From the NCBI RefSeq assembly GCF_014230085.1, contig NZ_JACHVB010000052.1:1-64000 (forward strand): a stretch of 64,000 nt of DNA, read 5' to 3'. Positions 1 through 64,000 of this stretch are shown here, piece after piece. The notes below the pieces were generated by a model. The model did not search any database and had not been told where the DNA came from. It worked only from the letters and a program-made list of their open reading frames with translations. A program made the position numbers and the translations under genes. How positions within the stretch are numbered: the first letter of the stretch is position 1; each line of letters starts with the position of its first letter. The DNA is from Ruficoccus amylovorans. Its GTDB lineage: Bacteria; Verrucomicrobiota; Verrucomicrobiia; Opitutales; Cerasicoccaceae.

Positions 1-278
1 GCATCAACGCAGACGGCGACTACAGCAGGGTGTACTACGCCTCTGGTGGGTGCGACATGGTACGCCAGACGATGAAAGCCTGGGAAAGCATACTTCCTCC
101 AGGGGATTTCTTGCGCATTCACCGCGCTCATATTATTAATATCGGGCACGTGACAACGACCTCCCAATCCGAAGGAGAATTTGCCGTCACTCTTCGTGGT
201 GACTATCCACGCTGCACCGTCAGCCGACGACGGGTGAAGGAAGTCCTCAACCAGTTGCCTGATCAAGCGACGGATTAA
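1..278 (+). CDS. LytTR-type DNA-binding response regulator, C-terminal fragment
   Basis: The reading frame is open to the left window edge (first full codon at 3), so this is the 3' end of a longer gene; the internal GTG at 30 is not its start. The visible residues INADGDYSRVYY, then FLRIHRAHIIN, and a basic stretch VSRRRVKEVL near the end are the pattern of the LytTR DNA-binding domain. Such proteins usually carry a receiver domain or membrane segments upstream, which cannot be seen here. They act as cytoplasmic transcription factors, often with a sensor kinase encoded next door. The gene ends just before a convergent gene on the minus strand. Confidence 0.8.
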   Translation, partial: INADGDYSRVYYASGGCDMVRQTMKAWESILPPGDFLRIHRAHIINIGHVTTTSQSEGEFAVTLRGDYPRCTVSRRRVKEVLNQLPDQATD

Positions 279-309
279 GCCGAAATACTCTCCGTGCGCA
301 GTCGTTGGT

Positions 310-3159
310 TCAGCTCAATGCAAGAGACACTTGGTAATGATGATGCTCACGGGTTCGTCGTAGTCCGAGGCGGCGGGAGAGTGTGTGCATGGCCCGGCCA
401 CGATGAAGGTTTGTCGTCAAAGTGAATTGGTCGAAGGGAACGAGCGGCTGATCCACTGCGACCAGGCGGCGTAAGAGAAGTGTGGTGGCAAGAGGCCAGC
501 GTTCAGGATGGCCGGGATGACCGGTGATGAATTCCAAAGTCGCGGTACGGGCCTGCTGAGTCGCCACCAGCAAACCTCCTATGCCCTCGGCATTTTCCGC
601 CACCCCGGAAAGTTCCGGGCGGTAATGTCGGCGCATAGCATCGAAGTGTCCGCGGTTGAAGTATTGCGCCCGCAGCCCCCATTCCTCGACCCGTTGCCAG
701 TCGTCGGGACGCAGCGGGCGTACCCGCCATCCCTTGTCCGTCGCCACCTTGACCACTGGATCGTACCTGCGAAGCCGCTCGCGCAAGTGCACGCAATCGC
801 CAAGCCAGTCCTCATCGGTCCAGTGCTCGACACTCTCAGCATAGTACCGAAAAACACCTTCCCATGAAGCAGCCTCGGGAGCGGTAGCAATGATCTCTTT
901 GATCCCGGCGGCGTCCATTTCGGCCACAAGCGGCTGCAAGAGGGCCACTGCCTGTTTTTTTTCCAAATAACGGGGAGTAAACCGAAGCAGCAGCCAAGCC
1001 GAGGTCTTCCCCTCCACACATTTCCACGAAGCCGCCGCGATGAATCGGCCCGGAGAGCCAGTCGCCTCCCAAACCCGCGGACGCCAGCCGGGCTCAAGCT
1101 GCCCGGGAGCCTGAAGCATGGCCTGTAGGCGTTTCCACTCGTGAAGACTGGGAGAACGATAGATGACCTCTTCCCCGTGCAGCAGGTTCTCGATTCTCTC
1201 TGTAAGATCCGGAACCATCCCTTGTACCCGCTGCCCCTGCCTCGGAATCACCGGGATGTACTCGGGCTTTAGCCGCTCCCTCTCCGATGCCCGAAGGCGG
1301 GCGGCGGATGCCTCGCGCAATGTGTGCTCGTCTTCCTCAGGCGCAACGGAGTCAGGCCACACCAGTTCATCGACACGACGGGGGTGAAGCTGTTCGACGG
1401 CGGTGCGGACTTCCGGCCAGGCTGGCGCAAGGCGATGAGCCTCGACCAATGCGCTCCAGCATTCCTCACTCCGCTGCTGCCCGTGAAGCGACCGCGCCAA
1501 CAGCAGATGTGCATGCCCGAGGCGGGGATTGCCGGCCAGGACATGGCGGGAAGCCTCTTCGGCATCCTCATAGCGATGAAAGTGCAGATAACAGCGGGCC
1601 AGGCCGAGCCAGACGTCGTTGGCGGGGCGCACCATGAGTTCCCCGCTGAGCAACTCCGCAGCCTCGTCCCACCTGTCCGTCGCCCTCAGGGCCCGAGCGA
1701 GGGATGAGACAAGGATGGGCGGCAACAGACCCGCCTGCTGCGGAATGGGGATGAGCCCCAACAACTCTTCGTGACGTCGCATCAGGCCGGCAATCAGGGC
1801 ACGCCGCCAGCACGTCCGGGGCTCTTCGTCCCGCTCATGATCACGAAGAACCTCAACCGTTTCCTCCGCCAACCTGCCCAGTCCCAACCGGGCTTGGCAA
1901 CAAGCCAGCCAGAAGGCGTAACGGGTTGATTCGGGATGCTGCCAAAGGGCATGCTCCAGAAATGGCAAAGCCTGCTGATGACGTCCGGCTTCATACAAAT
2001 CCACCCCGAGGTTGAAGCAATACGGCACGTCCTGCGGCAGCGACGGAAGAGAGCTGGCCGAAGGTACCTGGCCGCCGCTCATGCGTTTACTCCACGACGG
2101 AATTGATGGCGACGGCTCTGAGCCAGCGAACAATTCTGTCAAAACATGGCCATCCTGATCCGCGCTGGCCGGAAGCCCCAGGCTGTGAAGCACGGTCGGC
2201 GCGATATCGAGCAGACTGAGCGTGCCGAGCTGCACGCCTTCGCGCAAGCCCGGTCCGGATGCGGCGAACAGTCCGAAGCCCGCCGGGCGCAGCGGGTGTG
2301 CGTTTGCCCCGGCGGAATCGAGAACGGGACGGCCTCGGGTTGAAACGAGAATCGTACGCACGTCCGCCCCCACCGTATGCAACAAATCCGCCAGCAACAG
2401 ATCCTGCAAGCGACAGGCTCCCTCGACCACGTCCGCGTAACGTTCGACCGCGGCACGGGGTGCTGTAGAGTTCTCTCCCGCCGAATAGGGTGCAAAATGA
2501 CGAAGGATATTTTCCAGAAATGGGAAATAGACAACGGCCAGTTCCCAAGGCTCCGTTTCCATCAAACTGACAGCCACGTTGTGGATGGAGTAAAGGTCGG
2601 CCAAACACCCGGCCAGAATCCTCGCCAAGGGATCTTCAGCGGCGATCCTCGCGTCCAGCCGGGGGCAGAGCAAGCGCATGATTTTCGGATCAAGGCTCTC
2701 CACAGACACCCGCAATCCTTGCAATTCCCCCGCCAGCCCAGCCGGTTGAACATCCGCTTGGTCACCCTGAAAAAAAGACCTGCCGACATACACGCCCTCG
2801 ACCACCCGAGCGGTGCTGCCATCCGGACCGCCTACCACGAGGGTCGGCCGTCCTTCCGCGCTCAAAATGTCCCAGAGAGTCGGCGTCTGCGGAGCGCCGT
2901 TTTTGGACGAGGGAAGCGGGGTATTTTCGCCGACCGCCGGCTCACCCCATACGCCGTGGCGCCAGGCCCGCTGGCCGGTCACAGCGCTGGCGTAAAGCAT
3001 CGAAGGAGAAAAAGGCGGCAGACTGACCACATTTCCCATCGCCCCCCGTTTGGAAAATGCCTGCATCACCGGCAGGCGACCATCCGCTATCCCGGAAGAA
3101 AGCAGCGGCCAGTCGGCCCCTTCCCAGAAGAGCAAGACGGTTTTCACAGGGGCAGCCAT
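310..3159 (-). CDS. Alkaline-phosphatase-fold pseudoenzyme with TPR repeats
   Basis: About 949 residues. Residues 5-350 align by pattern with the type I phosphodiesterase/nucleotide pyrophosphatase fold, but key residues are changed. The first metal-binding Asp is Glu13 (FWEGADW). The Thr nucleophile position is Ala57 (LYASAVTG). The usual Asp-His of SDHG is Thr-Arg (STRGRP, about 273-278). This suggests a binding or scaffolding role instead of hydrolysis. Residues about 385-610 are helical TPR-like repeats (PYCFNLGVDLYEAGRHQQAL and following). The last 270 residues are globular and faintly resemble a GNAT acetyltransferase, which is uncertain. No signal peptide is seen. The start was set at the ATG of MAAPVKT; an in-frame ATG at 3171 lies inside a hairpin stem. 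Confidence 0.7.
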   Translation of the reverse strand: MAAPVKTVLLFWEGADWPLLSSGIADGRLPVMQAFSKRGAMGNVVSLPPFSPSMLYASAVTGQRAWRHGVWGEPAVGENTPLPSSKNGAPQTPTLWDILSAEGRPTLVVGGPDGSTARVVEGVYVGRSFFQGDQADVQPAGLAGELQGLRVSVESLDPKIMRLLCPRLDARIAAEDPLARILAGCLADLYSIHNVAVSLMETEPWELAVVYFPFLENILRHFAPYSAGENSTAPRAAVERYADVVEGACRLQDLLLADLLHTVGADVRTILVSTRGRPVLDSAGANAHPLRPAGFGLFAASGPGLREGVQLGTLSLLDIAPTVLHSLGLPASADQDGHVLTELFAGSEPSPSIPSWSKRMSGGQVPSASSLPSLPQDVPYCFNLGVDLYEAGRHQQALPFLEHALWQHPESTRYAFWLACCQARLGLGRLAEETVEVLRDHERDEEPRTCWRRALIAGLMRRHEELLGLIPIPQQAGLLPPILVSSLARALRATDRWDEAAELLSGELMVRPANDVWLGLARCYLHFHRYEDAEEASRHVLAGNPRLGHAHLLLARSLHGQQRSEECWSALVEAHRLAPAWPEVRTAVEQLHPRRVDELVWPDSVAPEEDEHTLREASAARLRASERERLKPEYIPVIPRQGQRVQGMVPDLTERIENLLHGEEVIYRSPSLHEWKRLQAMLQAPGQLEPGWRPRVWEATGSPGRFIAAASWKCVEGKTSAWLLLRFTPRYLEKKQAVALLQPLVAEMDAAGIKEIIATAPEAASWEGVFRYYAESVEHWTDEDWLGDCVHLRERLRRYDPVVKVATDKGWRVRPLRPDDWQRVEEWGLRAQYFNRGHFDAMRRHYRPELSGVAENAEGIGGLLVATQQARTATLEFITGHPGHPERWPLATTLLLRRLVAVDQPLVPFDQFTLTTNLHRGRAMHTLSRRLGLRRTREHHHYQVSLALS

Positions 3160-3170
3160 GCAAAATAACA

Positions 3171-3195
3171 TGAGCCGGAGCAGAACTCCGGCTCA
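3171..3195 (-). terminator. Perfect 10-bp hairpin after the PEP-CTERM gene
   Basis: Positions 3171-3180 and 3186-3195 are perfect reverse complements around a 5-nt loop. On the minus strand the stem follows the PEP-CTERM gene by about 30 bases and is followed by a modest T-rich stretch (TGTTATTTTGC), so it can act as a terminator. It also overlaps the upstream ATG (3171) of the phosphatase-fold gene and could hinder its translation from read-through transcripts. Confidence 0.55.
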
Positions 3196-3224
3196 TCGAG
3201 TGAAATCTCTCAAAAGCTCCCCCC

Positions 3225-3884
3225 TCAGGCGGACTTGGCGGCCTTACGGCGACGGCGGGCCGCGAAGGCCGCGGCGGAACCTGCGGCTGCAAGACCAAGC
3301 AGCGCGGCGGTCTCGCCGGGCTCGGGCACAGGGGTACCGTCGCCGGCTTTGATAGCAGCGCCCGTGTCGTCATAGGCGAAGCCGTAGAGAGTGAGCGTGT
3401 AGTCAAAATCACTGACCTGCTCGACGCTGAAATACGCCCAGCCATAATAAGTTTCACCGCCACTTTCGAATCGATATCCGGCATACCCCGGCGTTCCGGT
3501 AACCGTGTCCCAGTTCGCCCCTAAATCCGATAAGTTACCATCATAGTCCGACGTATCGTCAATCAGTGCGCCTTCGGCAAATTGTATAGTGTCAAGATCG
3601 TAAGGCGCATTTTCCGTGACAGCGGCCTCATAAGTCCCCTCTGTTATATTGCCATATGTGTAAGGGAAGCCCTTTTCATAGATAGCAAAACTCCAGTCGT
3701 ATTCCGAGCTCGGGCTGTCCGTAAAGTCTTGGTTAATAAAGTTAAACCAAATACCTCCGTCTGAGAAGTAGCCCCCCGGACCGGTTCCGGTGTAGATGAT
3801 TTCACCATGAAGTTGGCCCACTCCCACCAAGGCGGGAAGCGTAGCCAGCAGTTTTGTGGATCTCGGCAGCGGTGTGTTTTTCAT
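3225..3884 (-). CDS. Small PEP-CTERM exported protein
   Basis: 219 residues. It has an N-terminal signal peptide (MKNTPLPRSTKLLATLPALV, cleavage likely near residue 27). The body is acidic and aromatic-rich, with many Tyr, Asp and Gly residues and no recognised enzymatic motif. The C-terminus is a textbook PEP-CTERM sorting signal: VPEPGETAALLGL, a hydrophobic run, then the basic cluster RRRRK. Family knowledge: such proteins are exported and processed by an exosortase, usually in organisms with exopolysaccharide and surface-protein systems. The function of the mature protein is unknown. It sits alone, with a hairpin downstream and the AP-fold gene beyond it. A short acidic PEP-CTERM protein of this size most likely belongs to the extracellular matrix. 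Confidence 0.85.
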   Translation of the reverse strand: MKNTPLPRSTKLLATLPALVGVGQLHGEIIYTGTGPGGYFSDGGIWFNFINQDFTDSPSSEYDWSFAIYEKGFPYTYGNITEGTYEAAVTENAPYDLDTIQFAEGALIDDTSDYDGNLSDLGANWDTVTGTPGYAGYRFESGGETYYGWAYFSVEQVSDFDYTLTLYGFAYDDTGAAIKAGDGTPVPEPGETAALLGLAAAGSAAAFAARRRRKAAKSA

Positions 3885-4213
3885 AGCTTATTTGGTCGAT
3901 TTCAGGGAGGGATACAGGTGAGGCATATGCCTCATGTCTGGGATGCTATGATTATACCGTGATACCACAAGAAAAATCTGCAGAAATGATACGTTTTCCT
4001 AACCCCTAAAAAGAGCCCCGCTTTACACCGCCTCTGGGCAACACGTTTCGACCCTGAAAAGGACGAACATTCCTACGATCCAGACGTTTTCGTTACCAAA
4101 ATGCGAACTGCATGGTATCGAGTCGATTTGAGGATGTTCTCAAAGTCCTTCAACATGAGGGACTTACTGGAAAAGTGCGAACCGGAACCGGAAGTTCGCA
4201 ATAAGAAACAAAG
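3885..4213. other. Gene-free interval upstream of the PEP-CTERM gene
   Basis: I see no convincing gene or RNA in these 329 bases. The part next to 3884 must hold the promoter of the minus-strand PEP-CTERM gene, but no clear TTGACA/TATAAT pair stands out. Confidence 0.5.
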
Positions 4214-4301
4214 TGGCGGAGAGGGAGGGATTCGAACCCCCGGTACCTTGCGGTACACCTGATTTCGAGTCAGGCACAATCGGCCACTCTGCCACCTCTC
4301 C
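4214..4301 (-). tRNA. tRNA-Ser (anticodon CGA)
   Basis: Read on the minus strand, the acceptor stem GGAGAGG (4301-4295) pairs perfectly with CCTCTCC (4224-4218). A G discriminator and a genomically encoded CCA (4216-4214) follow. The anticodon arm is CCTGA-CTCGAAA-TCAGG, which gives CGA in positions 34-36. The T arm has GGTTCGAATCC. A long variable arm (GTGTACCGCAAGGTACC region) is typical of class II tRNA-Ser. It decodes UCG. Confidence 0.97.
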
Positions 4302-4702
4302 AGCGTAAGGGGGTAACCAATAGGGGTATCCGGGCAGGATTCAACATCGAAATACGTATAGGCGCGTGTTTTTGGAAACGGACACAGCTCATTGAGTGAA
4401 AACCTCTTGCTCGTTCCCGCTCAAGACACAGTTGCCGGTTGTGAGGTTTGGACAGAATCATTCAAATCCATCGGTCTTTAATTACTTGACAGACCCACCC
4501 ATTAATGAAATTTATATTTGAATAATAAAACATAGATGCCGGGATATCGAGGCTGGTCATCCGTGTGGCTCGCTCGCGATCCACTAGATACTTCAAGCAT
4601 AAATACCCGGATATTTGAGTGAGGCAAAAAACATTTGCCAGCAAGCTAGGTAATTGCCATCTAGGGTTTTAGCAATATCGCATTTTCTTTTGACTGCTGA
4701 CT
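4302..4702. other. Gene-free interval between tRNA-Ser and lpxR-like gene
   Basis: About 400 bases, AT-rich between 4480 and 4530. Short open frames here have no family features and unusual composition, so I do not call them. The right end must hold the promoter of the LpxR-like gene. Confidence 0.5.
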
Positions 4703-5794
4703 ATGAAAAAACTGTGTGCTGCCTTCGTAACCCTGCTGCTCGCTCTCCCCGCTTTTGGCCAACAAGCCACCATCGTGAATGGCAAGGCCGCTTCCATGGA
4801 CAACTTCTCCTTCAAATGGGAGAATGACACCTTTGCCGGGACCGACAAATGGTACACGAACGGGCTGGAGTTCAATTGGACGCTTGCCGATGTACGCACT
4901 TGGGACACCCCCACCGACAGCGAAGCCTGGGCTCAGGGCAATTTCTCCTCCAAGCTGCCGGACTGGGCGCAGTTTCTGGTCTCCACCCTGCCCTTTTCCG
5001 AGGATTACGACAACAACCAGTACCGGGTAGGCTTCAGTTTCGGCCAGAACATGTACACCCCGGCGAACATCCGCATCGCCGCCCCCCAGCCCAATGATCG
5101 CCCGTGGGCAGGCTGGCTTTATCTGGCTCCCTCTTTCATTGTCCAGGGCGAGAACCGCATGGACGTTTTTGAGCTGTCTTTCGGTGTGGTCGGTTCCTGG
5201 TCCGGGGCCGAGGCCACCCAGAAGTTCATCCACGACGACATCCTGCACACCACTCAACCGATGGGCTGGAGCAATCAACTCGCCAACGAGTTCGCCTTCA
5301 ACCTCTCCTGGCAGCGCTACTGGAGATACCAGCTCACGGACGAAATCAGCAAGACCTTCGGGGCCGACTTTGTCGGGAACGCCGGGTTCACCGCAGGGAA
5401 CGTCTATGTCTATGGTAACGCCGGGTTCATGTTCCGCGCCGGGTACAACATCCCTCACGACTACGGCACTTCGCTCATCCGCCCGGCGGGCACGTACGGC
5501 AACCCCGTCAATAACAGCGATCCCCGCCTGGCCGATTCGCTCGATTTCAGCATCTATGGCTTCGCCGGTACCCAGCAGTACATCATGGGGCGCAATATCT
5601 TTCTCCAGGGCAACACGTTCGCCAATAGCGCCAGCATCGGCATGAAAAACTGGGTCGGTGACTTCAGCATGGGCATTGGCGCCACCACCGGGCCGTTCAT
5701 GTGCAACTTCACCATGAACTGGCGCTCGAATGAGTTCGACGGTGAAAGCGGCGGTCAGTGGTTTGGCTCGCTCAATATGAGCGTGCTTTTCTAG
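4703..5794 (+). CDS. LpxR-family outer-membrane lipid A 3'-O-deacylase
   Basis: 363 residues with a clear signal peptide (MKKLCAAFVTLLLALPAFGQ). The LpxR/DUF2219 signature is present: KWENDTFAGTDKWYTNGLEF (Asn41 and Asp42), DRPWAGWLY (about 132-140), the FELSFGVVG strand, and KFIHDDIL with His177, followed by GWSNQLANEFAFN. In Salmonella LpxR the Asn, Asp, Thr and His at equivalent places form the active site that removes the 3'-acyloxyacyl group from lipid A in the outer membrane. The rest is a pattern of amphipathic strands ending in MSVLF, with the C-terminal Phe typical of outer-membrane barrels. It stands alone and converges on the GPP34 gene across a shared hairpin. It indicates an LPS-bearing cell. 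Confidence 0.85.
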   Translation: MKKLCAAFVTLLLALPAFGQQATIVNGKAASMDNFSFKWENDTFAGTDKWYTNGLEFNWTLADVRTWDTPTDSEAWAQGNFSSKLPDWAQFLVSTLPFSEDYDNNQYRVGFSFGQNMYTPANIRIAAPQPNDRPWAGWLYLAPSFIVQGENRMDVFELSFGVVGSWSGAEATQKFIHDDILHTTQPMGWSNQLANEFAFNLSWQRYWRYQLTDEISKTFGADFVGNAGFTAGNVYVYGNAGFMFRAGYNIPHDYGTSLIRPAGTYGNPVNNSDPRLADSLDFSIYGFAGTQQYIMGRNIFLQGNTFANSASIGMKNWVGDFSMGIGATTGPFMCNFTMNWRSNEFDGESGGQWFGSLNMSVLF

Positions 5795-5864
5795 CGCCTG
5801 TTCAGGCAAACGAAAAAGATCCTAGCCGCACCCTCGCCTGCAAATAGGATAACGATTTCTCACA

Positions 5865-5926
5865 GAAGGCCGGGAAGAACTGTAAATGTCGTCGCTTGAC
5901 GGCTTTTTACGCTCTTCCCGGCCTTC
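5865..5926. terminator. Bidirectional hairpin between convergent genes
   Basis: A perfect 14-bp inverted repeat (5865-5878 with 5913-5926) encloses a 34-nt loop. It lies between the ends of the LpxR-like gene and the convergent GPP34 gene, where it can stop transcription from both sides. Confidence 0.6.
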
Positions 5927-5961
5927 CTGTTTAAAATGCCGCCGAGTATTCGCTGGGGTAA

Positions 5962-6618
5962 CTACATGCCGATGTAGGCAATGGTCTCCAGAATGGCGGC
6001 TTGGATATGCTGGATGGCACGGGCGAGCGCCTGCCCGATGAAGTCCATTTTGGCCACCTCGGCGATGCGGGGGCGGGCCTTCTCCAGCTCCTGTTCGGTG
6101 AAGACATAGGGGCTTAGGTCGCAGGCCTTCATCAGGCAGATGATGACCACGTCCTTGGGGTCCGGGATGGCCCCGCTCAGAATCACCTCGCGGATGCGGG
6201 ACTTGACCTCGGCCTCCTGCGAGCCGTCGATCACCGGGTAGCGCCGCTCGGGCATGACCCAGAGGAAGCGGCATTTCTCCTGTTTAAGAATCCCCTTGGC
6301 AATCAGCCCTTCAAAAAGCTTCTTGCGCACCTCGCCGATATTGCGCAGCCCGGCCGACAGCGCGTTCTGGATGGGCAGCCGGTCACGGTCCTTCGGCATG
6401 GCACCGAGCACCAGGTCGAGCAGATCGTCGCCGGTCGGTTCCCGGTCGAGGACGGCCAGTTCCTTTTCGTCGGTGTCGATCTTGCCCGCGAACGCCAGCT
6501 CCATCAGCAAGGCTCCGACAAGGGCCAGGTCAAGCGCCCGGTCGGGCAAGGGATGCAGCTTGCCGCTGGAGTCATCCAGGGCCAGCAACAGGATTTCTTC
6601 GGCAAAACGCAGTGACAT
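5962..6618 (-). CDS. GPP34 (Golgi phosphoprotein 3) domain protein
   Basis: 218 residues. The N-terminus LRFAEEILLLALDDSSGKLHPL, then DLALVGALLMELAFAGKIDT, and the later regions GLIAKGILKQEKCRFLWVMPERRYPVID and VVIICLMKACDLSPYVF, match the GPP34 domain order. In eukaryotes GOLPH3 binds phosphatidylinositol-4-phosphate on Golgi membranes; in bacteria the family's role is little known. A helical membrane-surface protein is expected and no signal peptide or full membrane segment is seen. The gene is single, convergent with the LpxR-like gene and divergent from the sulfhydrylase gene. The family assignment is firm; the function is not. Confidence 0.8.
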   Translation of the reverse strand: MSLRFAEEILLLALDDSSGKLHPLPDRALDLALVGALLMELAFAGKIDTDEKELAVLDREPTGDDLLDLVLGAMPKDRDRLPIQNALSAGLRNIGEVRKKLFEGLIAKGILKQEKCRFLWVMPERRYPVIDGSQEAEVKSRIREVILSGAIPDPKDVVIICLMKACDLSPYVFTEQELEKARPRIAEVAKMDFIGQALARAIQHIQAAILETIAYIGM

Positions 6619-6850
6619 GGGAAGAGAGATCGGCTCGGGTTCGTGATGCGTGTCAAAGCGTCGCCGGGAGCGAAATACCGACGACGCACGGGGTATAACT
6701 TCACTTTCTCAATAGTCTCACCGCCCCACCCTTAGCAATCTCAAATTCTCAGGGCGCTACCGCCCCCCTGCCCCGCGCATCTGCCCCCGGCCTCCGACGA
6801 CACAAAATCGCGCTTGCCTTTGGCCGGGCAGTATTTGGGATAGGCTCCCT

Positions 6851-8161
6851 ATGAGCGACAACTCAATCCCCATGAAAGGTCTCGGCACGCGTGCCGTCCA
6901 CGCCGGGCAACCGGTTGACAGCGACACAGGCTCGCGCGCGCTTCCCATTTACCAGACGACCAGTTTTGTCTTTAAAGACACCGACCAGGCGGCCAACCGC
7001 TTCGGCCTGAAGGAGCTTGGCCCGATCTACACCCGCCTGGGCAACCCGACCACCGACGCCCTCGAAGCCCGTGTGGCCGCGCTCGACGGCGGCAGCGCCG
7101 GCCTGGCCCACAGCAGCGGCTCCGCCGCCATCACCAACGCCATCCTCAACCTGGCCGGCAGCGGCGACCACATCGTCTCGGTCGCCCAGCTCTACGGCGG
7201 CACCTACAACCTTTTCCACTACACCCTGCCCAAGCTCGGGATCGAGGTCAGCTTCGTGGACGGGGACGACCCCGAGAACTTCCGCAAGGCCACCAAAGCC
7301 AACACCAAGGCCTATTTCGGGGAAAGCCTCGGCAACCCCCGCCTGAACGTCTTCCCCTTCGATGAAGTCGCCGCCATCGGCAAGGAAATGGGCATCCCGC
7401 TCATCATTGACAACACCGTCACCCCGCTGATCTGCCGCCCCATCGAGCACGGCTGCAACGTCGTCGCCTACAGCACCACGAAGTTCCTCGGCGGCCACGG
7501 TGTGGCCATCGGCGGGATGATCGTGGACGGGGGCAACTTCGACTGGGGCCAGGGCCGCCACCCCGGCTTCACCGAGCCGGACAACAGCTATCACGGCCTC
7601 GTCCACTGGGACGCCTTCAAGGCCTTCGCGCCCGTGGGCGGGGCCAATGTCGCCTACGCCTTCAAGATGCGCCTGCAACTGCTGCGCGACACCGGCAACT
7701 GCCCCTCGCCGCACAACAGCTGGCTCACCCTGCTCGGCGTCGAAACCGTCCACCTGCGCATGCAGCGCCACTGCGAGAACGCGCTCAAGGTAGCCGAGTT
7801 CCTGGCCGCGCACGACAAGGTCAGTTGGGTCAACTACCCCGGCCTCAAGGACCACCCCGACCACGAAAGGGCCAAGAAGTACCTCAAGGGTGGCTTTGGC
7901 GCGCTGCTGGGCTTCGGGATCAAGGGCGGGGCCGAGGCGGGCCGCAAGTTCATCGAGAGCCTCAAACTCTTCAGCCACCTGGCCAACATCGGCGACGCCA
8001 AGAGCCTGGCCATCCACCCGGCCACCACCACCCACAGCCAGCTCAGCGAGGACGAACTGATCTCCGCCGGGGTCACCCCCGACTTCATCCGCCTGAGTAT
8101 CGGGATCGAGGACTTCGAGGACATCCAGGCCGACCTCGAACAAGCCCTCGCCCGCGCCTGA
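6851..8161 (+). CDS. metY: O-acetylhomoserine sulfhydrylase (Cys/Met PLP family)
   Basis: 436 residues. A cytoplasmic PLP enzyme expected to form homocysteine from O-acetylhomoserine and sulfide. Visible family features are the N-terminal GLGTRAVHAGQPVD and PIYQTTSFVF, the substrate/PLP loops YTRLGNPTTDALE and SSGSAAI, and the PLP lysine Lys211 in YSTTKFLGGHG. The large insertion after the lysine (GNFDWGQGRHPGFTEPD) separates MetY from MetB/MetZ-type proteins. Length fits MetY (about 430). It faces the aspartate kinase and homoserine dehydrogenase genes a little further on, which provide the homoserine backbone. A strong terminator follows. The ATG at 6851 was chosen; MKGLGT at residue 8 is an alternative. 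Confidence 0.88.
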   Translation: MSDNSIPMKGLGTRAVHAGQPVDSDTGSRALPIYQTTSFVFKDTDQAANRFGLKELGPIYTRLGNPTTDALEARVAALDGGSAGLAHSSGSAAITNAILNLAGSGDHIVSVAQLYGGTYNLFHYTLPKLGIEVSFVDGDDPENFRKATKANTKAYFGESLGNPRLNVFPFDEVAAIGKEMGIPLIIDNTVTPLICRPIEHGCNVVAYSTTKFLGGHGVAIGGMIVDGGNFDWGQGRHPGFTEPDNSYHGLVHWDAFKAFAPVGGANVAYAFKMRLQLLRDTGNCPSPHNSWLTLLGVETVHLRMQRHCENALKVAEFLAAHDKVSWVNYPGLKDHPDHERAKKYLKGGFGALLGFGIKGGAEAGRKFIESLKLFSHLANIGDAKSLAIHPATTTHSQLSEDELISAGVTPDFIRLSIGIEDFEDIQADLEQALARA

Positions 8162-8199
8162 CGGACGGTACCCGCAGACAATTAACCGGCTGATTTTTC

Positions 8200-8237
8200 A
8201 AAGCCGCGACGCATCACGATGCTCGCGGCTTTTTTTA
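8200..8237 (+). terminator. Rho-independent terminator of metY
   Basis: Stem AGCCGCGA (8202-8209) pairs with TCGCGGCT (8223-8230), extended by GCAT/ATGC (8211-8214 with 8219-8222) around a 4-nt loop, with one bulged C at 8210. Seven T residues follow (8231-8237). Confidence 0.9.
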
Positions 8238-8240
8238 TTG

Positions 8241-8421
8241 CTCACACGGAGGCACAGAGGCACGGAGAGCAAATTGCAGCCATTTAGGCGTCACGCCCAT
8301 TCGGGCTTTTAGCAGGCAGCTACGACTTTATTTAAACCTTTCCCAAAAACATCCGCCAACGCGCGAAGCGCCCCAAGATTTCCATAAAAAAACCCTCCGT
8401 GCCTCTGTGCCTCCGTGTGAG
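8241..8421. repeat. 27-bp perfect inverted repeat flanking 127 bp
   Basis: The 27-base arm 8241-8267 (made of units like GGAGGCACAGAGGCACGGAG) is repeated exactly as its reverse complement at 8395-8421. The 127 bases between them have no gene. The same sort of CACGGAGGCACAGAGG wording is known to me as a frequent intergenic repeat type in several environmental phyla, but I cannot verify copies outside this window. The element lies between the metY terminator and the end of the minus-strand gene at 8439. Confidence 0.85.
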
Positions 8422-8438
8422 CTCCCTCTTGGAAAAAT

Positions 8439-8987
8439 TCAGTCCTGTCGCGGATAGAGCCAGTTGGCAAAAACACGGCTGAGGAACGGCATGACAAAGA
8501 AGGCCATCAGGTAACTCACGATGGGGACCGACACCAACAGGCGCGCCCAGACCGGAAGCCCGCCCATCAGCGGCCCCAGAGCAAAGAGCGTCAGGTTGAC
8601 CAGCGGGTAAACGCACAGGAAAGTCACGACCCACATTTTCCACTTGTTGGGCCGGGGGGCGCAGCTCAGGCGCTCGGGCGGCGGGAACCACGGCTCGTAA
8701 CCCTGGAGGCGGGACATGCGCTCGTCCTCAATCATCGGCTCCAGTTCGCGGTACCACTGGCGGCAGGTTTCGGACTCCTGCCAGGCGACCAGCGCTTTGA
8801 CACTGTCGAAGTGCACGATCACGTCAAAGGTGTCCCGGCGCTCGCCGTGACGCTCCAGCGTCTGGCTGCCCAGGTAGCCGGGGAACCCGGCCGCAGCGGC
8901 GCGAATACCCTGCGTCCATGCCTCCATCCGGTCCTCGCAGCCCGCCTTGACGCGACGGGAGATGAACAAGGTGACCGGCTCTGACAT
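8439..8987 (-). CDS. ABM-domain protein with two C-terminal membrane helices
   Basis: 182 residues. Residues 1-100 (TLFISRRVKAGCEDRMEAWTQGIRAAAAGFPGYLGSQTL and DVIVHFDSVKALVAWQES) fit the antibiotic biosynthesis monooxygenase (ABM) dimeric alpha-beta barrel fold. The C-terminus has two membrane segments (MWVVTFLCVYPLVNLTLFAL and LLVSVPIVSYLMAFFVMPFL). ABM proteins with such tails are widespread and poorly characterised, so no substrate is claimed. The ATG of MSEPVTLF was preferred because a longer in-frame reading would run into the aspartate kinase gene and adds non-conserved residues. It lies 55 bp downstream of the aspartate kinase gene on the same strand and may be co-transcribed. Confidence 0.7.
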   Translation of the reverse strand: MSEPVTLFISRRVKAGCEDRMEAWTQGIRAAAAGFPGYLGSQTLERHGERRDTFDVIVHFDSVKALVAWQESETCRQWYRELEPMIEDERMSRLQGYEPWFPPPERLSCAPRPNKWKMWVVTFLCVYPLVNLTLFALGPLMGGLPVWARLLVSVPIVSYLMAFFVMPFLSRVFANWLYPRQD

Positions 8988-9042
8988 AGGTGTTCGGGTC
9001 GCGGCGGGAAGGTTTCGCCCTTCCCGCCCCCAAGGAAGAAAT

Positions 9043-10257
9043 TTATTTATCCAGACCGAAACCGTCGTGGACCGCCTGGCAGGCCTTGACGGCATCCTCC
9101 AGCTCGATCGCCACCGAGATGCGGATTTCGGAGGTGGAGATCATCTGGATATTGACGCCGTTGTCGGCCAGGATGCTGAAGAGCGTGGCGGCCACCCCGG
9201 CGTGGCTGCGCATACCGACGCCGACCACGGAGACCTTGGCCACGTCGCCCACGTAGTTTACGGTGCCCCCGCCCATTTCGGTGAGCGACTTTTCCACCGC
9301 CTCGACCGCGCGATGCACATCGTCCTTGCTCACGGTAAAGGTGAGGTTGGCGGCGCCGCCGCGGCCGATGTTCTGCACGATCATGTCAACCAGCACGTTG
9401 GCATCGCCGAGGGCCTTGAAGACCTTGGCGGCGGTTCCCGGCGTGTCCGGCAGGTCGCTGACGGCGATCTTCGCCTGATTCTTGTCGAGAGCGACGCCGC
9501 TGACGACGACGTCTTCCATGGAAGGGACTTCGGCTTTCACAATGGTTCCGGGGTTGTGGTTAAAACTGCTGCGGACTTCAAATACGACGTTGTGCTTCTG
9601 GGAAAACTCGACCGCGCGGGCCTGCATGACCTTGCTGCCCATCGAGGCCAGTTCGAGCATTTCCTCGTAGGAGATTTCCTCGATCTTGCGGGCATTGGGG
9701 ACGACACGCGGGTCGGCGGTGTAAACCCCTTCCACATCGGTGTAGATCTGGCAGACGTCGGCTTTGAGGCCGGCGGCCAGGGCCACGGCGGAGAGGTCGC
9801 TGCCCCCGCGCCCGAGCGTGGTGATCTCGCCCTCCTCGTCCTGCCCCTGGAATCCGGCCACGATCACGACCTTACCCTCGGCCAGACGGTCGGGGATGTC
9901 GCCGCCGGTGATGTCGCGGATGCGCGCGCGGGTGTGGGCGGCGTCGGTACGGAAACCGGCCTGATAGCCCAGCCGTGAGACGGCGGGGATACCGAGCGCA
10001 TGCAGCGCCATGGCGGTCAGGGCGATGGTTTCCTGCTCACCACAGGCCAGAAGCATATCCATCTCCCGCTCGTCGGGACGGGGATTAAGCTCCTTGGCTC
10101 GGGCGACCAGCTCGTTAGTCACGCCGCCGCGGGCGGAAACCACCACTGCGACCTGGTGACCTTCGTCCACCGTCTTCTTGATGCGCTGGGCAACGTTGCG
10201 GATGCGGTCAACATCCTTGACTGACGTGCCGCCGTATTTCTGTACAATCAGGGCCAT
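9043..10257 (-). CDS. lysC: Aspartate kinase
   Basis: 404 residues. Phosphorylates aspartate in the first step toward Lys, Met, Thr and diaminopimelate. The start MALIVQKYGGTSVKD carries the kinase motif KYGGTSV at the very N-terminus, so upstream in-frame residues (to 10293) are rejected. Other signatures are GEQETIALTAMAL, the GFQGQDEEGEITTLGRGGSDLSA nucleotide loop and DVEGVYTADPR. Two ACT domains at the C-terminus (about 265-330 and 345-404, with DLPDTPGTAAKVFKAL and GVGMRSHAGVAATLFSIL) point to feedback control by lysine and/or threonine. The length is that of the short monofunctional type. It lies about 1.3 kb downstream of homoserine dehydrogenase, with the DUF2062 gene between. Confidence 0.93.
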   Translation of the reverse strand: MALIVQKYGGTSVKDVDRIRNVAQRIKKTVDEGHQVAVVVSARGGVTNELVARAKELNPRPDEREMDMLLACGEQETIALTAMALHALGIPAVSRLGYQAGFRTDAAHTRARIRDITGGDIPDRLAEGKVVIVAGFQGQDEEGEITTLGRGGSDLSAVALAAGLKADVCQIYTDVEGVYTADPRVVPNARKIEEISYEEMLELASMGSKVMQARAVEFSQKHNVVFEVRSSFNHNPGTIVKAEVPSMEDVVVSGVALDKNQAKIAVSDLPDTPGTAAKVFKALGDANVLVDMIVQNIGRGGAANLTFTVSKDDVHRAVEAVEKSLTEMGGGTVNYVGDVAKVSVVGVGMRSHAGVAATLFSILADNGVNIQMISTSEIRISVAIELEDAVKACQAVHDGFGLDK

Positions 10258-10472
10258 GACAAAACCGTCAAGGAAGCCGAATTTCCCGCTCACTTCAAGC
10301 GTGAAAGACGGGAGCGCCGCCTTGTCCCCCCAACACCGTATGAATACTGGATCGGAACGTCATTACCGGCTGCCCCGGAACCGGATTCTCCCGGCGACCG
10401 GCCCCTCTGCGCAAACAGAAACGCTAAGCGAACCGGCGGCGTGCATTTATGCTCCTAATTAGAGCATCTTCA

Positions 10473-10599
10473 GAAATATAATAGCCACAATCGTTAAATG
10501 GTTAAATGGCCAATTGTTAATTGTTGGATAAAGAACGGAGAAAACAGCAATTAGCTATTTTTAACCATTTAGCCATTTGGCCTTTTTGTGGCATCGCCT
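10473..10599. repeat. Dispersed palindromic repeat, copy 1
   Basis: This stretch shares ordered blocks with 16060-16170: TAGCCACAATCG, AATTGTTGGA, AGAAAACAGCAATTAG, TTAGCCATT and GGCATCGCCT. The core is an imperfect palindrome (TAAATGGC..AATTG with CAATTAGC..CCATTTA). Copy 1 is 16 bases longer through local duplication of TAAATGG/AATTGTT. Both copies lie at the 3' end of a minus-strand gene in the same orientation. Here the repeat supplies the last residues and stop codon of the DUF2062 gene. Confidence 0.85.
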
Positions 10600-11264
10600 T
10601 CGGGTTCGCCGTCGGCTGGTTCCGGCCCGTCGGCGGGCTTTTCGAGCGCCTTACCCAGCAGCCGAAACGAGTGGCCCTTCGCCCGCTTTTCATAGTAGCG
10701 TAAGCAGATCAGGTAGACCGCGTGGAGGATCAGGCTCAGGAGAATACCCAGGATCAGCCCGCCGACCGCCGTCTGCACCCACCCGTCAAAGATCCGCTGC
10801 ATGATGCTGAGCTGGACTTCGGGTTCAAGGTCGCCGCTGTACAGCTCCACAATTTCGGGCGTGATGTCCTCGGAAAGATCGGGCTTGCCAAAAACATCAA
10901 AAACGTAGGCCCCGACCTTGTAGTCGGCGTAGTAGATCGGCACAATTGTGAACGGATTCGTAATCAGGGTCAGCCCGGCGGCGACCATCAGGTTCGAGCG
11001 CATCATCAGCGCCAGTACGCTGGCCAGCGGTGTCTGCGGCGTAGGCGGAGGCAGCATGGCCAGGATGCACCCGATGTAGATCGACCGCACCACCTGCCTG
11101 CGCCGGAACGACCACAGATACGAACGCGCACGAGCCGTTTTCGCGAACCACTTGAGCACCGGGTAGCGGTGGATATTCGTCCGCCGTGGCAGCGGGCGCA
11201 TGATGCGTTTCAGGCGGCGGACGCGGCGAAAGCTCTCCTGACGTTTCTTTTCTTCGGAAGACAT
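10569..11264 (-). CDS. DUF2062 membrane protein
   Basis: 231 residues. The central part, VVRSIYIGCILAMLPPPTPQTPLASVLALMMRSNLMVAAGLTLITNPFTIVPIYYADYKVGAYVF, is the DUF2062 pattern of hydrophobic helices with Pro and an NPFT motif. A second membrane segment, GGLILGILLSLILHAVYLICL, follows a short extramembrane loop. The function of DUF2062 is unknown; members often occur with envelope or glycosyltransferase genes. The basic N-terminus (KKRQESFRRVRRLKRIMR) should stay cytoplasmic. The start MSSEEKKR was preferred to upstream in-frame ATGs that add non-conserved residues. The last ten residues (about GDATKRPNG) are encoded by the dispersed repeat, so the original C-terminus has probably been replaced. 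Confidence 0.75.
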   Translation of the reverse strand: MSSEEKKRQESFRRVRRLKRIMRPLPRRTNIHRYPVLKWFAKTARARSYLWSFRRRQVVRSIYIGCILAMLPPPTPQTPLASVLALMMRSNLMVAAGLTLITNPFTIVPIYYADYKVGAYVFDVFGKPDLSEDITPEIVELYSGDLEPEVQLSIMQRIFDGWVQTAVGGLILGILLSLILHAVYLICLRYYEKRAKGHSFRLLGKALEKPADGPEPADGEPEGDATKRPNG

Positions 11265-11574
11265 TTTTCCAGGCTGAAGAGCCAAGGCATCAAACCGCGC
11301 CATCGAAGACAACCGGAAACTCAAAGTCAGAGTCCTCGACCTGTGCAAGGACCAGTCCTTGACCTGTGATCCTGCGGATCACAGATATCCCCGTTAAGGC
11401 GGAGGCATGGGCAACGACGATTGATGCCAACTCAAACGAACTTCGCTGCGTCCCGCACAGGCAGGATACGAGACCGTAGACAAATGGGTCGCGATTGCGA
11501 GGGGCTGAGGTGGTTCCGTTGAGGGTTTCCTTGAAGGGAGACAAATCCTATCTCCCCTTTCACAGGCGGCGGGC
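11265..11574. other. Interval between homoserine dehydrogenase and DUF2062 genes
   Basis: No gene is seen. Two hairpins are clear: an 8-bp stem CTGTGATC/GATCACAG (11364-11371 with 11377-11384), and a terminator-like stem GGGAGA/TCTCCC (about 11536-11541 with 11551-11556) just after the end of the homoserine dehydrogenase gene on the minus strand. Confidence 0.5.
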
Positions 11575-12912
11575 TTACGGGTTGAAAATACGCAGCAGGA
11601 AGGGCGTCTCCAGCACGGAACCGAGCCGCTTCAGGCTCTTGAGGGTGGCGGAGACGACTTTTTCGTTGGACTGGTGGGTCGTGAAAAGCAGCGTCGCCGT
11701 GCCCTCCCCGGCCTCCTGATGCTGGGTCATGGTGGCGATGGAAAGCCCTTCGCGGGAGATGACATCCGTCACCCGCGCCAGGACGCCGGGCTGGTCCTTC
11801 ACCCGCAGGCGCAGGTAGTAGGCCGAGCGGATCGCCTCCGGCCCGGCCAGCTCGACCTCTGCGCCCAGCGCGGCGTAAACGTCCTCGTCCTCCTCGCAGA
11901 TGAACGGCGCTGGCACGCCCTTGAGCAGATAAACGGCGTCAGCGATGTCGCTGATGACGGCGCTGGAGGTAGCGTCCTGCCCTGCTCCGCGCCCCACGAG
12001 GAGCGTCGTGCCAACCACGTCGCCGGTCAAACTGACCCCGTTGTAGACCTCGTCCACACTGGCCATCAGTTCGCGCTTCGAGATCAGCGCCGGGTGGAGG
12101 CGCACGCTCAGGCAGTTGGTTGAAAAGTCACGACTGATGACGGCCAGCAGCTTGATCTTGCAGCCCAGCTCACGGGCGTAAGCGATGTCGTACTGGGTGA
12201 TCCCCCGGATGCCCTCGACGAGCATTTCCTTCAGCTTGACCCAACGTCCATGCGCCAGATAGGCCAGGATGACGGCCTTGTGGGCGGCGTCCCAGCCATC
12301 GAGGTCGAGCGACTCGTCCGCCTCGACGTAGCCAAGGGAGCGGGCATCGTCGAGGATATCGGGGAAGCTCAGTCCCTCACGTTCCATGCGCGTAAGGATG
12401 TAATTTGAAGTGCCGTTGAGGATTCCGTAAATGAGTGAAAAACGGTTGGCCACGAGCCCCTCGCGCAGGGTCTTGATAATCGGGATGCCACCGGCCACGC
12501 TGGCCTCGAAAAAGTAATGCGTCCCGGCCCGGCGGGCGGCGCTGAAAATCTCCTCCCCGTGTTTGCAGATGAGAGCCTTGTTGGCGGAGACCACGATCTT
12601 GCCCGCCTTGAGCGCGCGCAGGGTCAGGGTGCGGGCCAGCTTGGTGCCACCGATCAGTTCGCAGACGATGTCGATGGAGGGGTCGTCCACCACCGCGTAG
12701 GGGTCGTCCGTCAGACGCGAAGCCGGGACGCGCACCTCGCGCTTCTTCTTCAGGTCGGAGACGGCCGCCCGCACCAACTCCAGCTTGACGCCCAGCCGGC
12801 GCTCCAGCGCCGAGTCGTTCCCCTGAAGGTGCTTCCACACGCCCTGACCGACCGTACCGAAGCCCAGCAGCCCGATCCGGATAACCTGTTTGCTCTGTTT
12901 TTTCTGTTCCAC
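11575..12912 (-). CDS. hom: Homoserine dehydrogenase
   Basis: 445 residues. Reduces aspartate semialdehyde to homoserine with NAD(P)H in the Met/Thr branch. The Rossmann motif GLLGFGTVGQGVW is at about residues 14-26. ELIGGTKLARTLTLRALKAGKIVVSANKALI, the GGIPIIKTLREGL loop, YILTRMEREGLSF and the catalytic segment SLDLDGWDAAHKAVILA follow in the usual order. An ACT domain at about 355-430 (YYLRLRVKDQPGVLARVTDVISREGLSIATM) suggests threonine feedback, and the length is that of the ACT-bearing monofunctional enzyme. Together with lysC and metY nearby it supplies methionine precursors. The start MEQKKQ is the only ATG before the Rossmann strand. Confidence 0.94.
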   Translation of the reverse strand: MEQKKQSKQVIRIGLLGFGTVGQGVWKHLQGNDSALERRLGVKLELVRAAVSDLKKKREVRVPASRLTDDPYAVVDDPSIDIVCELIGGTKLARTLTLRALKAGKIVVSANKALICKHGEEIFSAARRAGTHYFFEASVAGGIPIIKTLREGLVANRFSLIYGILNGTSNYILTRMEREGLSFPDILDDARSLGYVEADESLDLDGWDAAHKAVILAYLAHGRWVKLKEMLVEGIRGITQYDIAYARELGCKIKLLAVISRDFSTNCLSVRLHPALISKRELMASVDEVYNGVSLTGDVVGTTLLVGRGAGQDATSSAVISDIADAVYLLKGVPAPFICEEDEDVYAALGAEVELAGPEAIRSAYYLRLRVKDQPGVLARVTDVISREGLSIATMTQHQEAGEGTATLLFTTHQSNEKVVSATLKSLKRLGSVLETPFLLRIFNP

Positions 12913-13161
12913 GAAGCGGGTGATTTAGACGGATTTTCCCGTCCGCGGAAAGGGAAAAGCACCGTTTCGGCAAAGATCGTGCTGCTCCAGGGGACGGCCA
13001 CCACTCATTTCAACTCAAGCGCCACAGGTCCAGCCTGCCAACCGTCCGATCAAGGCTGGACTATCAGTTTATTATTTCGTCCGCGCCCCCAACATAAGTT
13101 CAGGAACCATGTCTTGAAAAAAGGGTCTAGTATACCTTCTGCGCACACCGTCCATGTATCT

Positions 13162-15651
13162 ATGACCATGCTGATGTATCGACCGTTACTTATTCTCGCA
13201 TCCTTTTCGTTCTGCTTTTTGGGACAAACCGCCTTCGCCCGCCTTTGGACCTCCAGCGACGGACGCACGCTCGAAGCAGACTATGTCGGTGCCGACGCCT
13301 ACGCGGTGACGGTTCAGCGCGCCCTCGACGGGGTGCAGTTCCAGATACCGTTGGACAGGCTTTCCGAGGAGGACCGTGCCTTCGTCGAAACCCGGCTCAG
13401 CGAAAAAAACACGTCCGGCACCTCCTCCCAGCCGCCCGCTGCCAACGCGCGAGGCCCCCTCAAGACCGTTTCCGTGCTCGGCCCCAATGCCGGGGACGCC
13501 GCCTTTCGTGATTTCGATAACGGGCTGAACTGGGCCGACGGCCTGTTATTCAAAACAGACATCACTCCTGCGACCCTCGCCTACGGAGAACGCTGGCTCA
13601 AATACGGATCGGACCGAATGGGCATCCGCCAACTCAATGCCATCCTCGTCAGCCCGGACGAAATTGCCGGCCTTAACGGACAGTTAATCGTCACCACCCC
13701 AGGCACCCGCCTGAAAGAAGACTACCTCTTCGCCACCGGTAACATGCCGCTCTACGTCGAAAGCACAGACGGCATTGAGGCGGAGGGCTGGCTGCTCGTT
13801 GTCGCCAACGAAAGCGACAGCCCCAACTTCGCCCGGACCGAACTGATGAAGGTGCGCTCCGTCAACGCCGCTCTGGGCCGCGTCGATGTGGAGCGCTTCA
13901 GCAACATCCCGCAACACTACGAATGGAGAAATGGCGACTGGATCATGCGTGTCCCCAACTTTGGAAACGGCAATACCGGGCCCTTGTTATTGCTAAATCC
14001 GGATTCCGAGGAAGCGGTTGATTTCGCCGTCCAGCGTGTCGAAAGACTGATCACCGGGCGCGCCGGAGAGATTATCTGGAAATACGTCATCCTCAACCAC
14101 AATAATGCGCTGGCCAATGTCGCCAATGCGATCAACAACGGCCTCGCTGTTGACTTGAACAATGACGGAGAAGCTGACATCAGACCGGTTGTCATGGCCA
14201 AGGCCGCAGACTTGCTGGCACGCATTGCCCGCGGACTTGAGGCACGAGGCGGAGAAAACATCACCGTCCTGACGACCCTCGACGAACACCCCGCCCAGGG
14301 AATACTTGAAGGCGGCACCACCGGCATTTACTTCTCCGACAACAATAACAACAACGGCCCCAAAAATCCCCACCATTTCTCGTCATGGCTCAATAGCCTC
14401 GCCTACCTGGGGCCGCAGACATCGGTTCGTGTGTTTGCCCCCTCCGATTCGATTGGCTCAGCCCTGAGCGTTTTCTTCGCGGACGATATCGTCCTCAACG
14501 GCAAGGCCGCCCTGACCAGAAACGAAATTCTCTATCACGCCGGAGACAGTAAGTTTGACTGGCTCGGCCTTCCGAAGGGCCCCGTCGAGCATCTGGCTCA
14601 GCCCTTGGGCACCCTCCAACCGCTTGACGCCGAGTTTGTCACCGTCGGCCCCGGTGTCAGCGCAACCCGTGAAGGCGACGCGTGGACCATCGAGGGGACC
14701 GAGGGGCGCCCGACCAGCTTCCGCCTTAGCCTGCCCGCACAGGAAACCCCGGATCTGCTGCTCACACTCGCGGCCAACACGACCGCAGAAGGTTACCTGA
14801 CCGTTTCCCTCGCCCCACGCCAACAACCCTTTCACCCCACGCCCTACGCAACTGGCTGGATAACCGAAAACGGAGCCAAATACTTCTACCCTGGCGATGA
14901 GAGCTACAACGCCACTTCGGCTTACAATGCCCGCACCCTGCGCACCTATAGCTGGCGGGTTCATCCGAAAAAGCAGGGGAGTTTCATCGATCTCTACCTG
15001 GCCGTGCCCCAGGAAACGCCCTCCCTCGTATTCGCCTGGCGAGGCGCGGAAGGGACGACAGGCACCGTCGCCCTCGTCTCCGAAACGGGTGAAACCGGCG
15101 AACCCATCCTCCAAAAAGAACTCATCCCCGACGGTCCCGCAAAAAAAATATTCTCGAAAATAGATCTGACCGAGTACGCAGAGCAGATGATCCGCCTGCG
15201 CTTCACCGTAAACGGCCCCGAGAGTGAGCCTCCTGCCACCCTGACTTCTCTCTCCAACCTGAAACTAACCAGTGACGATTCCTCCCGGGAACTCTCCCCA
15301 TTCCCCCGCTCACTACTTGAAAGCCCGGTCAACGCAAACACCGGGGAAATCAGCTTCTACTTCAGCGACCTCCCGCCATCCGCACCGTTTGAACTGGAAT
15401 TCACCTGGCACGGCAGCACGCCTTTAATCCTCAAGAACCTGCACCGGGCAGATAAAGATGTCATCGCCTACCGCCTGTTCGAGCATGGCATCTGCCTCAT
15501 CAACCCGTCCTCCAAACCCTACCCCCTCGATTTGGCCAAGGCATTCCCGAAAAAGAAGTTCGCCTATGCCTCGGGTTCCAACAGTGGCAGCCGTGTCTAT
15601 GGCAGCATTCCCCTCCCTGCCGCCAGCGCAGCAGTTTACGAATTAGACTAA
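13162..15651 (+). CDS. Large exported protein with N-terminal SHD1-like domain
   Basis: 829 residues. A signal peptide (MTMLMYRPLLILASFSFCFLGQTAFA) is followed by RLWTSSDGRTLEADYVGADAYAVTVQ and PLDRLSEEDRAFVE, which fit the SLA1-homology-like (SHD1) module common in planctomycete and verrucomicrobial exported proteins. The remaining 750 residues are not recognised. They are rich in beta-strand pattern and Asn runs (FSDNNNNNGP). A segment from about 480 (TVGPGVSATREGDAWTIEGTEGRPTSFRLSLP) looks like beta-sandwich modules, which might be carbohydrate-associated. An in-frame reading extends upstream to 12517 but overlaps the opposite-strand hom gene, so the ATG at 13162 (or 13168/13174) was chosen for its signal peptide. 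No operon partners; tRNA-Val follows. Confidence 0.7.
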   Translation: MTMLMYRPLLILASFSFCFLGQTAFARLWTSSDGRTLEADYVGADAYAVTVQRALDGVQFQIPLDRLSEEDRAFVETRLSEKNTSGTSSQPPAANARGPLKTVSVLGPNAGDAAFRDFDNGLNWADGLLFKTDITPATLAYGERWLKYGSDRMGIRQLNAILVSPDEIAGLNGQLIVTTPGTRLKEDYLFATGNMPLYVESTDGIEAEGWLLVVANESDSPNFARTELMKVRSVNAALGRVDVERFSNIPQHYEWRNGDWIMRVPNFGNGNTGPLLLLNPDSEEAVDFAVQRVERLITGRAGEIIWKYVILNHNNALANVANAINNGLAVDLNNDGEADIRPVVMAKAADLLARIARGLEARGGENITVLTTLDEHPAQGILEGGTTGIYFSDNNNNNGPKNPHHFSSWLNSLAYLGPQTSVRVFAPSDSIGSALSVFFADDIVLNGKAALTRNEILYHAGDSKFDWLGLPKGPVEHLAQPLGTLQPLDAEFVTVGPGVSATREGDAWTIEGTEGRPTSFRLSLPAQETPDLLLTLAANTTAEGYLTVSLAPRQQPFHPTPYATGWITENGAKYFYPGDESYNATSAYNARTLRTYSWRVHPKKQGSFIDLYLAVPQETPSLVFAWRGAEGTTGTVALVSETGETGEPILQKELIPDGPAKKIFSKIDLTEYAEQMIRLRFTVNGPESEPPATLTSLSNLKLTSDDSSRELSPFPRSLLESPVNANTGEISFYFSDLPPSAPFELEFTWHGSTPLILKNLHRADKDVIAYRLFEHGICLINPSSKPYPLDLAKAFPKKKFAYASGSNSGSRVYGSIPLPAASAAVYELD

Positions 15652-15731
15652 GTGCCCATCCGCCAGCCAAGCCCGGCCCAAATAAGTCTTGCACCTTCGA
15701 AGGGCATAACCATGATACCGGCCTTTCCCCG

Positions 15732-15808
15732 GGGCGCTTAGCTCAGTTGGCTAGAGCAACTGGTTTACACCCAGTAGGTCGCAGGTTCGAGCCCTGCAGC
15801 GCCCACCA
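15732..15808 (+). tRNA. tRNA-Val (anticodon UAC)
   Basis: Acceptor GGGCGCT (15732-15738) pairs with AGCGCCC (15798-15804), then discriminator A and encoded CCA (15806-15808). The D arm is GCTCAGTTGGCTAGAGC, the anticodon arm ACTGG-TTTACAC-CCAGT gives UAC, and the T arm is GCAGGTTCGAGCCCTGC. Confidence 0.97.
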
Positions 15809-16059
15809 TGTTGAATTTCTCCCGCAATCCCCTCAAGTAAGCCCTCTATACGGTTAAAACGCTGTTCAACAGCAGGTTGCACTCCTGTCTTTTTTTGACT
15901 ATTTATGTCATTATTTGTCATACTTTGCACATCTCTGCCTGATTTCTGTAGCACTATGTGTAGCAATTCAGAATCACCATCCAATCTAGGCAGTTGCTCC
16001 AGTGACCACCTCAAACCAGCACAATAATGATCCCTTAGAAGTTGGAATACGCGGTTTAA
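15809..16059 (-). pseudogene. Possible C-terminal relic of a tRNA-targeting integrase
   Basis: On the minus strand an open frame runs from about 16050 into the antisense of the tRNA-Val 3' end. It reads RWSLEQLPRLDGDSELLHI, then a Gln/Asn-rich tail, then GRCRARTCDLLGVNQLL across the tRNA. Many tyrosine recombinases that insert at a tRNA 3' end have such divergent tails ending in the antisense tRNA peptide. No catalytic domain (R-H-R-Y) remains and no start is evident, so this would be only a tail fragment. It is followed immediately by the dispersed repeat. It may equally be a chance open frame. Confidence 0.25.
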
Positions 16060-16170
16060 GAAATACTGTAGCCACAATCGCTAAATGGCTAATTGTTGGA
16101 TGAGAAACGTAGAAAACAGCAATTAGCCATTTAACTATTTAGCCATTCGGTCTTTGAGCAGGCATCGCCT
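16060..16170. repeat. Dispersed palindromic repeat, copy 2
   Basis: Second, shorter copy of the element at 10473-10599, with the same block order and orientation. It begins right after the possible integrase relic and ends 2 bases before the stop codon of the minus-strand marC-like gene, so again it sits at a gene 3' end. Its palindromic core could fold in RNA as a 3' structure. Confidence 0.85.
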
Positions 16171-16172
16171 GG

Positions 16173-16790
16173 CTATTCTGCCACGGCCATCAAGCCACGG
16201 ATACCATCGAACAATATCTGCGCGGCCAGAGCGGTAAGCATCAGTCCCGTCAAGCGACTCAGGATAGTGATACCCAGCTTACCGAGGACACGCTCCACCT
16301 TGGCGCTTAGAAACAGCAAGACCCCGACCCCGACGACGGCGAGCAGGACGCCCACAATGCTGGGCAGATGCAGCCCATGCTCCCGCATATCCGCCCCCAT
16401 CACGAGCAGTGTGCCGGTCGTTGCCGGCCCCACCGTCACGGGAATGGCCAGGGGTACAACAGCAGCGGTTTTCATGTCCTCGATATCCGGCTTTTGTTGA
16501 TTCAAGGGGCGGGCACTTTCCCGTGCCAGGGCGATGCCACTCAGAAACAACAGCGTCCCCGCCCCCACGCGAAAGGCATCCAAGGTAATGCCAAACAGGT
16601 CAAAGAGGTAGCCACCAAAAAACAACAGCACGGAGACCACAGCCAACACCGCGAGAGTCACGCGGACAGCCATTGAGCGCCGCTCGGAAGCCGTCAGGTT
16701 CGCCGTGTAAGTCAGGAAAACAGACAAGACGAAAAAGGGCGTCAGCAGCAGGAAGAATTTTATCCAGACGCTAATGAAAGCAAGAAACAT
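16173..16790 (-). CDS. MarC/YchE-family integral membrane protein
   Basis: 205 residues with six predicted membrane segments in two blocks. The start MFLAFISVWIKFFLLLTPFFVLSVFL, the motif AAVVPLAIPVTVGPATTGTLLVMG (family consensus PLA.P.l.GPGai), and the end LSRLTGLMLTALAAQILFDGIRGLM are typical of MarC/UPF0056 proteins. The family is an inner-membrane protein group without a settled substrate; an early link to multiple antibiotic resistance in E. coli was later withdrawn. Length matches the family (about 200). It is monocistronic. Confidence 0.88.
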   Translation of the reverse strand: MFLAFISVWIKFFLLLTPFFVLSVFLTYTANLTASERRSMAVRVTLAVLAVVSVLLFFGGYLFDLFGITLDAFRVGAGTLLFLSGIALARESARPLNQQKPDIEDMKTAAVVPLAIPVTVGPATTGTLLVMGADMREHGLHLPSIVGVLLAVVGVGVLLFLSAKVERVLGKLGITILSRLTGLMLTALAAQILFDGIRGLMAVAE

Positions 16791-16909
16791 GAGGCTACTT
16801 CCTATGAGTCAGAAGGGACCGATCCAAACCAAAAAAGCGAACCGGCTGTTCTTCATTCAACGACAACGGCGACAACTCTTTCCCGTCCGGACGCCATCCG
16901 GGGAAAAGG

Positions 16910-16937
16910 CACCCTCGCCATACCAATGGCGAGGGTG
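16910..16937 (-). terminator. Terminator of the symporter operon
   Basis: A perfect 12-bp stem (16910-16921 with 16926-16937) has a 4-nt loop. On the minus strand it follows the end of the alpha/alpha-toroid gene by about 47 bases and is followed by GCCTTTTCC, a short T run. Confidence 0.75.
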
Positions 16938-16984
16938 TGTCTCCCGAACGCGCTCAGGATGACAAATGCGCAAGATCCCCGAGC

Positions 16985-18163
16985 CTACGAACGCGGGAAG
17001 TCAGCAATATCGAGCAAACTGCACGGGAAACATGCTTTTCCCAGAGCGCGGCTCAGCGCGATCATCGCGTACGAGGTGCAGCGGATATTGACATAATCCC
17101 CGTGCCCGAACTGGCACCGATTATCCATCCCGAGAAAAGCCCCGTCAACGTTCTCGCCGATACCCTTTTGCTGTATACTCAGCAGATAGGCGAAATTTTT
17201 ATCCACCAGGCTGTCTATCGCCTGATGTTCGGACTCGGGTGCTATTTCGCGATAGGCCATCAGGAAAATGGCTGTTGTCGCCGAGCCGACCTCAACCACG
17301 GGATCAAAGAACGATCCGTCGGCGCTGACATGCTTCTCCAGCCACCGGAAGTAGGCCGAGGCGCGCCCGAGGTATTCCTCGCGCTTGTGCACGCGGTAAG
17401 CTTCAACCAGGGCAATGCCGCCGAAGTCGTCATTAACGCGGTGCATCTGCTGCCAGTCCTTGCCCCATTCTCTAGTATTTTTTCCGATCCGGTCGATGAT
17501 GATAGTGATCTCTCCCTGCGCATCGATGAAATGCTTCACGTAGTAGTTCGCCATCCGGTAGGCCGCATCCGAGTAACGCATGTCGCTGGTGGCTTCATAC
17601 AGCTCCATCAGGAACAAGATTCCCCCCGACTGAAAGCTGCCCGTGGTTTCGTCCGAAGCGATACCCCCTTCACCGAGTCGCACCGTTGCTGCGATCCAGT
17701 CATCAAAGCAGGCATACTTCAGCATCCAATCCGCGTAAAGGACAGCACGCTCCAGGTAATCCTGAATCCCGCTAAAGCGATAATACCCCAAATACGCCCA
17801 GGCCACCGACAAGGCATCGCGCGGATGGGACCAGTTCGTCTGCGGGGTTTCTTCTCGAATCGCACCAAAGCAGGCGGGCTTCCGCGCATCCAGTATCTGC
17901 AAAGACTTCAGATAGTCCATCGCCCGGGAGACAGCTTCCCGGTCCTTCTCCCGCCCGCCGAGCCGGTAGGCCCCCAGAAGAGCGAACACGGCAAAGGACG
18001 TCTGCCACCCGGTGCTTGACCACTGCTGGCCGGTTTTCAGGTTAACCGCGTACTTGAAGCGACCCCGGTCAGCGCTTTCGATATCCGTATTCTGCGTCCG
18101 GGTCATCCAGTCCGCAGCGGCCAATAAGGCCGCGCTCAGTGATTCTTTTTGAATGTGTTCCAT
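16985..18163 (-). CDS. Putative alpha/alpha-toroid glycosidase-like protein
   Basis: 392 residues, all-helical with repeated aromatic-rich turns (WMTRTQNTD, STGWQTSFAVFALLGAYRLGG, SHPRDALSVAWAYLGYYRFSG, TTGSFQSGGILFLMELYEATSD, MHRVNDDFGGIALVEAYRVHK). This is the pattern of six-hairpin/(alpha/alpha)6 barrel proteins such as the AGE, GH88/GH105 and prenyltransferase-like groups. I do not recognise the exact family. No signal peptide is seen, so it should be cytoplasmic. It is encoded 13 bp downstream of a sodium/solute symporter on the same strand and is therefore likely to process the imported compound, for example hydrolysing or isomerising an unsaturated or modified sugar. The pair shares one promoter with a TAACY-N4-RGTTA site. 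Confidence 0.65.
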   Translation of the reverse strand: MEHIQKESLSAALLAAADWMTRTQNTDIESADRGRFKYAVNLKTGQQWSSTGWQTSFAVFALLGAYRLGGREKDREAVSRAMDYLKSLQILDARKPACFGAIREETPQTNWSHPRDALSVAWAYLGYYRFSGIQDYLERAVLYADWMLKYACFDDWIAATVRLGEGGIASDETTGSFQSGGILFLMELYEATSDMRYSDAAYRMANYYVKHFIDAQGEITIIIDRIGKNTREWGKDWQQMHRVNDDFGGIALVEAYRVHKREEYLGRASAYFRWLEKHVSADGSFFDPVVEVGSATTAIFLMAYREIAPESEHQAIDSLVDKNFAYLLSIQQKGIGENVDGAFLGMDNRCQFGHGDYVNIRCTSYAMIALSRALGKACFPCSLLDIADFPRS

Positions 18164-18176
18164 AGGATTTCAATGT

Positions 18177-19949
18177 TTAGGAAATCGTTGATACAGCGGC
18201 CTCTTTCGCCGCGGACAAACGGGCCTGCCGGGCTCCTACCCAGCGCATGAGCACTCCCGTCAGGGCCACCGATGAAGCCAGACAAAGGATGACGACCCGG
18301 CCGCCAAGCGGATTCGGAACCAGCAGCAGGAGAAAGAAGAAGCTGCTGATGCCGAGCACGAAATTGCCGAGAATTTTCAACTGGCTCAGGTCATTGGCCT
18401 TGCCCACCTCTTTCTCGAAATCTACCGGCAGGTGCATTTTCGTAAAAAACTCCTCCACCTTGGTGCGGTACGCCTGGCTGGCGCTTTTCCAGAACAGCAT
18501 CGAGGAAAGGAAGCCCGCCGTCCCACAGCCGACGTTGATAAACACCTTCTGCTGAAAGCTCCACTCCAGACCAAAGGCAAATGCCAGTAGCGAAGGCATC
18601 AACCCGCAAAAGACGGCAAACACGGCCGACCAGGCAGGCACGCGTTTGACGAACATCCCCAGTAGCATCGGCACCGACATGGGCGCCCCCAGCATCGACG
18701 CCAGCGCCAACATAAACTCGAACATCCCAGCCTTGCCCATGAGCGAGTAGTACAGCGCGATCCCCATCACGACCAGGCCGAGCGCCAGCGAGACCCATCG
18801 GCTCCAGACCAGTTCGCGCTCTGCCTCCATCGGCTCCAGCCCCATCGACTTGCGCAGCATCGGGAGGATGTCGCGGATCACGATGGCTGCGTTCCTGTTG
18901 ATACCCGAGTCCAGAGAACTCATTGTGGCCGAGAACATCGCCACCATGATTACCCCGGTCATGCCCAGCGGCAGCAGCTTGATGCTCGCCACCGCGTAGG
19001 CCGCTTCGGCGGGCTTGTTCAGCGAGGCCCCGGCGCTGAGCACATCGCTCTCGAACAGCAGACGCGCCGCCATTGGCGGAAGAAACCAGAAAACGCACCC
19101 CATCGCCATTAGCACAAAGGCCAGAAATGCCGCCTTGCGAGCCTCCCATCCGTCCTTGACCGAAAAGAAGCGCGGCCCCGAGACCATTGAGTTGCTCAGG
19201 ATCGACTGAGTCATGAAAATCCCCAGCGCCCATGTCAGCGTAAACTGCCCACCCGAAAATTCGCCTGTGCCATTAATCAGGTTGAAATCAGACTCCAGAC
19301 CAGCGTTACGGACCAGCTCTCCCATTCCGGTGAAACCTCCCATCGCCAGTAGCGCGAGCACCCCTACTATGATTGTGGTCGGCACCATAATCAGGCTCTG
19401 TACAAAGTCCGTCGCCATCACCGCCCAGCTTCCCCCACTGGTCGAATACGCCATCACGACCGCCCCCAGTACCAGGATAATGACCCAGATCGGGAAGCCG
19501 AAGACCGCGGCGGTAAAAATCGCCATCGCCCAAAGAACCAGGCCACTGCCAACGACTCCGAGGATCACCATCAGGAACGCATACAACTGCTGCGTCGTGC
19601 GCCCAAAACGCATTTCGATGACCTCCGGCCCCGTGATCGCCCGCAACTGCCGAAACCACGCCGCGAAAAAAAGAAATGCCAGAAACAGCCCGACGGAGTT
19701 GGCTATATAGATAGTCGCCACGCTCCATCCCGCCTCGAACGCTACCCCCGAGGCCCCCGTAAACGTGTAGGCGCTGATATTGGCCATAAAGACACTGGCC
19801 CCGACCAGCCACCAGGTACCACGACCACCACCACGGAAGAAATCGCTAATGTCGTGGTTAAAATTCTTAAACGCTGCACCGATCCCAAGCAGGTAGAGCA
19901 TATAGACTGCGATCACAGCGATCTCGATGTAGAGGCCCGAGGAATTCAT
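18177..19949 (-). CDS. Solute:sodium symporter (SSS family)
   Basis: 590 residues with about 14 hydrophobic segments. SSS hallmarks are HDISDFFRGGGRGTWWLVGASVFMANISAYTFTGASG (the gated first helix pair), RQLRAITGPEVIEMRFG, and MVAMFSATMSSLDSGINRNAAIVIRDI (the sodium-site helix 8 region). It should import a sugar or organic acid with Na+. The start MNSSGLY at 19949 was chosen because the predicted promoter (TTGACA 19985-19980, GGTTAT 19962-19957 with 17-bp spacing) would start RNA at about 19950, leaving no room for the upstream in-frame codons to 19985. The mRNA would be leaderless. Forms an operon with the 392-residue protein. SSS proteins beside AGE and lyase genes often carry oligo- or monosaccharides. 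Confidence 0.87.
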   Translation of the reverse strand: MNSSGLYIEIAVIAVYMLYLLGIGAAFKNFNHDISDFFRGGGRGTWWLVGASVFMANISAYTFTGASGVAFEAGWSVATIYIANSVGLFLAFLFFAAWFRQLRAITGPEVIEMRFGRTTQQLYAFLMVILGVVGSGLVLWAMAIFTAAVFGFPIWVIILVLGAVVMAYSTSGGSWAVMATDFVQSLIMVPTTIIVGVLALLAMGGFTGMGELVRNAGLESDFNLINGTGEFSGGQFTLTWALGIFMTQSILSNSMVSGPRFFSVKDGWEARKAAFLAFVLMAMGCVFWFLPPMAARLLFESDVLSAGASLNKPAEAAYAVASIKLLPLGMTGVIMVAMFSATMSSLDSGINRNAAIVIRDILPMLRKSMGLEPMEAERELVWSRWVSLALGLVVMGIALYYSLMGKAGMFEFMLALASMLGAPMSVPMLLGMFVKRVPAWSAVFAVFCGLMPSLLAFAFGLEWSFQQKVFINVGCGTAGFLSSMLFWKSASQAYRTKVEEFFTKMHLPVDFEKEVGKANDLSQLKILGNFVLGISSFFFLLLLVPNPLGGRVVILCLASSVALTGVLMRWVGARQARLSAAKEAAVSTIS

Positions 19950-19956
19950 TCCATTT

Positions 19957-19985
19957 ATAACCGTACAGTTACACACTGGTGTCAA
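19957..19985 (-). promoter_or_regulatory. Promoter of the symporter operon
   Basis: On the minus strand TTGACA (19985-19980), 17 bases, then GGTTAT (19962-19957). The -10 box is the second half of the TAACY-N4-RGTTA palindrome at 19958-19971, so a bound regulator would cover it. The expected RNA start coincides with the ATG at 19949. Confidence 0.55.
19958..19971. promoter_or_regulatory. TAACY-N4-RGTTA operator-like site (symporter)
   Basis: TAACCGTACAGTTA, an inverted repeat with half-sites TAACC and AGTTA and a 4-bp centre. It overlaps the symporter promoter. Matching sites: 24899, 31242, 36817 and 36948. Confidence 0.6.
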
Positions 19986-20318
19986 GCTTGGACAGAAATT
20001 TATTCACGGATTTTTTGAAAATAATGCCCCACAAAAACGCAAGGCAAACAGCTACCAATCACCTTTCCGCGCCCTTACCCATCATCATGTTCCATTTCAT
20101 GCATCATACAGCCTACACCTTATCTCATAGTTATATTATATAAGGAAATCCAATTCCAAAAAGAGAATCAACAACTGACTACATCGGCCGGTTTGGTTCA
20201 AAATCACACAGCAACTCTCCAGAGCGCACTATCAGACAGAGAACTCGACGACGACTTTGTAAGGGCAAACCAAATATGTTATTGACTAACCGGTTACTTA
20301 CTATAATAATCCGGAACA
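19986..20318. other. Divergent intergenic region, symporter / pseudopilin gene
   Basis: AT-rich (for example TTATATTATATAAGG near 20130). No gene is seen. Its left end holds the symporter promoter and its right end the promoter of the gene at 20319: TATAAT at 20302-20307, with TATTGA/TTGACT-like bases at 20281-20286 and the palindrome TAACCGGTTA at 20287-20296 in the spacer. Confidence 0.5.
20302..20307 (+). promoter_or_regulatory. -10 box (TATAAT) of the 20319 gene
   Basis: A perfect TATAAT lies 11 bases before the ATG at 20319, which would put the RNA start near 20314 and leave almost no leader. The -35 is weaker (TATTGA, 16-bp spacing). Confidence 0.45.
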
Positions 20319-23300
20319 ATGCCGACGACATTCCTCAACACGACGAGGCGGAAGGGCTTTGCACTGATCGTATCGATCAGCCTGATGGCCTTCATTCTAC
20401 TGCTAATGCTCTCCCTCTCCTCTCTCGTCATGGTCGAGACCTCGACAACCGAGATCAAGACGCGACAGGAAGAGGCTCGCCAGAATGCCATACTGGCCCT
20501 GAACACCGCCCTCGGGGAGCTTCAGCTCTACGCCGGCCCCGACAAGCGCGTGACCGCCACCGGGGACATCATGGACCGCGCAGACAGCCTGGATGACGGG
20601 CGACGCTACTGGACGGGCGTGTGGGAGTCAGCGAGCGAGGAATTGGTCAGTACTAGCGGTGGACGACAAGTCAAACCCGGGGCTGGCAACCATCTAGCCT
20701 GGCTGCTCTCCCTCAGCAACTCCACAGGCAACCGCATTAATGCGCCAGCGAACATCCTCGGGGCAAATCCGGTGGACGCTTCGTGGGAAACGCAAACGCT
20801 CGTCGGGGAAAACAGCGCAGGCCCCGACGGGGAAATCGCCGTCGGCCTGATCCCGGTCAAACGAGACGGCCAGATCGAGGGAGCTATCGGATGGTGGATC
20901 GGTGACGAGGGCGTAAAGGCGAAGTTCAATCTGGAGAAACCTCTCCCCGGCGAAACCGTCAAAACCGGCAACGCCCCGACCTGGCTCCCCGCGCAGCCCG
21001 GAACCGGGATCATCACCGTCAACGACTCATCCAGCACCTTTATTTCTCAACGCGAAAACGTCGATGACCTCTCCCGGACGATTGACCGGGAGAACCTTAA
21101 AGCCGCCTTTAACACCGTGGAAGGGAAAGCATTCCCGAAAAATCGCTTCCACGACATCTCGGCCCACAGCAAGGGGTTGCTTGTGGATGTCACGACGGGG
21201 CGGCTCAAGCAGGACCTCAGCCACATCTTTCAGCATGACGCGCTTTTTGACCAGTTTTTCCCGAGTCGCGGTCGGGCTGCGCAATTTCGCCAGGACGACG
21301 CGTTCGACCAATTCCTCACCAGCAGCTTTACCGAGGACATACACCTCCCGAACATGCGCATCCTGCGCGACTATGCCCTCCTGCCCGAGCAGATTTCAGA
21401 CGGCAAGCTCACGGAGATCCCGCAGATGCGCGACGGCACCTGGATGCGCAACACGACCGAAACCGGGCAGAGCAACCCACAAGTCGCCGGCACCATCCCC
21501 TATGCCAAAAGCTACCACGAAAACTCCAGTGTAACACTGGTGGACGCCCGCGCGCAAATGTCCGTCTCAATGGACTTCATCAACGACAACGCGCCCGCCC
21601 CGGAACTCCTCCCCAACGGCAACACCAAGTACTACCAGGCGATCCGGATGAAGCTGACCCCCATCGTGGCCCTCTACAACCCGTACAATATCCCCATCGA
21701 ATCAGTCGGGGCATACCTGACCAGTTTCATTAACCCGGAAGTCAGCATCAAGGTCGGCACGAACCCCACCGTGAATTTCAACCTCGCCGAGGTCATGCCC
21801 CCGAACTGGCGCAGCAGCAGCGGTACCATTGATTCGGACTACCGCAACCGACAGGTCGCCAGCGCATACACCCAGCCCCGCATCCCCGCGACTACCTTCG
21901 ACCCGGGCGAGACACTCATCTTCAGCCTGAACGACTCCGGCTACATGTACGAAGAGTATGAAGCGGTCTTCAGCAACCGCTGGAGATGGGGCAACGTCAG
22001 AAGGCCGCGCGCCCTCGACATGGTCAACGACACCACCATCAACAAAGCCTTCTGGATGCCCCTCAACGCGGATTACATCCCGATCGCCTTGCAGGACGGC
22101 AACGACCCTGACGACACCCTTTCCGGGCGGGACACCTACGGTGACCTTTTCCTGGGAACCGGACGCCTGCGGCCCAAGTTCGGGCTCACCACCACCGAGC
22201 GGAACAACCTCTACGTCAGCTACGAGCAGGCCCCGGACGGCACTGTCGTTGGAGCCGATTCCCTGTCCGTGTCGATCGTCTTTAGTAACGTTCCCTCCGT
22301 CTCCGAAATCATCATTCGCGAGGATAACGGCAGCAGCTACTGGCCTGCCATAGAAACCAGCCAGAGCCTCGAACGCCACGGCATTATGCTCAACGGCCTG
22401 GAGCCCAGCGGCAGCACACTTTCCAGCACGGAGCTCTTCGTGGACTACCAGCAGGCCGCGCTCAGGCCTTCGCTGGGCACTTGGCGTCAGGGCCTGCGTA
22501 CGATTACCGAGAGCGACGACCCCATCCGAATGATGGACGCGAATTTCCGCGCCGTCATCACGCAGGGTGATTGGGAGGGCGACGAAGAAACCTCTCCCGG
22601 CACCGACCTGTCCAACTCCCTCCCCTACTCCACCTACGGCAACAACTACGGGCGCGTGTTAAACTCGGACTGGGAAATGACAGGCGAAAGCTCGAACGGC
22701 AAATACCGCGCCTTCTGGGGCAAGAGCATCGACGGCTCAGACAACACCACCAACGTCATTCTCTTCGACATCCCCCGCGAGGAAACCATCTCTCTCGGTG
22801 CCTTCCAGCACGCCAACATGGGCCGCTACCCCTTTCACCCCAACTACATCATCGGCCAGTCCTACCTGCCCCCGCTGCTCCAGCCCGACACCGCCTGGCG
22901 CAGCTACAGCTTCGAGGCTTACGACGGCAGCGGCAACACCGACGCCCCGGCCATCGACCTTTCCTACGTCCTCAACCACGGTCTCTGGGACCGGTACTTT
23001 CTCTCTACCATCCCCCAGGATCTGGATGACACCGAACTGGAGGACTTGCGCCGGGGTGAAAGCTACCTGCCCAACAGCCGCCTGAAGTTCGCAGCCACCT
23101 CCTCCCCCGCTGTCGCCGACTACATCTCCAGTTCCGCCGCCAACTTCAACGTGACCACTCCGGAATTAAGCGACCTGCCCTTCAACACGGTGGCCAGCCA
23201 GCTCTACGTTGACGGCGCCTTCAACGTAAACTCCACCTCCGTCGAAGCCTGGAAAGCTCTGCTGTGGAGCGTCCACGACCGGGAAATCGACATCTACAAT

Positions 23301-23960
23301 CCCAAAACCGGCGTTACGTCCACCCAGACGATCCCCGGAGCCCTCTATTCACGCCTGACGACCGCCTACGGCGACGACACCGAGCTGTACACCGGACTTC
23401 GCAGCCTGAGCGAAGCCCAAGTCGAAGAACTCGCCGAGGCCATCGTCGCCCAGATCAAAGCCCGCGGGCCCTTCGGCTCAATGGGCGATTTCATTAACCG
23501 CTCGCTGAGCGAGGCCGCCCTCCCGGAACATAAAAATTCCGGAGCTCTCCAGGCTGCCATCGACTCAACGTCCATCAACCAGTCAGTGGTCGCCGAATCC
23601 GGTAACGCTCCACTGGACACCTATGGCTCACTCTATGCCAATACCCCGGATGGCCCCCAAGGTGCCGGCCTGCCCGGCTTCCTGACCCAAGGTGATTTAC
23701 TCCAGGCCCTGGGGCCAGTGCTGACCGCCCGCTCTGACACCTTCATCATCCGCGCCTACGGAGACAGCCGCGACCCGATCTCCGGCCGGGTGGAGGCATC
23801 GGCCACACTGGAAGCAATTGTCCAGCGAACTCCCTCCCCCGTCGCCGACGGCGATCTCACCGAGGAGGAACTAACCGCCCAGACCATCCAGAGCCCGGAA
23901 GCCTTTGGTCGGAGGTTCAAGGTCGTCGCCTTCAAGTGGCTCACGAGCACAGACATTTAA
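20319..23960 (+). CDS. Verru_Chthon cassette protein A-like giant pseudopilin-type protein
   Basis: 1213 residues. The N-terminus MPTTFLNTTRRKGFALIVSISLMAFILLLMLSLSSLVMVE is a short basic leader plus one hydrophobic helix, as in minor pseudopilins and the verrucomicrobial Verru_Chthon cassette protein A, which has this size. Near the C-terminus, LRSLSEAQVEELAEAIVAQIKARGPFGSMGDFINRSLSE resembles the helix-hairpin-helix-like block of GspK minor pseudopilins. The large middle is exported-type sequence rich in Asn, Thr, Pro and Tyr. It is probably anchored in the inner membrane and belongs to a type II secretion/pilus-like machine. The next gene encodes a companion exported protein. It lies between two members of the inferred TetR regulon. 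Confidence 0.7.
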   Translation: MPTTFLNTTRRKGFALIVSISLMAFILLLMLSLSSLVMVETSTTEIKTRQEEARQNAILALNTALGELQLYAGPDKRVTATGDIMDRADSLDDGRRYWTGVWESASEELVSTSGGRQVKPGAGNHLAWLLSLSNSTGNRINAPANILGANPVDASWETQTLVGENSAGPDGEIAVGLIPVKRDGQIEGAIGWWIGDEGVKAKFNLEKPLPGETVKTGNAPTWLPAQPGTGIITVNDSSSTFISQRENVDDLSRTIDRENLKAAFNTVEGKAFPKNRFHDISAHSKGLLVDVTTGRLKQDLSHIFQHDALFDQFFPSRGRAAQFRQDDAFDQFLTSSFTEDIHLPNMRILRDYALLPEQISDGKLTEIPQMRDGTWMRNTTETGQSNPQVAGTIPYAKSYHENSSVTLVDARAQMSVSMDFINDNAPAPELLPNGNTKYYQAIRMKLTPIVALYNPYNIPIESVGAYLTSFINPEVSIKVGTNPTVNFNLAEVMPPNWRSSSGTIDSDYRNRQVASAYTQPRIPATTFDPGETLIFSLNDSGYMYEEYEAVFSNRWRWGNVRRPRALDMVNDTTINKAFWMPLNADYIPIALQDGNDPDDTLSGRDTYGDLFLGTGRLRPKFGLTTTERNNLYVSYEQAPDGTVVGADSLSVSIVFSNVPSVSEIIIREDNGSSYWPAIETSQSLERHGIMLNGLEPSGSTLSSTELFVDYQQAALRPSLGTWRQGLRTITESDDPIRMMDANFRAVITQGDWEGDEETSPGTDLSNSLPYSTYGNNYGRVLNSDWEMTGESSNGKYRAFWGKSIDGSDNTTNVILFDIPREETISLGAFQHANMGRYPFHPNYIIGQSYLPPLLQPDTAWRSYSFEAYDGSGNTDAPAIDLSYVLNHGLWDRYFLSTIPQDLDDTELEDLRRGESYLPNSRLKFAATSSPAVADYISSSAANFNVTTPELSDLPFNTVASQLYVDGAFNVNSTSVEAWKALLWSVHDREIDIYNPKTGVTSTQTIPGALYSRLTTAYGDDTELYTGLRSLSEAQVEELAEAIVAQIKARGPFGSMGDFINRSLSEAALPEHKNSGALQAAIDSTSINQSVVAESGNAPLDTYGSLYANTPDGPQGAGLPGFLTQGDLLQALGPVLTARSDTFIIRAYGDSRDPISGRVEASATLEAIVQRTPSPVADGDLTEEELTAQTIQSPEAFGRRFKVVAFKWLTSTDI

Positions 23961-24009
23961 TCCTCTAAAATCAACCGCAACAAAGCCACCCGGCGTCCCC
24001 TCCCTCACC

Positions 24010-24690
24010 ATGACACCTTTCCGCTGGTTCCACCACGCCCTGTGCGCCTTCCTGCTTTTTTCTCTCGGCAGCGCGTCGCACCCTGCGTCAGCGCAGCAGC
24101 AGGAGAACGTCCGCCGCGAACTCAAATTCCTGTCCTGGGAGGGCCCGATCTTTGAGCTGGAAATGATGCAATCCAGCGGCAGCGAACCCGTCATCATACC
24201 GAACGGTTCCCCCACTTACAACACCCCCTACAAGGGGCCGTCCATCGCTCGCTTTGGCGTGACAAAAACCGCCCCCGACGGAACCGAATATTTCGACACT
24301 CGCGCCAGTGCCTCCCTCCCCCAGACCGACAAGCCGATCCTGCTGATCTTCATTCCCGCTCCCGATGGGAGCTACAAGGTGGTCGCCATTCCCGAAGAAA
24401 ACCAGACGCCCGTCAAAGGTTCGTTCCGGGTCATCAACGTAACCAATGAACGCTTTTTTATAAGAATCGGCGACGAGCAGTTCGAAATCCCCCGCGGCGG
24501 CAGCCGACTGGTACAAGCCGCAGAAAAAGACAGCAAGAGCTTCCCCGTCCAAATGGTAATGGAAGAAGATGGCAGTCTGCGCCGCGTGTACAGTGCCCGC
24601 TGGGCGCTCATTCCCGAGCGGCAAATCACTGCCTTTCTTTTCAACGATCCAGAGACCAGAAAGTTCGCACTCAAGCGCTTCGTCGAGTGA
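24010..24690 (+). CDS. Exported protein paired with the pseudopilin-like gene
   Basis: 226 residues with a signal peptide (MTPFRWFHHALCAFLLFSLGSASHPASA). The mature part has alternating hydrophobic residues typical of beta sandwiches: KPILLIFIPAPDGSYKVVAIPEE and GSFRVINVTNERFFIRIGDEQFEIPRGGSRLV. I do not recognise a family with certainty. It follows the 1213-residue gene by 49 bp and probably forms an operon with it, so it may be a periplasmic partner of that pseudopilin-like protein. The start is the first ATG before the signal peptide; an earlier in-frame start at 23905 would overlap the upstream gene. Confidence 0.65.
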   Translation: MTPFRWFHHALCAFLLFSLGSASHPASAQQQENVRRELKFLSWEGPIFELEMMQSSGSEPVIIPNGSPTYNTPYKGPSIARFGVTKTAPDGTEYFDTRASASLPQTDKPILLIFIPAPDGSYKVVAIPEENQTPVKGSFRVINVTNERFFIRIGDEQFEIPRGGSRLVQAAEKDSKSFPVQMVMEEDGSLRRVYSARWALIPERQITAFLFNDPETRKFALKRFVE

Positions 24691-24878
24691 CTCTGCCCGC
24701 GCCTCCGCACATGAAGGCCGGCCAATCCACGTAAAAAGTACAACAAATCACCGGCAACTCCTCATAAACAGAATCAGCCGGATTCTGTAAAGGAATCCCC
24801 TACCGCATACGCCCCCAAGGGCCAACTACTCCTCCCCTTTAGCACAACGATGAAAAGTTCACTTTCTGCTTTTCAAAA

Positions 24879-24908
24879 TTGACACTCCGCGCATTAAGTA
24901 ACTATATG
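24879..24908 (+). promoter_or_regulatory. Promoter of the six-gene catabolic operon
   Basis: TTGACA at 24879-24884 and TATATG at 24903-24908 (18-bp spacing; CTATAT with 17). The RNA should start at about 24914, next to the ATG at 24915, so the first gene is probably translated from a leaderless mRNA. The operator-like palindrome 24899-24912 covers the -10 box. Confidence 0.55.
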
Positions 24909-24912
24909 GTTA
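24899..24912. promoter_or_regulatory. TAACY-N4-RGTTA operator-like site (catabolic operon)
   Basis: TAACTATATGGTTA: half-sites TAACT and GGTTA around a 4-bp centre, placed on the -10 box of the operon promoter, 14 bases after TTGACA. Confidence 0.6.
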
Positions 24913-24914
24913 TT

Positions 24915-25958
24915 ATGTCATCATCCCAAACCCATGCACTACCATCCACGTCGGCCGAGGCCGATGCTTTCCTTTCGGAACCGAGCCCCGGACTCCTCGA
25001 AAGCCTTTCACAGCTGGAAGGCCCTGTAACCGTACTGGGTGCGGGCGGAAAAATGGGCCTTCACATCTGCCGCATGCTCAAGCGGAGTGGAGAATTACTC
25101 GGCAAGGAGATCGAAGTCACCGCCGTCTCACGCTTCCGCACTCTACGTGGGCGCGAGGTTTTCGAGCAGGCTGGCATAAAGACGGCCCCCTGTGAGCTTG
25201 AGGATGAAGTCGCGCTGGCAGGACTGGAAAACTCACCCAACATCATATTCATGGCGGGGGCAAAATTCGGCACCAGCGATCAGCCCGACTTGCTCAAACG
25301 CATGAACGCAGATCTCCCGATCAAAGCATCCAAGCGCTTCCCAGGGGCTAAAATTATCGTATTCTCGACCGGATGCGTCTATGCAATGGTCACTCCTGAA
25401 AGCGGTGGCTCACGCGAGAGCGACCCGACGGAACCTCCCGGCATTTACGCTCAATCGTGCCTGGACCGCGAAAAGGCATTCACAGCCGCGGCCTGCGACT
25501 TCGGAAGTCGCGTGTGTCTGGTTCGGCTCAATTATTCCACTGAGTTTCGTTACGGGGTGCTGGTGGATATTTGCCAGAAGGTCCTGCTCGGCGAACCGGT
25601 TTCGCTCGACATGGGCTGGGTCAATGTCATCTGGCAACGCGATGCAGTTGATCACATATTACGGACTTTCACTGTGGCTGACACATCCGCCAAGCCGCTT
25701 AATATAACCGGGTCCGGCATTCACTCAGTACGTGACATAGCCCTCGGCTTTGGAAAACTATTAAACAAACCGGTTACATTCTCAGGAAGCGAGGGCAACG
25801 TCGCCTGGCTCAACAATGCCAGCACCTCCCACAAGCTTTTCGGAGAACCGCCGACCTCTCTCGAAACCATGATGGAGTGGACGGCCTCCTGGGCTCTTCA
25901 AGGCGGAGAAATTTACAACAAGCCGACCGGCTTTGAGAAACGCGATGGCAAATTCTAA
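24915..25958 (+). CDS. NAD-dependent epimerase/dehydrogenase-like protein (extended SDR) with altered active site
   Basis: 347 residues. The Rossmann motif GPVTVLGAGGKMGLHICRML is at about 36-55, then NIIFMAGAKFG, the strand IIVFSTGCVYA (Ser151), and a region YAQSCLDREKAF. In extended SDR enzymes the last reads YxxxK; here the lysine position is Cys182 (Tyr178 kept), so normal catalysis is doubtful. The C-terminal half has the epimerase-family pattern (CLVRLNYSTEFRYGVLVDICQKVLLGEP, MGWVNVIWQRDAVDHIL). It may be a sugar-acid dehydrogenase or a lactone-forming step with changed chemistry. First gene of a tight operon; the start at 24915 follows from the predicted RNA start. Its stop overlaps the next gene by 14 bases. 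Confidence 0.7.
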   Translation: MSSSQTHALPSTSAEADAFLSEPSPGLLESLSQLEGPVTVLGAGGKMGLHICRMLKRSGELLGKEIEVTAVSRFRTLRGREVFEQAGIKTAPCELEDEVALAGLENSPNIIFMAGAKFGTSDQPDLLKRMNADLPIKASKRFPGAKIIVFSTGCVYAMVTPESGGSRESDPTEPPGIYAQSCLDREKAFTAAACDFGSRVCLVRLNYSTEFRYGVLVDICQKVLLGEPVSLDMGWVNVIWQRDAVDHILRTFTVADTSAKPLNITGSGIHSVRDIALGFGKLLNKPVTFSGSEGNVAWLNNASTSHKLFGEPPTSLETMMEWTASWALQGGEIYNKPTGFEKRDGKF

Positions 25959-27006
25959 ACGCCCTCTCATGGACATTCGCCGACACTTGCTGGCCGGGCA
26001 GGCAATCCCTGCCCTGCCCCTCGCCCTCAACACGGAACGTAAATGGTGCCGGAAGCACCAACGGGCTCTCATCCGCTACTATCTGGAATCGGGAACCGGT
26101 GGAATCGCTGTCGGCGTGCACTCGACGCAGTTTGAAATCCGCGAGCCCAGGTACGGACTTTTCGAGCCTCTGCTACGCTTTGCCTCAGAACAGATTGACG
26201 CGTATACCCGAGACAGCAGCAACGGCTTTATCAAAATAGCCGGGCTGTGCGGACAAACCGAGCAGGCTGTCAGCGAGGCCAAGCTGGCCGCGGACTGCGG
26301 CTACCACGCCGGATTGCTGAGTCTGGCAGCCATGAAGCACGCCTCGGAAGACGAGTTACTCGCGCACTGCGAAGCTGTCTCGAAGCACATTTCAATCATC
26401 GGTTTTTACCTTCAGTCTGCCGTCGGCGGCGCGCCGCTTCCTTATTCCTTCTGGAAGCGTTTCGCGATGATCGAAAACGTGGTAGCGATCAAGATGGCCC
26501 CCTTCAATCGCTACCAGACTATCGACGTGATTCGTGCCGTCTGCGAGAGCGGACGCTCGGACATCTCCCTGTACACCGGTAACGACGACAATATTATCGC
26601 AGACCTGGTAACGCCGTGGGACTTCGCCGGGCAGAAGGTTTTCATCCGTGGCGGGCTCCTCGGGCAATTCGGCGTATGGACCAGCAAGGCGACTGCCATG
26701 CTCAGGGAAATTCAGCGCGAACGCGCCCGAGGCCAACTCTCCCCTGAGTGGATGAGCCGCAACGCCGCCCTGACCGACGCCAACGCCGCCATCTTTGACG
26801 CCGCAAACAACTTTCGCGGCGTGCTCTGTGGCATCCACGAAGTGTTGCGCCGACAGGGACTGCTCGAAACCAACTATTGCCTCGACCCGAACGAACAGCT
26901 CTCGCCCGGACAGGCCGAGGAACTTGACCGTGTGTGCCGGGCTTATCCCTGGCTCACCGACGACGCTTTCGTCAAAGAAAACCTCCATCGCTGGCTCAGC
27001 GACTAG
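25945..27006 (+). CDS. DapA-family (dihydrodipicolinate synthase/KDG-aldolase-like) lyase
   Basis: 353 residues, a TIM barrel of the DHDPS/N-acetylneuraminate lyase superfamily. Visible landmarks are GGIAVGVHSTQFE (substrate loop), IKIAGLCGQTEQAVSEAKLAADCGYHAGLL, the conserved Tyr155 (IGFYLQS) and the Schiff-base lysine Lys183 (NVVAIKMAPF). It is longer than true DapA (about 290) by a C-terminal helical extension. Such enzymes cleave or dehydrate 2-keto-3-deoxy sugar acids to pyruvate and an aldehyde. A biosynthetic DapA would not be expected in this context, so a catabolic aldolase is inferred. It overlaps the upstream gene and sits 4 bp before the serine dehydratase genes. MDIRRHLL at 25969 is an alternative start. 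Confidence 0.8.
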   Translation: MANSKRPLMDIRRHLLAGQAIPALPLALNTERKWCRKHQRALIRYYLESGTGGIAVGVHSTQFEIREPRYGLFEPLLRFASEQIDAYTRDSSNGFIKIAGLCGQTEQAVSEAKLAADCGYHAGLLSLAAMKHASEDELLAHCEAVSKHISIIGFYLQSAVGGAPLPYSFWKRFAMIENVVAIKMAPFNRYQTIDVIRAVCESGRSDISLYTGNDDNIIADLVTPWDFAGQKVFIRGGLLGQFGVWTSKATAMLREIQRERARGQLSPEWMSRNAALTDANAAIFDAANNFRGVLCGIHEVLRRQGLLETNYCLDPNEQLSPGQAEELDRVCRAYPWLTDDAFVKENLHRWLSD

Positions 27007-27010
27007 AAAA

Positions 27011-27682
27011 ATGTCCAACTCCGCTTTTGGCATCATCGGACCCGTCATGATCGGTCCATCCAGCAGCCACACCGCCGGAGCCGTACGGCTCGGCCTGGTC
27101 GCACGCGCACTGTTGGGCGGAGCAGATCCGACCCGTGCCACGTTGGGGTTGCATGGCTCGTTTGCCGCCACCGGGCACGGACACGGCACACGGCTGGCAC
27201 TGATCGCGGGACTGCTCGGGATGGCCCCCGACGACGAGACCCTGGTCGAGAGCTTCACCCTCGCCCGCGCGCGCGGGCTGGACTACACCTTCGAGGAGGT
27301 AGACCTCGGAGAAGATTTCCACCCGAACGGGGCCAGCATCGACCTGGAATCCGCGAACGGCGAACGGCACCTGTTGCTTGGAGCATCGGTCGGCGGCGGG
27401 AGCATCAGCGTTCAGTCGGTGGACCGCTTTGATACACGACTCCACGGGGACTCACCCACCATTGTCCTGTGGCATCAGGACCGGATCGGCTACTTGGCCA
27501 CGCTCACCACGGCTCTGGCTAACGCGCAGGCCAATATCGCCTCCATTCACACCAGCCGCCATGTCCGCGGGCAGCAGGCGCTCACGACGGTCGAGCTCGA
27601 TGGCCCCCTTCCGGCAGGCACTCAGCATAGTCTTCAGCAAACACCGCAGACCCAACTCGTCCGATTCATTGATAAAGTCTAG
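27011..27682 (+). CDS. sdaAB: L-serine dehydratase, iron-sulfur type, beta subunit
   Basis: 223 residues. The N-terminus GIIGPVMIGPSSSHTAGAVRLGLVAR carries the substrate-binding GPSSSHT motif of the type 3/4 [4Fe-4S] serine dehydratase beta domain. GSFAATGHGHGTRLALIAGLLGM and the Gly-rich SVGGGSISV follow. The last 70 residues are an ACT domain (DRIGYLATLTTALANAQANIASIHTSRH). It is the partner of the alpha subunit encoded 7 bp downstream; in single-chain enzymes the two parts are fused. The standard reaction is Ser to pyruvate and ammonia, but in this operon it could act on an amino sugar acid. The ATG at 27011 is 4 bp after the previous stop; longer in-frame readings overlap that gene. Confidence 0.88.
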   Translation: MSNSAFGIIGPVMIGPSSSHTAGAVRLGLVARALLGGADPTRATLGLHGSFAATGHGHGTRLALIAGLLGMAPDDETLVESFTLARARGLDYTFEEVDLGEDFHPNGASIDLESANGERHLLLGASVGGGSISVQSVDRFDTRLHGDSPTIVLWHQDRIGYLATLTTALANAQANIASIHTSRHVRGQQALTTVELDGPLPAGTQHSLQQTPQTQLVRFIDKV

Positions 27683-27689
27683 CAAGACA

Positions 27690-28571
27690 ATGGACACCGA
27701 TTCCTCCAGTTACGATTTCAATACCGCCGCCGAGTTGCTCATCCTCTGCGAGAAGGAAGCCCTGAGCATCGCGGAAGTCGTCTTGCGCCGGGAATCCTTT
27801 GAGAGCGGCTCGAGCCGGGATGAACTCGTAAAAACCATGCGGGAGCGCTACCGCAAGATGAAGGACAGCATCCGCCGGGGAATCCAAATCGACAAACTCT
27901 CTGCCAGCCGTCTTTCCGGCGGCGACGCGGCCCGGCTGATGGCCTACGCCGAAAGCGACGCCCCACTCGGGGGCGCGGACTTCGCGCGCACGATGGCCTA
28001 CGGATTCGCGGTACTGGAGAGCAACGCTCAGTTCGGACGCATTGTGGCCACGCCCACCGCCGGATCGGCCGGCGTCGTGCCCGCCTGCCTCCTTCACCTC
28101 GAAGATCAGGGCCTGGACGAAGACACCGCCGTGAGCGCCTTGTTCACAGCGGCGGGGATCGGCCTCGTCATCGCGAACAACGCCTGCTTCTCCGGGGCCA
28201 GGGGCGGCTGCCAGGCGGAGATCGGAAGCGCCAGTTGCATGGCTGCTGCCGCCATCGTGGAAGCCCGGGGTGGCACTCCCCGGACCGCTCAAAGCGCAGC
28301 TTCCTTTGCCCTCATGAACACGCTCGGCCTCGTTTGCGACCCTATCGGCGGCTATGTCGAGGTCCCCTGTGTCAGCCGCAACGGGATGTTCGCCGTGCAC
28401 AGTATTCAAGCCGCCGTCATGGCCCTGGCCGGTTGCCGCTGCCTTGTTCCACTGGATGATGTCGTCATCGCCATGCGCGACATCGGACGCCGCATGCCGC
28501 GAGCCTTGAAGGAGACCTCGCAGGGTGGGCTGGCCACGACTCCCACTGGCCAGAGTTACATGCCTAAATAA
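27690..28571 (+). CDS. sdaAA: L-serine dehydratase, iron-sulfur type, alpha subunit
   Basis: 293 residues. The catalytic [4Fe-4S] subunit. VATPTAGSAGVVPACLL, then NNACFSGARGGCQAEIGSAS (with Cys166, Cys174 and Cys183), and LGLVCDPIGGYVEVPCVSRN (Cys216, Cys227) are the family's cluster and active-site blocks. The cluster is oxygen-sensitive in known members. The substrate is bound by the beta subunit's GPSSSHT motif. Length agrees with SdaAA of two-subunit enzymes. In its setting, between an aldolase and a deacylase, the enzyme more likely belongs to breakdown of an imported compound than to general serine turnover. A longer in-frame reading upstream overlaps sdaAB and was rejected. Confidence 0.9.
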   Translation: MDTDSSSYDFNTAAELLILCEKEALSIAEVVLRRESFESGSSRDELVKTMRERYRKMKDSIRRGIQIDKLSASRLSGGDAARLMAYAESDAPLGGADFARTMAYGFAVLESNAQFGRIVATPTAGSAGVVPACLLHLEDQGLDEDTAVSALFTAAGIGLVIANNACFSGARGGCQAEIGSASCMAAAAIVEARGGTPRTAQSAASFALMNTLGLVCDPIGGYVEVPCVSRNGMFAVHSIQAAVMALAGCRCLVPLDDVVIAMRDIGRRMPRALKETSQGGLATTPTGQSYMPK

Positions 28572-28583
28572 CAAGCAGCACCC

Positions 28584-29750
28584 ATGTCCGATAAAATCCC
28601 CAGCATCACCGAACTCTTATCGACGCTCGTGTCCTGCCCGAGCGTAAACCCCGGCGAGCGCCTGCACTGGGAATCGCCTTACGGCGAGGCACGACTCGCG
28701 CAGGTCTTGCAAGACCTGCTGCGGCCATGGGCCGACTCAATCGAGATCGACGAAGTCGTTCCCGGCCGCCCCAACCTGCGAGCGCTTTTCCGGGGTCGCG
28801 CCGACGGCCCCAAGCGGGCGCTGGAGGCCCATCTCGATACGGTGGACATCGACGGCATGAGCATTGAACCCTTCGAGCCTGAACTTAAGGCGGGCCGCCT
28901 TTATGGCCGCGGCTCTGCCGATACCAAAGGCCCCATGACCGCGATGCTCCTGGCCCTGATCCGCGCCAAGGCCAAAGGCATCAAACTCAACGGAGACTGG
29001 ACCTTTATCGCCACCTGCGATGAAGAGTTGGGGGCGCGCGGGGCGCGCTTTCTCATTGAACAGGGTTTCTGCTGCGACGGCATCATCGTGGCCGAACCGA
29101 CCGAACTGGAACTCATTGACGCGCACAAAGGAGTCGAACGCTACCGCGTCGAAATCACCGGCAAGGCCGCCCACAGCGCCTACCCCGAGTTGGGGCTTAA
29201 TGCGATCAGCGCGCTGGCGGACTTTATCGGTCGGCTCGAAGCCATGAGCTTCCCGTCAACCAGCAGGCCCGACGACGACACGCTCGGCCCCATCACCATG
29301 AGCGTAGGTGTTATCAGCGGCGGCGATCAGGTGAACCGCGTGCCGCAGACGGCGCACGCCGAAATCGACTTCCGCATCCCCCCTGGCGCCCCCGAAACCG
29401 CCATCGGGGAACTGCTGGCGCAGGCCGCACACTCGACGCGTCAAAGCCGTCCCGGCATTGAGATCCGCTGGGAGCAGACTCAGCACTACCCCGCCCTTCA
29501 CCCACAGCCCGACAGCGCATTTTCCGAGACCCTCTGGCAACTGGCGAAGGAGCATTTGAATGCCCGGAAATTTTCCCGTGTCCGCTACGCTACCAACGCC
29601 GGTTTTTACTCCGCTGCGGGTATCCCGAGCATCGTGTTCGGGCCCGGCTCGATTTCCGAGGCCCACACCGCCGCAGAATCCATTGAGATAGACGCCATCG
29701 AACAAGCCGCCTCGTTCCTCGAAAAACTCATCACCGTTCCGGCTCACTGA
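28584..29750 (+). CDS. M20-family metallo-deacylase/peptidase (ArgE/DapE-like)
   Basis: 388 residues. The di-zinc site is complete by motif: His83 and Asp85 (EAHLDTVD), Asp113 (RGSADTKG), the Glu pair 147/148 (TCDEELGARG), Glu171 (AEPTE) and a C-terminal His (SEAHTAAESIEI). A dimerisation lid (about 180-290, AHSAYPELGLNAI and GVISGGDQVNRVPQTAHAEIDFRIPPG) is present. Members remove acetyl, succinyl or aminoacyl groups from amino compounds in the cytoplasm. Lying right after serine dehydratase genes, it may free an N-acylated amino acid or amino sugar acid so that the dehydratase can act. Twelve bp after sdaAA and part of the same operon. Confidence 0.85.
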   Translation: MSDKIPSITELLSTLVSCPSVNPGERLHWESPYGEARLAQVLQDLLRPWADSIEIDEVVPGRPNLRALFRGRADGPKRALEAHLDTVDIDGMSIEPFEPELKAGRLYGRGSADTKGPMTAMLLALIRAKAKGIKLNGDWTFIATCDEELGARGARFLIEQGFCCDGIIVAEPTELELIDAHKGVERYRVEITGKAAHSAYPELGLNAISALADFIGRLEAMSFPSTSRPDDDTLGPITMSVGVISGGDQVNRVPQTAHAEIDFRIPPGAPETAIGELLAQAAHSTRQSRPGIEIRWEQTQHYPALHPQPDSAFSETLWQLAKEHLNARKFSRVRYATNAGFYSAAGIPSIVFGPGSISEAHTAAESIEIDAIEQAASFLEKLITVPAH

Positions 29751-29809
29751 ATCGGCCTCAACGCCAAAACACAAGTCAACATCGCCAACCAGGCACCGCC
29801 ATCAATACC

Positions 29810-31027
29810 ATGCAATCTTCATCCCCCTGCATAAATATCCCGACCGTCAGCGCCGACAGTCTTCCGCTCCTGCTCAGCTTCTGGCGCGAGCACCTGCACA
29901 CACATATTCTGCCGTTCTGGAAGCAGCACGCGATCGACCCGGACGGTGGACTCAACACCTGCATCCGCGACGACGGCAAGCTCATCAGCCGGGACAAATG
30001 GCTCTGGAGCCAGTGGCGCGCAGTCTGGGTTTTCAGCCGCCTCTACCGCCTGCATGGCCAAGATCCCCAGTGGCTGGAATTGGCCGAGTATATCGGGAAC
30101 TTCAGCCTGCGCCACGGCTGGGATGAAGACTTCGGCGGCTGGCGGCTGCTCGTTGACGCCGATGGGCGCGAAATCGAAGGCTGCAAGAGCATTTACGTAG
30201 ATGCCTTCGCCATTTATGCCCTTACGGAGTGGCACCTGGCCACCGGTAAAGAGTCCCTGCTCGCCCCGCTCCACCGGACCGCCGAACGGGTCCTTCTCCG
30301 CCTGGAACAACCTCATGAGCATATCCCGCACTACCCCTATCCAATCCCTGAGGGAAGCCGCGTCCACGGCATCCCCATGATGTTTTCCTATAAGCTCGGG
30401 CTGGCCGCTCACCACCTCGGCCATCAACACTATGCCGAAGCCTCGCAGGCCCTTTCTGATGAAGTCTGGAACGACTACTACGTCCCGGAAAGCGGGTTCA
30501 TGCTGGAGCGCGTATCTGCCAGCCAGACGCCACTCTCGCCCCCGCTCGGCACCGCGGTGGTCCCGGGTCACGTGATCGAAGACATGTGGTTCCAGATGGA
30601 GCTCAGCAGGCTCTTCCACCACGAAGAGCGTCTGGACCTCTGCTGCCAGACGATCCGGCGCCACCTGGAAGCCGGCTGGGACGAGCAGCACGGAGGCATC
30701 TTCCTCGCCATCGACGCCGGGGGCCACAAAGACATCGCCTGGTCATACGCCGACTACAAACTGTGGTGGCCACATACCGAGGCGCTCGTCGCACTCTTGG
30801 CCGCCTACGAGCACACCCGACAGGACTGGTGCCTGGAATGGTATCAGCGCGTCTTTGAATACACGCTCAACCACTACCCGAACGAGCAGCATGGCGAATG
30901 GACGCAGCGGCTGGATTGCCTGGGCAAACCCAGCAACGAGATTGTCGCCCTGCCCGTCAAAGACCCCTTCCACCTCCCCCGCGCGGCCATGACACAGATC
31001 GAACTCCTGGAACGCCTCTGTAACTAA
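29810..31027 (+). CDS. N-acylglucosamine 2-epimerase (AGE) family protein, copy 1
   Basis: 405 residues, (alpha/alpha)6 barrel. AGE-family motifs in order: KWLWSQWRAVWVFSRLY (about 63-80), the Trp/Gly-rich HGWDEDFGGWRLLVD, GCKSIYVDAFAIYALTEW, VVPGHVIEDMWFQMEL (histidine of the GH.IE motif), GWDEQHGGIFLAID, KLWWPHTEALVALLAAYE and PNEQHGEWTQRLD. The two conserved His and the WWPHTEA block are the usual catalytic residues. Members epimerise or isomerise sugars such as N-acylglucosamine, cellobiose or mannose. Last gene of the six-gene operon, 59 bp after the M20 gene. A second AGE protein is at 40009; the two differ clearly, so they probably handle different sugars. Confidence 0.88.
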   Translation: MQSSSPCINIPTVSADSLPLLLSFWREHLHTHILPFWKQHAIDPDGGLNTCIRDDGKLISRDKWLWSQWRAVWVFSRLYRLHGQDPQWLELAEYIGNFSLRHGWDEDFGGWRLLVDADGREIEGCKSIYVDAFAIYALTEWHLATGKESLLAPLHRTAERVLLRLEQPHEHIPHYPYPIPEGSRVHGIPMMFSYKLGLAAHHLGHQHYAEASQALSDEVWNDYYVPESGFMLERVSASQTPLSPPLGTAVVPGHVIEDMWFQMELSRLFHHEERLDLCCQTIRRHLEAGWDEQHGGIFLAIDAGGHKDIAWSYADYKLWWPHTEALVALLAAYEHTRQDWCLEWYQRVFEYTLNHYPNEQHGEWTQRLDCLGKPSNEIVALPVKDPFHLPRAAMTQIELLERLCN

Positions 31028-31049
31028 AGAGAAGTACAATCCAGGTGTC

Positions 31050-31073
31050 CGCAAAGGAATGGGCCCCTTTGCG
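31050..31073 (+). terminator. Hairpin after the six-gene operon
   Basis: Stem CGCAAAGG (31050-31057) with CCTTTGCG (31066-31073), 8-nt loop, 22 bases after the stop at 31027. There is no T tract. A second nested stem, GAGAAT with ATTCTC, follows near 31100-31126. Confidence 0.45.
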
Positions 31074-31241
31074 AGTGCAAGACGGCTCCTATCCGCGGAG
31101 AATGAGGCATCCTCAGGGATTCTCATACGCCGCAAGGTCGAACCAACCAGTGAACAATTGGTTTAAGGCGAGTTATCGGCTTGCCTGCAATCTACGCCTG
31201 TCATTAATGTTCTAATAGCAACAATAGAGCATTTACCCTAG

Positions 31242-31255
31242 TAACCTAAGAGTTA
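31242..31255. promoter_or_regulatory. TAACY-N4-RGTTA operator-like site (tetR)
   Basis: TAACCTAAGAGTTA, extended to the perfect outer pair GTAAC/GTTAC, ends 3 bases before the ATG of the TetR gene. Its place fits autorepression and is the main reason to link the motif with this regulator. Confidence 0.6.
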
Positions 31256-31258
31256 CCC

Positions 31259-31915
31259 ATGACACAAAAGGCCCAGAAAAGAATCAAACGCGATCCGGAA
31301 AGAACCCGCACCGCCTTGCTGAATGCCGGCATTGAGCTGTTCTCAAGCCGAGGCTATGACGGCGTATCTGTCGATGAAATAGTCGCTCACGCCGGTTTCA
31401 ACAAGCGCATGCTATATCACTACTTTGAAAACAAGGACGGCCTCTACGTCGAGGTGCTCCGACATGTCTTCGCCAAGCTCGAAGCCTGCGAGATAAAGAG
31501 CGTCGAAAATGCCTCCGACACGAAAGTGGCCATCAAGGAAATCCTTGCGCGGTACTTTGATTTCCTCCAGCAGAATCCCGATTTCGTAAACCTGCTACTC
31601 TGGGAAAACCTTAACCAGGCACGTTTTATCGACGCCCACCCTAACATTCTGAGCAAGGCCCCCATCCTCGAGAGGCTCGGCGAAATCATCCAGCAAGGCA
31701 TCAAACAAGGCGAGATCGACAAAAGTGTGGATGCGCGCCACCTGCTCATCCTGCTCATCGGAGTCTGCTTCATCTACTTTTCCAACCGCCACACGCTCAG
31801 ACACTCCTTTAACCTCGACCTTAATCGTCCCTCCATCCTGAACCAGGGGCTCCAACTCGCCCAAAACGTGATGATTAACGGGCTCATCAAACCCGATACT
31901 TCCGGCAAACGCTAA
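31259..31915 (+). CDS. TetR/AcrR-family transcriptional regulator
   Basis: 218 residues. The N-terminal helix-turn-helix is clear: RTRTALLNAGIELFSSRGYDGVSVDEIVAHAGFNKRMLYHYFENKDGLYVEVLRHVF (about 15-72). The C-terminal half is helical, as in the ligand-binding domain (YFDFLQQNPDFVNLLLWENL resembles the TetR_C group of long-chain regulators). It is a cytoplasmic dimeric repressor. The gene follows the six-gene operon by about 230 bp, has its own palindromic site at 31242-31255 directly before the ATG, and ends in a strong terminator. The same palindrome occurs at four other promoters in the window, so it is the leading candidate for control of the polysaccharide genes. The effector is unknown. 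Confidence 0.88.
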   Translation: MTQKAQKRIKRDPERTRTALLNAGIELFSSRGYDGVSVDEIVAHAGFNKRMLYHYFENKDGLYVEVLRHVFAKLEACEIKSVENASDTKVAIKEILARYFDFLQQNPDFVNLLLWENLNQARFIDAHPNILSKAPILERLGEIIQQGIKQGEIDKSVDARHLLILLIGVCFIYFSNRHTLRHSFNLDLNRPSILNQGLQLAQNVMINGLIKPDTSGKR

Positions 31916-31950
31916 GAGTCACACCTCTCGCCCAAGTGTAACACCTTCCC

Positions 31951-31983
31951 GCCCGGCACATGACATCCTGTGCCGGGCTTTTT
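31951..31983 (+). terminator. Rho-independent terminator of tetR
   Basis: A perfect 10-bp stem GCCCGGCACA/TGTGCCGGGC (31951-31960 with 31969-31978), 8-nt loop, then TTTTT. It also stands between tetR and the convergent lyase gene. Confidence 0.9.
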
Positions 31984-32004
31984 GTCCAAGCCATGCGGTC
32001 ACAC

Positions 32005-35000
32005 TCATTCGGGGCGCAAGTCCAGGACCATATTTCCGTCAACCGTCCAGTCCACGGGCACAACGCACTCGACAAAACCGTTCGCGGAGGCAGCCAGCTT
32101 CCTCTCGGTGCCCCCCGCCGAAGCATACAGAACCGCCTTCTGCGCAACCGGAATCCGGATACCCACAGCCGCGTTAGACGAGAGTCGCCATTGGCCCTCA
32201 CCCATCTGCTTCAGTGTGGCCACATGGGGAATACGCGCCTGATCGCCGTCCTGTACCAGATAAAATTCGAGCTTCTCGCCAGATTTGAAAAGCCCTCCTT
32301 CGTGCGGATAGAATTTTTTCCGGTTCGGGTAAGATTCAACCACGGTCGAGCGGCTGCGGTCTCCAGCAGCGGCGACTTTTCGCCCGGTGTAGTAGCCCGT
32401 ATCGCGGTAACGCCCACCGAGAATTTCGTTCGGCCAGGTGCTCGTGACCGCACCATCCGCCTCAATCGTGTCAACCACCACGGTCGAGCTGACCATCCGT
32501 TGCGAGCCAAAATCGAGTACACTTCCTTTCGGGGAAGCACTGACTGCCTCAATCATGTAAGTGACATCCTGCAACGTGGCAGGTCCGGCTCGTCCCTTAT
32601 CCCCTGAGAACATAACCGGCTGGCCCGCCAGGATACGGCCGGTGGGCAGCGAGTCATCCAATACCACGCGATTATGGCGATCATCCGGAATCACCTCGAT
32701 CACTTTTGCCCGCCAATTCGGCTCGGGAAAAGTCAGACGAAAAGCACCCGCTTCAAGGAAGGTTCCCTCATGCAAGAGCATTTCCCGCACATCCCCATCC
32801 GGTCCGGTACGGACAAATCCGCGCGCCCCAACCAGGCGAACCTCACCGTCATCCAGCTTGCTGCGCTCGCTTTGCCCGGCCAACAAGGTGTCCGTACAGC
32901 CATTGTCCAGCGTGAGCCGAACGCCCATGCCCGCAGCGGGGTCCAACTCGATCCTCTCCGCCTCCAGCACCGGCCATTGACCGTCTTCGGCGACTTCCAC
33001 CAATGCGGCGAACTGGCTCTTCAGCGGCTCCGCCCCCGAGCGGCGGGCCACCACCATGCTATGGTAACGGTCCACTTCAGCAGCAGGATTGCGCGCGACG
33101 ATGGCTTCCTGCTCCTCGTTGTTGACGAAGGTCAGGCGCATGGTGTTCCTGCCGTCGATCAGGTCCCAGCTCGCCGACCAGTTATCATCCGTAACATCCT
33201 CCTTGACATCATAGATGAATCCGTAGCCGTTTTGCGGGGGCGGGTTCCAGGCGGAGTCGATGTTAATGGCCTCGCCCGGAATGCCGATGGGCCGAATGGT
33301 CCCACGTTTACCAGGGTCGAGACGTTCTCCCCAACTGCGACCGGGCACGTTGAAATCAGCATCGCGGTAGCGCGGATTCAACCCGGCCAGCGACCATACG
33401 CCAGGGATTTCCTCCGGCTCAATCCCATCTACGGCAAAGCCCTCGCCCGGACTCGCCTGGTCCAGCCACTGCCCCGTCCAGAAATAATCATGGGTGCGCC
33501 CACCTTCGGCGCGGAAGAAATCCAGGTAATAGAACTCCTCGTCGGAAACATCCACCATCCACAGCAAGCGACGGTACTCGCTCATATCGGGAGCAATGCG
33601 GTCCTGCCAAAGATACGGGTTCGACATTTCCACCAATTGTGCCGACAGCCCCATGTCCTTGGTCACCCAGCCTTGCAGGCTGGCCGGAGGGGCGTTCTTG
33701 GCCGGATAGTCCGGGGCCGGGAGATCTTCGTTCACCACCAGCGTCCAGTGCGAGGCGGGCTTGATCGCCCACCCGCGGTGAGCGGGACTGCCCGCCGCCG
33801 GGTAGCCGTAGATACCGGTCAGGTTCATTCCCTTTGCGTAGAGAATCAGGCCCAACTGGTCGTCGTGCCCGTGGCTGTAGTGCACGCTCCCGGAGAGAAA
33901 AGCCGCGCGGTGGTCCTCACCTTCGCCACTGCGCACGAGGGCAATCATCTTGGCGGGCAAGAGGTCGGAAGAATCCTGCAGGAGCGAGTCCTTCATCTCC
34001 GGCTCCTCATGCGGTCGCTCCGGCTCAATCCATTGGCTCATGCCCATCTCATAAACATTGCCCAGGGTCGGCTCGCTACGCACCTCTTCCGGCAGGCTCC
34101 AGTAGCGCTCGGAAATCTGCTCCTTCCACTCCTCGTTGTCCGTCTGCCAATACAACAGCCGGGCGAAGGAACACCACAGGCGGGGGTCCCACTCGCGCAC
34201 TTCGCCGGGGAGCACGAGACGGTCTTCCCACATGTCGCCGAAGGCGATCATGCGCCCGCTGGCCATCATGCGGTACTTCATGAGGAAGGCGGCCGAGTAC
34301 CAGCTCGGGTCGTTGCCAAACTTGAGCGCGAAGGGGTAATCCTCCGGCTTCGGGTAGAGCTGCGGGTCCGGGTAGTTGGAGGGATCGTAATTCGACAGCG
34401 GCAGCATCAGCGTGGCCGCGTAGTTCACCCCCACGCGCTCGTAGCCACCGGCATTTTCATAGTACTGTCCATCGCGGTTGAGCGTCTGTTCGAGCCAGAC
34501 GACAAGCACATCGATCCCCTCGCGAATCATCTCGGGATTACCGAAGAGAACGCCCTGCGCCAATTCGTTCGCGTAGAGAATCGTCGTGTGATTATAAAGC
34601 GTGTGACGGGTCTCCTTATAGTTCAGTTCGTAGACATCGAAGTACTGGTCACGTATTTTCTCGAACACCGTCCGCCCACTACCGTCTCCGGCGGACTGGG
34701 ACGCGCGGCTCACGTTCCCGAGCAAGTCGAGCGCGAAGACAGTGTTCAACGTCCTTGAGTTAGCATGATTCCCCGAGTAACACAGGAAGTTCTTGTTCTC
34801 CTTACCGTAGGAAAAGCCGTCGATCGCCCCTTGCTCGGGGGAGCGTTGAGCAACCAATGTCGCCAACTCGTCAAGGATTAACAAGGCCCGGTCAGCCACC
34901 GCCGGATCGCCACTGAGCATGTAGGCCAAAGACAGTGTATCGACAGCGTCATGCATCTGGTCGATGATCCAGCTGTTCCAAACGCCCTTGAAATAAAAAC

Positions 35001-35544
35001 GCTTCTGGTCCGATGGCCTCACCCAACCGTCGCCCGCGTCATAATACTCTTCACCGGGTCCAGCCGCGCCGTAAATATCCCCCGTGTACGGGGAGCGCAC
35101 CGTCCCCGGACGATCCAGGCTGCACATGCCCCCGCTCCGGGCCCACGATGGCCAGCTTTGTCCGGTCTTCGGATCTCCGGCATAGCCGACCGCCAGGACC
35201 GAATCGGCGGTTGGCACCAGTGCCCGGATTTCTTCGTCGCTCATGGCAAGCCACGGCTGCGCATTCTCAAAAATCTCCGCTGCCAGCAATTGTCCCCGCG
35301 TACTGTCGCGGGCGGTTTCGCGGACGGTTTCGATCCCCTCCGGGGTGTACGTCAGCCCCCGGCAGGGTGCAACGGGACGCTCCCCCGCAGCGGCGACTCT
35401 TAGGGAACTGGCCGCGGGAGCAGCGTCCCCGGCCCGCAGAGCGGGAGCGAGCACGCAGGCACTCAGCGTCAAAACGAAAAGACCTCCAACAAGGGGCAGG
35501 TAAGCAAAGGTTGGCTTCATAACAGCAAGAGGTTTAGTCATCAT
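32005..35544 (-). CDS. Large exported heparinase II/III-like polysaccharide lyase, paralogue 1
   Basis: 1179 residues. An N-terminal hydrophobic signal (MKPTFAYLPLVGGLFVLTLSACVLA, with a possible lipobox TLSAC) follows a short extension. Residues about 100-480 are helical, with conserved blocks (WARSGGMCSLDRPGT, FYFKGVWNSWIIDQMHDAVDTL, YNHTTILYANELAQGVLFGN) of an (alpha/alpha) toroid. The middle has the heparinase II/III beta-domain motif SVHYSHGHDDQLGLILYAKG. More beta domains follow. Such enzymes cleave acidic polysaccharides at uronic acids by beta-elimination. A clear paralogue lies at 53942-57367. The start overlaps the previous gene's stop (ATGATGA), so the two genes are translationally coupled. 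The lipid anchor is uncertain. Confidence 0.75.
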   Translation of the reverse strand: MMTKPLAVMKPTFAYLPLVGGLFVLTLSACVLAPALRAGDAAPAASSLRVAAAGERPVAPCRGLTYTPEGIETVRETARDSTRGQLLAAEIFENAQPWLAMSDEEIRALVPTADSVLAVGYAGDPKTGQSWPSWARSGGMCSLDRPGTVRSPYTGDIYGAAGPGEEYYDAGDGWVRPSDQKRFYFKGVWNSWIIDQMHDAVDTLSLAYMLSGDPAVADRALLILDELATLVAQRSPEQGAIDGFSYGKENKNFLCYSGNHANSRTLNTVFALDLLGNVSRASQSAGDGSGRTVFEKIRDQYFDVYELNYKETRHTLYNHTTILYANELAQGVLFGNPEMIREGIDVLVVWLEQTLNRDGQYYENAGGYERVGVNYAATLMLPLSNYDPSNYPDPQLYPKPEDYPFALKFGNDPSWYSAAFLMKYRMMASGRMIAFGDMWEDRLVLPGEVREWDPRLWCSFARLLYWQTDNEEWKEQISERYWSLPEEVRSEPTLGNVYEMGMSQWIEPERPHEEPEMKDSLLQDSSDLLPAKMIALVRSGEGEDHRAAFLSGSVHYSHGHDDQLGLILYAKGMNLTGIYGYPAAGSPAHRGWAIKPASHWTLVVNEDLPAPDYPAKNAPPASLQGWVTKDMGLSAQLVEMSNPYLWQDRIAPDMSEYRRLLWMVDVSDEEFYYLDFFRAEGGRTHDYFWTGQWLDQASPGEGFAVDGIEPEEIPGVWSLAGLNPRYRDADFNVPGRSWGERLDPGKRGTIRPIGIPGEAINIDSAWNPPPQNGYGFIYDVKEDVTDDNWSASWDLIDGRNTMRLTFVNNEEQEAIVARNPAAEVDRYHSMVVARRSGAEPLKSQFAALVEVAEDGQWPVLEAERIELDPAAGMGVRLTLDNGCTDTLLAGQSERSKLDDGEVRLVGARGFVRTGPDGDVREMLLHEGTFLEAGAFRLTFPEPNWRAKVIEVIPDDRHNRVVLDDSLPTGRILAGQPVMFSGDKGRAGPATLQDVTYMIEAVSASPKGSVLDFGSQRMVSSTVVVDTIEADGAVTSTWPNEILGGRYRDTGYYTGRKVAAAGDRSRSTVVESYPNRKKFYPHEGGLFKSGEKLEFYLVQDGDQARIPHVATLKQMGEGQWRLSSNAAVGIRIPVAQKAVLYASAGGTERKLAASANGFVECVVPVDWTVDGNMVLDLRPE

Positions 35545-36719
35545 TGAAACAATAGGATCAGCGCGGGGTCGTTCAGGAGCCATCGCCCCTCATCCGAGAT
35601 CGCACCAAGTGCCAAAAACGTCTGGCCGACCTTCACCGCGCCCAGTCCTGCTTTCGTAGTGAGCATGACCTGCATGTGGGCCGGAATACTCCGGGGCTTC
35701 TCAACGCCCGCGATGCTCACCGCAGGCACGCCCGCCTCAACGACAATTTCCCCTGCCACAATCTCTGGATAAGACGCCCACTCGGGAAGGCCTGAATCCT
35801 CATTCGACGATCCGGCGAGGACGAACATGGCACTCAGGCCCCCGCTTAGCTTATCACGCGGAACGACAACCGTCTGTCCCGATTCGAGATCGTCCACTGT
35901 ACCCGCACTCAGCGTATAAACCGTCGGTTCCTCGCCCGTCCAGCGCACCGTCATCGGCACCGTCTCTCCATCCAGTTCACCACTGCCGACAAAGAGCTTA
36001 AGCTCGCGGTCAATAAGGTGCACCTTTCCCTCGAATAACCGGTTTCCGCCGCGCGCCATCGGGGCATCGGCAACGTAGCCAGGTTTAACTTCGCGGATAT
36101 AGAGTTGCGCAACCCTCGTCATACGCCCGTCATCCAGCACCCCGGAGAAAGAAACCTTGTCACCTTTTTTCAAGATGCTGGCACTGACATCATCGTGGAT
36201 CAAAACCTGCACATCATCGGGAAAGACCACTGTAAAAATTGAATTCTCCGAATAGGCGCTCCAGACACCATCACGAAACCCCAACTTGCCACGCAGTTGA
36301 ATGGCACCGCCATCCCCAATCGACAGGTAGTCACCCCCTCGCGTGTACGTGCCCTTAAAAAGTCCAACGCGACCAGGAACGATCGTCCTGCCGTCCGCCG
36401 AGATGGTCCCGGCGATCTCCGCCGTATCGCCCCGCCTGATCTCTTGAGCGGTTCCTTCCCAACGGTAGTAGATATAATTCGGACGCGGAATTTCCACCGT
36501 CACATTCATCGCCTTCCCCTCATAAGAAGTCCTGCAGGTAAAGGTCTTCGCCTTCTCATCGACAGAAAGCACCGTACCGGAAAGCGACGTGCGGACACCC
36601 TCGCCCGCCATCGTCGTCGAACAAAATGGCAGAAGTAAAAACAGGCAAAACAGACCAGCTCCCAGGCAGATCACTTTCGTTAATGAACTCGGCACAGTTC
36701 GGAAAAATACTATTCGCAT
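35541..36719 (-). CDS. Exported protein of repeated OB-like beta domains
   Basis: 392 residues with a signal peptide (after MRIVFFRTVPSSLTK, the hydrophobic run VICLGAGLFCLFLLLPFCS). The mature part is almost all beta-strand pattern, with several segments that look alike: SGTVLSVDEKAKTFTCRT, GDTAEIAGTISADGRTIV, GDKVSFSGVLDDGRMTRVAQLYIRE, EGKVHLIDRELKLFVGSG. These suggest tandem OB-like or DUF5666-like modules. I recognise no catalytic motif. It is encoded directly upstream of, and overlapping with, the lyase gene, so it likely binds polysaccharide or assists the lyase at the cell surface. The ATG at 36719 was preferred to a GTG at 36794 because it places the signal peptide near the N-terminus. 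Confidence 0.65.
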   Translation of the reverse strand: MRIVFFRTVPSSLTKVICLGAGLFCLFLLLPFCSTTMAGEGVRTSLSGTVLSVDEKAKTFTCRTSYEGKAMNVTVEIPRPNYIYYRWEGTAQEIRRGDTAEIAGTISADGRTIVPGRVGLFKGTYTRGGDYLSIGDGGAIQLRGKLGFRDGVWSAYSENSIFTVVFPDDVQVLIHDDVSASILKKGDKVSFSGVLDDGRMTRVAQLYIREVKPGYVADAPMARGGNRLFEGKVHLIDRELKLFVGSGELDGETVPMTVRWTGEEPTVYTLSAGTVDDLESGQTVVVPRDKLSGGLSAMFVLAGSSNEDSGLPEWASYPEIVAGEIVVEAGVPAVSIAGVEKPRSIPAHMQVMLTTKAGLGAVKVGQTFLALGAISDEGRWLLNDPALILLFQ

Positions 36720-36816
36720 GAGGCAGGCAAAGATTCGTTTTTCACTGAGCTTTTCACACCACCGCCATCGTCTGACCACAGGGGGCAAGGACACGGGCTG
36801 GCGTCAGAACTAAAAA

Positions 36817-36830
36817 TAACCAAATGGTTA
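36817..36830. promoter_or_regulatory. TAACY-N4-RGTTA operator-like site (OB protein/lyase)
   Basis: TAACCAAATGGTTA, extended to ATAACC/GGTTAT. It lies 10 bases after a minus-strand TTGACA at 36846-36841, covering the likely -10 region for the operon 36719-32005. Confidence 0.6.
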
Positions 36831-36947
36831 TACAATAGCATGTCAACCGATTTTAATCAAAAACATGAATACAGGCAACAATACCTCAGGCTATTATCCA
36901 TTTTAAATAAAAGGCATCGACCTACTTTCTTGACACAACCCAAAATG

Positions 36948-36961
36948 TAACCAGTAGGTTA
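36948..36961. promoter_or_regulatory. TAACY-N4-RGTTA operator-like site (esterase)
   Basis: TAACCAGTAGGTTA, 12 bases after TTGACA (36930-36935) on the plus strand. The likely -10 is TAGGTT (36955-36960) inside the site. The esterase ATG is 75 bases further on. Confidence 0.6.
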
Positions 36962-37035
36962 TATATCGCCATTCAAGACTTAATCCAACGATAACTCCGT
37001 TGCGTAAAATCATCCTGCAACCAAAAGCTCAAGTC

Positions 37036-38418
37036 ATGAACAACGCCCTCCACACCAAGCTTTCATCGATTCATTTTTTGACCGCCCCCTGGTACCGGAC
37101 AGTGATGCTCGCGTTGACATTTTTCGCCTTCTTGCCTCAAGGAGGCCTTGTCCACGCGACCGAGAACTGCGAGCTCTCCGTCAGGACCAATAAGTCCGAC
37201 GCAATCTACACGGTCGGTGAGCCGGTCATGTTTATCATCGAATTAAGCCCGCCCTCAAACAACCGCGTCGAGCCTGTCAGAGTAAACTGGCGGACCAGTG
37301 TCGATGGCCAGCCCCCCTTCCATGAAGGCGAAGCCACCCTCCTGGACGGCAAGGCGACAGTCACAGGACAGCTTGCGCAGCCGGGCTTCTTGCGGTGCGA
37401 AGTCAGCCTTCCGGCAGGCGCGAATGACACACCCTTGAAAGCAGTCGCCGGGGCAGCGGTTTCCCCCACTGAGATAGCGCCGAGCCTGCCCGCCCCCGAT
37501 GACTTCGACGACTACTGGCAAGCCCAGATAGCCCTTCTGCGCTCGAAGCCATTCGACCTGAGCATGACTCCGCTGGAAACGACGGCGTCAAACTCGCATC
37601 TCAAGATTTTCGACATCCAGGCGGACGCGCCTGGCGACATTCACGTCTCGGGCTATCTCGCCTACCCCAAGGATGCCACCGAGGGCACGCTGCCGGGCAT
37701 CCTCGTTTTTCACGGGGCCGGAGTCGGCGGAGCCTCTTTGCCGTGGGTGGAAAAATGGGCTTCACTGGGAATGATTGTCGTTAATGTTAATGCTCACGGC
37801 ATTCCGAATGGCCAATCAAAAGAGTTCTATGACAAGCTGAAACAGGGCGAGCTGAAAGACTACAGTCGCAAACCATGGCCCAACCGCGATGAAGTCTATT
37901 TCCGAAAAATGTTCCTGCGCAACCTGTGCGCACTCGACATTCTCGCCGCACAACCGCAATGGGACGGACACACGCTCATCACCTACGGGACTAGTCAGGG
38001 AGGCGCGCAGTCGCTATCCGTGGCGGCACTTGACCCGCGGGTAAGCTTCGCCGTAGCAGGCGTCCCGGCGATGTGCGACCACTCCGGGATGACCGCCGGA
38101 CGAGCCACCGGATGGCCCCGCTCCGTCCCCGTAGATTCCGAGGGCCACCCCGACAGCGATGCCCTGGAAGCCATGCGCTACTACGACATGATGAACTTCG
38201 CGGCACGCATCCAGATCCCCGTGGCCATGACGGTCGGCTTCATCGACAAGGTCTGCCCTCCGACCAGCGTCTACGCCGCCTACAACAATCTTGGCGGCCC
38301 GAAAGATATTTTCAATGACCTGCCAACCGGCCATGCCAACAGCCCCGAGGCAACCGCCTACATGAAGCAAAAGGTCATCGACCATATACAGTCCCGGCAA
38401 GACTCGCCAACCCGTTAG
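37036..38418 (+). CDS. Exported acetyl-xylan-esterase-like (CE7-type) alpha/beta hydrolase
   Basis: 460 residues. A signal-type hydrophobic stretch (MLALTFFAFLPQGGLVHA) is followed by a beta-sandwich of about 100 residues (ELSVRTNKSDAIYTVGEPVMFIIELSPPSNN). The CE7/cephalosporin-C deacetylase domain begins at about 145 (DFDDYWQAQIALLRSKPFDLSMTPLE). The catalytic triad is visible: Ser in YGTSQGGAQSL, Asp in VGFIDKVCPPTSVYAAYN and His in LPTGHANSPEA. It should remove O-acetyl groups from sugars outside the cytoplasm, which helps lyases act. The promoter carries an operator-like site of the TetR-linked motif. Start: ATG at 37036; 37105 is an alternative with a shorter leader. Confidence 0.82.
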   Translation: MNNALHTKLSSIHFLTAPWYRTVMLALTFFAFLPQGGLVHATENCELSVRTNKSDAIYTVGEPVMFIIELSPPSNNRVEPVRVNWRTSVDGQPPFHEGEATLLDGKATVTGQLAQPGFLRCEVSLPAGANDTPLKAVAGAAVSPTEIAPSLPAPDDFDDYWQAQIALLRSKPFDLSMTPLETTASNSHLKIFDIQADAPGDIHVSGYLAYPKDATEGTLPGILVFHGAGVGGASLPWVEKWASLGMIVVNVNAHGIPNGQSKEFYDKLKQGELKDYSRKPWPNRDEVYFRKMFLRNLCALDILAAQPQWDGHTLITYGTSQGGAQSLSVAALDPRVSFAVAGVPAMCDHSGMTAGRATGWPRSVPVDSEGHPDSDALEAMRYYDMMNFAARIQIPVAMTVGFIDKVCPPTSVYAAYNNLGGPKDIFNDLPTGHANSPEATAYMKQKVIDHIQSRQDSPTR

Positions 38419-38504
38419 AGCACACATCCACCAAGGCCGCCTTTCAGGCCCTGCGGCAAGCGCTGCAGCCCCACACATTACCCTGGGGAGTAGCACGCCG
38501 CAAC

Positions 38505-39611
38505 TCAGCGACGCCACGACTTCCATCCAAGACGGAAGTGCTCTCGCAACCAGGCGTAGGCTACCTCCAGTGCGGCCAGCGAAGGAGCATGCCCCGAGGC
38601 GTGATCGATCGCGCCCGGCAGTCCGTCTGTGCCTACCCCCAGCAGCGAGTAAACCTCCTGCGCCGCCTGAATGTATTGCCAGCTCTCGCGTCCATCGGTC
38701 TCCCCGGCGACGAGAAAGAATGGCCGCGGTGCCAGCAACGCAAGAACTTCGTGGAGCGCAGCCCCCTGGTCGTCTTCCGGTACCGCACGGCCCAGATACC
38801 AAGGGTCATTCCAGTTCGTGCTGCGCCACGGCAAGCCAAAGTCAGATCCAATCACGGCGGTAATCCTCGGGTCCAGAGCTCCTGTGAAAAACGCCATCTT
38901 CCCGCCGAGCGAATGCCCCATAGCCAGCACGCGAGAAGTATCTACACCTGGTTGCTCCAGCAACAGCCCGACCGCCAATGAAGTATCCCTCACCAGTCTT
39001 CCAAGGCCAGTCCATGCCGGATGCTCGCGCAATAAATGCGCGGCCCCCGCCCGCCACCAGGCAAAGTCGTCCGCCTCCAGCTCGGCAGCGTCGGGCTCCG
39101 GCACGGTATTGAAAGGAAACGCTTCCACGCACGCTACAGTCAAGCCCTGGCGAACCAGGTGCAGCCCAAGCGGAGCGACTTCCGGCAGGCCCGCATCCGG
39201 CACCAAAGCCGTCCCCCGGCGCGGATCGACACAGAGGCCCGCCGGACGTTCCACATTATAGTACGGAACCACGGCGCATGGCGTGCTTTCCTCACTCGAT
39301 TCGCGGGGGTGCAGGATGAGTACGCGCTGCTCCTGCGACGGGCCGGTTTTCTGGCTCCAGAGAACTCCACGAAACTCCATCGTTTCACACTCTGCCAGCG
39401 GGCGGGCCTGGCCAAGATCGCCCGCACTTCCGAGCGCAGGATGACCGAGTCGTTCGCGCCACTGCGCCAGAAGAGCCGGCCTCAACGTCGTCTCCCACCG
39501 AAGAGCATCAGCCCCCACAGGCACTAGCTTACGCAAACCGTGAGCCTTTCCGGGGGTTTGATAAGAGGGACGCGTAAAAGCGGCCCGAAGAGATTCACAT
39601 TTATCACGCAT
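38505..39611 (-). CDS. Alpha/beta hydrolase (dienelactone-hydrolase/acetyl-esterase-like)
   Basis: 368 residues. The nucleophile elbow GHSLGGK is preceded by SLAVGLLLEQPGVDTSRVLAM. The acid and base are likely Asp in AGETDGRES and His in DHASGHAPSLAALE near the end. The N-terminal part (GLRKLVPVGADALRWETTL, RGVLWSQKTGPSQEQRVLILHPRE) resembles the esterase group often annotated as prolyl oligopeptidase-like or abhydrolase in polysaccharide loci. No signal peptide is seen. It converges with the CE7 gene and is divergent from the AGE gene at 40009, so it may deacylate intermediates. Two starts are possible (39611 and 39677); neither has a clear ribosome site. Confidence 0.7.
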   Translation of the reverse strand: MRDKCESLRAAFTRPSYQTPGKAHGLRKLVPVGADALRWETTLRPALLAQWRERLGHPALGSAGDLGQARPLAECETMEFRGVLWSQKTGPSQEQRVLILHPRESSEESTPCAVVPYYNVERPAGLCVDPRRGTALVPDAGLPEVAPLGLHLVRQGLTVACVEAFPFNTVPEPDAAELEADDFAWWRAGAAHLLREHPAWTGLGRLVRDTSLAVGLLLEQPGVDTSRVLAMGHSLGGKMAFFTGALDPRITAVIGSDFGLPWRSTNWNDPWYLGRAVPEDDQGAALHEVLALLAPRPFFLVAGETDGRESWQYIQAAQEVYSLLGVGTDGLPGAIDHASGHAPSLAALEVAYAWLREHFRLGWKSWRR

Positions 39612-40008
39612 CGCTGACTGATGTTTAAAGTATCCGCCGGGGCAGCTATCGCATCGCTCCCGGGCCGAAGGCAGCAAGCCTCAAAAGATTGAAAACACCT
39701 CAAAACCTAGGCAACGATCCGCCGAAGACCAACCTTTATGGCGCAAGTAATCTCCAGGTTAATCGCCTCGCAACCATTCCCGCCCGTAAACAACAGAGTT
39801 CGAGCCCCATTAAAAGCGGTCCAGTTTTCAATACCGAAAATCTTCGCCGTGTTGCCAAACGTATCTTCGCAAAACAAAGATAAACGGTAAACCGACAATG
39901 GGCATTTTCTCCACCGCGCTCCGGTCTTGATGTTTCTTGTGGGCGCTTACGTCCAAACCGTTTTGGCTCATTGGCCCTAAGTTGTTTTTCAACCGAAAGA
40001 GGTCTATA
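39612..40008. other. Control region upstream of the second AGE gene
   Basis: No gene is seen. It holds motif GGTCCAGTTTT at 39818-39828 and a one-mismatch relative of the other operator, TAATCTCCAGGTTA (39748-39761). A good ribosome site AAAGAGG lies at 39996-40002. Confidence 0.5.
39818..39828 (+). promoter_or_regulatory. GGTCCAGTTTT motif, copy 1 (second AGE gene)
   Basis: The 11 bases occur at four intergenic places (39818, 42684, 60362 minus strand, 63068). This copy reads AAGCGGTCCAGTTTTC and lies 180 bases before the AGE start. Confidence 0.5.
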
Positions 40009-41220
40009 ATGGCAACCAAACTCCCCTCCGCTTTTTCCAAAACACGCTTGATTGAGCTCAAGTCAATTTACCGAGACGGCTTGCTCCATGACAGCTTGCC
40101 GTTTTGGTTCCCTCGTGCCGTGGACCCGGAATTTGGCGGCTATTTCACCTGCTTCGACCGCGATGGAAGTCGCCTCCAGGACGACAAGTCGGTCTGGTTT
40201 CAAGGACGCATGGCCTGGACGCTGGCCACGGCCTGGCTGGAGGTCGAACAGCGCCCCGAATGGCTGGAGTGGGCCCGCTCCGGGATCGATTTCATAGAGC
40301 GGTACTGCTTCGATACTGACCAGCGGATGTTCTTCTCCGTTACCCGCGACGGACTCCCCTTGCGCAAACGCCGCTACCAGTTCTCGGAGTGCTTCGCCAT
40401 TATCGCCTTTTCCGCCTACAGTCGTGCGTCAGGACAAAGCCGCTACCAGGACCGCGCCCGGAAACTGCTGGCCGATGTCATCCATCGCCACCGCACGCCA
40501 GGCCTGCTCCCCCCAAAGGTGGACCCAGAGACCCGCCCCATGAAAGGGCTTGCCATGCCCATGATTCTGCTCTCCACCGCGCAGCAACTGCGCAAGCACT
40601 CCCCCGACCCGGCCTACACGCAAATCATCGACGAGTGTATTGAGGAAATTCGTACGGATTTCCTCAAGCCCGAGTTTCAGTGCGTACTCGAAACCGTCGC
40701 TGACGACGGCGGTTTCATCGATACCCTCGACGGGCGCTGCGTCAACCCCGGTCACTCCATTGAGGCCGGATGGTTCATCCTCGAAGAGGCCCGCCAGCGC
40801 GGGGGAGATTCCGAGCTGATCAAGCTGGGCTGCCGCCTCATCGACTGGTCGCTGGAAATCGGCTGGGACAACGAGCATGGGGGGTTGTTTTACTTTCGCG
40901 ACGCGAAGGGCCTGCCGTGCACCGAATACTGGCATGACATGAAATTCTGGTGGCCACACAACGAAGCTATCATCGCCACGCTCCTGGCGGCTGAACTCAC
41001 CGGCGAGGCCCGCTACGCCAACTGGCACAGTCGCATCCACGAATGGGCCTACGATCACTTCCCTGACAAGCAGCACGGCGAGTGGTTCGGCTACCTCCAC
41101 CGCGACGGCAGCCTCTCGACTCCTGTCAAAGGAACCCCCTACAAGGGGGCCTTTCACGTCCCGCGCATGATGCTTCTGGGCTGGCAATCCGTTCAACGAC
41201 AGCTAGACCGCATCGGCTAG
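40009..41220 (+). CDS. N-acylglucosamine 2-epimerase (AGE) family protein, copy 2
   Basis: 403 residues. Clear AGE (alpha/alpha)6 barrel motifs are RDGLLHDSLPFWFPRAVDPEFGGYFTCFDRDG, KSVWFQGRMAWTLATAW, RYQFSECFAIIAFSAYSRASG, VNPGHSIEAGWFILEEA (GHSIE), GWDNEHGGLFYFRDAKG, KFWWPHNEAIIATLLA and KQHGEWFGYLHRDG. The conserved His residues in GHSIE and WWPHNEA fit the catalytic pair. It is closer to the classic N-acylglucosamine/mannose type than the copy at 29810 by motif wording. Start: ATG at 40009 with AAAGAGG six bases upstream; a longer in-frame reading to 39937 was rejected. It stands alone, converging with the GntR/LacI-type regulator. Confidence 0.9.
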   Translation: MATKLPSAFSKTRLIELKSIYRDGLLHDSLPFWFPRAVDPEFGGYFTCFDRDGSRLQDDKSVWFQGRMAWTLATAWLEVEQRPEWLEWARSGIDFIERYCFDTDQRMFFSVTRDGLPLRKRRYQFSECFAIIAFSAYSRASGQSRYQDRARKLLADVIHRHRTPGLLPPKVDPETRPMKGLAMPMILLSTAQQLRKHSPDPAYTQIIDECIEEIRTDFLKPEFQCVLETVADDGGFIDTLDGRCVNPGHSIEAGWFILEEARQRGGDSELIKLGCRLIDWSLEIGWDNEHGGLFYFRDAKGLPCTEYWHDMKFWWPHNEAIIATLLAAELTGEARYANWHSRIHEWAYDHFPDKQHGEWFGYLHRDGSLSTPVKGTPYKGAFHVPRMMLLGWQSVQRQLDRIG

Positions 41221-41313
41221 CTGTGTTTGACAAAAAATCTCTTTTCAGGGCTGTATTTTCTCGGAGCAGAAAGAAGGCTCGCCCAATAAATGGCGGCCTG
41301 ACCGGTCGTCCTG

Positions 41314-42555
41314 TCACGAGTGAGGTCGCCCCTCGCCGCGCAAGGGTGCGACAGTGCCGCAGGGCTCGTACTCGGCATCCACGAGCCAGACTTTTTCAGC
41401 AAAGCTACCTTCGTGAACCCGCTCCAGCGCGCGAAATGCCTGCTGGCCGATACGCCTGAAATCCAGTTTCATGATATCGAACGGACGTCCCCCCGGAGTC
41501 AGCCCCTGTCTGCTGGAGCACATGATAACCGACATATCCTCCGGCACACGAATCCCGGTCGCATCCAGACTTGGCTCCAATGCGGCGAGCCCATCGACCG
41601 TAGTCGCGAAAAGAGCAGTCACCCGGTCAGGATTTTGTTTATCCAGCAGCGACATCACGCTCTTGGCAGGCTTTCGCCTTTCCAGCGAGACCGTGAGTGG
41701 CGTGACCGTAACACGCCCCTGCCCGATCTCTCGCGCAGCCAGTTTGCAGCCGTGCAGTCGACCGCGGAAATAGTATGGCTCATCCTTTTCAGGCGGGACG
41801 AGGACGGCGATATGCCGATGCCCGGCTTCGATCAGGTGCTGCGCGGCACTGTAACCGAGGCCGACATTGTTAAAGTTAACCGACACCATACGCAACCGCT
41901 CGCAGTCATCAAAAGCCGTCACAACGGGAAGGCCCGCCTTGAGCAAGGGCTGAACAACCGGACTGACCGCAGTCGAAAGCAGCCTGCGCACGACGATCAC
42001 CCCCTGCGGTCGAGCACGCTCGATGTCCCGTACCACGCGCTCACGCGTCTCATCCAGCCCATCATCGAAATAAAAATCCGCCGTGGCCCCTTCCGCTTCC
42101 ATTTCCTCAAAGATGCCCGCACATACGGCCCGGGTCACCGACGGGAGGTGCCCCGGGATACCGTCGGGAGCCGGGTTATCCGTTTCCGGAGCAGAACAGT
42201 CCGACACCACAATGACCGCGATACGCCTCAAGCGGCTGTCGGGCTGCATCGAAGCACGGACCTTATTTTCCCACTGTGGTCGCCCCGGTAGCGGCTCGGC
42301 ATGGGACTTCTTGATCCGCAGGAGGGCCTTACGCATGAAATGCTTTTCCAGATAGTGTCCGCTACGGCCACAGGCACTGAGAATCCCCCACTCCGCCAAC
42401 AGCGACAGACTTTGAGTCGCTGTCGGACTCGATACCTTCCAGTGGTGCATGATTTCCCGGCGCGAGAGAAAACGCGTATCCGGATGGTAATTCCCGCTGG
42501 CGATTTCTATCAGCAGAGCAATAGCTAATCGTTCGGGCAAAGAGGGCTTTTTCAT
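41314..42555 (-). CDS. GntR-HTH / LacI-type sensor chimeric repressor
   Basis: 413 residues. The N-terminus LPERLAIALLIEIASGNYHPDTRFLSRREIMHHWKVSSPTATQSLSLLAEWGILSACGRSG is a GntR-type winged helix. From about residue 108 (RRIAVIVVSDCSAPETD) the chain is a LacI/periplasmic-binding-protein fold (ARPQGVIVVRRL, LPVVTAFDDCERLRMVSVNFNNVGLGYSAAQHLIEAGHRHIAVLVPP, DMSVIMCSSRQGL). The combination resembles AraR-type repressors, which bind a sugar in the C-terminal domain. The upstream region carries one GGTCCAGTTTT motif 129 bases before the start, so it is a candidate for control of that motif's genes. The AraC protein at 60754 is the rival. Confidence 0.85.
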   Translation of the reverse strand: MKKPSLPERLAIALLIEIASGNYHPDTRFLSRREIMHHWKVSSPTATQSLSLLAEWGILSACGRSGHYLEKHFMRKALLRIKKSHAEPLPGRPQWENKVRASMQPDSRLRRIAVIVVSDCSAPETDNPAPDGIPGHLPSVTRAVCAGIFEEMEAEGATADFYFDDGLDETRERVVRDIERARPQGVIVVRRLLSTAVSPVVQPLLKAGLPVVTAFDDCERLRMVSVNFNNVGLGYSAAQHLIEAGHRHIAVLVPPEKDEPYYFRGRLHGCKLAAREIGQGRVTVTPLTVSLERRKPAKSVMSLLDKQNPDRVTALFATTVDGLAALEPSLDATGIRVPEDMSVIMCSSRQGLTPGGRPFDIMKLDFRRIGQQAFRALERVHEGSFAEKVWLVDAEYEPCGTVAPLRGEGRPHS

Positions 42556-42683
42556 GGCGTAAACAGAACGAAACTAAATGGGGGTAAAGACTGCAGGCAT
42601 CGTGCCAAGATTCACGACTGCGAGCACTTGCGCATTACCTGCAAACTGAATCGAAACAGCAGGCAAGCTGAGGGGTGAAAACC

Positions 42684-42694
42684 GGTCCAGTTTT
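42684..42694 (+). promoter_or_regulatory. GGTCCAGTTTT motif, copy 2 (repressor/porin)
   Basis: Reads AACCGGTCCAGTTTT, in which AACCGG-T-CCAGTT is a nearly perfect inverted repeat with a 1-base centre, a LacI/GntR-like operator shape. Confidence 0.5.
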
Positions 42695-42985
42695 ACGTAT
42701 TCTCCGCCGACTGTCAACCGGCATCAATCGTTGCGTAAAACCCATGAGTACTCGCGCAAATGCCTTGTCCGGGCAGCCTCTAATCCGAGTCAGGCAACGG
42801 GAATCGGGACCGGGTCATTCATAAAAATAATAAATTACATTGACATAATAAGTTAAACTTTTGACCATAGTCGCACACTATAGGTAGTTTCTGAGGCTCG
42901 CGTTAAGCCTCGTGTGGAAGTTGCCGTCCACTTTCGCTGTTCAGCCATGCAGGCTAACCGGGCCGGTTTATACGGCGAGAAACCT

Positions 42986-43046
42986 ATCGGGCTCTGGCAT
43001 TACCTCCGGCAATGCCACCCGATAATGACGCTTTTGCTTAAGCGTC
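42986..43046 (+). ncRNA. Structured 5' leader of the porin mRNA
   Basis: ATCGGG (42986-42991) pairs with CCCGAT (43018-43023), and inside it TGGCATT (42995-43001) pairs with AATGCCA (43011-43017) around a 9-nt loop, with a 3-nt bulge on one side. Four bases later a second hairpin GACGCTT/AAGCGTC (43027-43033 with 43040-43046) ends 11 bases before the ATG at 43058. I could not match it to a known riboswitch class. It may control porin translation or mRNA stability. Confidence 0.5.
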
Positions 43047-43057
43047 GCTACAGTCAA

Positions 43058-44479
43058 ATGATCTATCTACGCAGACACATACTCACTATCATGGTAACGT
43101 GCGTAGGCTTGGCCAATTCGCTTTTCGCGGCCGAACCTACCGTTGAGGAATTGCAGGAGCAAATCCGCCAGCTACAGATCCAGCTACAGGAGGCTCAGGC
43201 GCAGCTTGCCCAAAAACAGATAGCCGCCGATGCCAAACCGGTCGCTCCTCTTGACGAAGCAGCCATCCTTCAGGATGAGACGGGCAACCCCGCGCAAGTA
43301 CAGGAGTCGCTGGAGGATGCCCCGGAAAAGGTGTTCTACATCTTCGATCCCAATGATTTCAAAGTCGGGCCGGTGACCGTCGGCGGAGCCATTCGCGCGA
43401 ATTACATTTACGGCGACTACGTCGGCACCAATGGGCCCTCCCGTGGCAGCGACGGAGGCAACTTCGAACTCGACACCTTCCGCATCAATCTGGACCTCGA
43501 TTACGAGGACTGGCTCATCGGCAAGCTGGAGTACCGCTGGTATGACGGCTACAGCTTCATGCATACGCTCTGGCTCGGTTACCGCTTCGAAGACGGCACG
43601 GAAATTCAGGCGGGCATCAACCGTATTCCATTCGGCCCCGGCCCTTATGGCATTTCCAACAGTTGGTTCTTCGACCAGCACTACTACATCGGTTTGTCAG
43701 ACAATATGGATACAGGCGTAAAGCTCACGACCGAAGTCGGGGACTGGTCGCTCGATGCCGGTATCTATGCCTGCGGCGAAGGCAGTTGGCTCGGTCCCGA
43801 CGGCCCCAACAACGCATACGCGGATTCCGCCCGATATTCCTACGACCCGGTCAAGGCGGCTTATGGCCGCGGCTACCAAAAGGACGGGCAACTGAACCTG
43901 CGTGGCATTTACCACACGCAGTATCTCGGGCTGGAGGCCGATCTCGGCGGCTCGGCCATGCTGGGGCACCTCAACGGCACCGGCGGCTATGAGGACGGCA
44001 GCATGTACGCGCTATCAGGCTTCGCCGTGCATCGTCTCGGGAACTGGACGCTTCAGGCCCAGCTCAGTTACTACAACTACAGCATTGATAAAAACGGCCT
44101 GGGTGACAACGAACTCATCCCGATGGGAGCCTATGCCTACGAGGAAGGTGTCGCGACCGAAGGTCTTGTGCCAGCCATTAGCCTGAGCTATTTTTACGAG
44201 GTCGATCAGCTCGAATGGCTGGATTCGGTCACGCCATATATCGAGTACAGTAATATCATCAAGTTCGGGCACGACGATGCCACGAATCAGCCCTTTAAAA
44301 ACAGTGCGCTCGCCACGGTAGGCGCAGCCTGGGCTGCGGGACGCTGGTACATTTATACCGAAACAGCTTTCTCCGACGGAAATTACTTTGTCGGTGGCAA
44401 TCCATACACCAACTTTGGTGCCAACCAGAACCAAACGTGGGAGTACAGAATTAACATTAATTTCGGTTATTATTTCTAA
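43058..44479 (+). CDS. Outer-membrane porin with N-terminal coiled coil
   Basis: 473 residues. A signal peptide (MIYLRRHILTIMVTCVGLANSLFA) is followed by a Gln-rich coiled coil (PTVEELQEQIRQLQIQLQEAQAQLAQKQ), then a barrel of alternating amphipathic strands (GGNFELDTFRINLDLDYEDWLIGKLEYRWYDGYSFMHTLWLGYRFEDGTEIQAGINRIPFG) and a C-terminal Phe (INFGYYF). This is the layout of phosphate-selective/OprP-like porins in Verrucomicrobiota and Planctomycetota; the coiled coil may contact peptidoglycan. It precedes the glycine-betaine-type transporter by about 90 bp and may feed it. The ATG at 43058 was chosen because it directly precedes the signal peptide; the leader upstream is folded. Confidence 0.8.
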   Translation: MIYLRRHILTIMVTCVGLANSLFAAEPTVEELQEQIRQLQIQLQEAQAQLAQKQIAADAKPVAPLDEAAILQDETGNPAQVQESLEDAPEKVFYIFDPNDFKVGPVTVGGAIRANYIYGDYVGTNGPSRGSDGGNFELDTFRINLDLDYEDWLIGKLEYRWYDGYSFMHTLWLGYRFEDGTEIQAGINRIPFGPGPYGISNSWFFDQHYYIGLSDNMDTGVKLTTEVGDWSLDAGIYACGEGSWLGPDGPNNAYADSARYSYDPVKAAYGRGYQKDGQLNLRGIYHTQYLGLEADLGGSAMLGHLNGTGGYEDGSMYALSGFAVHRLGNWTLQAQLSYYNYSIDKNGLGDNELIPMGAYAYEEGVATEGLVPAISLSYFYEVDQLEWLDSVTPYIEYSNIIKFGHDDATNQPFKNSALATVGAAWAAGRWYIYTETAFSDGNYFVGGNPYTNFGANQNQTWEYRININFGYYF

Positions 44480-44512
44480 TCTATAATCACAAGAAAATGC
44501 CACAAAAGCCTA

Positions 44513-44536
44513 AAAGTCCGATAAACTCTGGACTTT
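44513..44536 (+). terminator. Weak hairpin between porin and proV
   Basis: Stem AAAGTCC/GGACTTT (44513-44519 with 44530-44536) with a 10-nt loop and no T tract. It may attenuate transcription into the transporter genes. Confidence 0.4.
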
Positions 44537-44569
44537 CACGGGCATACCACGGTACGACTTAAGGAGAGC

Positions 44570-45781
44570 ATGAGTTTAATTGAGGTTAACAACCTGTACA
44601 AAATCTTCGGCCCACACCCTGCCGAGCGGGCTTTGCCGATGCTCAAAGAGGGTAAGGGCAAGAAGGAAATTTTAAAGAAAACAGGCTGTACGGTCGGGAT
44701 CAACAATGCGTCTTTCACCGTTGAGGAGGGTGAGATATTCGTCGTGATGGGCCTGTCCGGGAGCGGCAAGTCCACCGTCATTCGCTGTCTGAATCGCTTG
44801 ATCGAACCTACTTCCGGTGAGGTGAAAATTGATGGAGAGGACATCGTCGGCATGTCGAAAGACCGACTGCGCCATGTCCGCCGCAAGAAGCTCGGGATGG
44901 TCTTCCAGCGCTTTGGGTTGCTGCCGCATCGCAGCGTTATCGATAATGTCGCCTTCGGACTGGAAATCCAGAAAGTCCCCCGTGAAGAACGCTACCAAAG
45001 CGCGCTTCAAGCCATCGAAACCGTCGGTCTGAAGGGCTACGAGTACCAGATGACGGACGAACTCAGCGGCGGCATGCAGCAGCGCGTCGGCCTGGCCCGC
45101 GCCTTGGCCAACGACCCGAAAATCCTGCTCATGGACGAGGCGTTCTCCGCCCTCGATCCCCTCATTCGGGTTCAGCTCCAGGACGAGTTGCTGGAGTTGC
45201 AGGCCTCCATGCACAAGACGATTGTCTTTATCACGCATGACCTTGATGAGGCCCTCAAACTTGGCGGGCGCATCGCAATCATGAAGGATGGAGCGGTTGT
45301 GCAGATCGGCACGCCCGAGGACATTTTATCAAATCCGGCCGACGATTACGTCGCCGCGTTTGTGGAAAATGTCGATCGCTCCAAGGTCCTCACGGCCAGT
45401 TCCATCATGCGCCCCACCGATGTCATCTATGACACGGCCGGGCCGCATCAATGCGCCCGCCGCATGCGCCAGATCGGCTCATCTACGATGGTCGTGGTCA
45501 ACCGCGACCGCCACTTCCTGGGCTACGTCAAGATCGACGACGTCATACATTTGTGCAAAAAAGTTCCCAGTGCGGAGGATGACCGCGACAAGTGGAATTT
45601 GCGCGCAATCATTCAGGAAGACATGCGCACGGCGGATGTTGACGATCTGATCGCGGACATGCTGGGAGATGCCTCAGCGCAGTCCCTGCCCATCGCCGTC
45701 ATTGAGAAAAACAAACATTTTAAGGGGATTGTGACGCGTGCCGCCATCCTCGGAGCTATCGGGGGAGAGTCAGAGACATGA
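44570..45781 (+). CDS. proV: Glycine betaine/proline-type ABC transporter ATPase with CBS domains
   Basis: 403 residues. The ABC domain has Walker A GLSGSGKSTVIR, the signature LSGGMQQRVGLARAL, Walker B ILLMDEAFSALDP and the switch His in FITHDLDEAL. The N-terminal KEILKKTGCTVGINNASFTVEEGE matches ProV/OpuAA (which have this conserved insert before the Walker A). The last 120 residues are a CBS pair (SSIMRPTDVIYDTAGPHQCARRMRQIGSSTMVVVNRDRHFLGYVKIDDVI and QSLPIAVIEKNKHFKGIVTRAAIL). These domains sense ionic strength or nucleotides in OpuA. The start has a good ribosome site (AAGGAG 44560s). It overlaps proW by 4 bases (ATGA). Confidence 0.93.
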   Translation: MSLIEVNNLYKIFGPHPAERALPMLKEGKGKKEILKKTGCTVGINNASFTVEEGEIFVVMGLSGSGKSTVIRCLNRLIEPTSGEVKIDGEDIVGMSKDRLRHVRRKKLGMVFQRFGLLPHRSVIDNVAFGLEIQKVPREERYQSALQAIETVGLKGYEYQMTDELSGGMQQRVGLARALANDPKILLMDEAFSALDPLIRVQLQDELLELQASMHKTIVFITHDLDEALKLGGRIAIMKDGAVVQIGTPEDILSNPADDYVAAFVENVDRSKVLTASSIMRPTDVIYDTAGPHQCARRMRQIGSSTMVVVNRDRHFLGYVKIDDVIHLCKKVPSAEDDRDKWNLRAIIQEDMRTADVDDLIADMLGDASAQSLPIAVIEKNKHFKGIVTRAAILGAIGGESET

Positions 45782-47298
45782 AGATACCAGTAGGTGAATT
45801 TTTCGAAAACATCGTTTATTTCCTCAAGCACCACCTGCAGGGCTTCTTCGATGCCATCAGCACGGCGGTTAAGGCCGTCATCGTGTTCCTTGAGAATATC
45901 TTTCTGCTAGAGTCGCATGTTTTCTATCCGTCCATTATTGTAGCACTGCTCTTTGGCCTTCTCATGGGCCTGGCCCTGCGCAAGAAGCTGCGGGCACGCT
46001 CGGCCGTCATCGTGGGGATATGTGCCTGCATCGGCATTGGCGGGATCGAGGCCTATCGGCTCAACACGCTCCATCAGCAACTCACAATCGCTCAAAGCGA
46101 AGCCATCCAGCAGGACATCGCCGGAATGGTGAAGAGTTTAGAAAACGCAGCTCCGGCAACAACTCAACCAGCCACCGACGCGATTCAGGACTTTTCAGCA
46201 CAGGTCCAGCGCGGCAGCATGCTTGCCCGACAAACACGTGTAGCCGAACGTAGTCTGCGCGGCGTATCACCAGGCGACTATCAGGTCATTCTGGAAACAC
46301 TCAGCAAGCTCAGAGCCCATGCCCAGGCGGAAGGGATGAGCGCAAAGCAACTATCTCCCCTCGACAAAAGCATCGAGTACTACGAAAGCTTTAGCCTCAT
46401 CAAAGATGTCGAGCCCGCACAACGCATCCTGGCGTCACTGGATGAGCCTAAAGCGTGTATCGATATTTTAAATACACGCACCTACTCTCGCATCACCGGA
46501 AAAATGCGAGTCGCCGCCAATGTCTTTCCTGACGATGCGGTGCGGGCAGCGACTCAAAAGGCGCAGTCCTCGTTTGCGACGCTGGACCCGGTCCGACTGG
46601 TATGGCTGTCCAAGGCCCTGATCCTTGCCCTGCTCGCTTTGCTGGCCTATGTGGTCTCAGGCCTGGGCATGCTCGTCATGTGCCTGATCGGCTTTCTGCT
46701 CATCATGTCAATGGGCATGTGGGACCTGACGATGCTGACACTCGCCATGGTCGTTTCCGCAACCCTGTTTGCGCTCATCCTCGGAGTTCCTCTAGGTGTA
46801 CTCGCCGCGCGCAGCAGATCTGCCGAAAAAGTCATCCGCCCGGTACTGGACTTTATGCAAACGCTTCCAGCTTTCGTGTATTTGATTCCGGCCGTATTCT
46901 TCTTCAGTCTCGGGGTCGTCCCTGGCGCCTTTGCCACGCTCATTTTCGCCATGCCGCCCGCGGTACGCTTTACGACGCTGGGCATCAGGCAAGTACCCGA
47001 GGAAGTCGTCGAAGCTGCGGACGCCTTTGGCGCCAACGACTGGCAGATGCTGGTCAAGGCCCAATTGCCGATTGCGATGCCGACCATTATGGCAGGCCTC
47101 AACCAGACCATCATGCTCTCACTGTCGATGGTGGTCATCGTCGGTATGATCGGGGCTGGCGGGCTGGGTGAAGCCGTCTTGAGCGGCATCCAGCAGATGG
47201 AGATGGGGTATGGCTTCGAGAGCGGGCTTTCCATCGTTATTCTCGCGATCTATCTCGACCGCCTCACTCAGGCTATGGGTAATAAGAAAAAGAGCTAA
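45778..47298 (+). CDS. proW: Betaine-type ABC permease with large extramembrane insertion
   Basis: 506 residues, against about 290-350 in usual ProW. Two hydrophobic segments (SIIVALLFGLLMGLALR, about 52-68; SAVIVGICACIGIGGIEAY, about 75-93) precede a soluble helical domain of about 180 residues (96-275), which is not part of the usual fold. Then come further membrane helices from 277 (ALILALLALLAYVVSGLGMLVM), and the permease core with the EAA-type loop EVVEAADAFGANDWQMLVKAQLPIAMPTIMAGLNQ and GMIGAGGLGEAVL. The inserted domain has helix pattern, may lie in the periplasm, and may help capture substrate or sense osmolarity. The gene overlaps proV by 4 bases. Confidence 0.9.
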   Translation: MKIPVGEFFENIVYFLKHHLQGFFDAISTAVKAVIVFLENIFLLESHVFYPSIIVALLFGLLMGLALRKKLRARSAVIVGICACIGIGGIEAYRLNTLHQQLTIAQSEAIQQDIAGMVKSLENAAPATTQPATDAIQDFSAQVQRGSMLARQTRVAERSLRGVSPGDYQVILETLSKLRAHAQAEGMSAKQLSPLDKSIEYYESFSLIKDVEPAQRILASLDEPKACIDILNTRTYSRITGKMRVAANVFPDDAVRAATQKAQSSFATLDPVRLVWLSKALILALLALLAYVVSGLGMLVMCLIGFLLIMSMGMWDLTMLTLAMVVSATLFALILGVPLGVLAARSRSAEKVIRPVLDFMQTLPAFVYLIPAVFFFSLGVVPGAFATLIFAMPPAVRFTTLGIRQVPEEVVEAADAFGANDWQMLVKAQLPIAMPTIMAGLNQTIMLSLSMVVIVGMIGAGGLGEAVLSGIQQMEMGYGFESGLSIVILAIYLDRLTQAMGNKKKS

Positions 47299-47318
47299 CA
47301 TTCCACCCTCTGTATTTT

Positions 47319-48233
47319 ATGACAACGAACAGACGTAACACCGCCATCGCCTTCATGCTGGCAGCGGCAGCGCTCATCGTGAGTGGCTGCAAGGAAAAGA
47401 CAACCACGAGCGCCAATGCCACAGACGACGCCAACACACAGCGGGCTCCTTTGAGTAACACGATCCAAATCGCCTACCCCAACTGGGCCGAAGGCATTGC
47501 CATGACTCATCTCGCCAAGGCTGTGATCGAGGATAAGCTCGGCTACGATGTGGAGCTGACCCAGGCTGATCCCGGCACGATTTATACCGCGCTGGCCAAC
47601 AGCGGCCAGGACGTGATGATCGACGCCTGGCTCCCCAACACACACAAGTCCTACTGGGACAAGTATGGCGACAGCCTTGAGGACCTGGGGCCGGTCTTCG
47701 GATACGGAGTCACCGGGCTTGTCGTACCCAGCTATATGGATGTTAACTCCATCGAAGACCTTAACAATATTGCCGACCAATTGGACGGAAAGATTGTTGG
47801 CATTGGGACCGGCGCCGGTATTTATAAAAGTACGAACAAGGCGATCGATGCCTACGACTTGAAGCTTGAGCAAGTCGCCTCCTCAGGCCCGGCCATGACT
47901 GCCGCGCTCCAGCAGGCCATTGACAATGAAGAACCAATCGTGGTGACTGGCTGGAAACCGCACTGGATGTTTTCCCGTTTTGACCTCAAAGTCCTCAAGG
48001 ACCCGCTAGGTGTCTATCCAATCGACGCGGTCAAAGTCGTCGCGCGCGAAAACTTCACCGCGGATTACCCGGACGTGGCGCAACTTTTCATTAACTATAG
48101 TCTGACCGAAGAGCAGCTTCTGGACCTGATGCAGGCGATCAACAGCGCCGATGCGGGCACCGACCCCGATGATGTTGCCCGTGACTGGATGGCTCGCAAC
48201 AATCCACTCGTCGAGTCCTGGATCCCGAATTGA
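47319..48233 (+). CDS. proX: Betaine-type substrate-binding lipoprotein
   Basis: 304 residues. A signal peptide ends in a lipobox (ALIVSGC, Cys24), so it is an anchored lipoprotein. The mature part is the OpuAC/ProX fold: IQIAYPNWAEGIAMTHLAKAVIEDKLGYDVELTQADPGTIYTAL, DVMIDAWLPNTHKSYWDKYG and VVTGWKPHWMFSRFDLKVLKDP. Trp residues in NWAEG, DAWLPNTHKSYW and GWKPHW are placed as in the aromatic cage that holds quaternary ammonium groups. It most likely binds glycine betaine, choline or proline betaine. Third gene of the transporter operon, 20 bp after proW. No choline-oxidising enzymes are encoded next to it. Confidence 0.92.
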   Translation: MTTNRRNTAIAFMLAAAALIVSGCKEKTTTSANATDDANTQRAPLSNTIQIAYPNWAEGIAMTHLAKAVIEDKLGYDVELTQADPGTIYTALANSGQDVMIDAWLPNTHKSYWDKYGDSLEDLGPVFGYGVTGLVVPSYMDVNSIEDLNNIADQLDGKIVGIGTGAGIYKSTNKAIDAYDLKLEQVASSGPAMTAALQQAIDNEEPIVVTGWKPHWMFSRFDLKVLKDPLGVYPIDAVKVVARENFTADYPDVAQLFINYSLTEEQLLDLMQAINSADAGTDPDDVARDWMARNNPLVESWIPN

Positions 48234-48259
48234 CCTGCTTCCCGCAAGAAGCAACCCGG

Positions 48260-48301
48260 CTGGCCGACGTGTGTTTTCGAGGAAAAAATGCCGTCGGCCA
48301 G
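48260..48301. terminator. Hairpin between proX and the enolase-type gene
   Basis: A 10-bp stem CTGGCCGACG/CGTCGGCCAG (48260-48269 with 48292-48301), 22-nt loop, followed by TTGTTGTTT. It ends both converging units. Confidence 0.75.
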
Positions 48302-48318
48302 TTGTTGTTTGCCATTTG

Positions 48319-49584
48319 CTACAAGGTGGAACCGAGTCCGATGCAGCCGGCGGGGTTTAATCGGTGCTTGCCGCCTTTTACACAGAACAGACCATCCAGC
48401 CGGGGTAGCCACGGCTCATTGGCCCCCGGCGTGTACTGCGGTGAATTCAACTCCACTCCTTTGCGAACCGGGAGATAAGCGCCAAACAAGTAGGCGTGAA
48501 TCGCCGAGAATCCAGGGTTCGTCAAATCCTGTAAGCTGATCTTCATCCCATGATTCAGCGCCCAGGCTGCCGACACCAAGGCGAAACTATGCCCTTTACA
48601 GGTCTTCAATGCCAATCCGCTCCAGCCTTGTTCCCTGGCTACCGGCAATAGCTCCAGGCTCGTCAATCCCTCATCGAGAAAGACCGGTTTACGCGCTCCC
48701 ACCTTTTGCCAGTTAAAGGGGTGCTTAACGATGTCCCGCGCCGTAGGCTGTTCAATATAATCAAGTGCCGCGTATGCGTGCTCATCCGTGGCCTTCAGCC
48801 GCTCCAGGTAATCCAGCACCGCGTCCGCATCGGGATTACCTTCGTTACTGTCGATCGAGAGAACGGGAGAAGCAACACCCTGCCGCCGTGCGGCCTGATA
48901 GATCTGGGAGGTACGCAGCGCATCGGCTTCATTGTCTGTGCCCAATATCTTCACTTTGAAGCAACCGATACCATGACGGCCAACAGCCTGCCGCATCACG
49001 GCATCCAAATCGTCTTTTGCACTGACGATCCACCAGGCATCCAGCTCCGCTAACGGCTGGCGGAGTATCTGTCGGACGGCCTGGCAGACTCCCTCCGTAA
49101 ACCAGTGGTCGGCGCTCGGAACCGCGCAAGGTTCGCAGTAAAAATCAAACGCACTCCTGCGCATCGCCTGCCCACTCGCATCGTGGATAGCGGCATCAAA
49201 GGGGCTGGCACAAACGGCTTTGGCCAGTAGCGGCATTTCTTCAAAAAAATCGAGGGCCGATATCCTCTCGTGCAATCTGAGGCCCAACTCCAGCGGATGC
49301 TCAGGCTCCCCTCCGCACGCATCAAACAAGCCGGCAGCGAGATGCTCGCAGAGCTCCCGCATCCGGCGCTCCTTTTGTCCACGGGCTTCAGTTCCGCCCG
49401 GCCACGCCCACAGGTCACTCAGGTAAATTGAGCCTCGTCCCTCCGCCTCTTCGGAACCAACGCACACACGTACGCGCACGCGGGCTTCAGTCGTTTGGGT
49501 GATTGTCCCGGAACTTATTTGTAGCGGCCGCAAGAACGGTTGCTCGATAAATTCGACGGACGCTTCAAGAATGCGAATCTTCAT
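48319..49584 (-). CDS. Enolase-superfamily (mandelate racemase/MLE-type) enzyme
   Basis: 421 residues. The capping domain (about 1-150) is followed by the barrel with the ligand set. A KxK pair is in GIGCFKVKILGTDNEADALRTSQIYQAAR. Metal ligands are Asp in LSIDSNEGNPDADAVLDYLE, Glu in LDYIEQPTA and Asp/Glu in PVFLDEGLTSLEL. A lysine pair is in LALKTCKGHSFAL. The pattern is that of acid-sugar dehydratases, racemases or MLE-type enzymes; which one cannot be decided from motifs. Last gene of a five-gene run of oxidoreductases, overlapping the preceding gene by 20 bases, so it should act on the same sugar acid. A 3-keto- or sugar-acid dehydratase is plausible. Confidence 0.75.
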   Translation of the reverse strand: MKIRILEASVEFIEQPFLRPLQISSGTITQTTEARVRVRVCVGSEEAEGRGSIYLSDLWAWPGGTEARGQKERRMRELCEHLAAGLFDACGGEPEHPLELGLRLHERISALDFFEEMPLLAKAVCASPFDAAIHDASGQAMRRSAFDFYCEPCAVPSADHWFTEGVCQAVRQILRQPLAELDAWWIVSAKDDLDAVMRQAVGRHGIGCFKVKILGTDNEADALRTSQIYQAARRQGVASPVLSIDSNEGNPDADAVLDYLERLKATDEHAYAALDYIEQPTARDIVKHPFNWQKVGARKPVFLDEGLTSLELLPVAREQGWSGLALKTCKGHSFALVSAAWALNHGMKISLQDLTNPGFSAIHAYLFGAYLPVRKGVELNSPQYTPGANEPWLPRLDGLFCVKGGKHRLNPAGCIGLGSTL

Positions 49585-50635
49585 TTTTTTCAGAAGCTAT
49601 TTGCTGTGCCTGCAACACCAGGCGTGTGGTCTTCAAAATATCCTCGGTGCTCAACGCGCCTTCACAGGTCTGGTCCTTGGCCGAGATTTCATCGAGAAAG
49701 TTCTGCAAGTAGTTACGCCCGGAGGCCGGGATCTCCGTCAGCGCGACGCGCTGTATCTCCTCGTCGGAATCAGTCGCCAAGCTGAGAGTCTTTGCTCCGT
49801 AGCTGGCCTCGGCCATACCCGACGTCCCATGCACCGTCAGCCTCCAGTATTGAGCGAGTGAGTATCCGCACCGATCTGGAGCCAGATAGGACAGGTCAGC
49901 GAAACAGGAAACTCCGTTCTCCAGCGTTCCGTACATCTGCGCACAATCGCAAAAGTGCGGAGCCTCTTTGGCCTTCGCGTTCCATTCACGCACGCTGATC
50001 ATCCGCTCCCACGCCGATCCCGTCAGCCAGGGCAGCAGGTCAAACACATGCACACCGATATCGTTGACCGTTCCCCCGTGTTGATCACCGGCGAAGTACC
50101 AGCCCGCGCGCTGCCCATAAAGCAGGGGATGCTGCGCCAGGATCGTCACGGTCTGCACCGATCCGATCTTGCCGTCCCGGATGATTTCCCGCAGACCGCG
50201 AATGGCCGGAGCCTCCGTCAAGTCGAGCATGCAGCCCACGGAGAGCCCACCCGCCCGTGCCAGGCTGCTAATTTCCCCCAACTCTTCCAGCGAGGTACAT
50301 AGCGGCTTGTCAGCAATCACATGACAGCCCGCCTTCAGAGCCCGGATCGCAAGTGCTCCCCGTCGGGCATAAGTATCGCCGATAGCCACCACATTGCAGC
50401 CGCTCTCTGATAGCAGAGTATCGAAATCCGAATACTCGAATGGAAGTCCGCACACTCGCTCAGCTGCCGCCCGGGCAGTGTCATCGGCTTCCCAGGCAGC
50501 CACAATCTGGCAGGCCGGATGGGCGCTGACGCGCTCAATGAGGCTAAAGATATGCGAGTGCCTCAATCCGGCAAAAGCGAATCGGTATTCGGTCGCCCTA
50601 CCTTGAGAGCGTCCGCCTTGCATATCAACGTTCAT
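49565..50635 (-). CDS. Gfo/Idh/MocA-family oxidoreductase, copy 1
   Basis: 356 residues. NAD(P)-binding N-terminal domain of this family: FAFAGLRHSHIFSLIERV (the usual GxGxxG is changed to GLRHSH), CNVVAIGDTYARRGALAIRALKAGCHVIADKPL (family EKP/DKP motif), then the C-terminal beta domain with GGTVNDIGVHVFDLLPWLTG. Members oxidise or reduce sugar hydroxyls, or act as inositol dehydrogenases. The start was taken at the first ATG (MNVDMQGG), which overlaps the previous gene by 4 bases. It overlaps the enolase-type gene downstream by 20 bases, so the run is tightly coupled. The changed Gly motif suggests modified cofactor binding. Confidence 0.8.
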   Translation of the reverse strand: MNVDMQGGRSQGRATEYRFAFAGLRHSHIFSLIERVSAHPACQIVAAWEADDTARAAAERVCGLPFEYSDFDTLLSESGCNVVAIGDTYARRGALAIRALKAGCHVIADKPLCTSLEELGEISSLARAGGLSVGCMLDLTEAPAIRGLREIIRDGKIGSVQTVTILAQHPLLYGQRAGWYFAGDQHGGTVNDIGVHVFDLLPWLTGSAWERMISVREWNAKAKEAPHFCDCAQMYGTLENGVSCFADLSYLAPDRCGYSLAQYWRLTVHGTSGMAEASYGAKTLSLATDSDEEIQRVALTEIPASGRNYLQNFLDEISAKDQTCEGALSTEDILKTTRLVLQAQQIASEKNEDSHS

Positions 50636-51732
50636 GATAATTCCTCCACATTTTCCGCCTTGCCGGATCGGGCCGAGCGGTAGGCAGCTTCCACGACGGC
50701 AACGGCGGCCCCGGCTTCGTCTCCTTCGATGATAGAGTCTCTAGATGAGCCTCTCACCGCCTCACAGAAATCCGCAATTTGCTGCCGATGTCCTTCGCAG
50801 GAAATGGCAGCCGGGTCCGAGGATCCACCCCGGATTTCCCCGCCGAGATTACCCGCCCGGATCGCCTCGTCCTCCGGCTTCTCGTCCGCAAAACGCCAAT
50901 CCTGAATCCGATCATCAACCAGAACCGCCGTCCCGCGATCCCCGGATATCTCCAACATAAAGTCCAGCCCCGGATAACAACTCGTCGCCGCAGTAATTGT
51001 ACCGAGCGCGCCACTGGCGTAGCGCAGGTTTGCTGCCAGCGTATCTTCCACCTCGATTCCCGTATGCACGAGCTGACCGGACAAAGCAGAGACTTGAGTC
51101 ACCTGCCCTCCCAGCCAAAGCAACAGGTCCACCGCGTGAATTCCCTGGTTCATCAGAGCGCCGCCGCCATCCAGGGACCACTTGCCACGCCACGCGGATG
51201 CCTCGTAGTAGGACGGCTCTCGCCACCACTTGATCCTCGCACTCAGGAAGGTAAGCCGACCGAACCGCCCTTGCTCAACCGCTCGACGGATCACTTGTGC
51301 CCCCACCCCACAACGCAGCGGAAGCAACCCGGCGAGAATCCGGTTTTGCTGGCTGGCCTCGGCAATCATGGAGCGTATGCGCCCCGACTGAATCTCAAGC
51401 GGTTTCTCACAGAGCACGTGTTTGCCCGCGCGCAACGCTGGAATAGCCCCCTCGGCATGAAGCCCACTCGGGGTGGCAATGAGTACCGCATCCACCGCAG
51501 CGTCCTGCCCGAGCAACGATTCCACCGAATCGCACAGTAGGACGTCATCGTCATTCGCCGCCGCGGCAGCCGAGTCGGAGTCGAGCAAACGGCACGCCGA
51601 CACCGGATCCACCGAATAAATTGCAGCCAACTGTGCCTGCGGTATCCGTGCCAGCGCATCCACATGTACTTTGGCGATACCGCCGCTCCCGATCAGGCCA
51701 AACCGCACGGGCTTTGCACTTTCATTAGACAT
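50632..51732 (-). CDS. Gfo/Idh/MocA-family oxidoreductase, copy 2
   Basis: 366 residues. Standard motifs: VRFGLIGSGGIAKVHVDALARI, the strand VDAVLIATPSGLHAEGAIPALRAGKHVLCEKPLEIQ (EKP), and the C-terminal domain with WRGKWSLDGGGALMNQGIHAVDLLLWLGG, where the HAVD motif holds the likely catalytic His. It should oxidise a sugar with NAD(P), as glucose-6-P-type or inositol dehydrogenase relatives do. It lies 19 bp downstream of copy 3 and overlaps copy 1 by 4 bases. Three copies in a row suggest sequential or paired oxidation and reduction at different carbons, as in 3-keto-glycoside pathways. Confidence 0.88.
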   Translation of the reverse strand: MSNESAKPVRFGLIGSGGIAKVHVDALARIPQAQLAAIYSVDPVSACRLLDSDSAAAAANDDDVLLCDSVESLLGQDAAVDAVLIATPSGLHAEGAIPALRAGKHVLCEKPLEIQSGRIRSMIAEASQQNRILAGLLPLRCGVGAQVIRRAVEQGRFGRLTFLSARIKWWREPSYYEASAWRGKWSLDGGGALMNQGIHAVDLLLWLGGQVTQVSALSGQLVHTGIEVEDTLAANLRYASGALGTITAATSCYPGLDFMLEISGDRGTAVLVDDRIQDWRFADEKPEDEAIRAGNLGGEIRGGSSDPAAISCEGHRQQIADFCEAVRGSSRDSIIEGDEAGAAVAVVEAAYRSARSGKAENVEELS

Positions 51733-51751
51733 ATAAATAACGTTTTATCTT

Positions 51752-52669
51752 TTAACTATATCTTTGCTCTCGGTATCGCCTGGCGAAGCCAGCTCCGTCA
51801 TAGCAGACAGCTTCTGCGATCTCACCAATTGCCACTTCAGCGCCTTCTGCCTGTCGCGACTGCAAGGCTGCGATTGCTGCCAATTCCGGCTCGATCATTT
51901 CCTCGAATGCACAAGGTGGTTGCTGAGCATCACCTGCCAGCCACGGCCAGACGCGTTCGAGATAGGCCCGGTAAAGGTCGTCCGTTTTGGGTTGCATCTG
52001 AACAAAACTCCGGTCCGTCACAATCGTCCCGTAGAACGGCATCCATCCTCCGGCCTGCTCACCGACAACCACCCATGCGAGGCGGCCATCTTTCCAGCTC
52101 AGTTGCACCCGCTCCTGCACGGAGCCCCCCAGCCAGCGAACCTTACTAAGGCCCGGCCCCATGACCGCGCAGGCAAAGGTGTAGGCGTGAATCCCGTAGT
52201 TAAATTCATCCACAGCACACCCGCTGAGCGCTGTGTGCGGGGTGCCGCGCTCGGACTCGGGCAAGGCCATCCACTTCGTCAGTTCCGGAGCATAGCGCAG
52301 TGAGGACCCGCCGAAAATCCGGGCTCCCGCCTTCGCCCACTGGCCGATCTGGCGCAGGTCGGCCAGGTTCCCGGCTACCGGCTTGTCGATGAGGACGGAC
52401 TTCCCCGCCTCGATAAATGGCTTCGCTTTCGCCAGGTGTGTGTCCCAGTCGCAACCGTGGATGACAACGGCATCGACAGCGGGCACCATCTCTTCGAGCG
52501 AGCTGAAAACACGCCCGATACGGTGCTCGCGGGCGAAATTTTCCGCATAGCCACGCGGGTGAACGGCACCGCCGTCCCACAGCCCGACGATTTCCGCTCC
52601 CAGTTCGCGCTCCACCGGTAGCCACGCAGCCGGATGACTCGTGTCCAGGTCAACAATTCCTAATCTCAT
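51752..52669 (-). CDS. Gfo/Idh/MocA-like oxidoreductase, copy 3, short form
   Basis: 305 residues, shorter than copies 1 and 2. The N-terminus MRLGIVDLDTSHPAAWLPVERELGAE lacks GxGxxG. DAVVIHGCDWDTHLAKAKPFIEAGKSVLIDKPVAGNLADL contains the DKP motif, and IHAYTFACAVMGPGL takes the place of the usual H-x-x-D region. It may be a diverged member with altered or lost cofactor use, for example a binding partner of a neighbour. It is separated from the dehydrogenase gene upstream by 172 bases that include a GC-rich hairpin, so transcription may be partly separate. Confidence 0.7.
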   Translation of the reverse strand: MRLGIVDLDTSHPAAWLPVERELGAEIVGLWDGGAVHPRGYAENFAREHRIGRVFSSLEEMVPAVDAVVIHGCDWDTHLAKAKPFIEAGKSVLIDKPVAGNLADLRQIGQWAKAGARIFGGSSLRYAPELTKWMALPESERGTPHTALSGCAVDEFNYGIHAYTFACAVMGPGLSKVRWLGGSVQERVQLSWKDGRLAWVVVGEQAGGWMPFYGTIVTDRSFVQMQPKTDDLYRAYLERVWPWLAGDAQQPPCAFEEMIEPELAAIAALQSRQAEGAEVAIGEIAEAVCYDGAGFARRYREQRYS

Positions 52670-52781
52670 TTATGTACAAGTTTGTGAGGGTTATCCTTCG
52701 CGCATCGACATGCAAAGCCCGGCAGGCTTCAGAGACGCAACAGCATGCGCCCAGCCCCCATGTAAAGGTAACTGAGTCCGA

Positions 52782-52799
52782 CGGAGGCCCCCGCCTCCG
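52782..52799 (-). terminator. GC-rich hairpin between dehydrogenase and oxidoreductase genes
   Basis: Stem CGGAGGC/GCCTCCG (52782-52788 with 52793-52799) with a CCCC loop. No T tract. It sits in the 172-bp gap after the dehydrogenase gene on the minus strand and may cut expression of downstream genes. Confidence 0.45.
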
Positions 52800-52841
52800 C
52801 CGGCTCAGCCTGTCATCATGAATCCGGGTTCACACCCATCC

Positions 52842-53921
52842 TCAATACTCAAGCAGCACTGCCAACAGTTCGGCATTCGGCTGACTCAACGCCTCGTAGG
52901 CAAGTTTCGCATCGGCAAAGGGAACGCACCTGGAGACAAGTCGAGACAAGTCGAGGGTTCCGCTCTCCATCAGTTGCAGCATGGTGTGGACATTCCGGCG
53001 CACGGTATGGGGGACATACACAGCGGGATAATCAACTCCGGACTCGTACGCCGGGTCCCGATAGCCAGGGCCCGCCTTGGCCGAGCTGAGCAATTGCACA
53101 TTCCCCATGTTCGAGGCCATCAACAGTGAAATCTTCGCTCCTCCCGGAAACACGATACGCCCGTGCGGAACTCCGTCAGGCGCGGTGGCCAGGCACGATT
53201 TGAGCTTTTCAACCGCCTCCGTCGCGTCCCCGCCGAAGCAGACGCTCGCGTGTTCCACGCCATAGGGGCGTGCCCACTCTGCCAATCCATCCCAACCCGT
53301 GTCGCTCAAGGGAAAGGTCACAGTACCTTCTGGCAACAGGTTCAGACGAAACTCATTCGAATCCATCACGCACACACGTGCACCCGCGATCTGGTAGAGG
53401 CGGGTCGCCATCTGCCCCATCATGCCCGCACCGAAAACAACAACGTTCTCGCCGATTTTGACATCCGATTTATACACGCTTTCCAGGGCAAAGCAAAACA
53501 TCGCGGCCAGCGACGCCTCCTGTGGGCAAACCCCAACGGGCAAAGGCACGACCAGATTCTGGGCTACCACTGTGCGCGTGGCGTGATAGGCTCCCGCGCC
53601 AATCGCCACGACGCGATCACCCGGAACGATTCCCTTTACCGCCTTGCCCACACGCTTGACAACCCCGGCCTGGCTGTAGCCCATCTTGGCATTGGGGTGG
53701 CTGCCCGGCTCGGCGTCCTTAATCACCTCCAGCGAGCGAAGCTCCGTCCCGGCGCTGATAAAGCTATAAAGCGGAGCAATCTCCACGTCATTTTTGCTCA
53801 TATCGACGGTGGCCCCCCGGGCCAGTTCCAGTCCTTTCCCGGCGACCGCCTGAATCACCGTTATGTCCCCGTTTTCAGAGGATAAATCGTCAATCTCACA
53901 AACACTGTCTGTCTTTTTCAT
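52842..53921 (-). CDS. Zinc-type (MDR) dehydrogenase
   Basis: 359 residues. The medium-chain dehydrogenase fold is clear: YSFISAGTELRSLEV, MGYSQAGVVKRVGKAVKGIVPGDRVVAIGAGAYHATRTVVAQNLVVPLPVG, then the Rossmann half VKIGENVVVFGAGMMGQMATRLYQIAGARVCVMDSNEFRLNLL. The structural-zinc Cys cluster and a clear catalytic Cys-His are absent, as in the sugar-dehydrogenase-like group that pairs with Gfo/Idh/MocA proteins. It should act on a sugar alcohol or sugar with NAD(P). It follows the heparinase-like gene by 20 bp on the same strand and opens the run of oxidoreductases. Confidence 0.8.
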   Translation of the reverse strand: MKKTDSVCEIDDLSSENGDITVIQAVAGKGLELARGATVDMSKNDVEIAPLYSFISAGTELRSLEVIKDAEPGSHPNAKMGYSQAGVVKRVGKAVKGIVPGDRVVAIGAGAYHATRTVVAQNLVVPLPVGVCPQEASLAAMFCFALESVYKSDVKIGENVVVFGAGMMGQMATRLYQIAGARVCVMDSNEFRLNLLPEGTVTFPLSDTGWDGLAEWARPYGVEHASVCFGGDATEAVEKLKSCLATAPDGVPHGRIVFPGGAKISLLMASNMGNVQLLSSAKAGPGYRDPAYESGVDYPAVYVPHTVRRNVHTMLQLMESGTLDLSRLVSRCVPFADAKLAYEALSQPNAELLAVLLEY

Positions 53922-53941
53922 GGTAAGTTTTTTAAATGGGT

Positions 53942-56900
53942 TCAGAGTCTGGGTTGAATACCTGTGGCATTGAAAAAGGTCGTGCCCGCTTCGAAAGAAA
54001 CGGTCTTGGCTCCCTCGCCAGTCGGGAAAGTCAGACTACCGGGCATGGATGTCTTCAGGCGCCAGAGACCATCCTTCCCCGGCACTCGACCCAGCGTTAA
54101 TGTGGCGGGAATACTCACAACATCACCGGGCTTGACCGCCAGGATGTCGATCCGGTCTCCGGCGGAAAGCCCCTCGACCTCGGTCAACTCGACCTCGCGG
54201 CGAAAAACCCTGCGCACCAGTGACTGAACAGGCTCCTCTGCCGAAGCGTAATCCCCTGCCTTCACCACGCCGTGACCCCGGTAGGCGTGTGCACCTCCAC
54301 GGCCTGCCATCATGTGCATCCAGAAGAGATTGACTTTGTTGGCTGCCGGATCGACGGACTCGATCTCCATCGACGCGCTGACCAGTGATTGACGCTGAAA
54401 CAGCAATGTGGACCGTCCATCCGCCGAAGACTCGACCTCTTCGATTTCATAGTACTCGTTGCTCGAATACGCCAGATCTCCGCCGATAATACTGTCCACC
54501 AGCAGCGGCGCCCCCTCCAGAACATTGCCCTCCGGCAGCGGACAATCGAGGACCAACACGGACTCGCCCTCGTAGGGAGAAACTTCCAGCACCCGGGCGC
54601 GAATGGCTGGGGCCTCCAGCTTGATCTCCCAGCCCTCAGCAGTAAGCCCGGTTACCTCCTGCATGGCCACCGCCACGAGTTCGCCGGCCTCATCCATCCG
54701 TACAAAAGCCTGCCTGCCGTCCACTGTCGCCACCGACGTGCTCATCTTCTGGGGCAAACGGGAGGCCAGCAGATAATCCCTCAGTCCGCCCTCAAGTCCG
54801 ACTTCGAACGCCACCGCATCCGTTTCCTCGTCCGCCTCAAAGGGGAGACGCTGAATATCGCGAATGGGCCAGGAGGAATCGTTTCCGACTTCGACGACGT
54901 TAACGAAACGGCTTTCCAGACCACGCCCGCTGCGACGCGCAACGATGACCTCGAAGTGGTTGTCCGGGTTAATACTCGGGCTCTTGGCCGTCATCGCGTC
55001 CATCCCGTCAAAATTGAGCATGTGGGCACGCATCCGGTTCCGGTTATCCGGTAAGGGCCACTCCGCCGTCCAGTCCTCCTGAACCGCCGATGCCAGCTTG
55101 ACATCCCAAATCATGCCATAACCGTTTCCCGGATCTGGGTTCCACTTGTTCGTGGGCAGTTTTTTCTCGCCAGGAAGCGGTTCCACGATTCCGCCGCCAG
55201 TGCCGTTCAGGCGCTCGCCCCAGCTTTGGCCGGGCTGGTTCCAAGACTCTGAGCGCAGCTTCGGGTTTCCCACCGAGGCAAGCGTCCATATGCCCTCGAC
55301 CGCTTCGGGAGTGACGCCCTCGACACGGAAGGGATCCACCCCCGCATTCGCATAGGGGCCGTTCCAGACGTAGTCATGGGTGTTCCCTCCCAGCACATAA
55401 ACAATGTCCACAAAATAGTAATCGCTCGCGTTCACGTCGATCAGCCAGGCTGCCCGCCGGTAGTCAGTCAGCGAAGCCAGCGAATACTGCTCAGGGTTAC
55501 TCATCTCGACCATCTGAGCCGGGCTATCGGCATCTGCGAGGAAGCCGGTCACACTGGCTGCGGGAGCGGGAATCGTCGTCCACGAGCCTTTGTACTTGTA
55601 AGGGGCCGGCAGGTCCTCGTTCACGATGACGGCGTTGTGGGCGACGGAGCGCGTCCCCCAGCCCAGGTTATCGGGCGTACCAGACCATTGATAGCCGTAC
55701 TCTCCGAAGAGCACCATCCCGTCCCCGTAAGGAACTATCGTCATCTGGTCATCATGACCATGCCAACTGTTAAACCCGCCGCGCATGAACAAGGCGCGTG
55801 CGTTTTCCTTTTCGCCACTGCGGAGCACCGCAATCCCCTTGGCGGCCATCAGGTCGGACTCTTCCCCGAGGGTAACAGTCTCGGCGCCTTCAGACGGAGG
55901 CGGTGGCTCGCTCCAGATGCTCGGGCCATAGACAAGCATTTCCTCAAGACTGGGTGTAAAGGCTTCACCGTCGGGCAGACGTGCGTAGAGGACTTCGATT
56001 TCGCGCTTCCACTCGGGTCGCGTCGTCTGCCCGTAGAGGATGCGCAGGAACAGGTTCCGGTGCTTGCTTAGCCAGACATTATCTTCGTCCAGATAAATAT
56101 TTCGGTCCATCGACATGTCTCCGTACTGCGGGTAACGCCCCAGTACAGGCAGCCGGTAAAGCATCCGTACAGCCGTCTCGTACCAGCGCGGATCGTCCCC
56201 GGGGTTACCCACGGACTCCAGCGACGGCATCCCGGCCTCGGCCGGATAATTCGCCGCATCGTAGTTCGCCAGGGGTGCCATCAGACGGCTGCCGTAATCA
56301 CGCCCCAGCCGGCCATAGCTGCCGGAATTTTCCATGTAATCGCCATCGCGGTTGATGGTGTTGTCGAAAAATCCGTTCAACCCGACCAACCCCTGCTCGA
56401 GCAGTTCTTCGTCACCGAAGAGCACTCCCTGAGCCAGCAGATTGGCCACAAGGATGATGCCGTGATTCGTCAACGAGCGCATCTCGGAGAAATAATTGTA
56501 CTCGTAAAAATCAAAATAGTTGTCGGCAATGTTCTCGCGCACCGTCAGGTCGGGAGCGGTGGGTGACGGCGTACCGGCGAAATCCGCGTTACCGATCAAG
56601 TCGAAGGCGAAGGCGGAGTTGATCGCCCGCTGGTTAGCGATGTTTCCAAGGTAGCGGAAGAAGCCTTTACCGTCTTTGCCGACGTAGGGATAATCCGCCA
56701 CCGTGCTGCCATTGCTGGGTTGCTGGACACGAAGGCTCGCCAACTGGTCGAGGATGAACAAAGCCCGCTCGGCGTAGGCTTGCTGACCGGTCAGCATGTA
56801 CGCCAGGGCCAGATTGTCCACCGCCTCATGGAGACGGTCCATCACCCAGGAGTTCCACACACCCTTGAAATAAAATACTTTCCCGTCCGACTCCCGTACC

Positions 56901-57367
56901 CAGCCGCTCCCATCGTCGTAGTAGAGCTCACCGGGCTTCTGAATCCCGTACACATCTCCGGTATGGGGCGAGCGAATGGCACCGGGCTGATCGAGGCTAC
57001 ACATGTCCCCCGAGCGGGCAAACCTCGGCCAGGGAGCATCTGTACGCGGATCTCCCGCAACCCCGAAGGCGTAGATCTCCTCCGGCCCCGGTACTAATCC
57101 CGCCACTTCGGACTCACTGCGGGCAACCCACTCATCGGCTACCGTGAGAATATCCGCCACGAGTTCTTCGTTCGCACCCTGCTCTCGCACCAGTTTCCGA
57201 ACCTCTTCGATGTCAGCCTGAGTGTAGGCCATGCCTATCACAGGAACCACCGTGCCCGCCGCATTCTGCGTCGTGGTGGTAGTGCTCTCGGAATGGCTTT
57301 CCGAAAGGCCAAGCATGCAAACAAAGACCATGAAAAATGGCAGTGGAGTAAAGCGATTTAGAGTCAT
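53942..57367 (-). CDS. Large exported heparinase II/III-like polysaccharide lyase, paralogue 2
   Basis: 1141 residues with a signal peptide (MTLNRFTPLPFFMVFVCMLGLSES). It is a clear paralogue of the protein at 32005-35544: WPRFARSGDMCSLDQPG, SPHTGDVYGIQKPGELYYDDGSGWVRESDGKVFYFKGVWNSWVMD and LTNHGIILVANLLAQGVLFGDEE align block by block, and GGFNSWHGHDDQMTIVPYGDGMVLF is the heparinase-domain motif. C-terminal beta domains differ more. It should cleave an acidic polysaccharide by beta-elimination outside the cytoplasm. Its operon lacks the TAACY-N4-RGTTA site, so it is probably regulated separately. The oxidoreductase genes downstream likely process its product. Confidence 0.75.
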   Translation of the reverse strand: MTLNRFTPLPFFMVFVCMLGLSESHSESTTTTTQNAAGTVVPVIGMAYTQADIEEVRKLVREQGANEELVADILTVADEWVARSESEVAGLVPGPEEIYAFGVAGDPRTDAPWPRFARSGDMCSLDQPGAIRSPHTGDVYGIQKPGELYYDDGSGWVRESDGKVFYFKGVWNSWVMDRLHEAVDNLALAYMLTGQQAYAERALFILDQLASLRVQQPSNGSTVADYPYVGKDGKGFFRYLGNIANQRAINSAFAFDLIGNADFAGTPSPTAPDLTVRENIADNYFDFYEYNYFSEMRSLTNHGIILVANLLAQGVLFGDEELLEQGLVGLNGFFDNTINRDGDYMENSGSYGRLGRDYGSRLMAPLANYDAANYPAEAGMPSLESVGNPGDDPRWYETAVRMLYRLPVLGRYPQYGDMSMDRNIYLDEDNVWLSKHRNLFLRILYGQTTRPEWKREIEVLYARLPDGEAFTPSLEEMLVYGPSIWSEPPPPSEGAETVTLGEESDLMAAKGIAVLRSGEKENARALFMRGGFNSWHGHDDQMTIVPYGDGMVLFGEYGYQWSGTPDNLGWGTRSVAHNAVIVNEDLPAPYKYKGSWTTIPAPAASVTGFLADADSPAQMVEMSNPEQYSLASLTDYRRAAWLIDVNASDYYFVDIVYVLGGNTHDYVWNGPYANAGVDPFRVEGVTPEAVEGIWTLASVGNPKLRSESWNQPGQSWGERLNGTGGGIVEPLPGEKKLPTNKWNPDPGNGYGMIWDVKLASAVQEDWTAEWPLPDNRNRMRAHMLNFDGMDAMTAKSPSINPDNHFEVIVARRSGRGLESRFVNVVEVGNDSSWPIRDIQRLPFEADEETDAVAFEVGLEGGLRDYLLASRLPQKMSTSVATVDGRQAFVRMDEAGELVAVAMQEVTGLTAEGWEIKLEAPAIRARVLEVSPYEGESVLVLDCPLPEGNVLEGAPLLVDSIIGGDLAYSSNEYYEIEEVESSADGRSTLLFQRQSLVSASMEIESVDPAANKVNLFWMHMMAGRGGAHAYRGHGVVKAGDYASAEEPVQSLVRRVFRREVELTEVEGLSAGDRIDILAVKPGDVVSIPATLTLGRVPGKDGLWRLKTSMPGSLTFPTGEGAKTVSFEAGTTFFNATGIQPRL

Positions 57368-57421
57368 AAAATCAGATAAAGTATTAAAAAAAGAATAAAA
57401 AACCTCAAGTTACGTTACTGG

Positions 57422-58279
57422 TTAATCTTCCAGAACGTCTCCGAGTGCCCGGACCTTGTCGTTGCTTGCGAGGGAGTAGATGTAGCTCCTGTCAAAACTC
57501 GCAATGCTACCGTCCATTCGGACCACTGTAATCTTATCTCCGGTAAAACCGCCCATCAGATTATCAGCCCATGAGGTAGAGGTCGGGTCGGAAAACAAAG
57601 GCGTCGTGCTGATACCCGCCGAATTCACACTATCATTGGAAAGCCCGGGCGCCAGCGGGGAACGGGGCGGGTTCGTCGTGTCAACGCCCCCCGGAAGCGA
57701 GTAGTAGATGTAGCTGATGAGGTAGGCGATTGGCGAGTCGTTGTAGTAGTGAAAGCGATTGGCTTCACGTTCCAGATTAGGCGTCAAAGGCCCGTAAAAC
57801 GCATCCGGTCCCTCCAGGTAATCACTCATTCCCCATACGGGCCGGTCTTCTGCCGCATCATCCCATTGGTTCGTGAGCATACTCAGGGCGTTTATCGACT
57901 GGGTATTATAAAGCACCGGGCCCTGTGTCATGCGTGCTCCCGTCCCGACCATCACTGTCAACGGCAGTCGCCCGTTATTATCGCTGGCATACGCGAGTGA
58001 AGCCAACCCGAGGTTGCGCAGCTTTTCTGCATTCTTTACCTGGTCGGCCGACTGGCGGACGTTTCCCGTCACGGCAACCACGAGTGCCGCCAGCACCGCG
58101 ACCACGGCGATCACCACCAGCAGTTCAATCAGCGAAAACCCTGCCCTCCCGCGAACGGACCAATCCCGGCCAAAATGGCCAACCGGCTCGCTCCGCCGGG
58201 TACTTGCCTGACTTTGCACTGCCGGTAATAGTTTGTGGGCAGCGGGTACAAGCATGGTCAGGATTTTAAATACGTTCAT
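57422..58279 (-). CDS. Type II pseudopilin-like protein with long leader
   Basis: 285 residues. The processing site is unmistakable: GRAGFSLIELLVVIAVVAVLAALVVAVTG, at about residues 47-75, so the prepilin leader is about 48 residues long against the usual 6-25. The exported part has VKNAEKLRNLGLASLAYASDNNGRLP and ends in a strand/turn pattern with TVVRMDGSIASFDR, similar to the DUF1559/prepilin-type proteins abundant in Planctomycetes-Verrucomicrobia. It should be assembled or anchored through a type II secretion/pilus-like system. It is encoded 54 bp upstream of the lyase. A longer in-frame reading to 58690 enters the neighbouring gene and was rejected. Confidence 0.8.
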   Translation of the reverse strand: MNVFKILTMLVPAAHKLLPAVQSQASTRRSEPVGHFGRDWSVRGRAGFSLIELLVVIAVVAVLAALVVAVTGNVRQSADQVKNAEKLRNLGLASLAYASDNNGRLPLTVMVGTGARMTQGPVLYNTQSINALSMLTNQWDDAAEDRPVWGMSDYLEGPDAFYGPLTPNLEREANRFHYYNDSPIAYLISYIYYSLPGGVDTTNPPRSPLAPGLSNDSVNSAGISTTPLFSDPTSTSWADNLMGGFTGDKITVVRMDGSIASFDRSYIYSLASNDKVRALGDVLED

Positions 58280-58331
58280 CTCAACAATTACCTTGGTTAC
58301 ATAATACTTGAGTCGTGATGTCGGCGGTGCC

Positions 58332-58362
58332 GCGGCCTGCCGCAAACAGGTCAGCAGGCCGC
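58332..58362 (-). terminator. Hairpin after the PEP-CTERM adhesin-like gene
   Basis: A perfect 9-bp stem GCGGCCTGC/GCAGGCCGC (58332-58340 with 58354-58362) and a 13-nt loop lie 15 bases after the stop at 58377. The T tract is missing. Confidence 0.5.
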
Positions 58363-58376
58363 GCACGCCTTGACAA

Positions 58377-60146
58377 CTATTTCCGTTTCCGGCGCACAAG
58401 CGCCAGCAGAACAACCGCAGCACCGAGGATAACGGCGTAGGTCGAAGGCTCCGGCACCACCGAGAGCACCCATCCGTCAGCCGCGTTAAAGCGGGAGGTA
58501 TCCCAGGACTTGCCGCCGTCCAACTCGGGGAGCAGCATATCTGTAAAATCACCGCTGATGCTAGCGATGTTGCCCGTGAAGATATTGTAGTCACCTTCCA
58601 GAATCGGGCCGGCATCCCCCATGAGGATCGAGAGCATGACGTTCGAGCCGATGTTAAACTCCGCATTGCTGCCGAGGATAATCGAATCAATGCCGCCGTT
58701 GCCGTAAACCTCGATTTCGAGAATGCTGTTTTCGTTCAGGTTGATCGTGGAATCAACCGTCACCGTGGCCGGACCGGTAGCGCCGTCCAGGCCGACGGCG
58801 AAGACCGCCGTATAGGTATCATAGACGATCTCGTTGTCCACTAGACGCTCCACAACCTGGCCCTCAAAATTGACAGTAACGGTATTTCCCAGCCCTGTCC
58901 CGGCCGCCTCAAAACGTCCGCTGCCAGCAACGTTAACCGTCAACGCAGTGCTATCCCCGGCCAGAGTCTTGCCTGCGAGCACACCGCCTTCGGCGAGTTG
59001 GAGCAGGCCGTTGGTATTGGTCAGCACGCTGCTCGATGTGAAGGTGCCGCCATTATCGATGAGCAGGTAGTTGCGCCCCGTCGTGGCCGTTATACCATCA
59101 AGCACATCCACCGTCGCATCGGTTTTAAAGGTCGCGCCGTTTTCCACCTTCAGGTAGTTGTCATCACTGGCACTGCTATTGTAGCCGACCTGAGTGTACA
59201 CGTCTCCCGACACCGTCATCGTGGAGCCGCTACCGGTCACGAGGATGCCGTTATCTCTCCGGTAGTGGTTCGCCCCAACCAACACCGAAACCGTCGCGTC
59301 CGGATTATCGCCAATCACAGTCAAGCTCGCGCCATCCGATACCGTGACGATATTTCCGCTCTGAATAACGGAGGAACTAAGCCCTGTCGTCGGGCGAGAC
59401 GCAACGATAAGGGCGAGGGTGGAAAACTCGCCGCTCAAGCCGCTCAACGTCATCGCCGAGCCCGCACCGGTCACCACAAGGCTGTTATCGTTACCAACTC
59501 CGGAAGTCACGGCCTGGGTTCCGCTCAGCAGCATGCCTTTGCCATTGTAAATGGCACCGTCACTAACGGTCAGGGTGTGGCCGTTACCCTGCCTGCCGAC
59601 GACTGTATTTGCACCGCTGTCCGTGATGTTGAGCGCGCCTGAAAAGTTCGCCGCACTTCCGGTGTCAGACGCATTTGTTCCAATCTGGAAGCCCGAGAAA
59701 GAATAATCGGCGGATCCGCTTACCGGGCCGGTAACGTTCAAGATAGAAGCCGCCCCCGAATTGCTGCCTACCAGATGGCTCCCCGGAGTCTGAAAGGAGA
59801 GCGACGATCCACTGGCCATGTTCAGGTTCACGGTCGTGCCTCCACCAAAGCCAATATTCATGTAGTTGCCGACATTCGCTCCCGTGATGTCCACATTATT
59901 GACCGCGCCGCTCGTACTGTTGAAGAAAGCGCGGCTGACATTGCCATCGCCAGAAAGGTCAGACGGAGCCCCATTGTCCCAGTTATCGGGATTGGCCCAG
60001 TCATTGTCGGCGCCGCCTCCGGTCCAATAGGTGTTCACATTGGCAGCGAACAGAGAACTGCCGGCGAACAAGCATCCGGCGGCCAGGCCGGCGAAGATCG
60101 ACTTCGAACGGCAGGTGAGTATGTTTGTTTTTCTTTTCATTTTCAT
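58377..60146 (-). CDS. PEP-CTERM autotransporter-repeat adhesin-like protein
   Basis: 589 residues. A signal peptide (after MKMKRKTNILTCRSKS, the run IFAGLAAGCLFAGSSLFAA) is followed by WTGGGADNDWANPDNWDNGAP, the usual opening of autotransporter-type beta-helix repeats, then many G/S/N-rich repeats (GANVGNYMNIGFGGG, GNGHTLTVSDGAIYNGKGMLLSG, NILVTGSGSTMTVSGDVYTQVG). The C-terminus is a PEP-CTERM sorting signal: VVPEPSTYAVILGAAVVLLALVRRKRK. The mature protein should be a beta-helix exported through the exosortase system. The start was placed at 60146 (MKMKRK), directly before the signal peptide; longer in-frame ATGs exist. A GGTCCAGTTTT motif lies about 215 bases upstream. Confidence 0.85.
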   Translation of the reverse strand: MKMKRKTNILTCRSKSIFAGLAAGCLFAGSSLFAANVNTYWTGGGADNDWANPDNWDNGAPSDLSGDGNVSRAFFNSTSGAVNNVDITGANVGNYMNIGFGGGTTVNLNMASGSSLSFQTPGSHLVGSNSGAASILNVTGPVSGSADYSFSGFQIGTNASDTGSAANFSGALNITDSGANTVVGRQGNGHTLTVSDGAIYNGKGMLLSGTQAVTSGVGNDNSLVVTGAGSAMTLSGLSGEFSTLALIVASRPTTGLSSSVIQSGNIVTVSDGASLTVIGDNPDATVSVLVGANHYRRDNGILVTGSGSTMTVSGDVYTQVGYNSSASDDNYLKVENGATFKTDATVDVLDGITATTGRNYLLIDNGGTFTSSSVLTNTNGLLQLAEGGVLAGKTLAGDSTALTVNVAGSGRFEAAGTGLGNTVTVNFEGQVVERLVDNEIVYDTYTAVFAVGLDGATGPATVTVDSTINLNENSILEIEVYGNGGIDSIILGSNAEFNIGSNVMLSILMGDAGPILEGDYNIFTGNIASISGDFTDMLLPELDGGKSWDTSRFNAADGWVLSVVPEPSTYAVILGAAVVLLALVRRKRK

Positions 60147-60753
60147 AGCTTTAGGGTGATCAGATTTACTCCTCAAATGGTTACTTATTTTCATATGTTC
60201 ACATCCCGAAGTTGTGTTTCCCAATTATCACAATCCTTTTAATGATGTTATATTTAGCTGTCTCGATGAATAGCTATGGGCAAGTATCAGCTGTCTTAAA
60301 CCGGGAATAACATTACGCCCCCTATCGCCATCTTCAAGTCGAGACCGCTCCCCCAACACCCAAAACTGGACCGGTTATTTTCAAGCTCAATCCCCCCCCC
60401 AAAAAACCACCTAATCCTTTTTATAAACTGACATAAAAGCCAAAATCTCCAAATAATACTCTCCCTCAAATCATTAATTCAAGAAGACCACCGTCTTAAA
60501 CCCAGGCCCCAAACATGGCCGACACATTTGATAGGGGTCTTAGATAAAAACCTGATAGCACTACACGTACTACCACAGATCTACAGCAACCGCATAACCA
60601 AGGCATCATCCACTTGTTAAAACCATTTCCAATCAAAAGAACTCCAATAATCACCACAAAGTTACTTGGCTCACAAAACCCCAAACAAGAATAACCATAC
60701 CGGGCAACCAAAGGAGCTTGCCAACTGCAGGCACATATGAGTCATGAGAAAGT
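60147..60753. other. Divergent region, PEP-CTERM protein versus AraC regulator
   Basis: No gene is seen. It is AT-rich, and contains the minus-strand motif GGTCCAGTTTT (60372-60362), a run of nine C residues near 60392-60400, and a half-site AAATGGTTA (60176-60184). Short open frames here lack family features. Confidence 0.5.
60362..60372 (-). promoter_or_regulatory. GGTCCAGTTTT motif, copy 3 (PEP-CTERM protein)
   Basis: On the minus strand it reads AACCGGTCCAGTTTT, 216 bases before the PEP-CTERM start and 382 from the AraC start. It is the best-conserved copy together with copy 2. Confidence 0.5.
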
Positions 60754-61662
60754 ATGGCCACACGGAGCAAGAAAGCGTTCAAGCCACTACCCGCCCTCTG
60801 CCGCTCAATCAAATCACTGCCCGCCCCGAAGGATTACTTCAAAAGCATCCCGGGGGCCCGAACCCCGCTACCGGAAAATGTTCTGCTCTTCCACCGAGAC
60901 ATCAGCCACCGCCAATGGATGATCCACAATGAGCGCAAACAGCCCAGCTTCCACTACCTCTACGTCCTGATAATCAGCATCAGGGGAGAGGGCCGAATCA
61001 TCGTCGAAGGGAACCCCCACATCGTTAACCCGGGACAATGCGTACTCGTCCCTCCCTACCAGGCGCACTACTACTCGCAACTACCCGAAGACGGCTTCGA
61101 GTGGCTGTTCATCACCTTCGAAATCGAAAAACTGCCCCCCAACCTGCGCGGGACAGGAATAGCGCGCACAGTTCCCCCGCAGTTACCATCCCAACTAGAG
61201 ACACTCCTCCGGGCCTTCCGGCTTGCACTGAGCATGCCCGAGAGATCAGACATTCTCATCTGGCAGCTGGCCATCTTGCTCACGACCCTGGCAGACGAGG
61301 GCATGGAAGTCCCAGCCGAGGACCGAAGTCGCTCCAGCGCGGAAGAAAAACTCTTCCTGCGCATCCATACCCTGATAACCGAAAATATAAGCAGCCACCT
61401 GAGCACCCATCAAATAGCCGAACACATCGGCGTATCCGAAAGCCACCTGCGCGCCCTCTTCAAAAAAGGAGCCGGATGCAGTCTTGGGCGCTTTCAGCGC
61501 AACGTACGGCTTCAACACGCCGCTCGCCTGCTCACCCGCCACCAGATGAATGTCACCGAGGTCGCCAGCGCCTGCGGATGGGACTCCCCCTACTCTTTCA
61601 GCCGAGCCTTTCATCGATATTGGGGCAGGCCGCCCAAGGCCTTTCACCCCAAGAGCAGCTGA
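60754..61662 (+). CDS. AraC-family regulator with cupin sensor domain
   Basis: 302 residues. A beta-rich sensor part (FHYLYVLIISIRGEGRIIVEGNPHIVNPGQCVLVPPYQAHYYSQ, cupin/AraC ligand-binding pattern) is followed by the double helix-turn-helix: HLSTHQIAEHIGVSESHLRALFKKGAGCSLGRFQRNVRLQHAARLLTRHQMNVTEVASACGWDSPYSFSRAFHRYWGRPPKAF. It is a transcription activator or repressor responding to a sugar. It is divergent from the PEP-CTERM gene and upstream of a Gfo/Idh/MocA gene, so it likely controls one or both. Start: ATG at 60754, preceded by GAGAAAG. Confidence 0.88.
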   Translation: MATRSKKAFKPLPALCRSIKSLPAPKDYFKSIPGARTPLPENVLLFHRDISHRQWMIHNERKQPSFHYLYVLIISIRGEGRIIVEGNPHIVNPGQCVLVPPYQAHYYSQLPEDGFEWLFITFEIEKLPPNLRGTGIARTVPPQLPSQLETLLRAFRLALSMPERSDILIWQLAILLTTLADEGMEVPAEDRSRSSAEEKLFLRIHTLITENISSHLSTHQIAEHIGVSESHLRALFKKGAGCSLGRFQRNVRLQHAARLLTRHQMNVTEVASACGWDSPYSFSRAFHRYWGRPPKAFHPKSS

Positions 61663-61777
61663 ATCCCGCGCGCCTTCAAGCTCTAACAATGCCCCACGAG
61701 CGCCCTCCGTCGGTTTCGACATGAATCGAAGCAGTAATGCCATTCCACGCCCGAAACGAATCCATTAAAGTAGCGGC

Positions 61778-62944
61778 ATGGATAACCCAAAGAAGAAAAT
61801 AGCCGTCATCGGCTGCGGCCACCGCAGCCAAAGCGTATTAACCAATCTCTTCAAAGCGAACCCAGACGCGATTGAGATAACCGCGCTCATGGATCCGTCA
61901 CAGGAGAGCATCCACGAGATAAAAAAAACACTCGCCCCCAACGCCGTCACCTACCCAACCGAGAAGGAACTACTCGATCACAGCAAGTGCGACTGGGTCT
62001 TCATCGGCTCTCCCAACTGCCACCACGCCAACCAGGCCATAGCCGCCCTCCAAAGCGGCAAACACGTCTTCTGCGAAAAGCCGCTGGCCACGACACTTGA
62101 GGATTGCATACAGCTCCAGCAGGCACTGGCCCAAGCTCCCGATCGATCATTCTTTTTCGGCCTCGTCCTGCGCTACACCCCCTTGTACGCGAAAATCAAG
62201 GAGATCATCGACAGCGGCGAACTGGGCCGCATCCTATCCTTCGAGTTCAACGAAACGCTCGACTTTAATCACGGCGGGGGCATCCATGGCAACTGGCGTC
62301 GCAATCGCTCACTGGCTGGCACTCACCTGCTGGAAAAATGCTGCCACGACATCGACATCGCCAACTGGCTGACCGGCAGCCTCCCCCTCCGCGTCGCCAG
62401 CTTCGGCGACCGGGACTTTTTCACCCCGGCCAACAAAGCCTTCGCCGAAAGCCTGCCCAGAAATGCCCAGAATCAAAAAGCCTACCACAAATGGGGCCAC
62501 CTCACACAAGTCGATCCATTCAGCGAAGGAGCCAGCATCGTAGATAATCAGGTTGCGATCATCGAATACGCGAATGGCACACGAGCCAGCTTCCACACGA
62601 ACTGTAACGCAGCCATCCACGAAAGACGCATCTACATCATCGGCGCCCACGGAACCATTCGCGCCAATGCCGTGACCAACATCATTGAATTCCGCAAGAT
62701 CGGGTACGAGACCGAAGTCCAGACAATCAACCTCGAAAACACAGGCAGCCACTACGGCGGCGACTCAATCATGGGGGCCGCCCTGAGCAAAACTATCCTG
62801 GAAAACACGATTCCCCTCGCCGGACTTGACGACGGCATCCGCGCCTCCGTTTCCTGCTTCGGAGTCGACGAAGCCCTCGACACAGGCCATGTAGTCAACC
62901 TCTCTACACGCTGGAAACAAGTCGGCCTCAGCACTGTAGCGTAA
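61778..62944 (+). CDS. Gfo/Idh/MocA-family oxidoreductase, copy 4
   Basis: 388 residues. IAVIGCGHRSQSVLTNLFKAN (GxGxxS), CDWVFIGSPNCHHANQAIAALQSGKHVFCEKPLATTLEDC (EKP), and a C-terminal beta sheet domain with HGNWRRNRSLAGTHLLEKCCHDIDIANWLTG (H-x-x-D-like motif). It should oxidise or reduce a sugar with NAD(P)H. It lies 115 bp after the AraC gene, possibly in the same unit, and differs clearly from copies 1-3. Its product may be an intermediate linked with the adhesin/exported proteins around it. Confidence 0.88.
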   Translation: MDNPKKKIAVIGCGHRSQSVLTNLFKANPDAIEITALMDPSQESIHEIKKTLAPNAVTYPTEKELLDHSKCDWVFIGSPNCHHANQAIAALQSGKHVFCEKPLATTLEDCIQLQQALAQAPDRSFFFGLVLRYTPLYAKIKEIIDSGELGRILSFEFNETLDFNHGGGIHGNWRRNRSLAGTHLLEKCCHDIDIANWLTGSLPLRVASFGDRDFFTPANKAFAESLPRNAQNQKAYHKWGHLTQVDPFSEGASIVDNQVAIIEYANGTRASFHTNCNAAIHERRIYIIGAHGTIRANAVTNIIEFRKIGYETEVQTINLENTGSHYGGDSIMGAALSKTILENTIPLAGLDDGIRASVSCFGVDEALDTGHVVNLSTRWKQVGLSTVA

Positions 62945-63067
62945 CGCCCACTCAGAAATCCTGGCAGCGACCGCCCCACCCATGCGTTTCAAATACCCAG
63001 ACAAAAAAACCAATCAGTTACAAACACACCAACAGCCATTCCATCGATTTCACATAAATAATCGAGC

Positions 63068-63078
63068 GGTCCAGTTTT
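63068..63078 (+). promoter_or_regulatory. GGTCCAGTTTT motif, copy 4 (exported protein)
   Basis: Reads GAGCGGTCCAGTTTTG, 124 bases before the ATG at 63202. Its left flank (GAGCGG) resembles copy 1 (AAGCGG) more than copies 2 and 3. Confidence 0.5.
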
Positions 63079-63201
63079 GATTCCAATGGGCAAATTGACC
63101 TCTTGATTATTATATTTTTAATTCTTTAACTAATCGGACACCGGCTAAAACAAGCACCGATCCGTTTCTCATTCCTTTAATCAATTTAAAAACTAATAAC
63201 C

Positions 63202-63951
63202 ATGAAGACACTTAAAACAACCAAACAACTTTTGTTGGCAGCCCTATCCGTTATCTCCTGCGCAACCGCCGCGATCGGCTCCTACCAGGAAAATCTCAGC
63301 AGCTACAAAGTCGGCAGTTCCCTCTATTCGTCCAATGGACCGTGGATAAAATTCGGAAGCGGCAAGACTAAACAGCCCGCCGCCAATACCGCAACCGTTC
63401 GAGAGCAGGATGGCATTCGCTACATATCTCTGGTAGCCGTCGGCGATAACAGCATCAACGCTCGAGCCTTCCGCAAGGTCTCGCTCCCGGTCTCAGCCAC
63501 GACCAACAATGAAATCTCCGCCGATATCCGCTACGACAGTCCAGGCACCCCATCCGATGTAAAATCGCTCAGTACAATCACACTGCAGGCCCAAAAAGAC
63601 GGAACGTATGATGCCGCCAGTTCGTTGACCTTCGGGCTCTCCAAAGAAGGTTTTCTGGTCCGGCTAGGCCACGGCAATCGGCTCGAGTCCAAGGCCGGTG
63701 GAATCAAAGTCGATCCCAATGCCTGGTACCGTTTTGTCATCCGCCTGACTCCTGAGACCGGTAAGGCCAGCTTCTCAGTCTACAAGCTTAACGCAGGCCA
63801 GCAGGAGCTAGTCTGGGAAGGCGACAACCTTGGTTTACCCAAATTCTCGCCCAAGGAGTTCTTCTCGATAAACCTGAACGTTGCCCGCCCCGGAAGATCT
63901 CCGGATCAAAAGAAAAGCTCTGACTTTGCCAACATCACCGTCGGCCCCTAG
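63202..63951 (+). CDS. Exported beta-sandwich protein of unknown function
   Basis: 249 residues with a signal peptide (MKTLKTTKQLLLAALSVISCATAAIG). The mature part has the strand pattern of LamG/concanavalin-type jelly rolls: SYQENLSSYKVGSSLYSSNGPWIKFG, RAFRKVSLPVSATTNNEISADIRYDS, WYRFVIRLTPETGKASFSVYKLNAGQ and DFANITVGP at the end. No catalytic motif or PEP-CTERM signal is seen. The fold and signal peptide suggest carbohydrate binding outside the cytoplasm. A GGTCCAGTTTT motif and a one-mismatch operator relative (63007-63020) lie upstream. It ends near the right edge of the window. Confidence 0.75.
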   Translation: MKTLKTTKQLLLAALSVISCATAAIGSYQENLSSYKVGSSLYSSNGPWIKFGSGKTKQPAANTATVREQDGIRYISLVAVGDNSINARAFRKVSLPVSATTNNEISADIRYDSPGTPSDVKSLSTITLQAQKDGTYDAASSLTFGLSKEGFLVRLGHGNRLESKAGGIKVDPNAWYRFVIRLTPETGKASFSVYKLNAGQQELVWEGDNLGLPKFSPKEFFSINLNVARPGRSPDQKKSSDFANITVGP

Positions 63952-64000
63952 TCAGCCCGCATATACGACCTGCGACACTAAAACGAGTGCCCTCAAACGG

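Follow-up and report, generated by a model that had tools for sequence, protein, structure and literature searches.

Comparison with known systems and operon organization

In sialic acid catabolism, NanA and GlcNAc 2-epimerase provide a lyase of the DapA superfamily and an epimerase of the AGE type for an N-acetyl sugar. In the known amino-sugar-acid route, the ammonia-lyase is PLP-dependent and acts on a phosphorylated substrate, and in the oxidative hexuronate pathway the oxidation is carried out by an SDR according to family assignments. The latter pathway employs a keto-deoxy-glucarate dehydratase/decarboxylase (PMC5114784), and a uronate-derived keto-deoxy acid is handled after oxidation.

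The operon analyzed here, from a 64,000-nt stretch of DNA (the window; all coordinates are positions within it), shares features with each of these systems. Like the NanA system, it combines a DapA-superfamily lyase with an AGE-type epimerase, but its DapA-type enzyme is distant from both NAL and DHDPS structures (14–20% identity to both among the structural relatives listed) and the operon contains no sialidase or sugar kinase. The ammonia-lyase route is comparable in that an amino sugar acid is deaminated to a keto-deoxy acid, whereas the window has an iron-sulfur serine dehydratase and a DapA-type enzyme in an operon without a kinase. Compared with the oxidative hexuronate pathway, which likewise handles a keto-deoxy acid, the window SDR lacks the Lys of YxxxK, and deaminating and deacylating enzymes are added.

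Six tightly ordered genes occupy positions 24915–31027, and a Pfam profile scan placed all six families above their cut-offs:

24915..25958, + strand, SDR (extended-SDR-like NAD(P) protein), module core; PF01370 Epimerase, 35 bits
25945..27006, + strand, DapA/NAL-type aldolase, module core; PF00701 DHDPS, 37 bits
27011..27682, + strand, SdaAB, beta subunit of iron-sulfur L-serine dehydratase with ACT domain; PF03315 + PF01842 (SDH_beta + ACT), TIGR00719
27690..28571, + strand, SdaAA, alpha subunit; PF03313 SDH_alpha, 240 bits; TIGR00718
28584..29750, + strand, M20 ArgE/DapE-type deacylase; PF01546, 118 bits, and PF07687
29810..31027, + strand, AGE-family 2-epimerase; PF07221 GlcNAc_2-epim, 129 bits

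The open frames and starts agreed with the coordinates of the first-pass annotation, and these together with the Pfam and NCBIfam scores confirmed its description of a six-gene operon of the families named. The SDR and DapA-type genes overlap by 14 nt and are followed by gaps of 4 nt (DapA–SdaAB), 7 nt (SdaAB–SdaAA), 12 nt (SdaAA–M20) and 59 nt (M20–AGE). The order SDR-DapA-SdaAB-SdaAA-M20 was identical in a congeneric genome (G163), where a Gfo/Idh-type gene follows; no AGE match was found in the 20-kb stretch around the operon of this closest relative. In another genome (G048), the run DapA-SdaAB-SdaAA is truncated where the contig ends, and an SDR and a TetR gene lie close by. Because G163 repeats five genes in order and G048 three, the operon order is not due to chance. 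SDR-DapA is the conserved core, to which SdaAA/AB, M20 and AGE are recurrent add-ons, and AGE is the least conserved part of the operon.

Operator-like motif and predicted regulon

An operator-like motif, GTAACY-N4-RGTTAC, was identified in the window together with the following features (sites carry no strand):

18177..19949, − strand, SSF sodium-solute symporter, presumed uptake system, with an operator-like site at its start; PF00474, 137 bits
19957..19972, operator-like site 8 bp ahead of the likely ATG of the symporter (19949)
24898..24913, operator-like site GTAACTATATGGTTAT, immediately 5′ of the SDR start
31241..31256, perfect operator-like site GTAACCTAAGAGTTAC, just 5′ of the tetR start
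31259..31915, + strand, TetR, presumed regulator of the regulon; PF00440, PF17938
32005..35583, − strand, large heparinase II/III-like lyase, presumed substrate supplier; PF07940, 27 bits
35541..36794, − strand, protein without Pfam or NCBIfam match in profile scans, its end overlapping the lyase gene
36816..36831, second palindrome ATAACCAAATGGTTAT in the intergenic region of GTAACCAGTAGGTTAT, differing from the 18-base pattern at 3 positions
36947..36962, operator-like site GTAACCAGTAGGTTAT in the promoter region between the divergent lyase pair and esterase
37000..38418, + strand, AXE1-type acetyl esterase behind operator-like sites; PF05448, 148 bits

The heparinase II/III-like assignment of the lyase comes from its C-terminal PF07940 domain (27 bits; cut-off, 24). 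The window contains four clustered sites, where 0.5 were expected. The whole genome contains 8 sites with up to one mismatch versus 21 for a reversed-pattern control, and because this total lies below the control, only the window cluster counts and not the four sites outside it. Exact sites in 13 related genomes numbered 22 versus 6 for the reversed pattern, with none in G169 and G075. A site with at most one mismatch was present in 16 of 106 SDR start regions and in 2 of 106 random stretches from the same loci, and all 16 belonged to the order or class of the window or to Opitutaceae records. No site was found at loci L115, L119, L128, L190 and L067, and the motif is therefore uninformative for their lineages.

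In relatives, the motif was also located at heparinase-type lyases and DegT aminotransferases, and G075 showed one-mismatch sites at a GH20 hexosaminidase with acetyl-CoA synthetase. Among the exact-site clusters located elsewhere than at SDR-DapA, G048:C111 contained nothing that fits the pathway proposed below. These results suggest that the operon, tetR, the symporter, the lyase pair and the esterase probably constitute one predicted regulon, with TetR as the putative binder of the motif. A shared operator for operon, lyase and esterase had been postulated; the predicted sites at 24898, 31241 and 36947 and the palindrome at 36816 offer a candidate motif for it. The motif common to the operon, heparinase-type lyase, AXE1 esterase and SSF symporter also supports the earlier view of a catabolic unit fed by a polysaccharide.

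The genome has no SDH_alpha match besides SdaAA, as would suit salvage of peptides or amino acids in which an M20 dipeptidase works alongside a serine dehydratase of housekeeping type. Such a role without a sugar connection is, however, very improbable given the shared motif at operon, lyase, esterase and symporter, the carbohydrate-type regulon in relatives and the AGE gene within the operon. As the sole match, SdaAA/AB may also serve general serine breakdown.

Sequence and structural features of the core pair

The predicted structure of the SDR (AF2 pLDDT 94) had TerB as its best structural match listed (Z 30.9; rmsd 2.4; 291 aligned). The Rossmann glycines Gly42, Gly45 and Gly48 of the extended-SDR fold were kept in 98/98 SDR sequences. 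S151 and Y178 were retained, and Tyr178 was present in 98/98 sequences, but position +4 of the catalytic YxxxK motif was Lys in 0/98, being occupied by Cys (90; Cys182 in the window), Val (4), Ala (3) or Thr (1). The reaction of the SDR is uncertain because of this missing catalytic Lys. A role of Cys182 as catalytic nucleophile was weakened by the 8 sequences with Val, Ala or Thr. Arg73, located after strand 2 and found in 97/98 sequences, is typical of NADP enzymes.

The DapA-type enzyme (AF2 pLDDT 95) showed the TIM-barrel DHDPS fold, with Z 33.1 to 1o5k (rmsd 2.2; 290 aligned). Together with Schiff-base Lys183 (103/103), this places it in the DHDPS/NAL superfamily; Thr61 (103/103) and Tyr155 (100/103) were also conserved. 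The position of DHDPS Arg138 (E. coli numbering), which we take to bind the carboxylate of the second substrate, was occupied by Val (88; Val160 in the window), Ala (12) or Cys (3) in the 103 sequences, which separates the enzyme from dihydrodipicolinate synthase proper. Neither the window SDR nor DapA matched an NCBIfam model at E 0.001, and among the literature matches listed, titles and abstract starts gave no account of an SDR or DapA of this kind. Such genes currently carry the labels ‘dihydrodipicolinate synthase family protein’ and ‘NAD-dependent epimerase’. This DapA type was present in 84 of the 387 phylum genomes sampled, and further records came from Planctomycetes, Bacteroidetes, Spirochaetes, Firmicutes, Actinobacteria and Proteobacteria.

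Recurrence and neighbors of the pair

A total of 114 loci were first scored, and removal of three near-copies (DapA identity ≥97%) left 111; the window and L190 are outside the 111. The controls were 40 stretches chosen by position from genomes of the same phylum only, while the target loci include other phyla. Neighbor counts obtained with home-made profiles are lower bounds, above all for lyases, and several loci end near the pair; p-values for loci versus controls ignore kinship and multiple testing.

An SDR was located within 10 kb of DapA in 106/111 loci, and neither gene was present in the controls (0/40). M20 was found near DapA in 31/111 loci and 0/40 controls which, together with the motif at DegT and at the G075 GH20/acetyl-CoA synthetase genes, strengthened the earlier suggestion of an N-acylated amino compound as substrate. 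TetR homologues (40/111), lyases (12/111), SdaA (7/111), the mandelate-racemase type (6/111; the representative scored below the Pfam cut-off) and AGE (5/111) were less frequent than the SDR. Enrichment of SdaA over controls was not significant (8/114 vs. 0/40, p 0.08), nor was that of AGE, GNAT, mandelate racemase, hydroxyacid dehydrogenase and class-III aminotransferase over the 40 controls. The first-pass annotation held that operons lacking lyase or AGE genes in unrelated amino-acid contexts would count against it; loci without AGE are indeed the rule, and no amino-acid context was seen among the loci inspected, whose genes were identified in part. Aldehyde dehydrogenase was rejected as a constant neighbor, as it did not rank among the top 25 of the 94 families in a tally of 105 neighbor genes, hand-reduced and altered from a selection of 120 ORFs.

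M20 occurred in 15/28 loci with SdaA or an aminotransferase and in 16/83 without (Fisher p 0.001, relatedness uncorrected). This association would be unexplained, as would AGE, if two unlinked jobs shared one regulator, with SDR and DapA reducing and splitting a lyase-derived unsaturated uronate independently of KduI, and M20 and SdaAA/AB treating an amino acid or serine-bearing substituent of the same polymer. We consider such a division distinctly unlikely, although lyases near DapA and at operator-like sites, the NADP-type Arg73 and a profile search of the genome without a KduI match are consistent with it; the last of these also counts for the proposed route.

In 28 of the 31 loci with M20, no SdaA match lay nearby; this would be expected of a serine product, since any cell can use serine. 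L190 contains SDR-DapA-TetR-M20-SdaA in a single run, and the SdaA loci L115, L119 and L128 showed no M20 match within reach.

Identity of the serine dehydratase

Both subunits passed the NCBIfam equivalog cut-offs for two-subunit iron-sulfur L-serine dehydratase: SdaAA scored 288.4 bits with TIGR00718 (cut-off, 243.2) and SdaAB 193.8 bits with TIGR00719 (cut-off, 161.2). Residues 2–283 of SdaAA match PDB 4rqo, and Cys174, Cys216 and Cys227, presumably the iron-sulfur cluster ligands, were conserved in 19/19 aligned sequences. SdaAA is 59–66% identical to alpha chains of four genomes without a DapA match, and all 26 residues invariant in 11 homologues not linked to DapA were kept by SdaAA and seven other linked enzymes. 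No residue separated the 8 linked dehydratases from these 11, 6 of which come from genomes holding DapA elsewhere. The linked dehydratases scanned were two-subunit (window, L086) or one-chain (L067, L115, L119, L190) enzymes, and all passed the L-serine equivalog cut-offs. The window genes differ from the known enzyme in sitting in a sugar-type operon; no protein difference was found. Judged by sequence, SdaAA/AB most likely acts on L-serine and not on a sugar acid, contrary to the initial proposal that it deaminates a 2-amino sugar acid.

In that proposal, AGE would epimerize, the SDR would oxidize C1, M20 would deacetylate to give an L-configured amino sugar acid of the mannosaminate type, SdaAA/AB would remove water and ammonia to give a 2-keto-3-deoxy acid, and DapA would release pyruvate and an aldehyde. 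The order has the merit of giving each of the six genes a step with none missing, and it fits the other sugar-acid dehydratases in some loci (the mandelate-racemase type and, in L096, UxuA) and the N-acetyl-amino-sugar regulon of relatives. We regard it as unlikely, as the linked dehydratases scanned are by sequence plain L-serine dehydratases without a common residue change, most of the 111 loci have no nearby dehydratase recognized by the profiles used, and M20 mostly occurs without an SdaA match.

By hand count, 28 phylum genomes hold both a serine dehydratase and DapA; the two are no more than 10 kb apart in 8 of these (G037 and G043 being near copies) and not near each other in 20. Two Clostridia loci also have one in the DapA neighborhood. 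The 9 SdaA-linked rows fall in three separate places of the DapA tree, requiring at least 4 changes, gains or losses. Among the loci with SdaAA unlinked to DapA (L186–L189), five genes near SdaAA of L187 and L189 (GHMP kinase, peroxiredoxin, fucosidase and two without family) gave no functional hint, and no SdaAB match was found at L188.

Deacylase and epimerase

The added deacetylating and ammonia-removing enzymes look ordinary. M20 contains the motifs AHLD, ADTKG, CDEE, AEPTE and EAHT, which we take to have metal-binding roles. ArgE/DapE families were its best NCBIfam matches, with TIGR01910 just short of the cut-off (214.4 vs. 217.6) and TIGR01892 below the curated acetylornithine deacetylase/ArgE-DapE score (212.7 vs. 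297.7). M20 subfamilies beside serine dehydratases differ, being ArgE-like in the window and of the TIGR01891 type in L190 and L067. The epimerase retains the PGH and FHLPRA motifs and scored 195 bits against PDB 2gz6 and 237.5 bits with NF052547, below the curated cut-off of 600 for N-acyl-D-glucosamine 2-epimerase; its sequence assigns it to the AGE family at the Pfam level.

Proposed pathway

We propose that, in a regulon probably controlled by TetR, the heparinase-type lyase would cut from a polysaccharide an N-acetylated amino sugar, which might be an aminouronic acid or an amino-sugar acid, for uptake by the SSF symporter. AGE would invert C2 of the 2-acetamido sugar to suit L-amino-acid enzymes, and the SDR would perform one redox or isomerization step. 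Families and context suggest that the DapA-type enzyme, via Schiff-base Lys183, may cleave the resulting 2-keto-3-deoxy acid to pyruvate and a C3 unit at the (N-acetyl)serine oxidation level. M20 would take off the acetyl group, and SdaAA/AB, as an ordinary iron-sulfur L-serine dehydratase, would convert L-serine to pyruvate and ammonia. The complete route is tentative; the broader view that the operon forms the last part of a pathway for an N-acetylated amino sugar, regardless of step order, is slightly favored.

The pair conserved in many phyla, the operator-like motif and the serine dehydratases in three tree parts and two architectures are new here. It is possible, if rather unlikely, that SDR-DapA is an unnamed catabolic module of many phyla that converts 2-substituted sugar acids to pyruvate and a C3 unit, which would be N-acetylserine when the amino substrate is N-acetylated. 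Deacylase and serine dehydratase would then finish a direct conversion of amino-sugar carbon into two pyruvates, and the SDR would act despite its missing SDR lysine, through a mechanism undescribed so far. For a large set of generically annotated genes, the motif and the serine branch narrow the substrates and products worth testing to a few.

Several observations count against the proposed route. An N-acetylserine product would need a second redox step, for which no separate enzyme is assigned; the SDR has no catalytic Lys, AGE is rare near DapA and was not seen beside the operon of the closest relative, SdaA is mostly unlinked and not significantly enriched over controls, three SdaA loci have no M20 match within reach, and the window lyase is remote from other regulon lyases. 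Two KDPG-aldolase-family matches (PF01081) in the genome also count against it. With PF01081 in 286/387 phylum genomes as well, replacement of KDPG aldolase by DapA was rejected as a simple rule.

Orthology of the window lyase with lyases beside other SDR-DapA loci was rejected, as blastp against the ORFs of the loci collected up to that point gave a single match, in L090 (23% identity over 515 residues, E 3e-8). The L090 lyase is 1026 aa long and carries a one-mismatch operator-like site at its start.

Operon Composition and the SDR–DapA Core

The six genes of the operon (24915-31027) share a strand and are spaced 4 to 59 nt apart, except for a single 14-nt overlap. Pfam and NCBIfam analysis upheld the families named in the first-pass annotation: an extended-SDR-like epimerase, a DapA/DHDPS-family protein, SdaAB with an ACT domain, SdaAA, an M20 deacylase, and an AGE epimerase. 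The following gene is located downstream:
31259 (start), tetR

Every enzyme comes from a known superfamily. In the portions of the literature accessible to our search, no account was found of the gene combination, a widespread SDR–DapA module, or the motif-defined regulon. We therefore place the operon in a regulon that probably breaks down an amino sugar released from a polysaccharide, and regard this variant as new.

Of the 387 phylum genomes sampled, 84 carried a DapA relative with at least 49% identity, and relatives with at least 44% identity extended to records of Planctomycetes, Bacteroidetes, Spirochaetes, Firmicutes, Actinobacteria, and Proteobacteria; the closest named relatives were Opitutaceae. 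An SDR of the same family was found within 10 kb of DapA, mostly immediately upstream of it, in 106 of 111 non-redundant loci, and neither protein occurred in any of 40 control regions. The core of the operon is the SDR–DapA pair, and the other genes are add-ons.

Gene families within 10 kb of DapA (family; count in 111 loci; count in 40 controls; p < 0.05, uncorrected)
Gfo/Idh; 43; 4; yes
TetR; 40; 1; yes
M20; 31; 0; yes
Amidohydro_2; 19; 0; yes
SSF symporter; 18; 1; yes
DegT; 13; 0; yes
Heparinase-type lyase; 12; 0; yes
Class-III aminotransferase; 8; 0; no
GNAT; 8; 1; no
Hydroxyacid dehydrogenase; 8; 3; no
SdaA; 7; 0; no
Mandelate-racemase type; 6; 0; no
AGE; 5; 0; no

Four alphaproteobacterial loci (L080, L082, L057, and L058) carried a GNAT acetyltransferase and TetR alongside SDR and DapA, with no lyase recognised nearby, and the amine may be acetylated first in these loci. 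The annotated records of L080 and L082 also contained ABC transporter genes beside the pair. Three loci from metagenome-assembled genomes of Clostridia and Ruminococcus (L067, L072, and L076), two of them from deer guts, combined SDR–DapA with a heparinase II-related lyase (1.9e-109 for L067), M20, TetR, and hydroxyacid dehydrogenase; SdaA was present in two of the three.

Serine Dehydratase and M20 Deacylase

Across the 4.5-Mb genome, whose completeness is rated at 98%, SdaAA was the sole gene to match SDH_alpha. DapA and SDH_alpha co-occurred in 28 genomes of the phylum; they were no more than 10 kb apart in eight, including two near copies (G037 and G043), and separate in 20. On a tree of 113 DapA proteins, at least four gains or losses were required to place nine rows with a linked SdaA (within 10 kb of DapA), which fell in three places: the window with genomes G163 and G048; loci L115, L119, L128, and L190; and the Clostridia loci L067 and L076. 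The first group has a two-subunit dehydratase, and a one-chain model fits L067, L115, L119, and L190.

According to the first-pass annotation, SdaAA/AB would eliminate ammonia from a 2-amino sugar acid upstream of DapA cleavage. The linked dehydratases scanned were the window pair, both subunits from locus L086, and the enzymes of L067, L115, L119, and L190, and all of them passed the cut-offs of the L-serine ammonia-lyase equivalogs. An alignment of eight linked enzymes with 11 unlinked ones (not near DapA) showed that the linked enzymes retain every one of the 26 residues that never vary among the unlinked ones. No residue was both shared by all linked enzymes and missing from the unlinked ones. 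The nearest unlinked alpha chains, from four genomes without a DapA match, shared 59–66% identity. The association of SdaA in two architectures, with the protein unchanged, argues that the SDR–DapA pathway would yield L-serine.

Two readings assign a role to the genes, and judged from sequence, the serine-yielding one is preferred: SDR and DapA would generate pyruvate and a C3 unit ending as N-acetyl-L-serine or L-serine, and M20 and SdaAA/AB would complete the breakdown of this unit. Deamination of the sugar acid before cleavage is favored by the completeness of its steps, but the SdaAA/AB sequence evidence favors the serine-yielding mechanism. In a third reading, the sugar job and the amino-acid job are separate. 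For the serine-yielding mechanism, Fischer projection predicts that C2 of a D-gluco 2-amino sugar would become D-serine if C1 is the carboxylate and L-serine if C3 is. The AGE 2-epimerase could set this configuration, and such a role would account for AGE being an optional part.

The M20 subfamilies near SDR–DapA differed, being ArgE/DapE-like in the window and of the TIGR01891 amidohydrolase type in L190 and L067; the L190 protein scored 269 bits against DoeB2, below the cut-off. L190 (genome G089) has a single run of SDR-DapA-TetR-M20-SdaA, built from subfamilies other than those in the window's operon. M20 was found in 15 of 28 loci with SdaA or an aminotransferase versus 16 of 83 others (p 0.001, kinship ignored). 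Within the 111 loci, three of the seven with SdaA had M20; no M20 match was within reach in L115, L119, or L128, and the contig of L087 ends inside SdaA.

Active Sites and Structures of DapA and SDR

In the DapA family (n = 103), the Schiff-base Lys183 and Thr61 were conserved in all sequences and Tyr155 in 100, and the position of DHDPS Arg138 was Val, Ala, or Cys. The DapA model (pLDDT 95) matched the DHDPS fold at 14–20% identity. Given the retained residues, the changed Arg138 position, and this distant fold match, the protein looks like a superfamily aldolase or dehydratase rather than DHDPS.

The structure nearest to the SDR model (pLDDT 94) was the NADP oxidoreductase TerB (Z 30.9, rmsd 2.4, 291 aligned residues, 20% identity), followed by sugar-nucleotide epimerases (Z at most 29.9). 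Of the SDR site residues, Ser and Tyr are retained, but the YxxxK lysine was found in none of 98 sequences. Lys46 and Lys117 are invariant and, as a guess, could substitute for it.

Operator-Like Motif and Regulon

In many Opitutales-type loci, the SDR start carries the palindrome GTAACY-N4-RGTTAC; with at most one mismatch, it was seen in 16 of the 106 start regions. Four such sites were found in the window (19957, 24898, 31241, and 36947) versus 0.5 expected, and a further palindrome, ATAACCAAATGGTTAT at 36816, is the fifth. The sites lie ahead of the SSF symporter gene, ahead of both the operon and tetR, and in front of the esterase gene and the lyase transcript that diverges from it. From this position and recurrence, we infer that TetR binds them.

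Exact sites were present in 11 of 13 relatives (22 versus 6 for the reversed pattern). Away from SDR–DapA, they marked DegT-bearing stretches in genomes G342, G354, G010, G143, G160, and G088, five of which included Amidohydro_2; a heparinase-type lyase lay directly behind the site in G342, G354, and G088 and approximately 7 kb from it in G010. One additional exact site in G048 had no fitting genes around it. Genome G075 had no exact site; its one-mismatch sites precede the following genes in loci L090 and L231:
around L090:858-6354 and 12375-15456, DegT, an acetyl-CoA synthetase gene adjoining a GH20 hexosaminidase gene, Gfo/Idh, and a heparinase-type lyase

These two loci offer the best hint of the substrate class. 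The presence of GH20 together with acetate activation points to a substrate of the N-acetylhexosamine type.

Other Genes in the Window

35541-36794, reverse, 417-aa protein; overlaps the lyase gene, behind the same operator-like sites
38505-39677, reverse, weak glucuronyl-esterase-like protein
39937-41220, forward, second AGE-family epimerase (PF07221)
41314-42555, reverse, protein with a LacI-type sugar-binding domain
44570-48233, forward, glycine-betaine-type ABC transporter (ATPase, permease, and OpuAC binding protein)

The glucuronyl-esterase-like protein, the second AGE epimerase, and the protein with the LacI-type domain are all encoded beyond the esterase gene. The ABC transporter presumably serves osmoprotection and is presumably unrelated to the operon. 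Ahead of the second AGE epimerase there is a weak operator-like site alone (39746, two mismatches). The 417-aa protein had no match in Pfam or NCBIfam and is possibly a new partner of the lyase.
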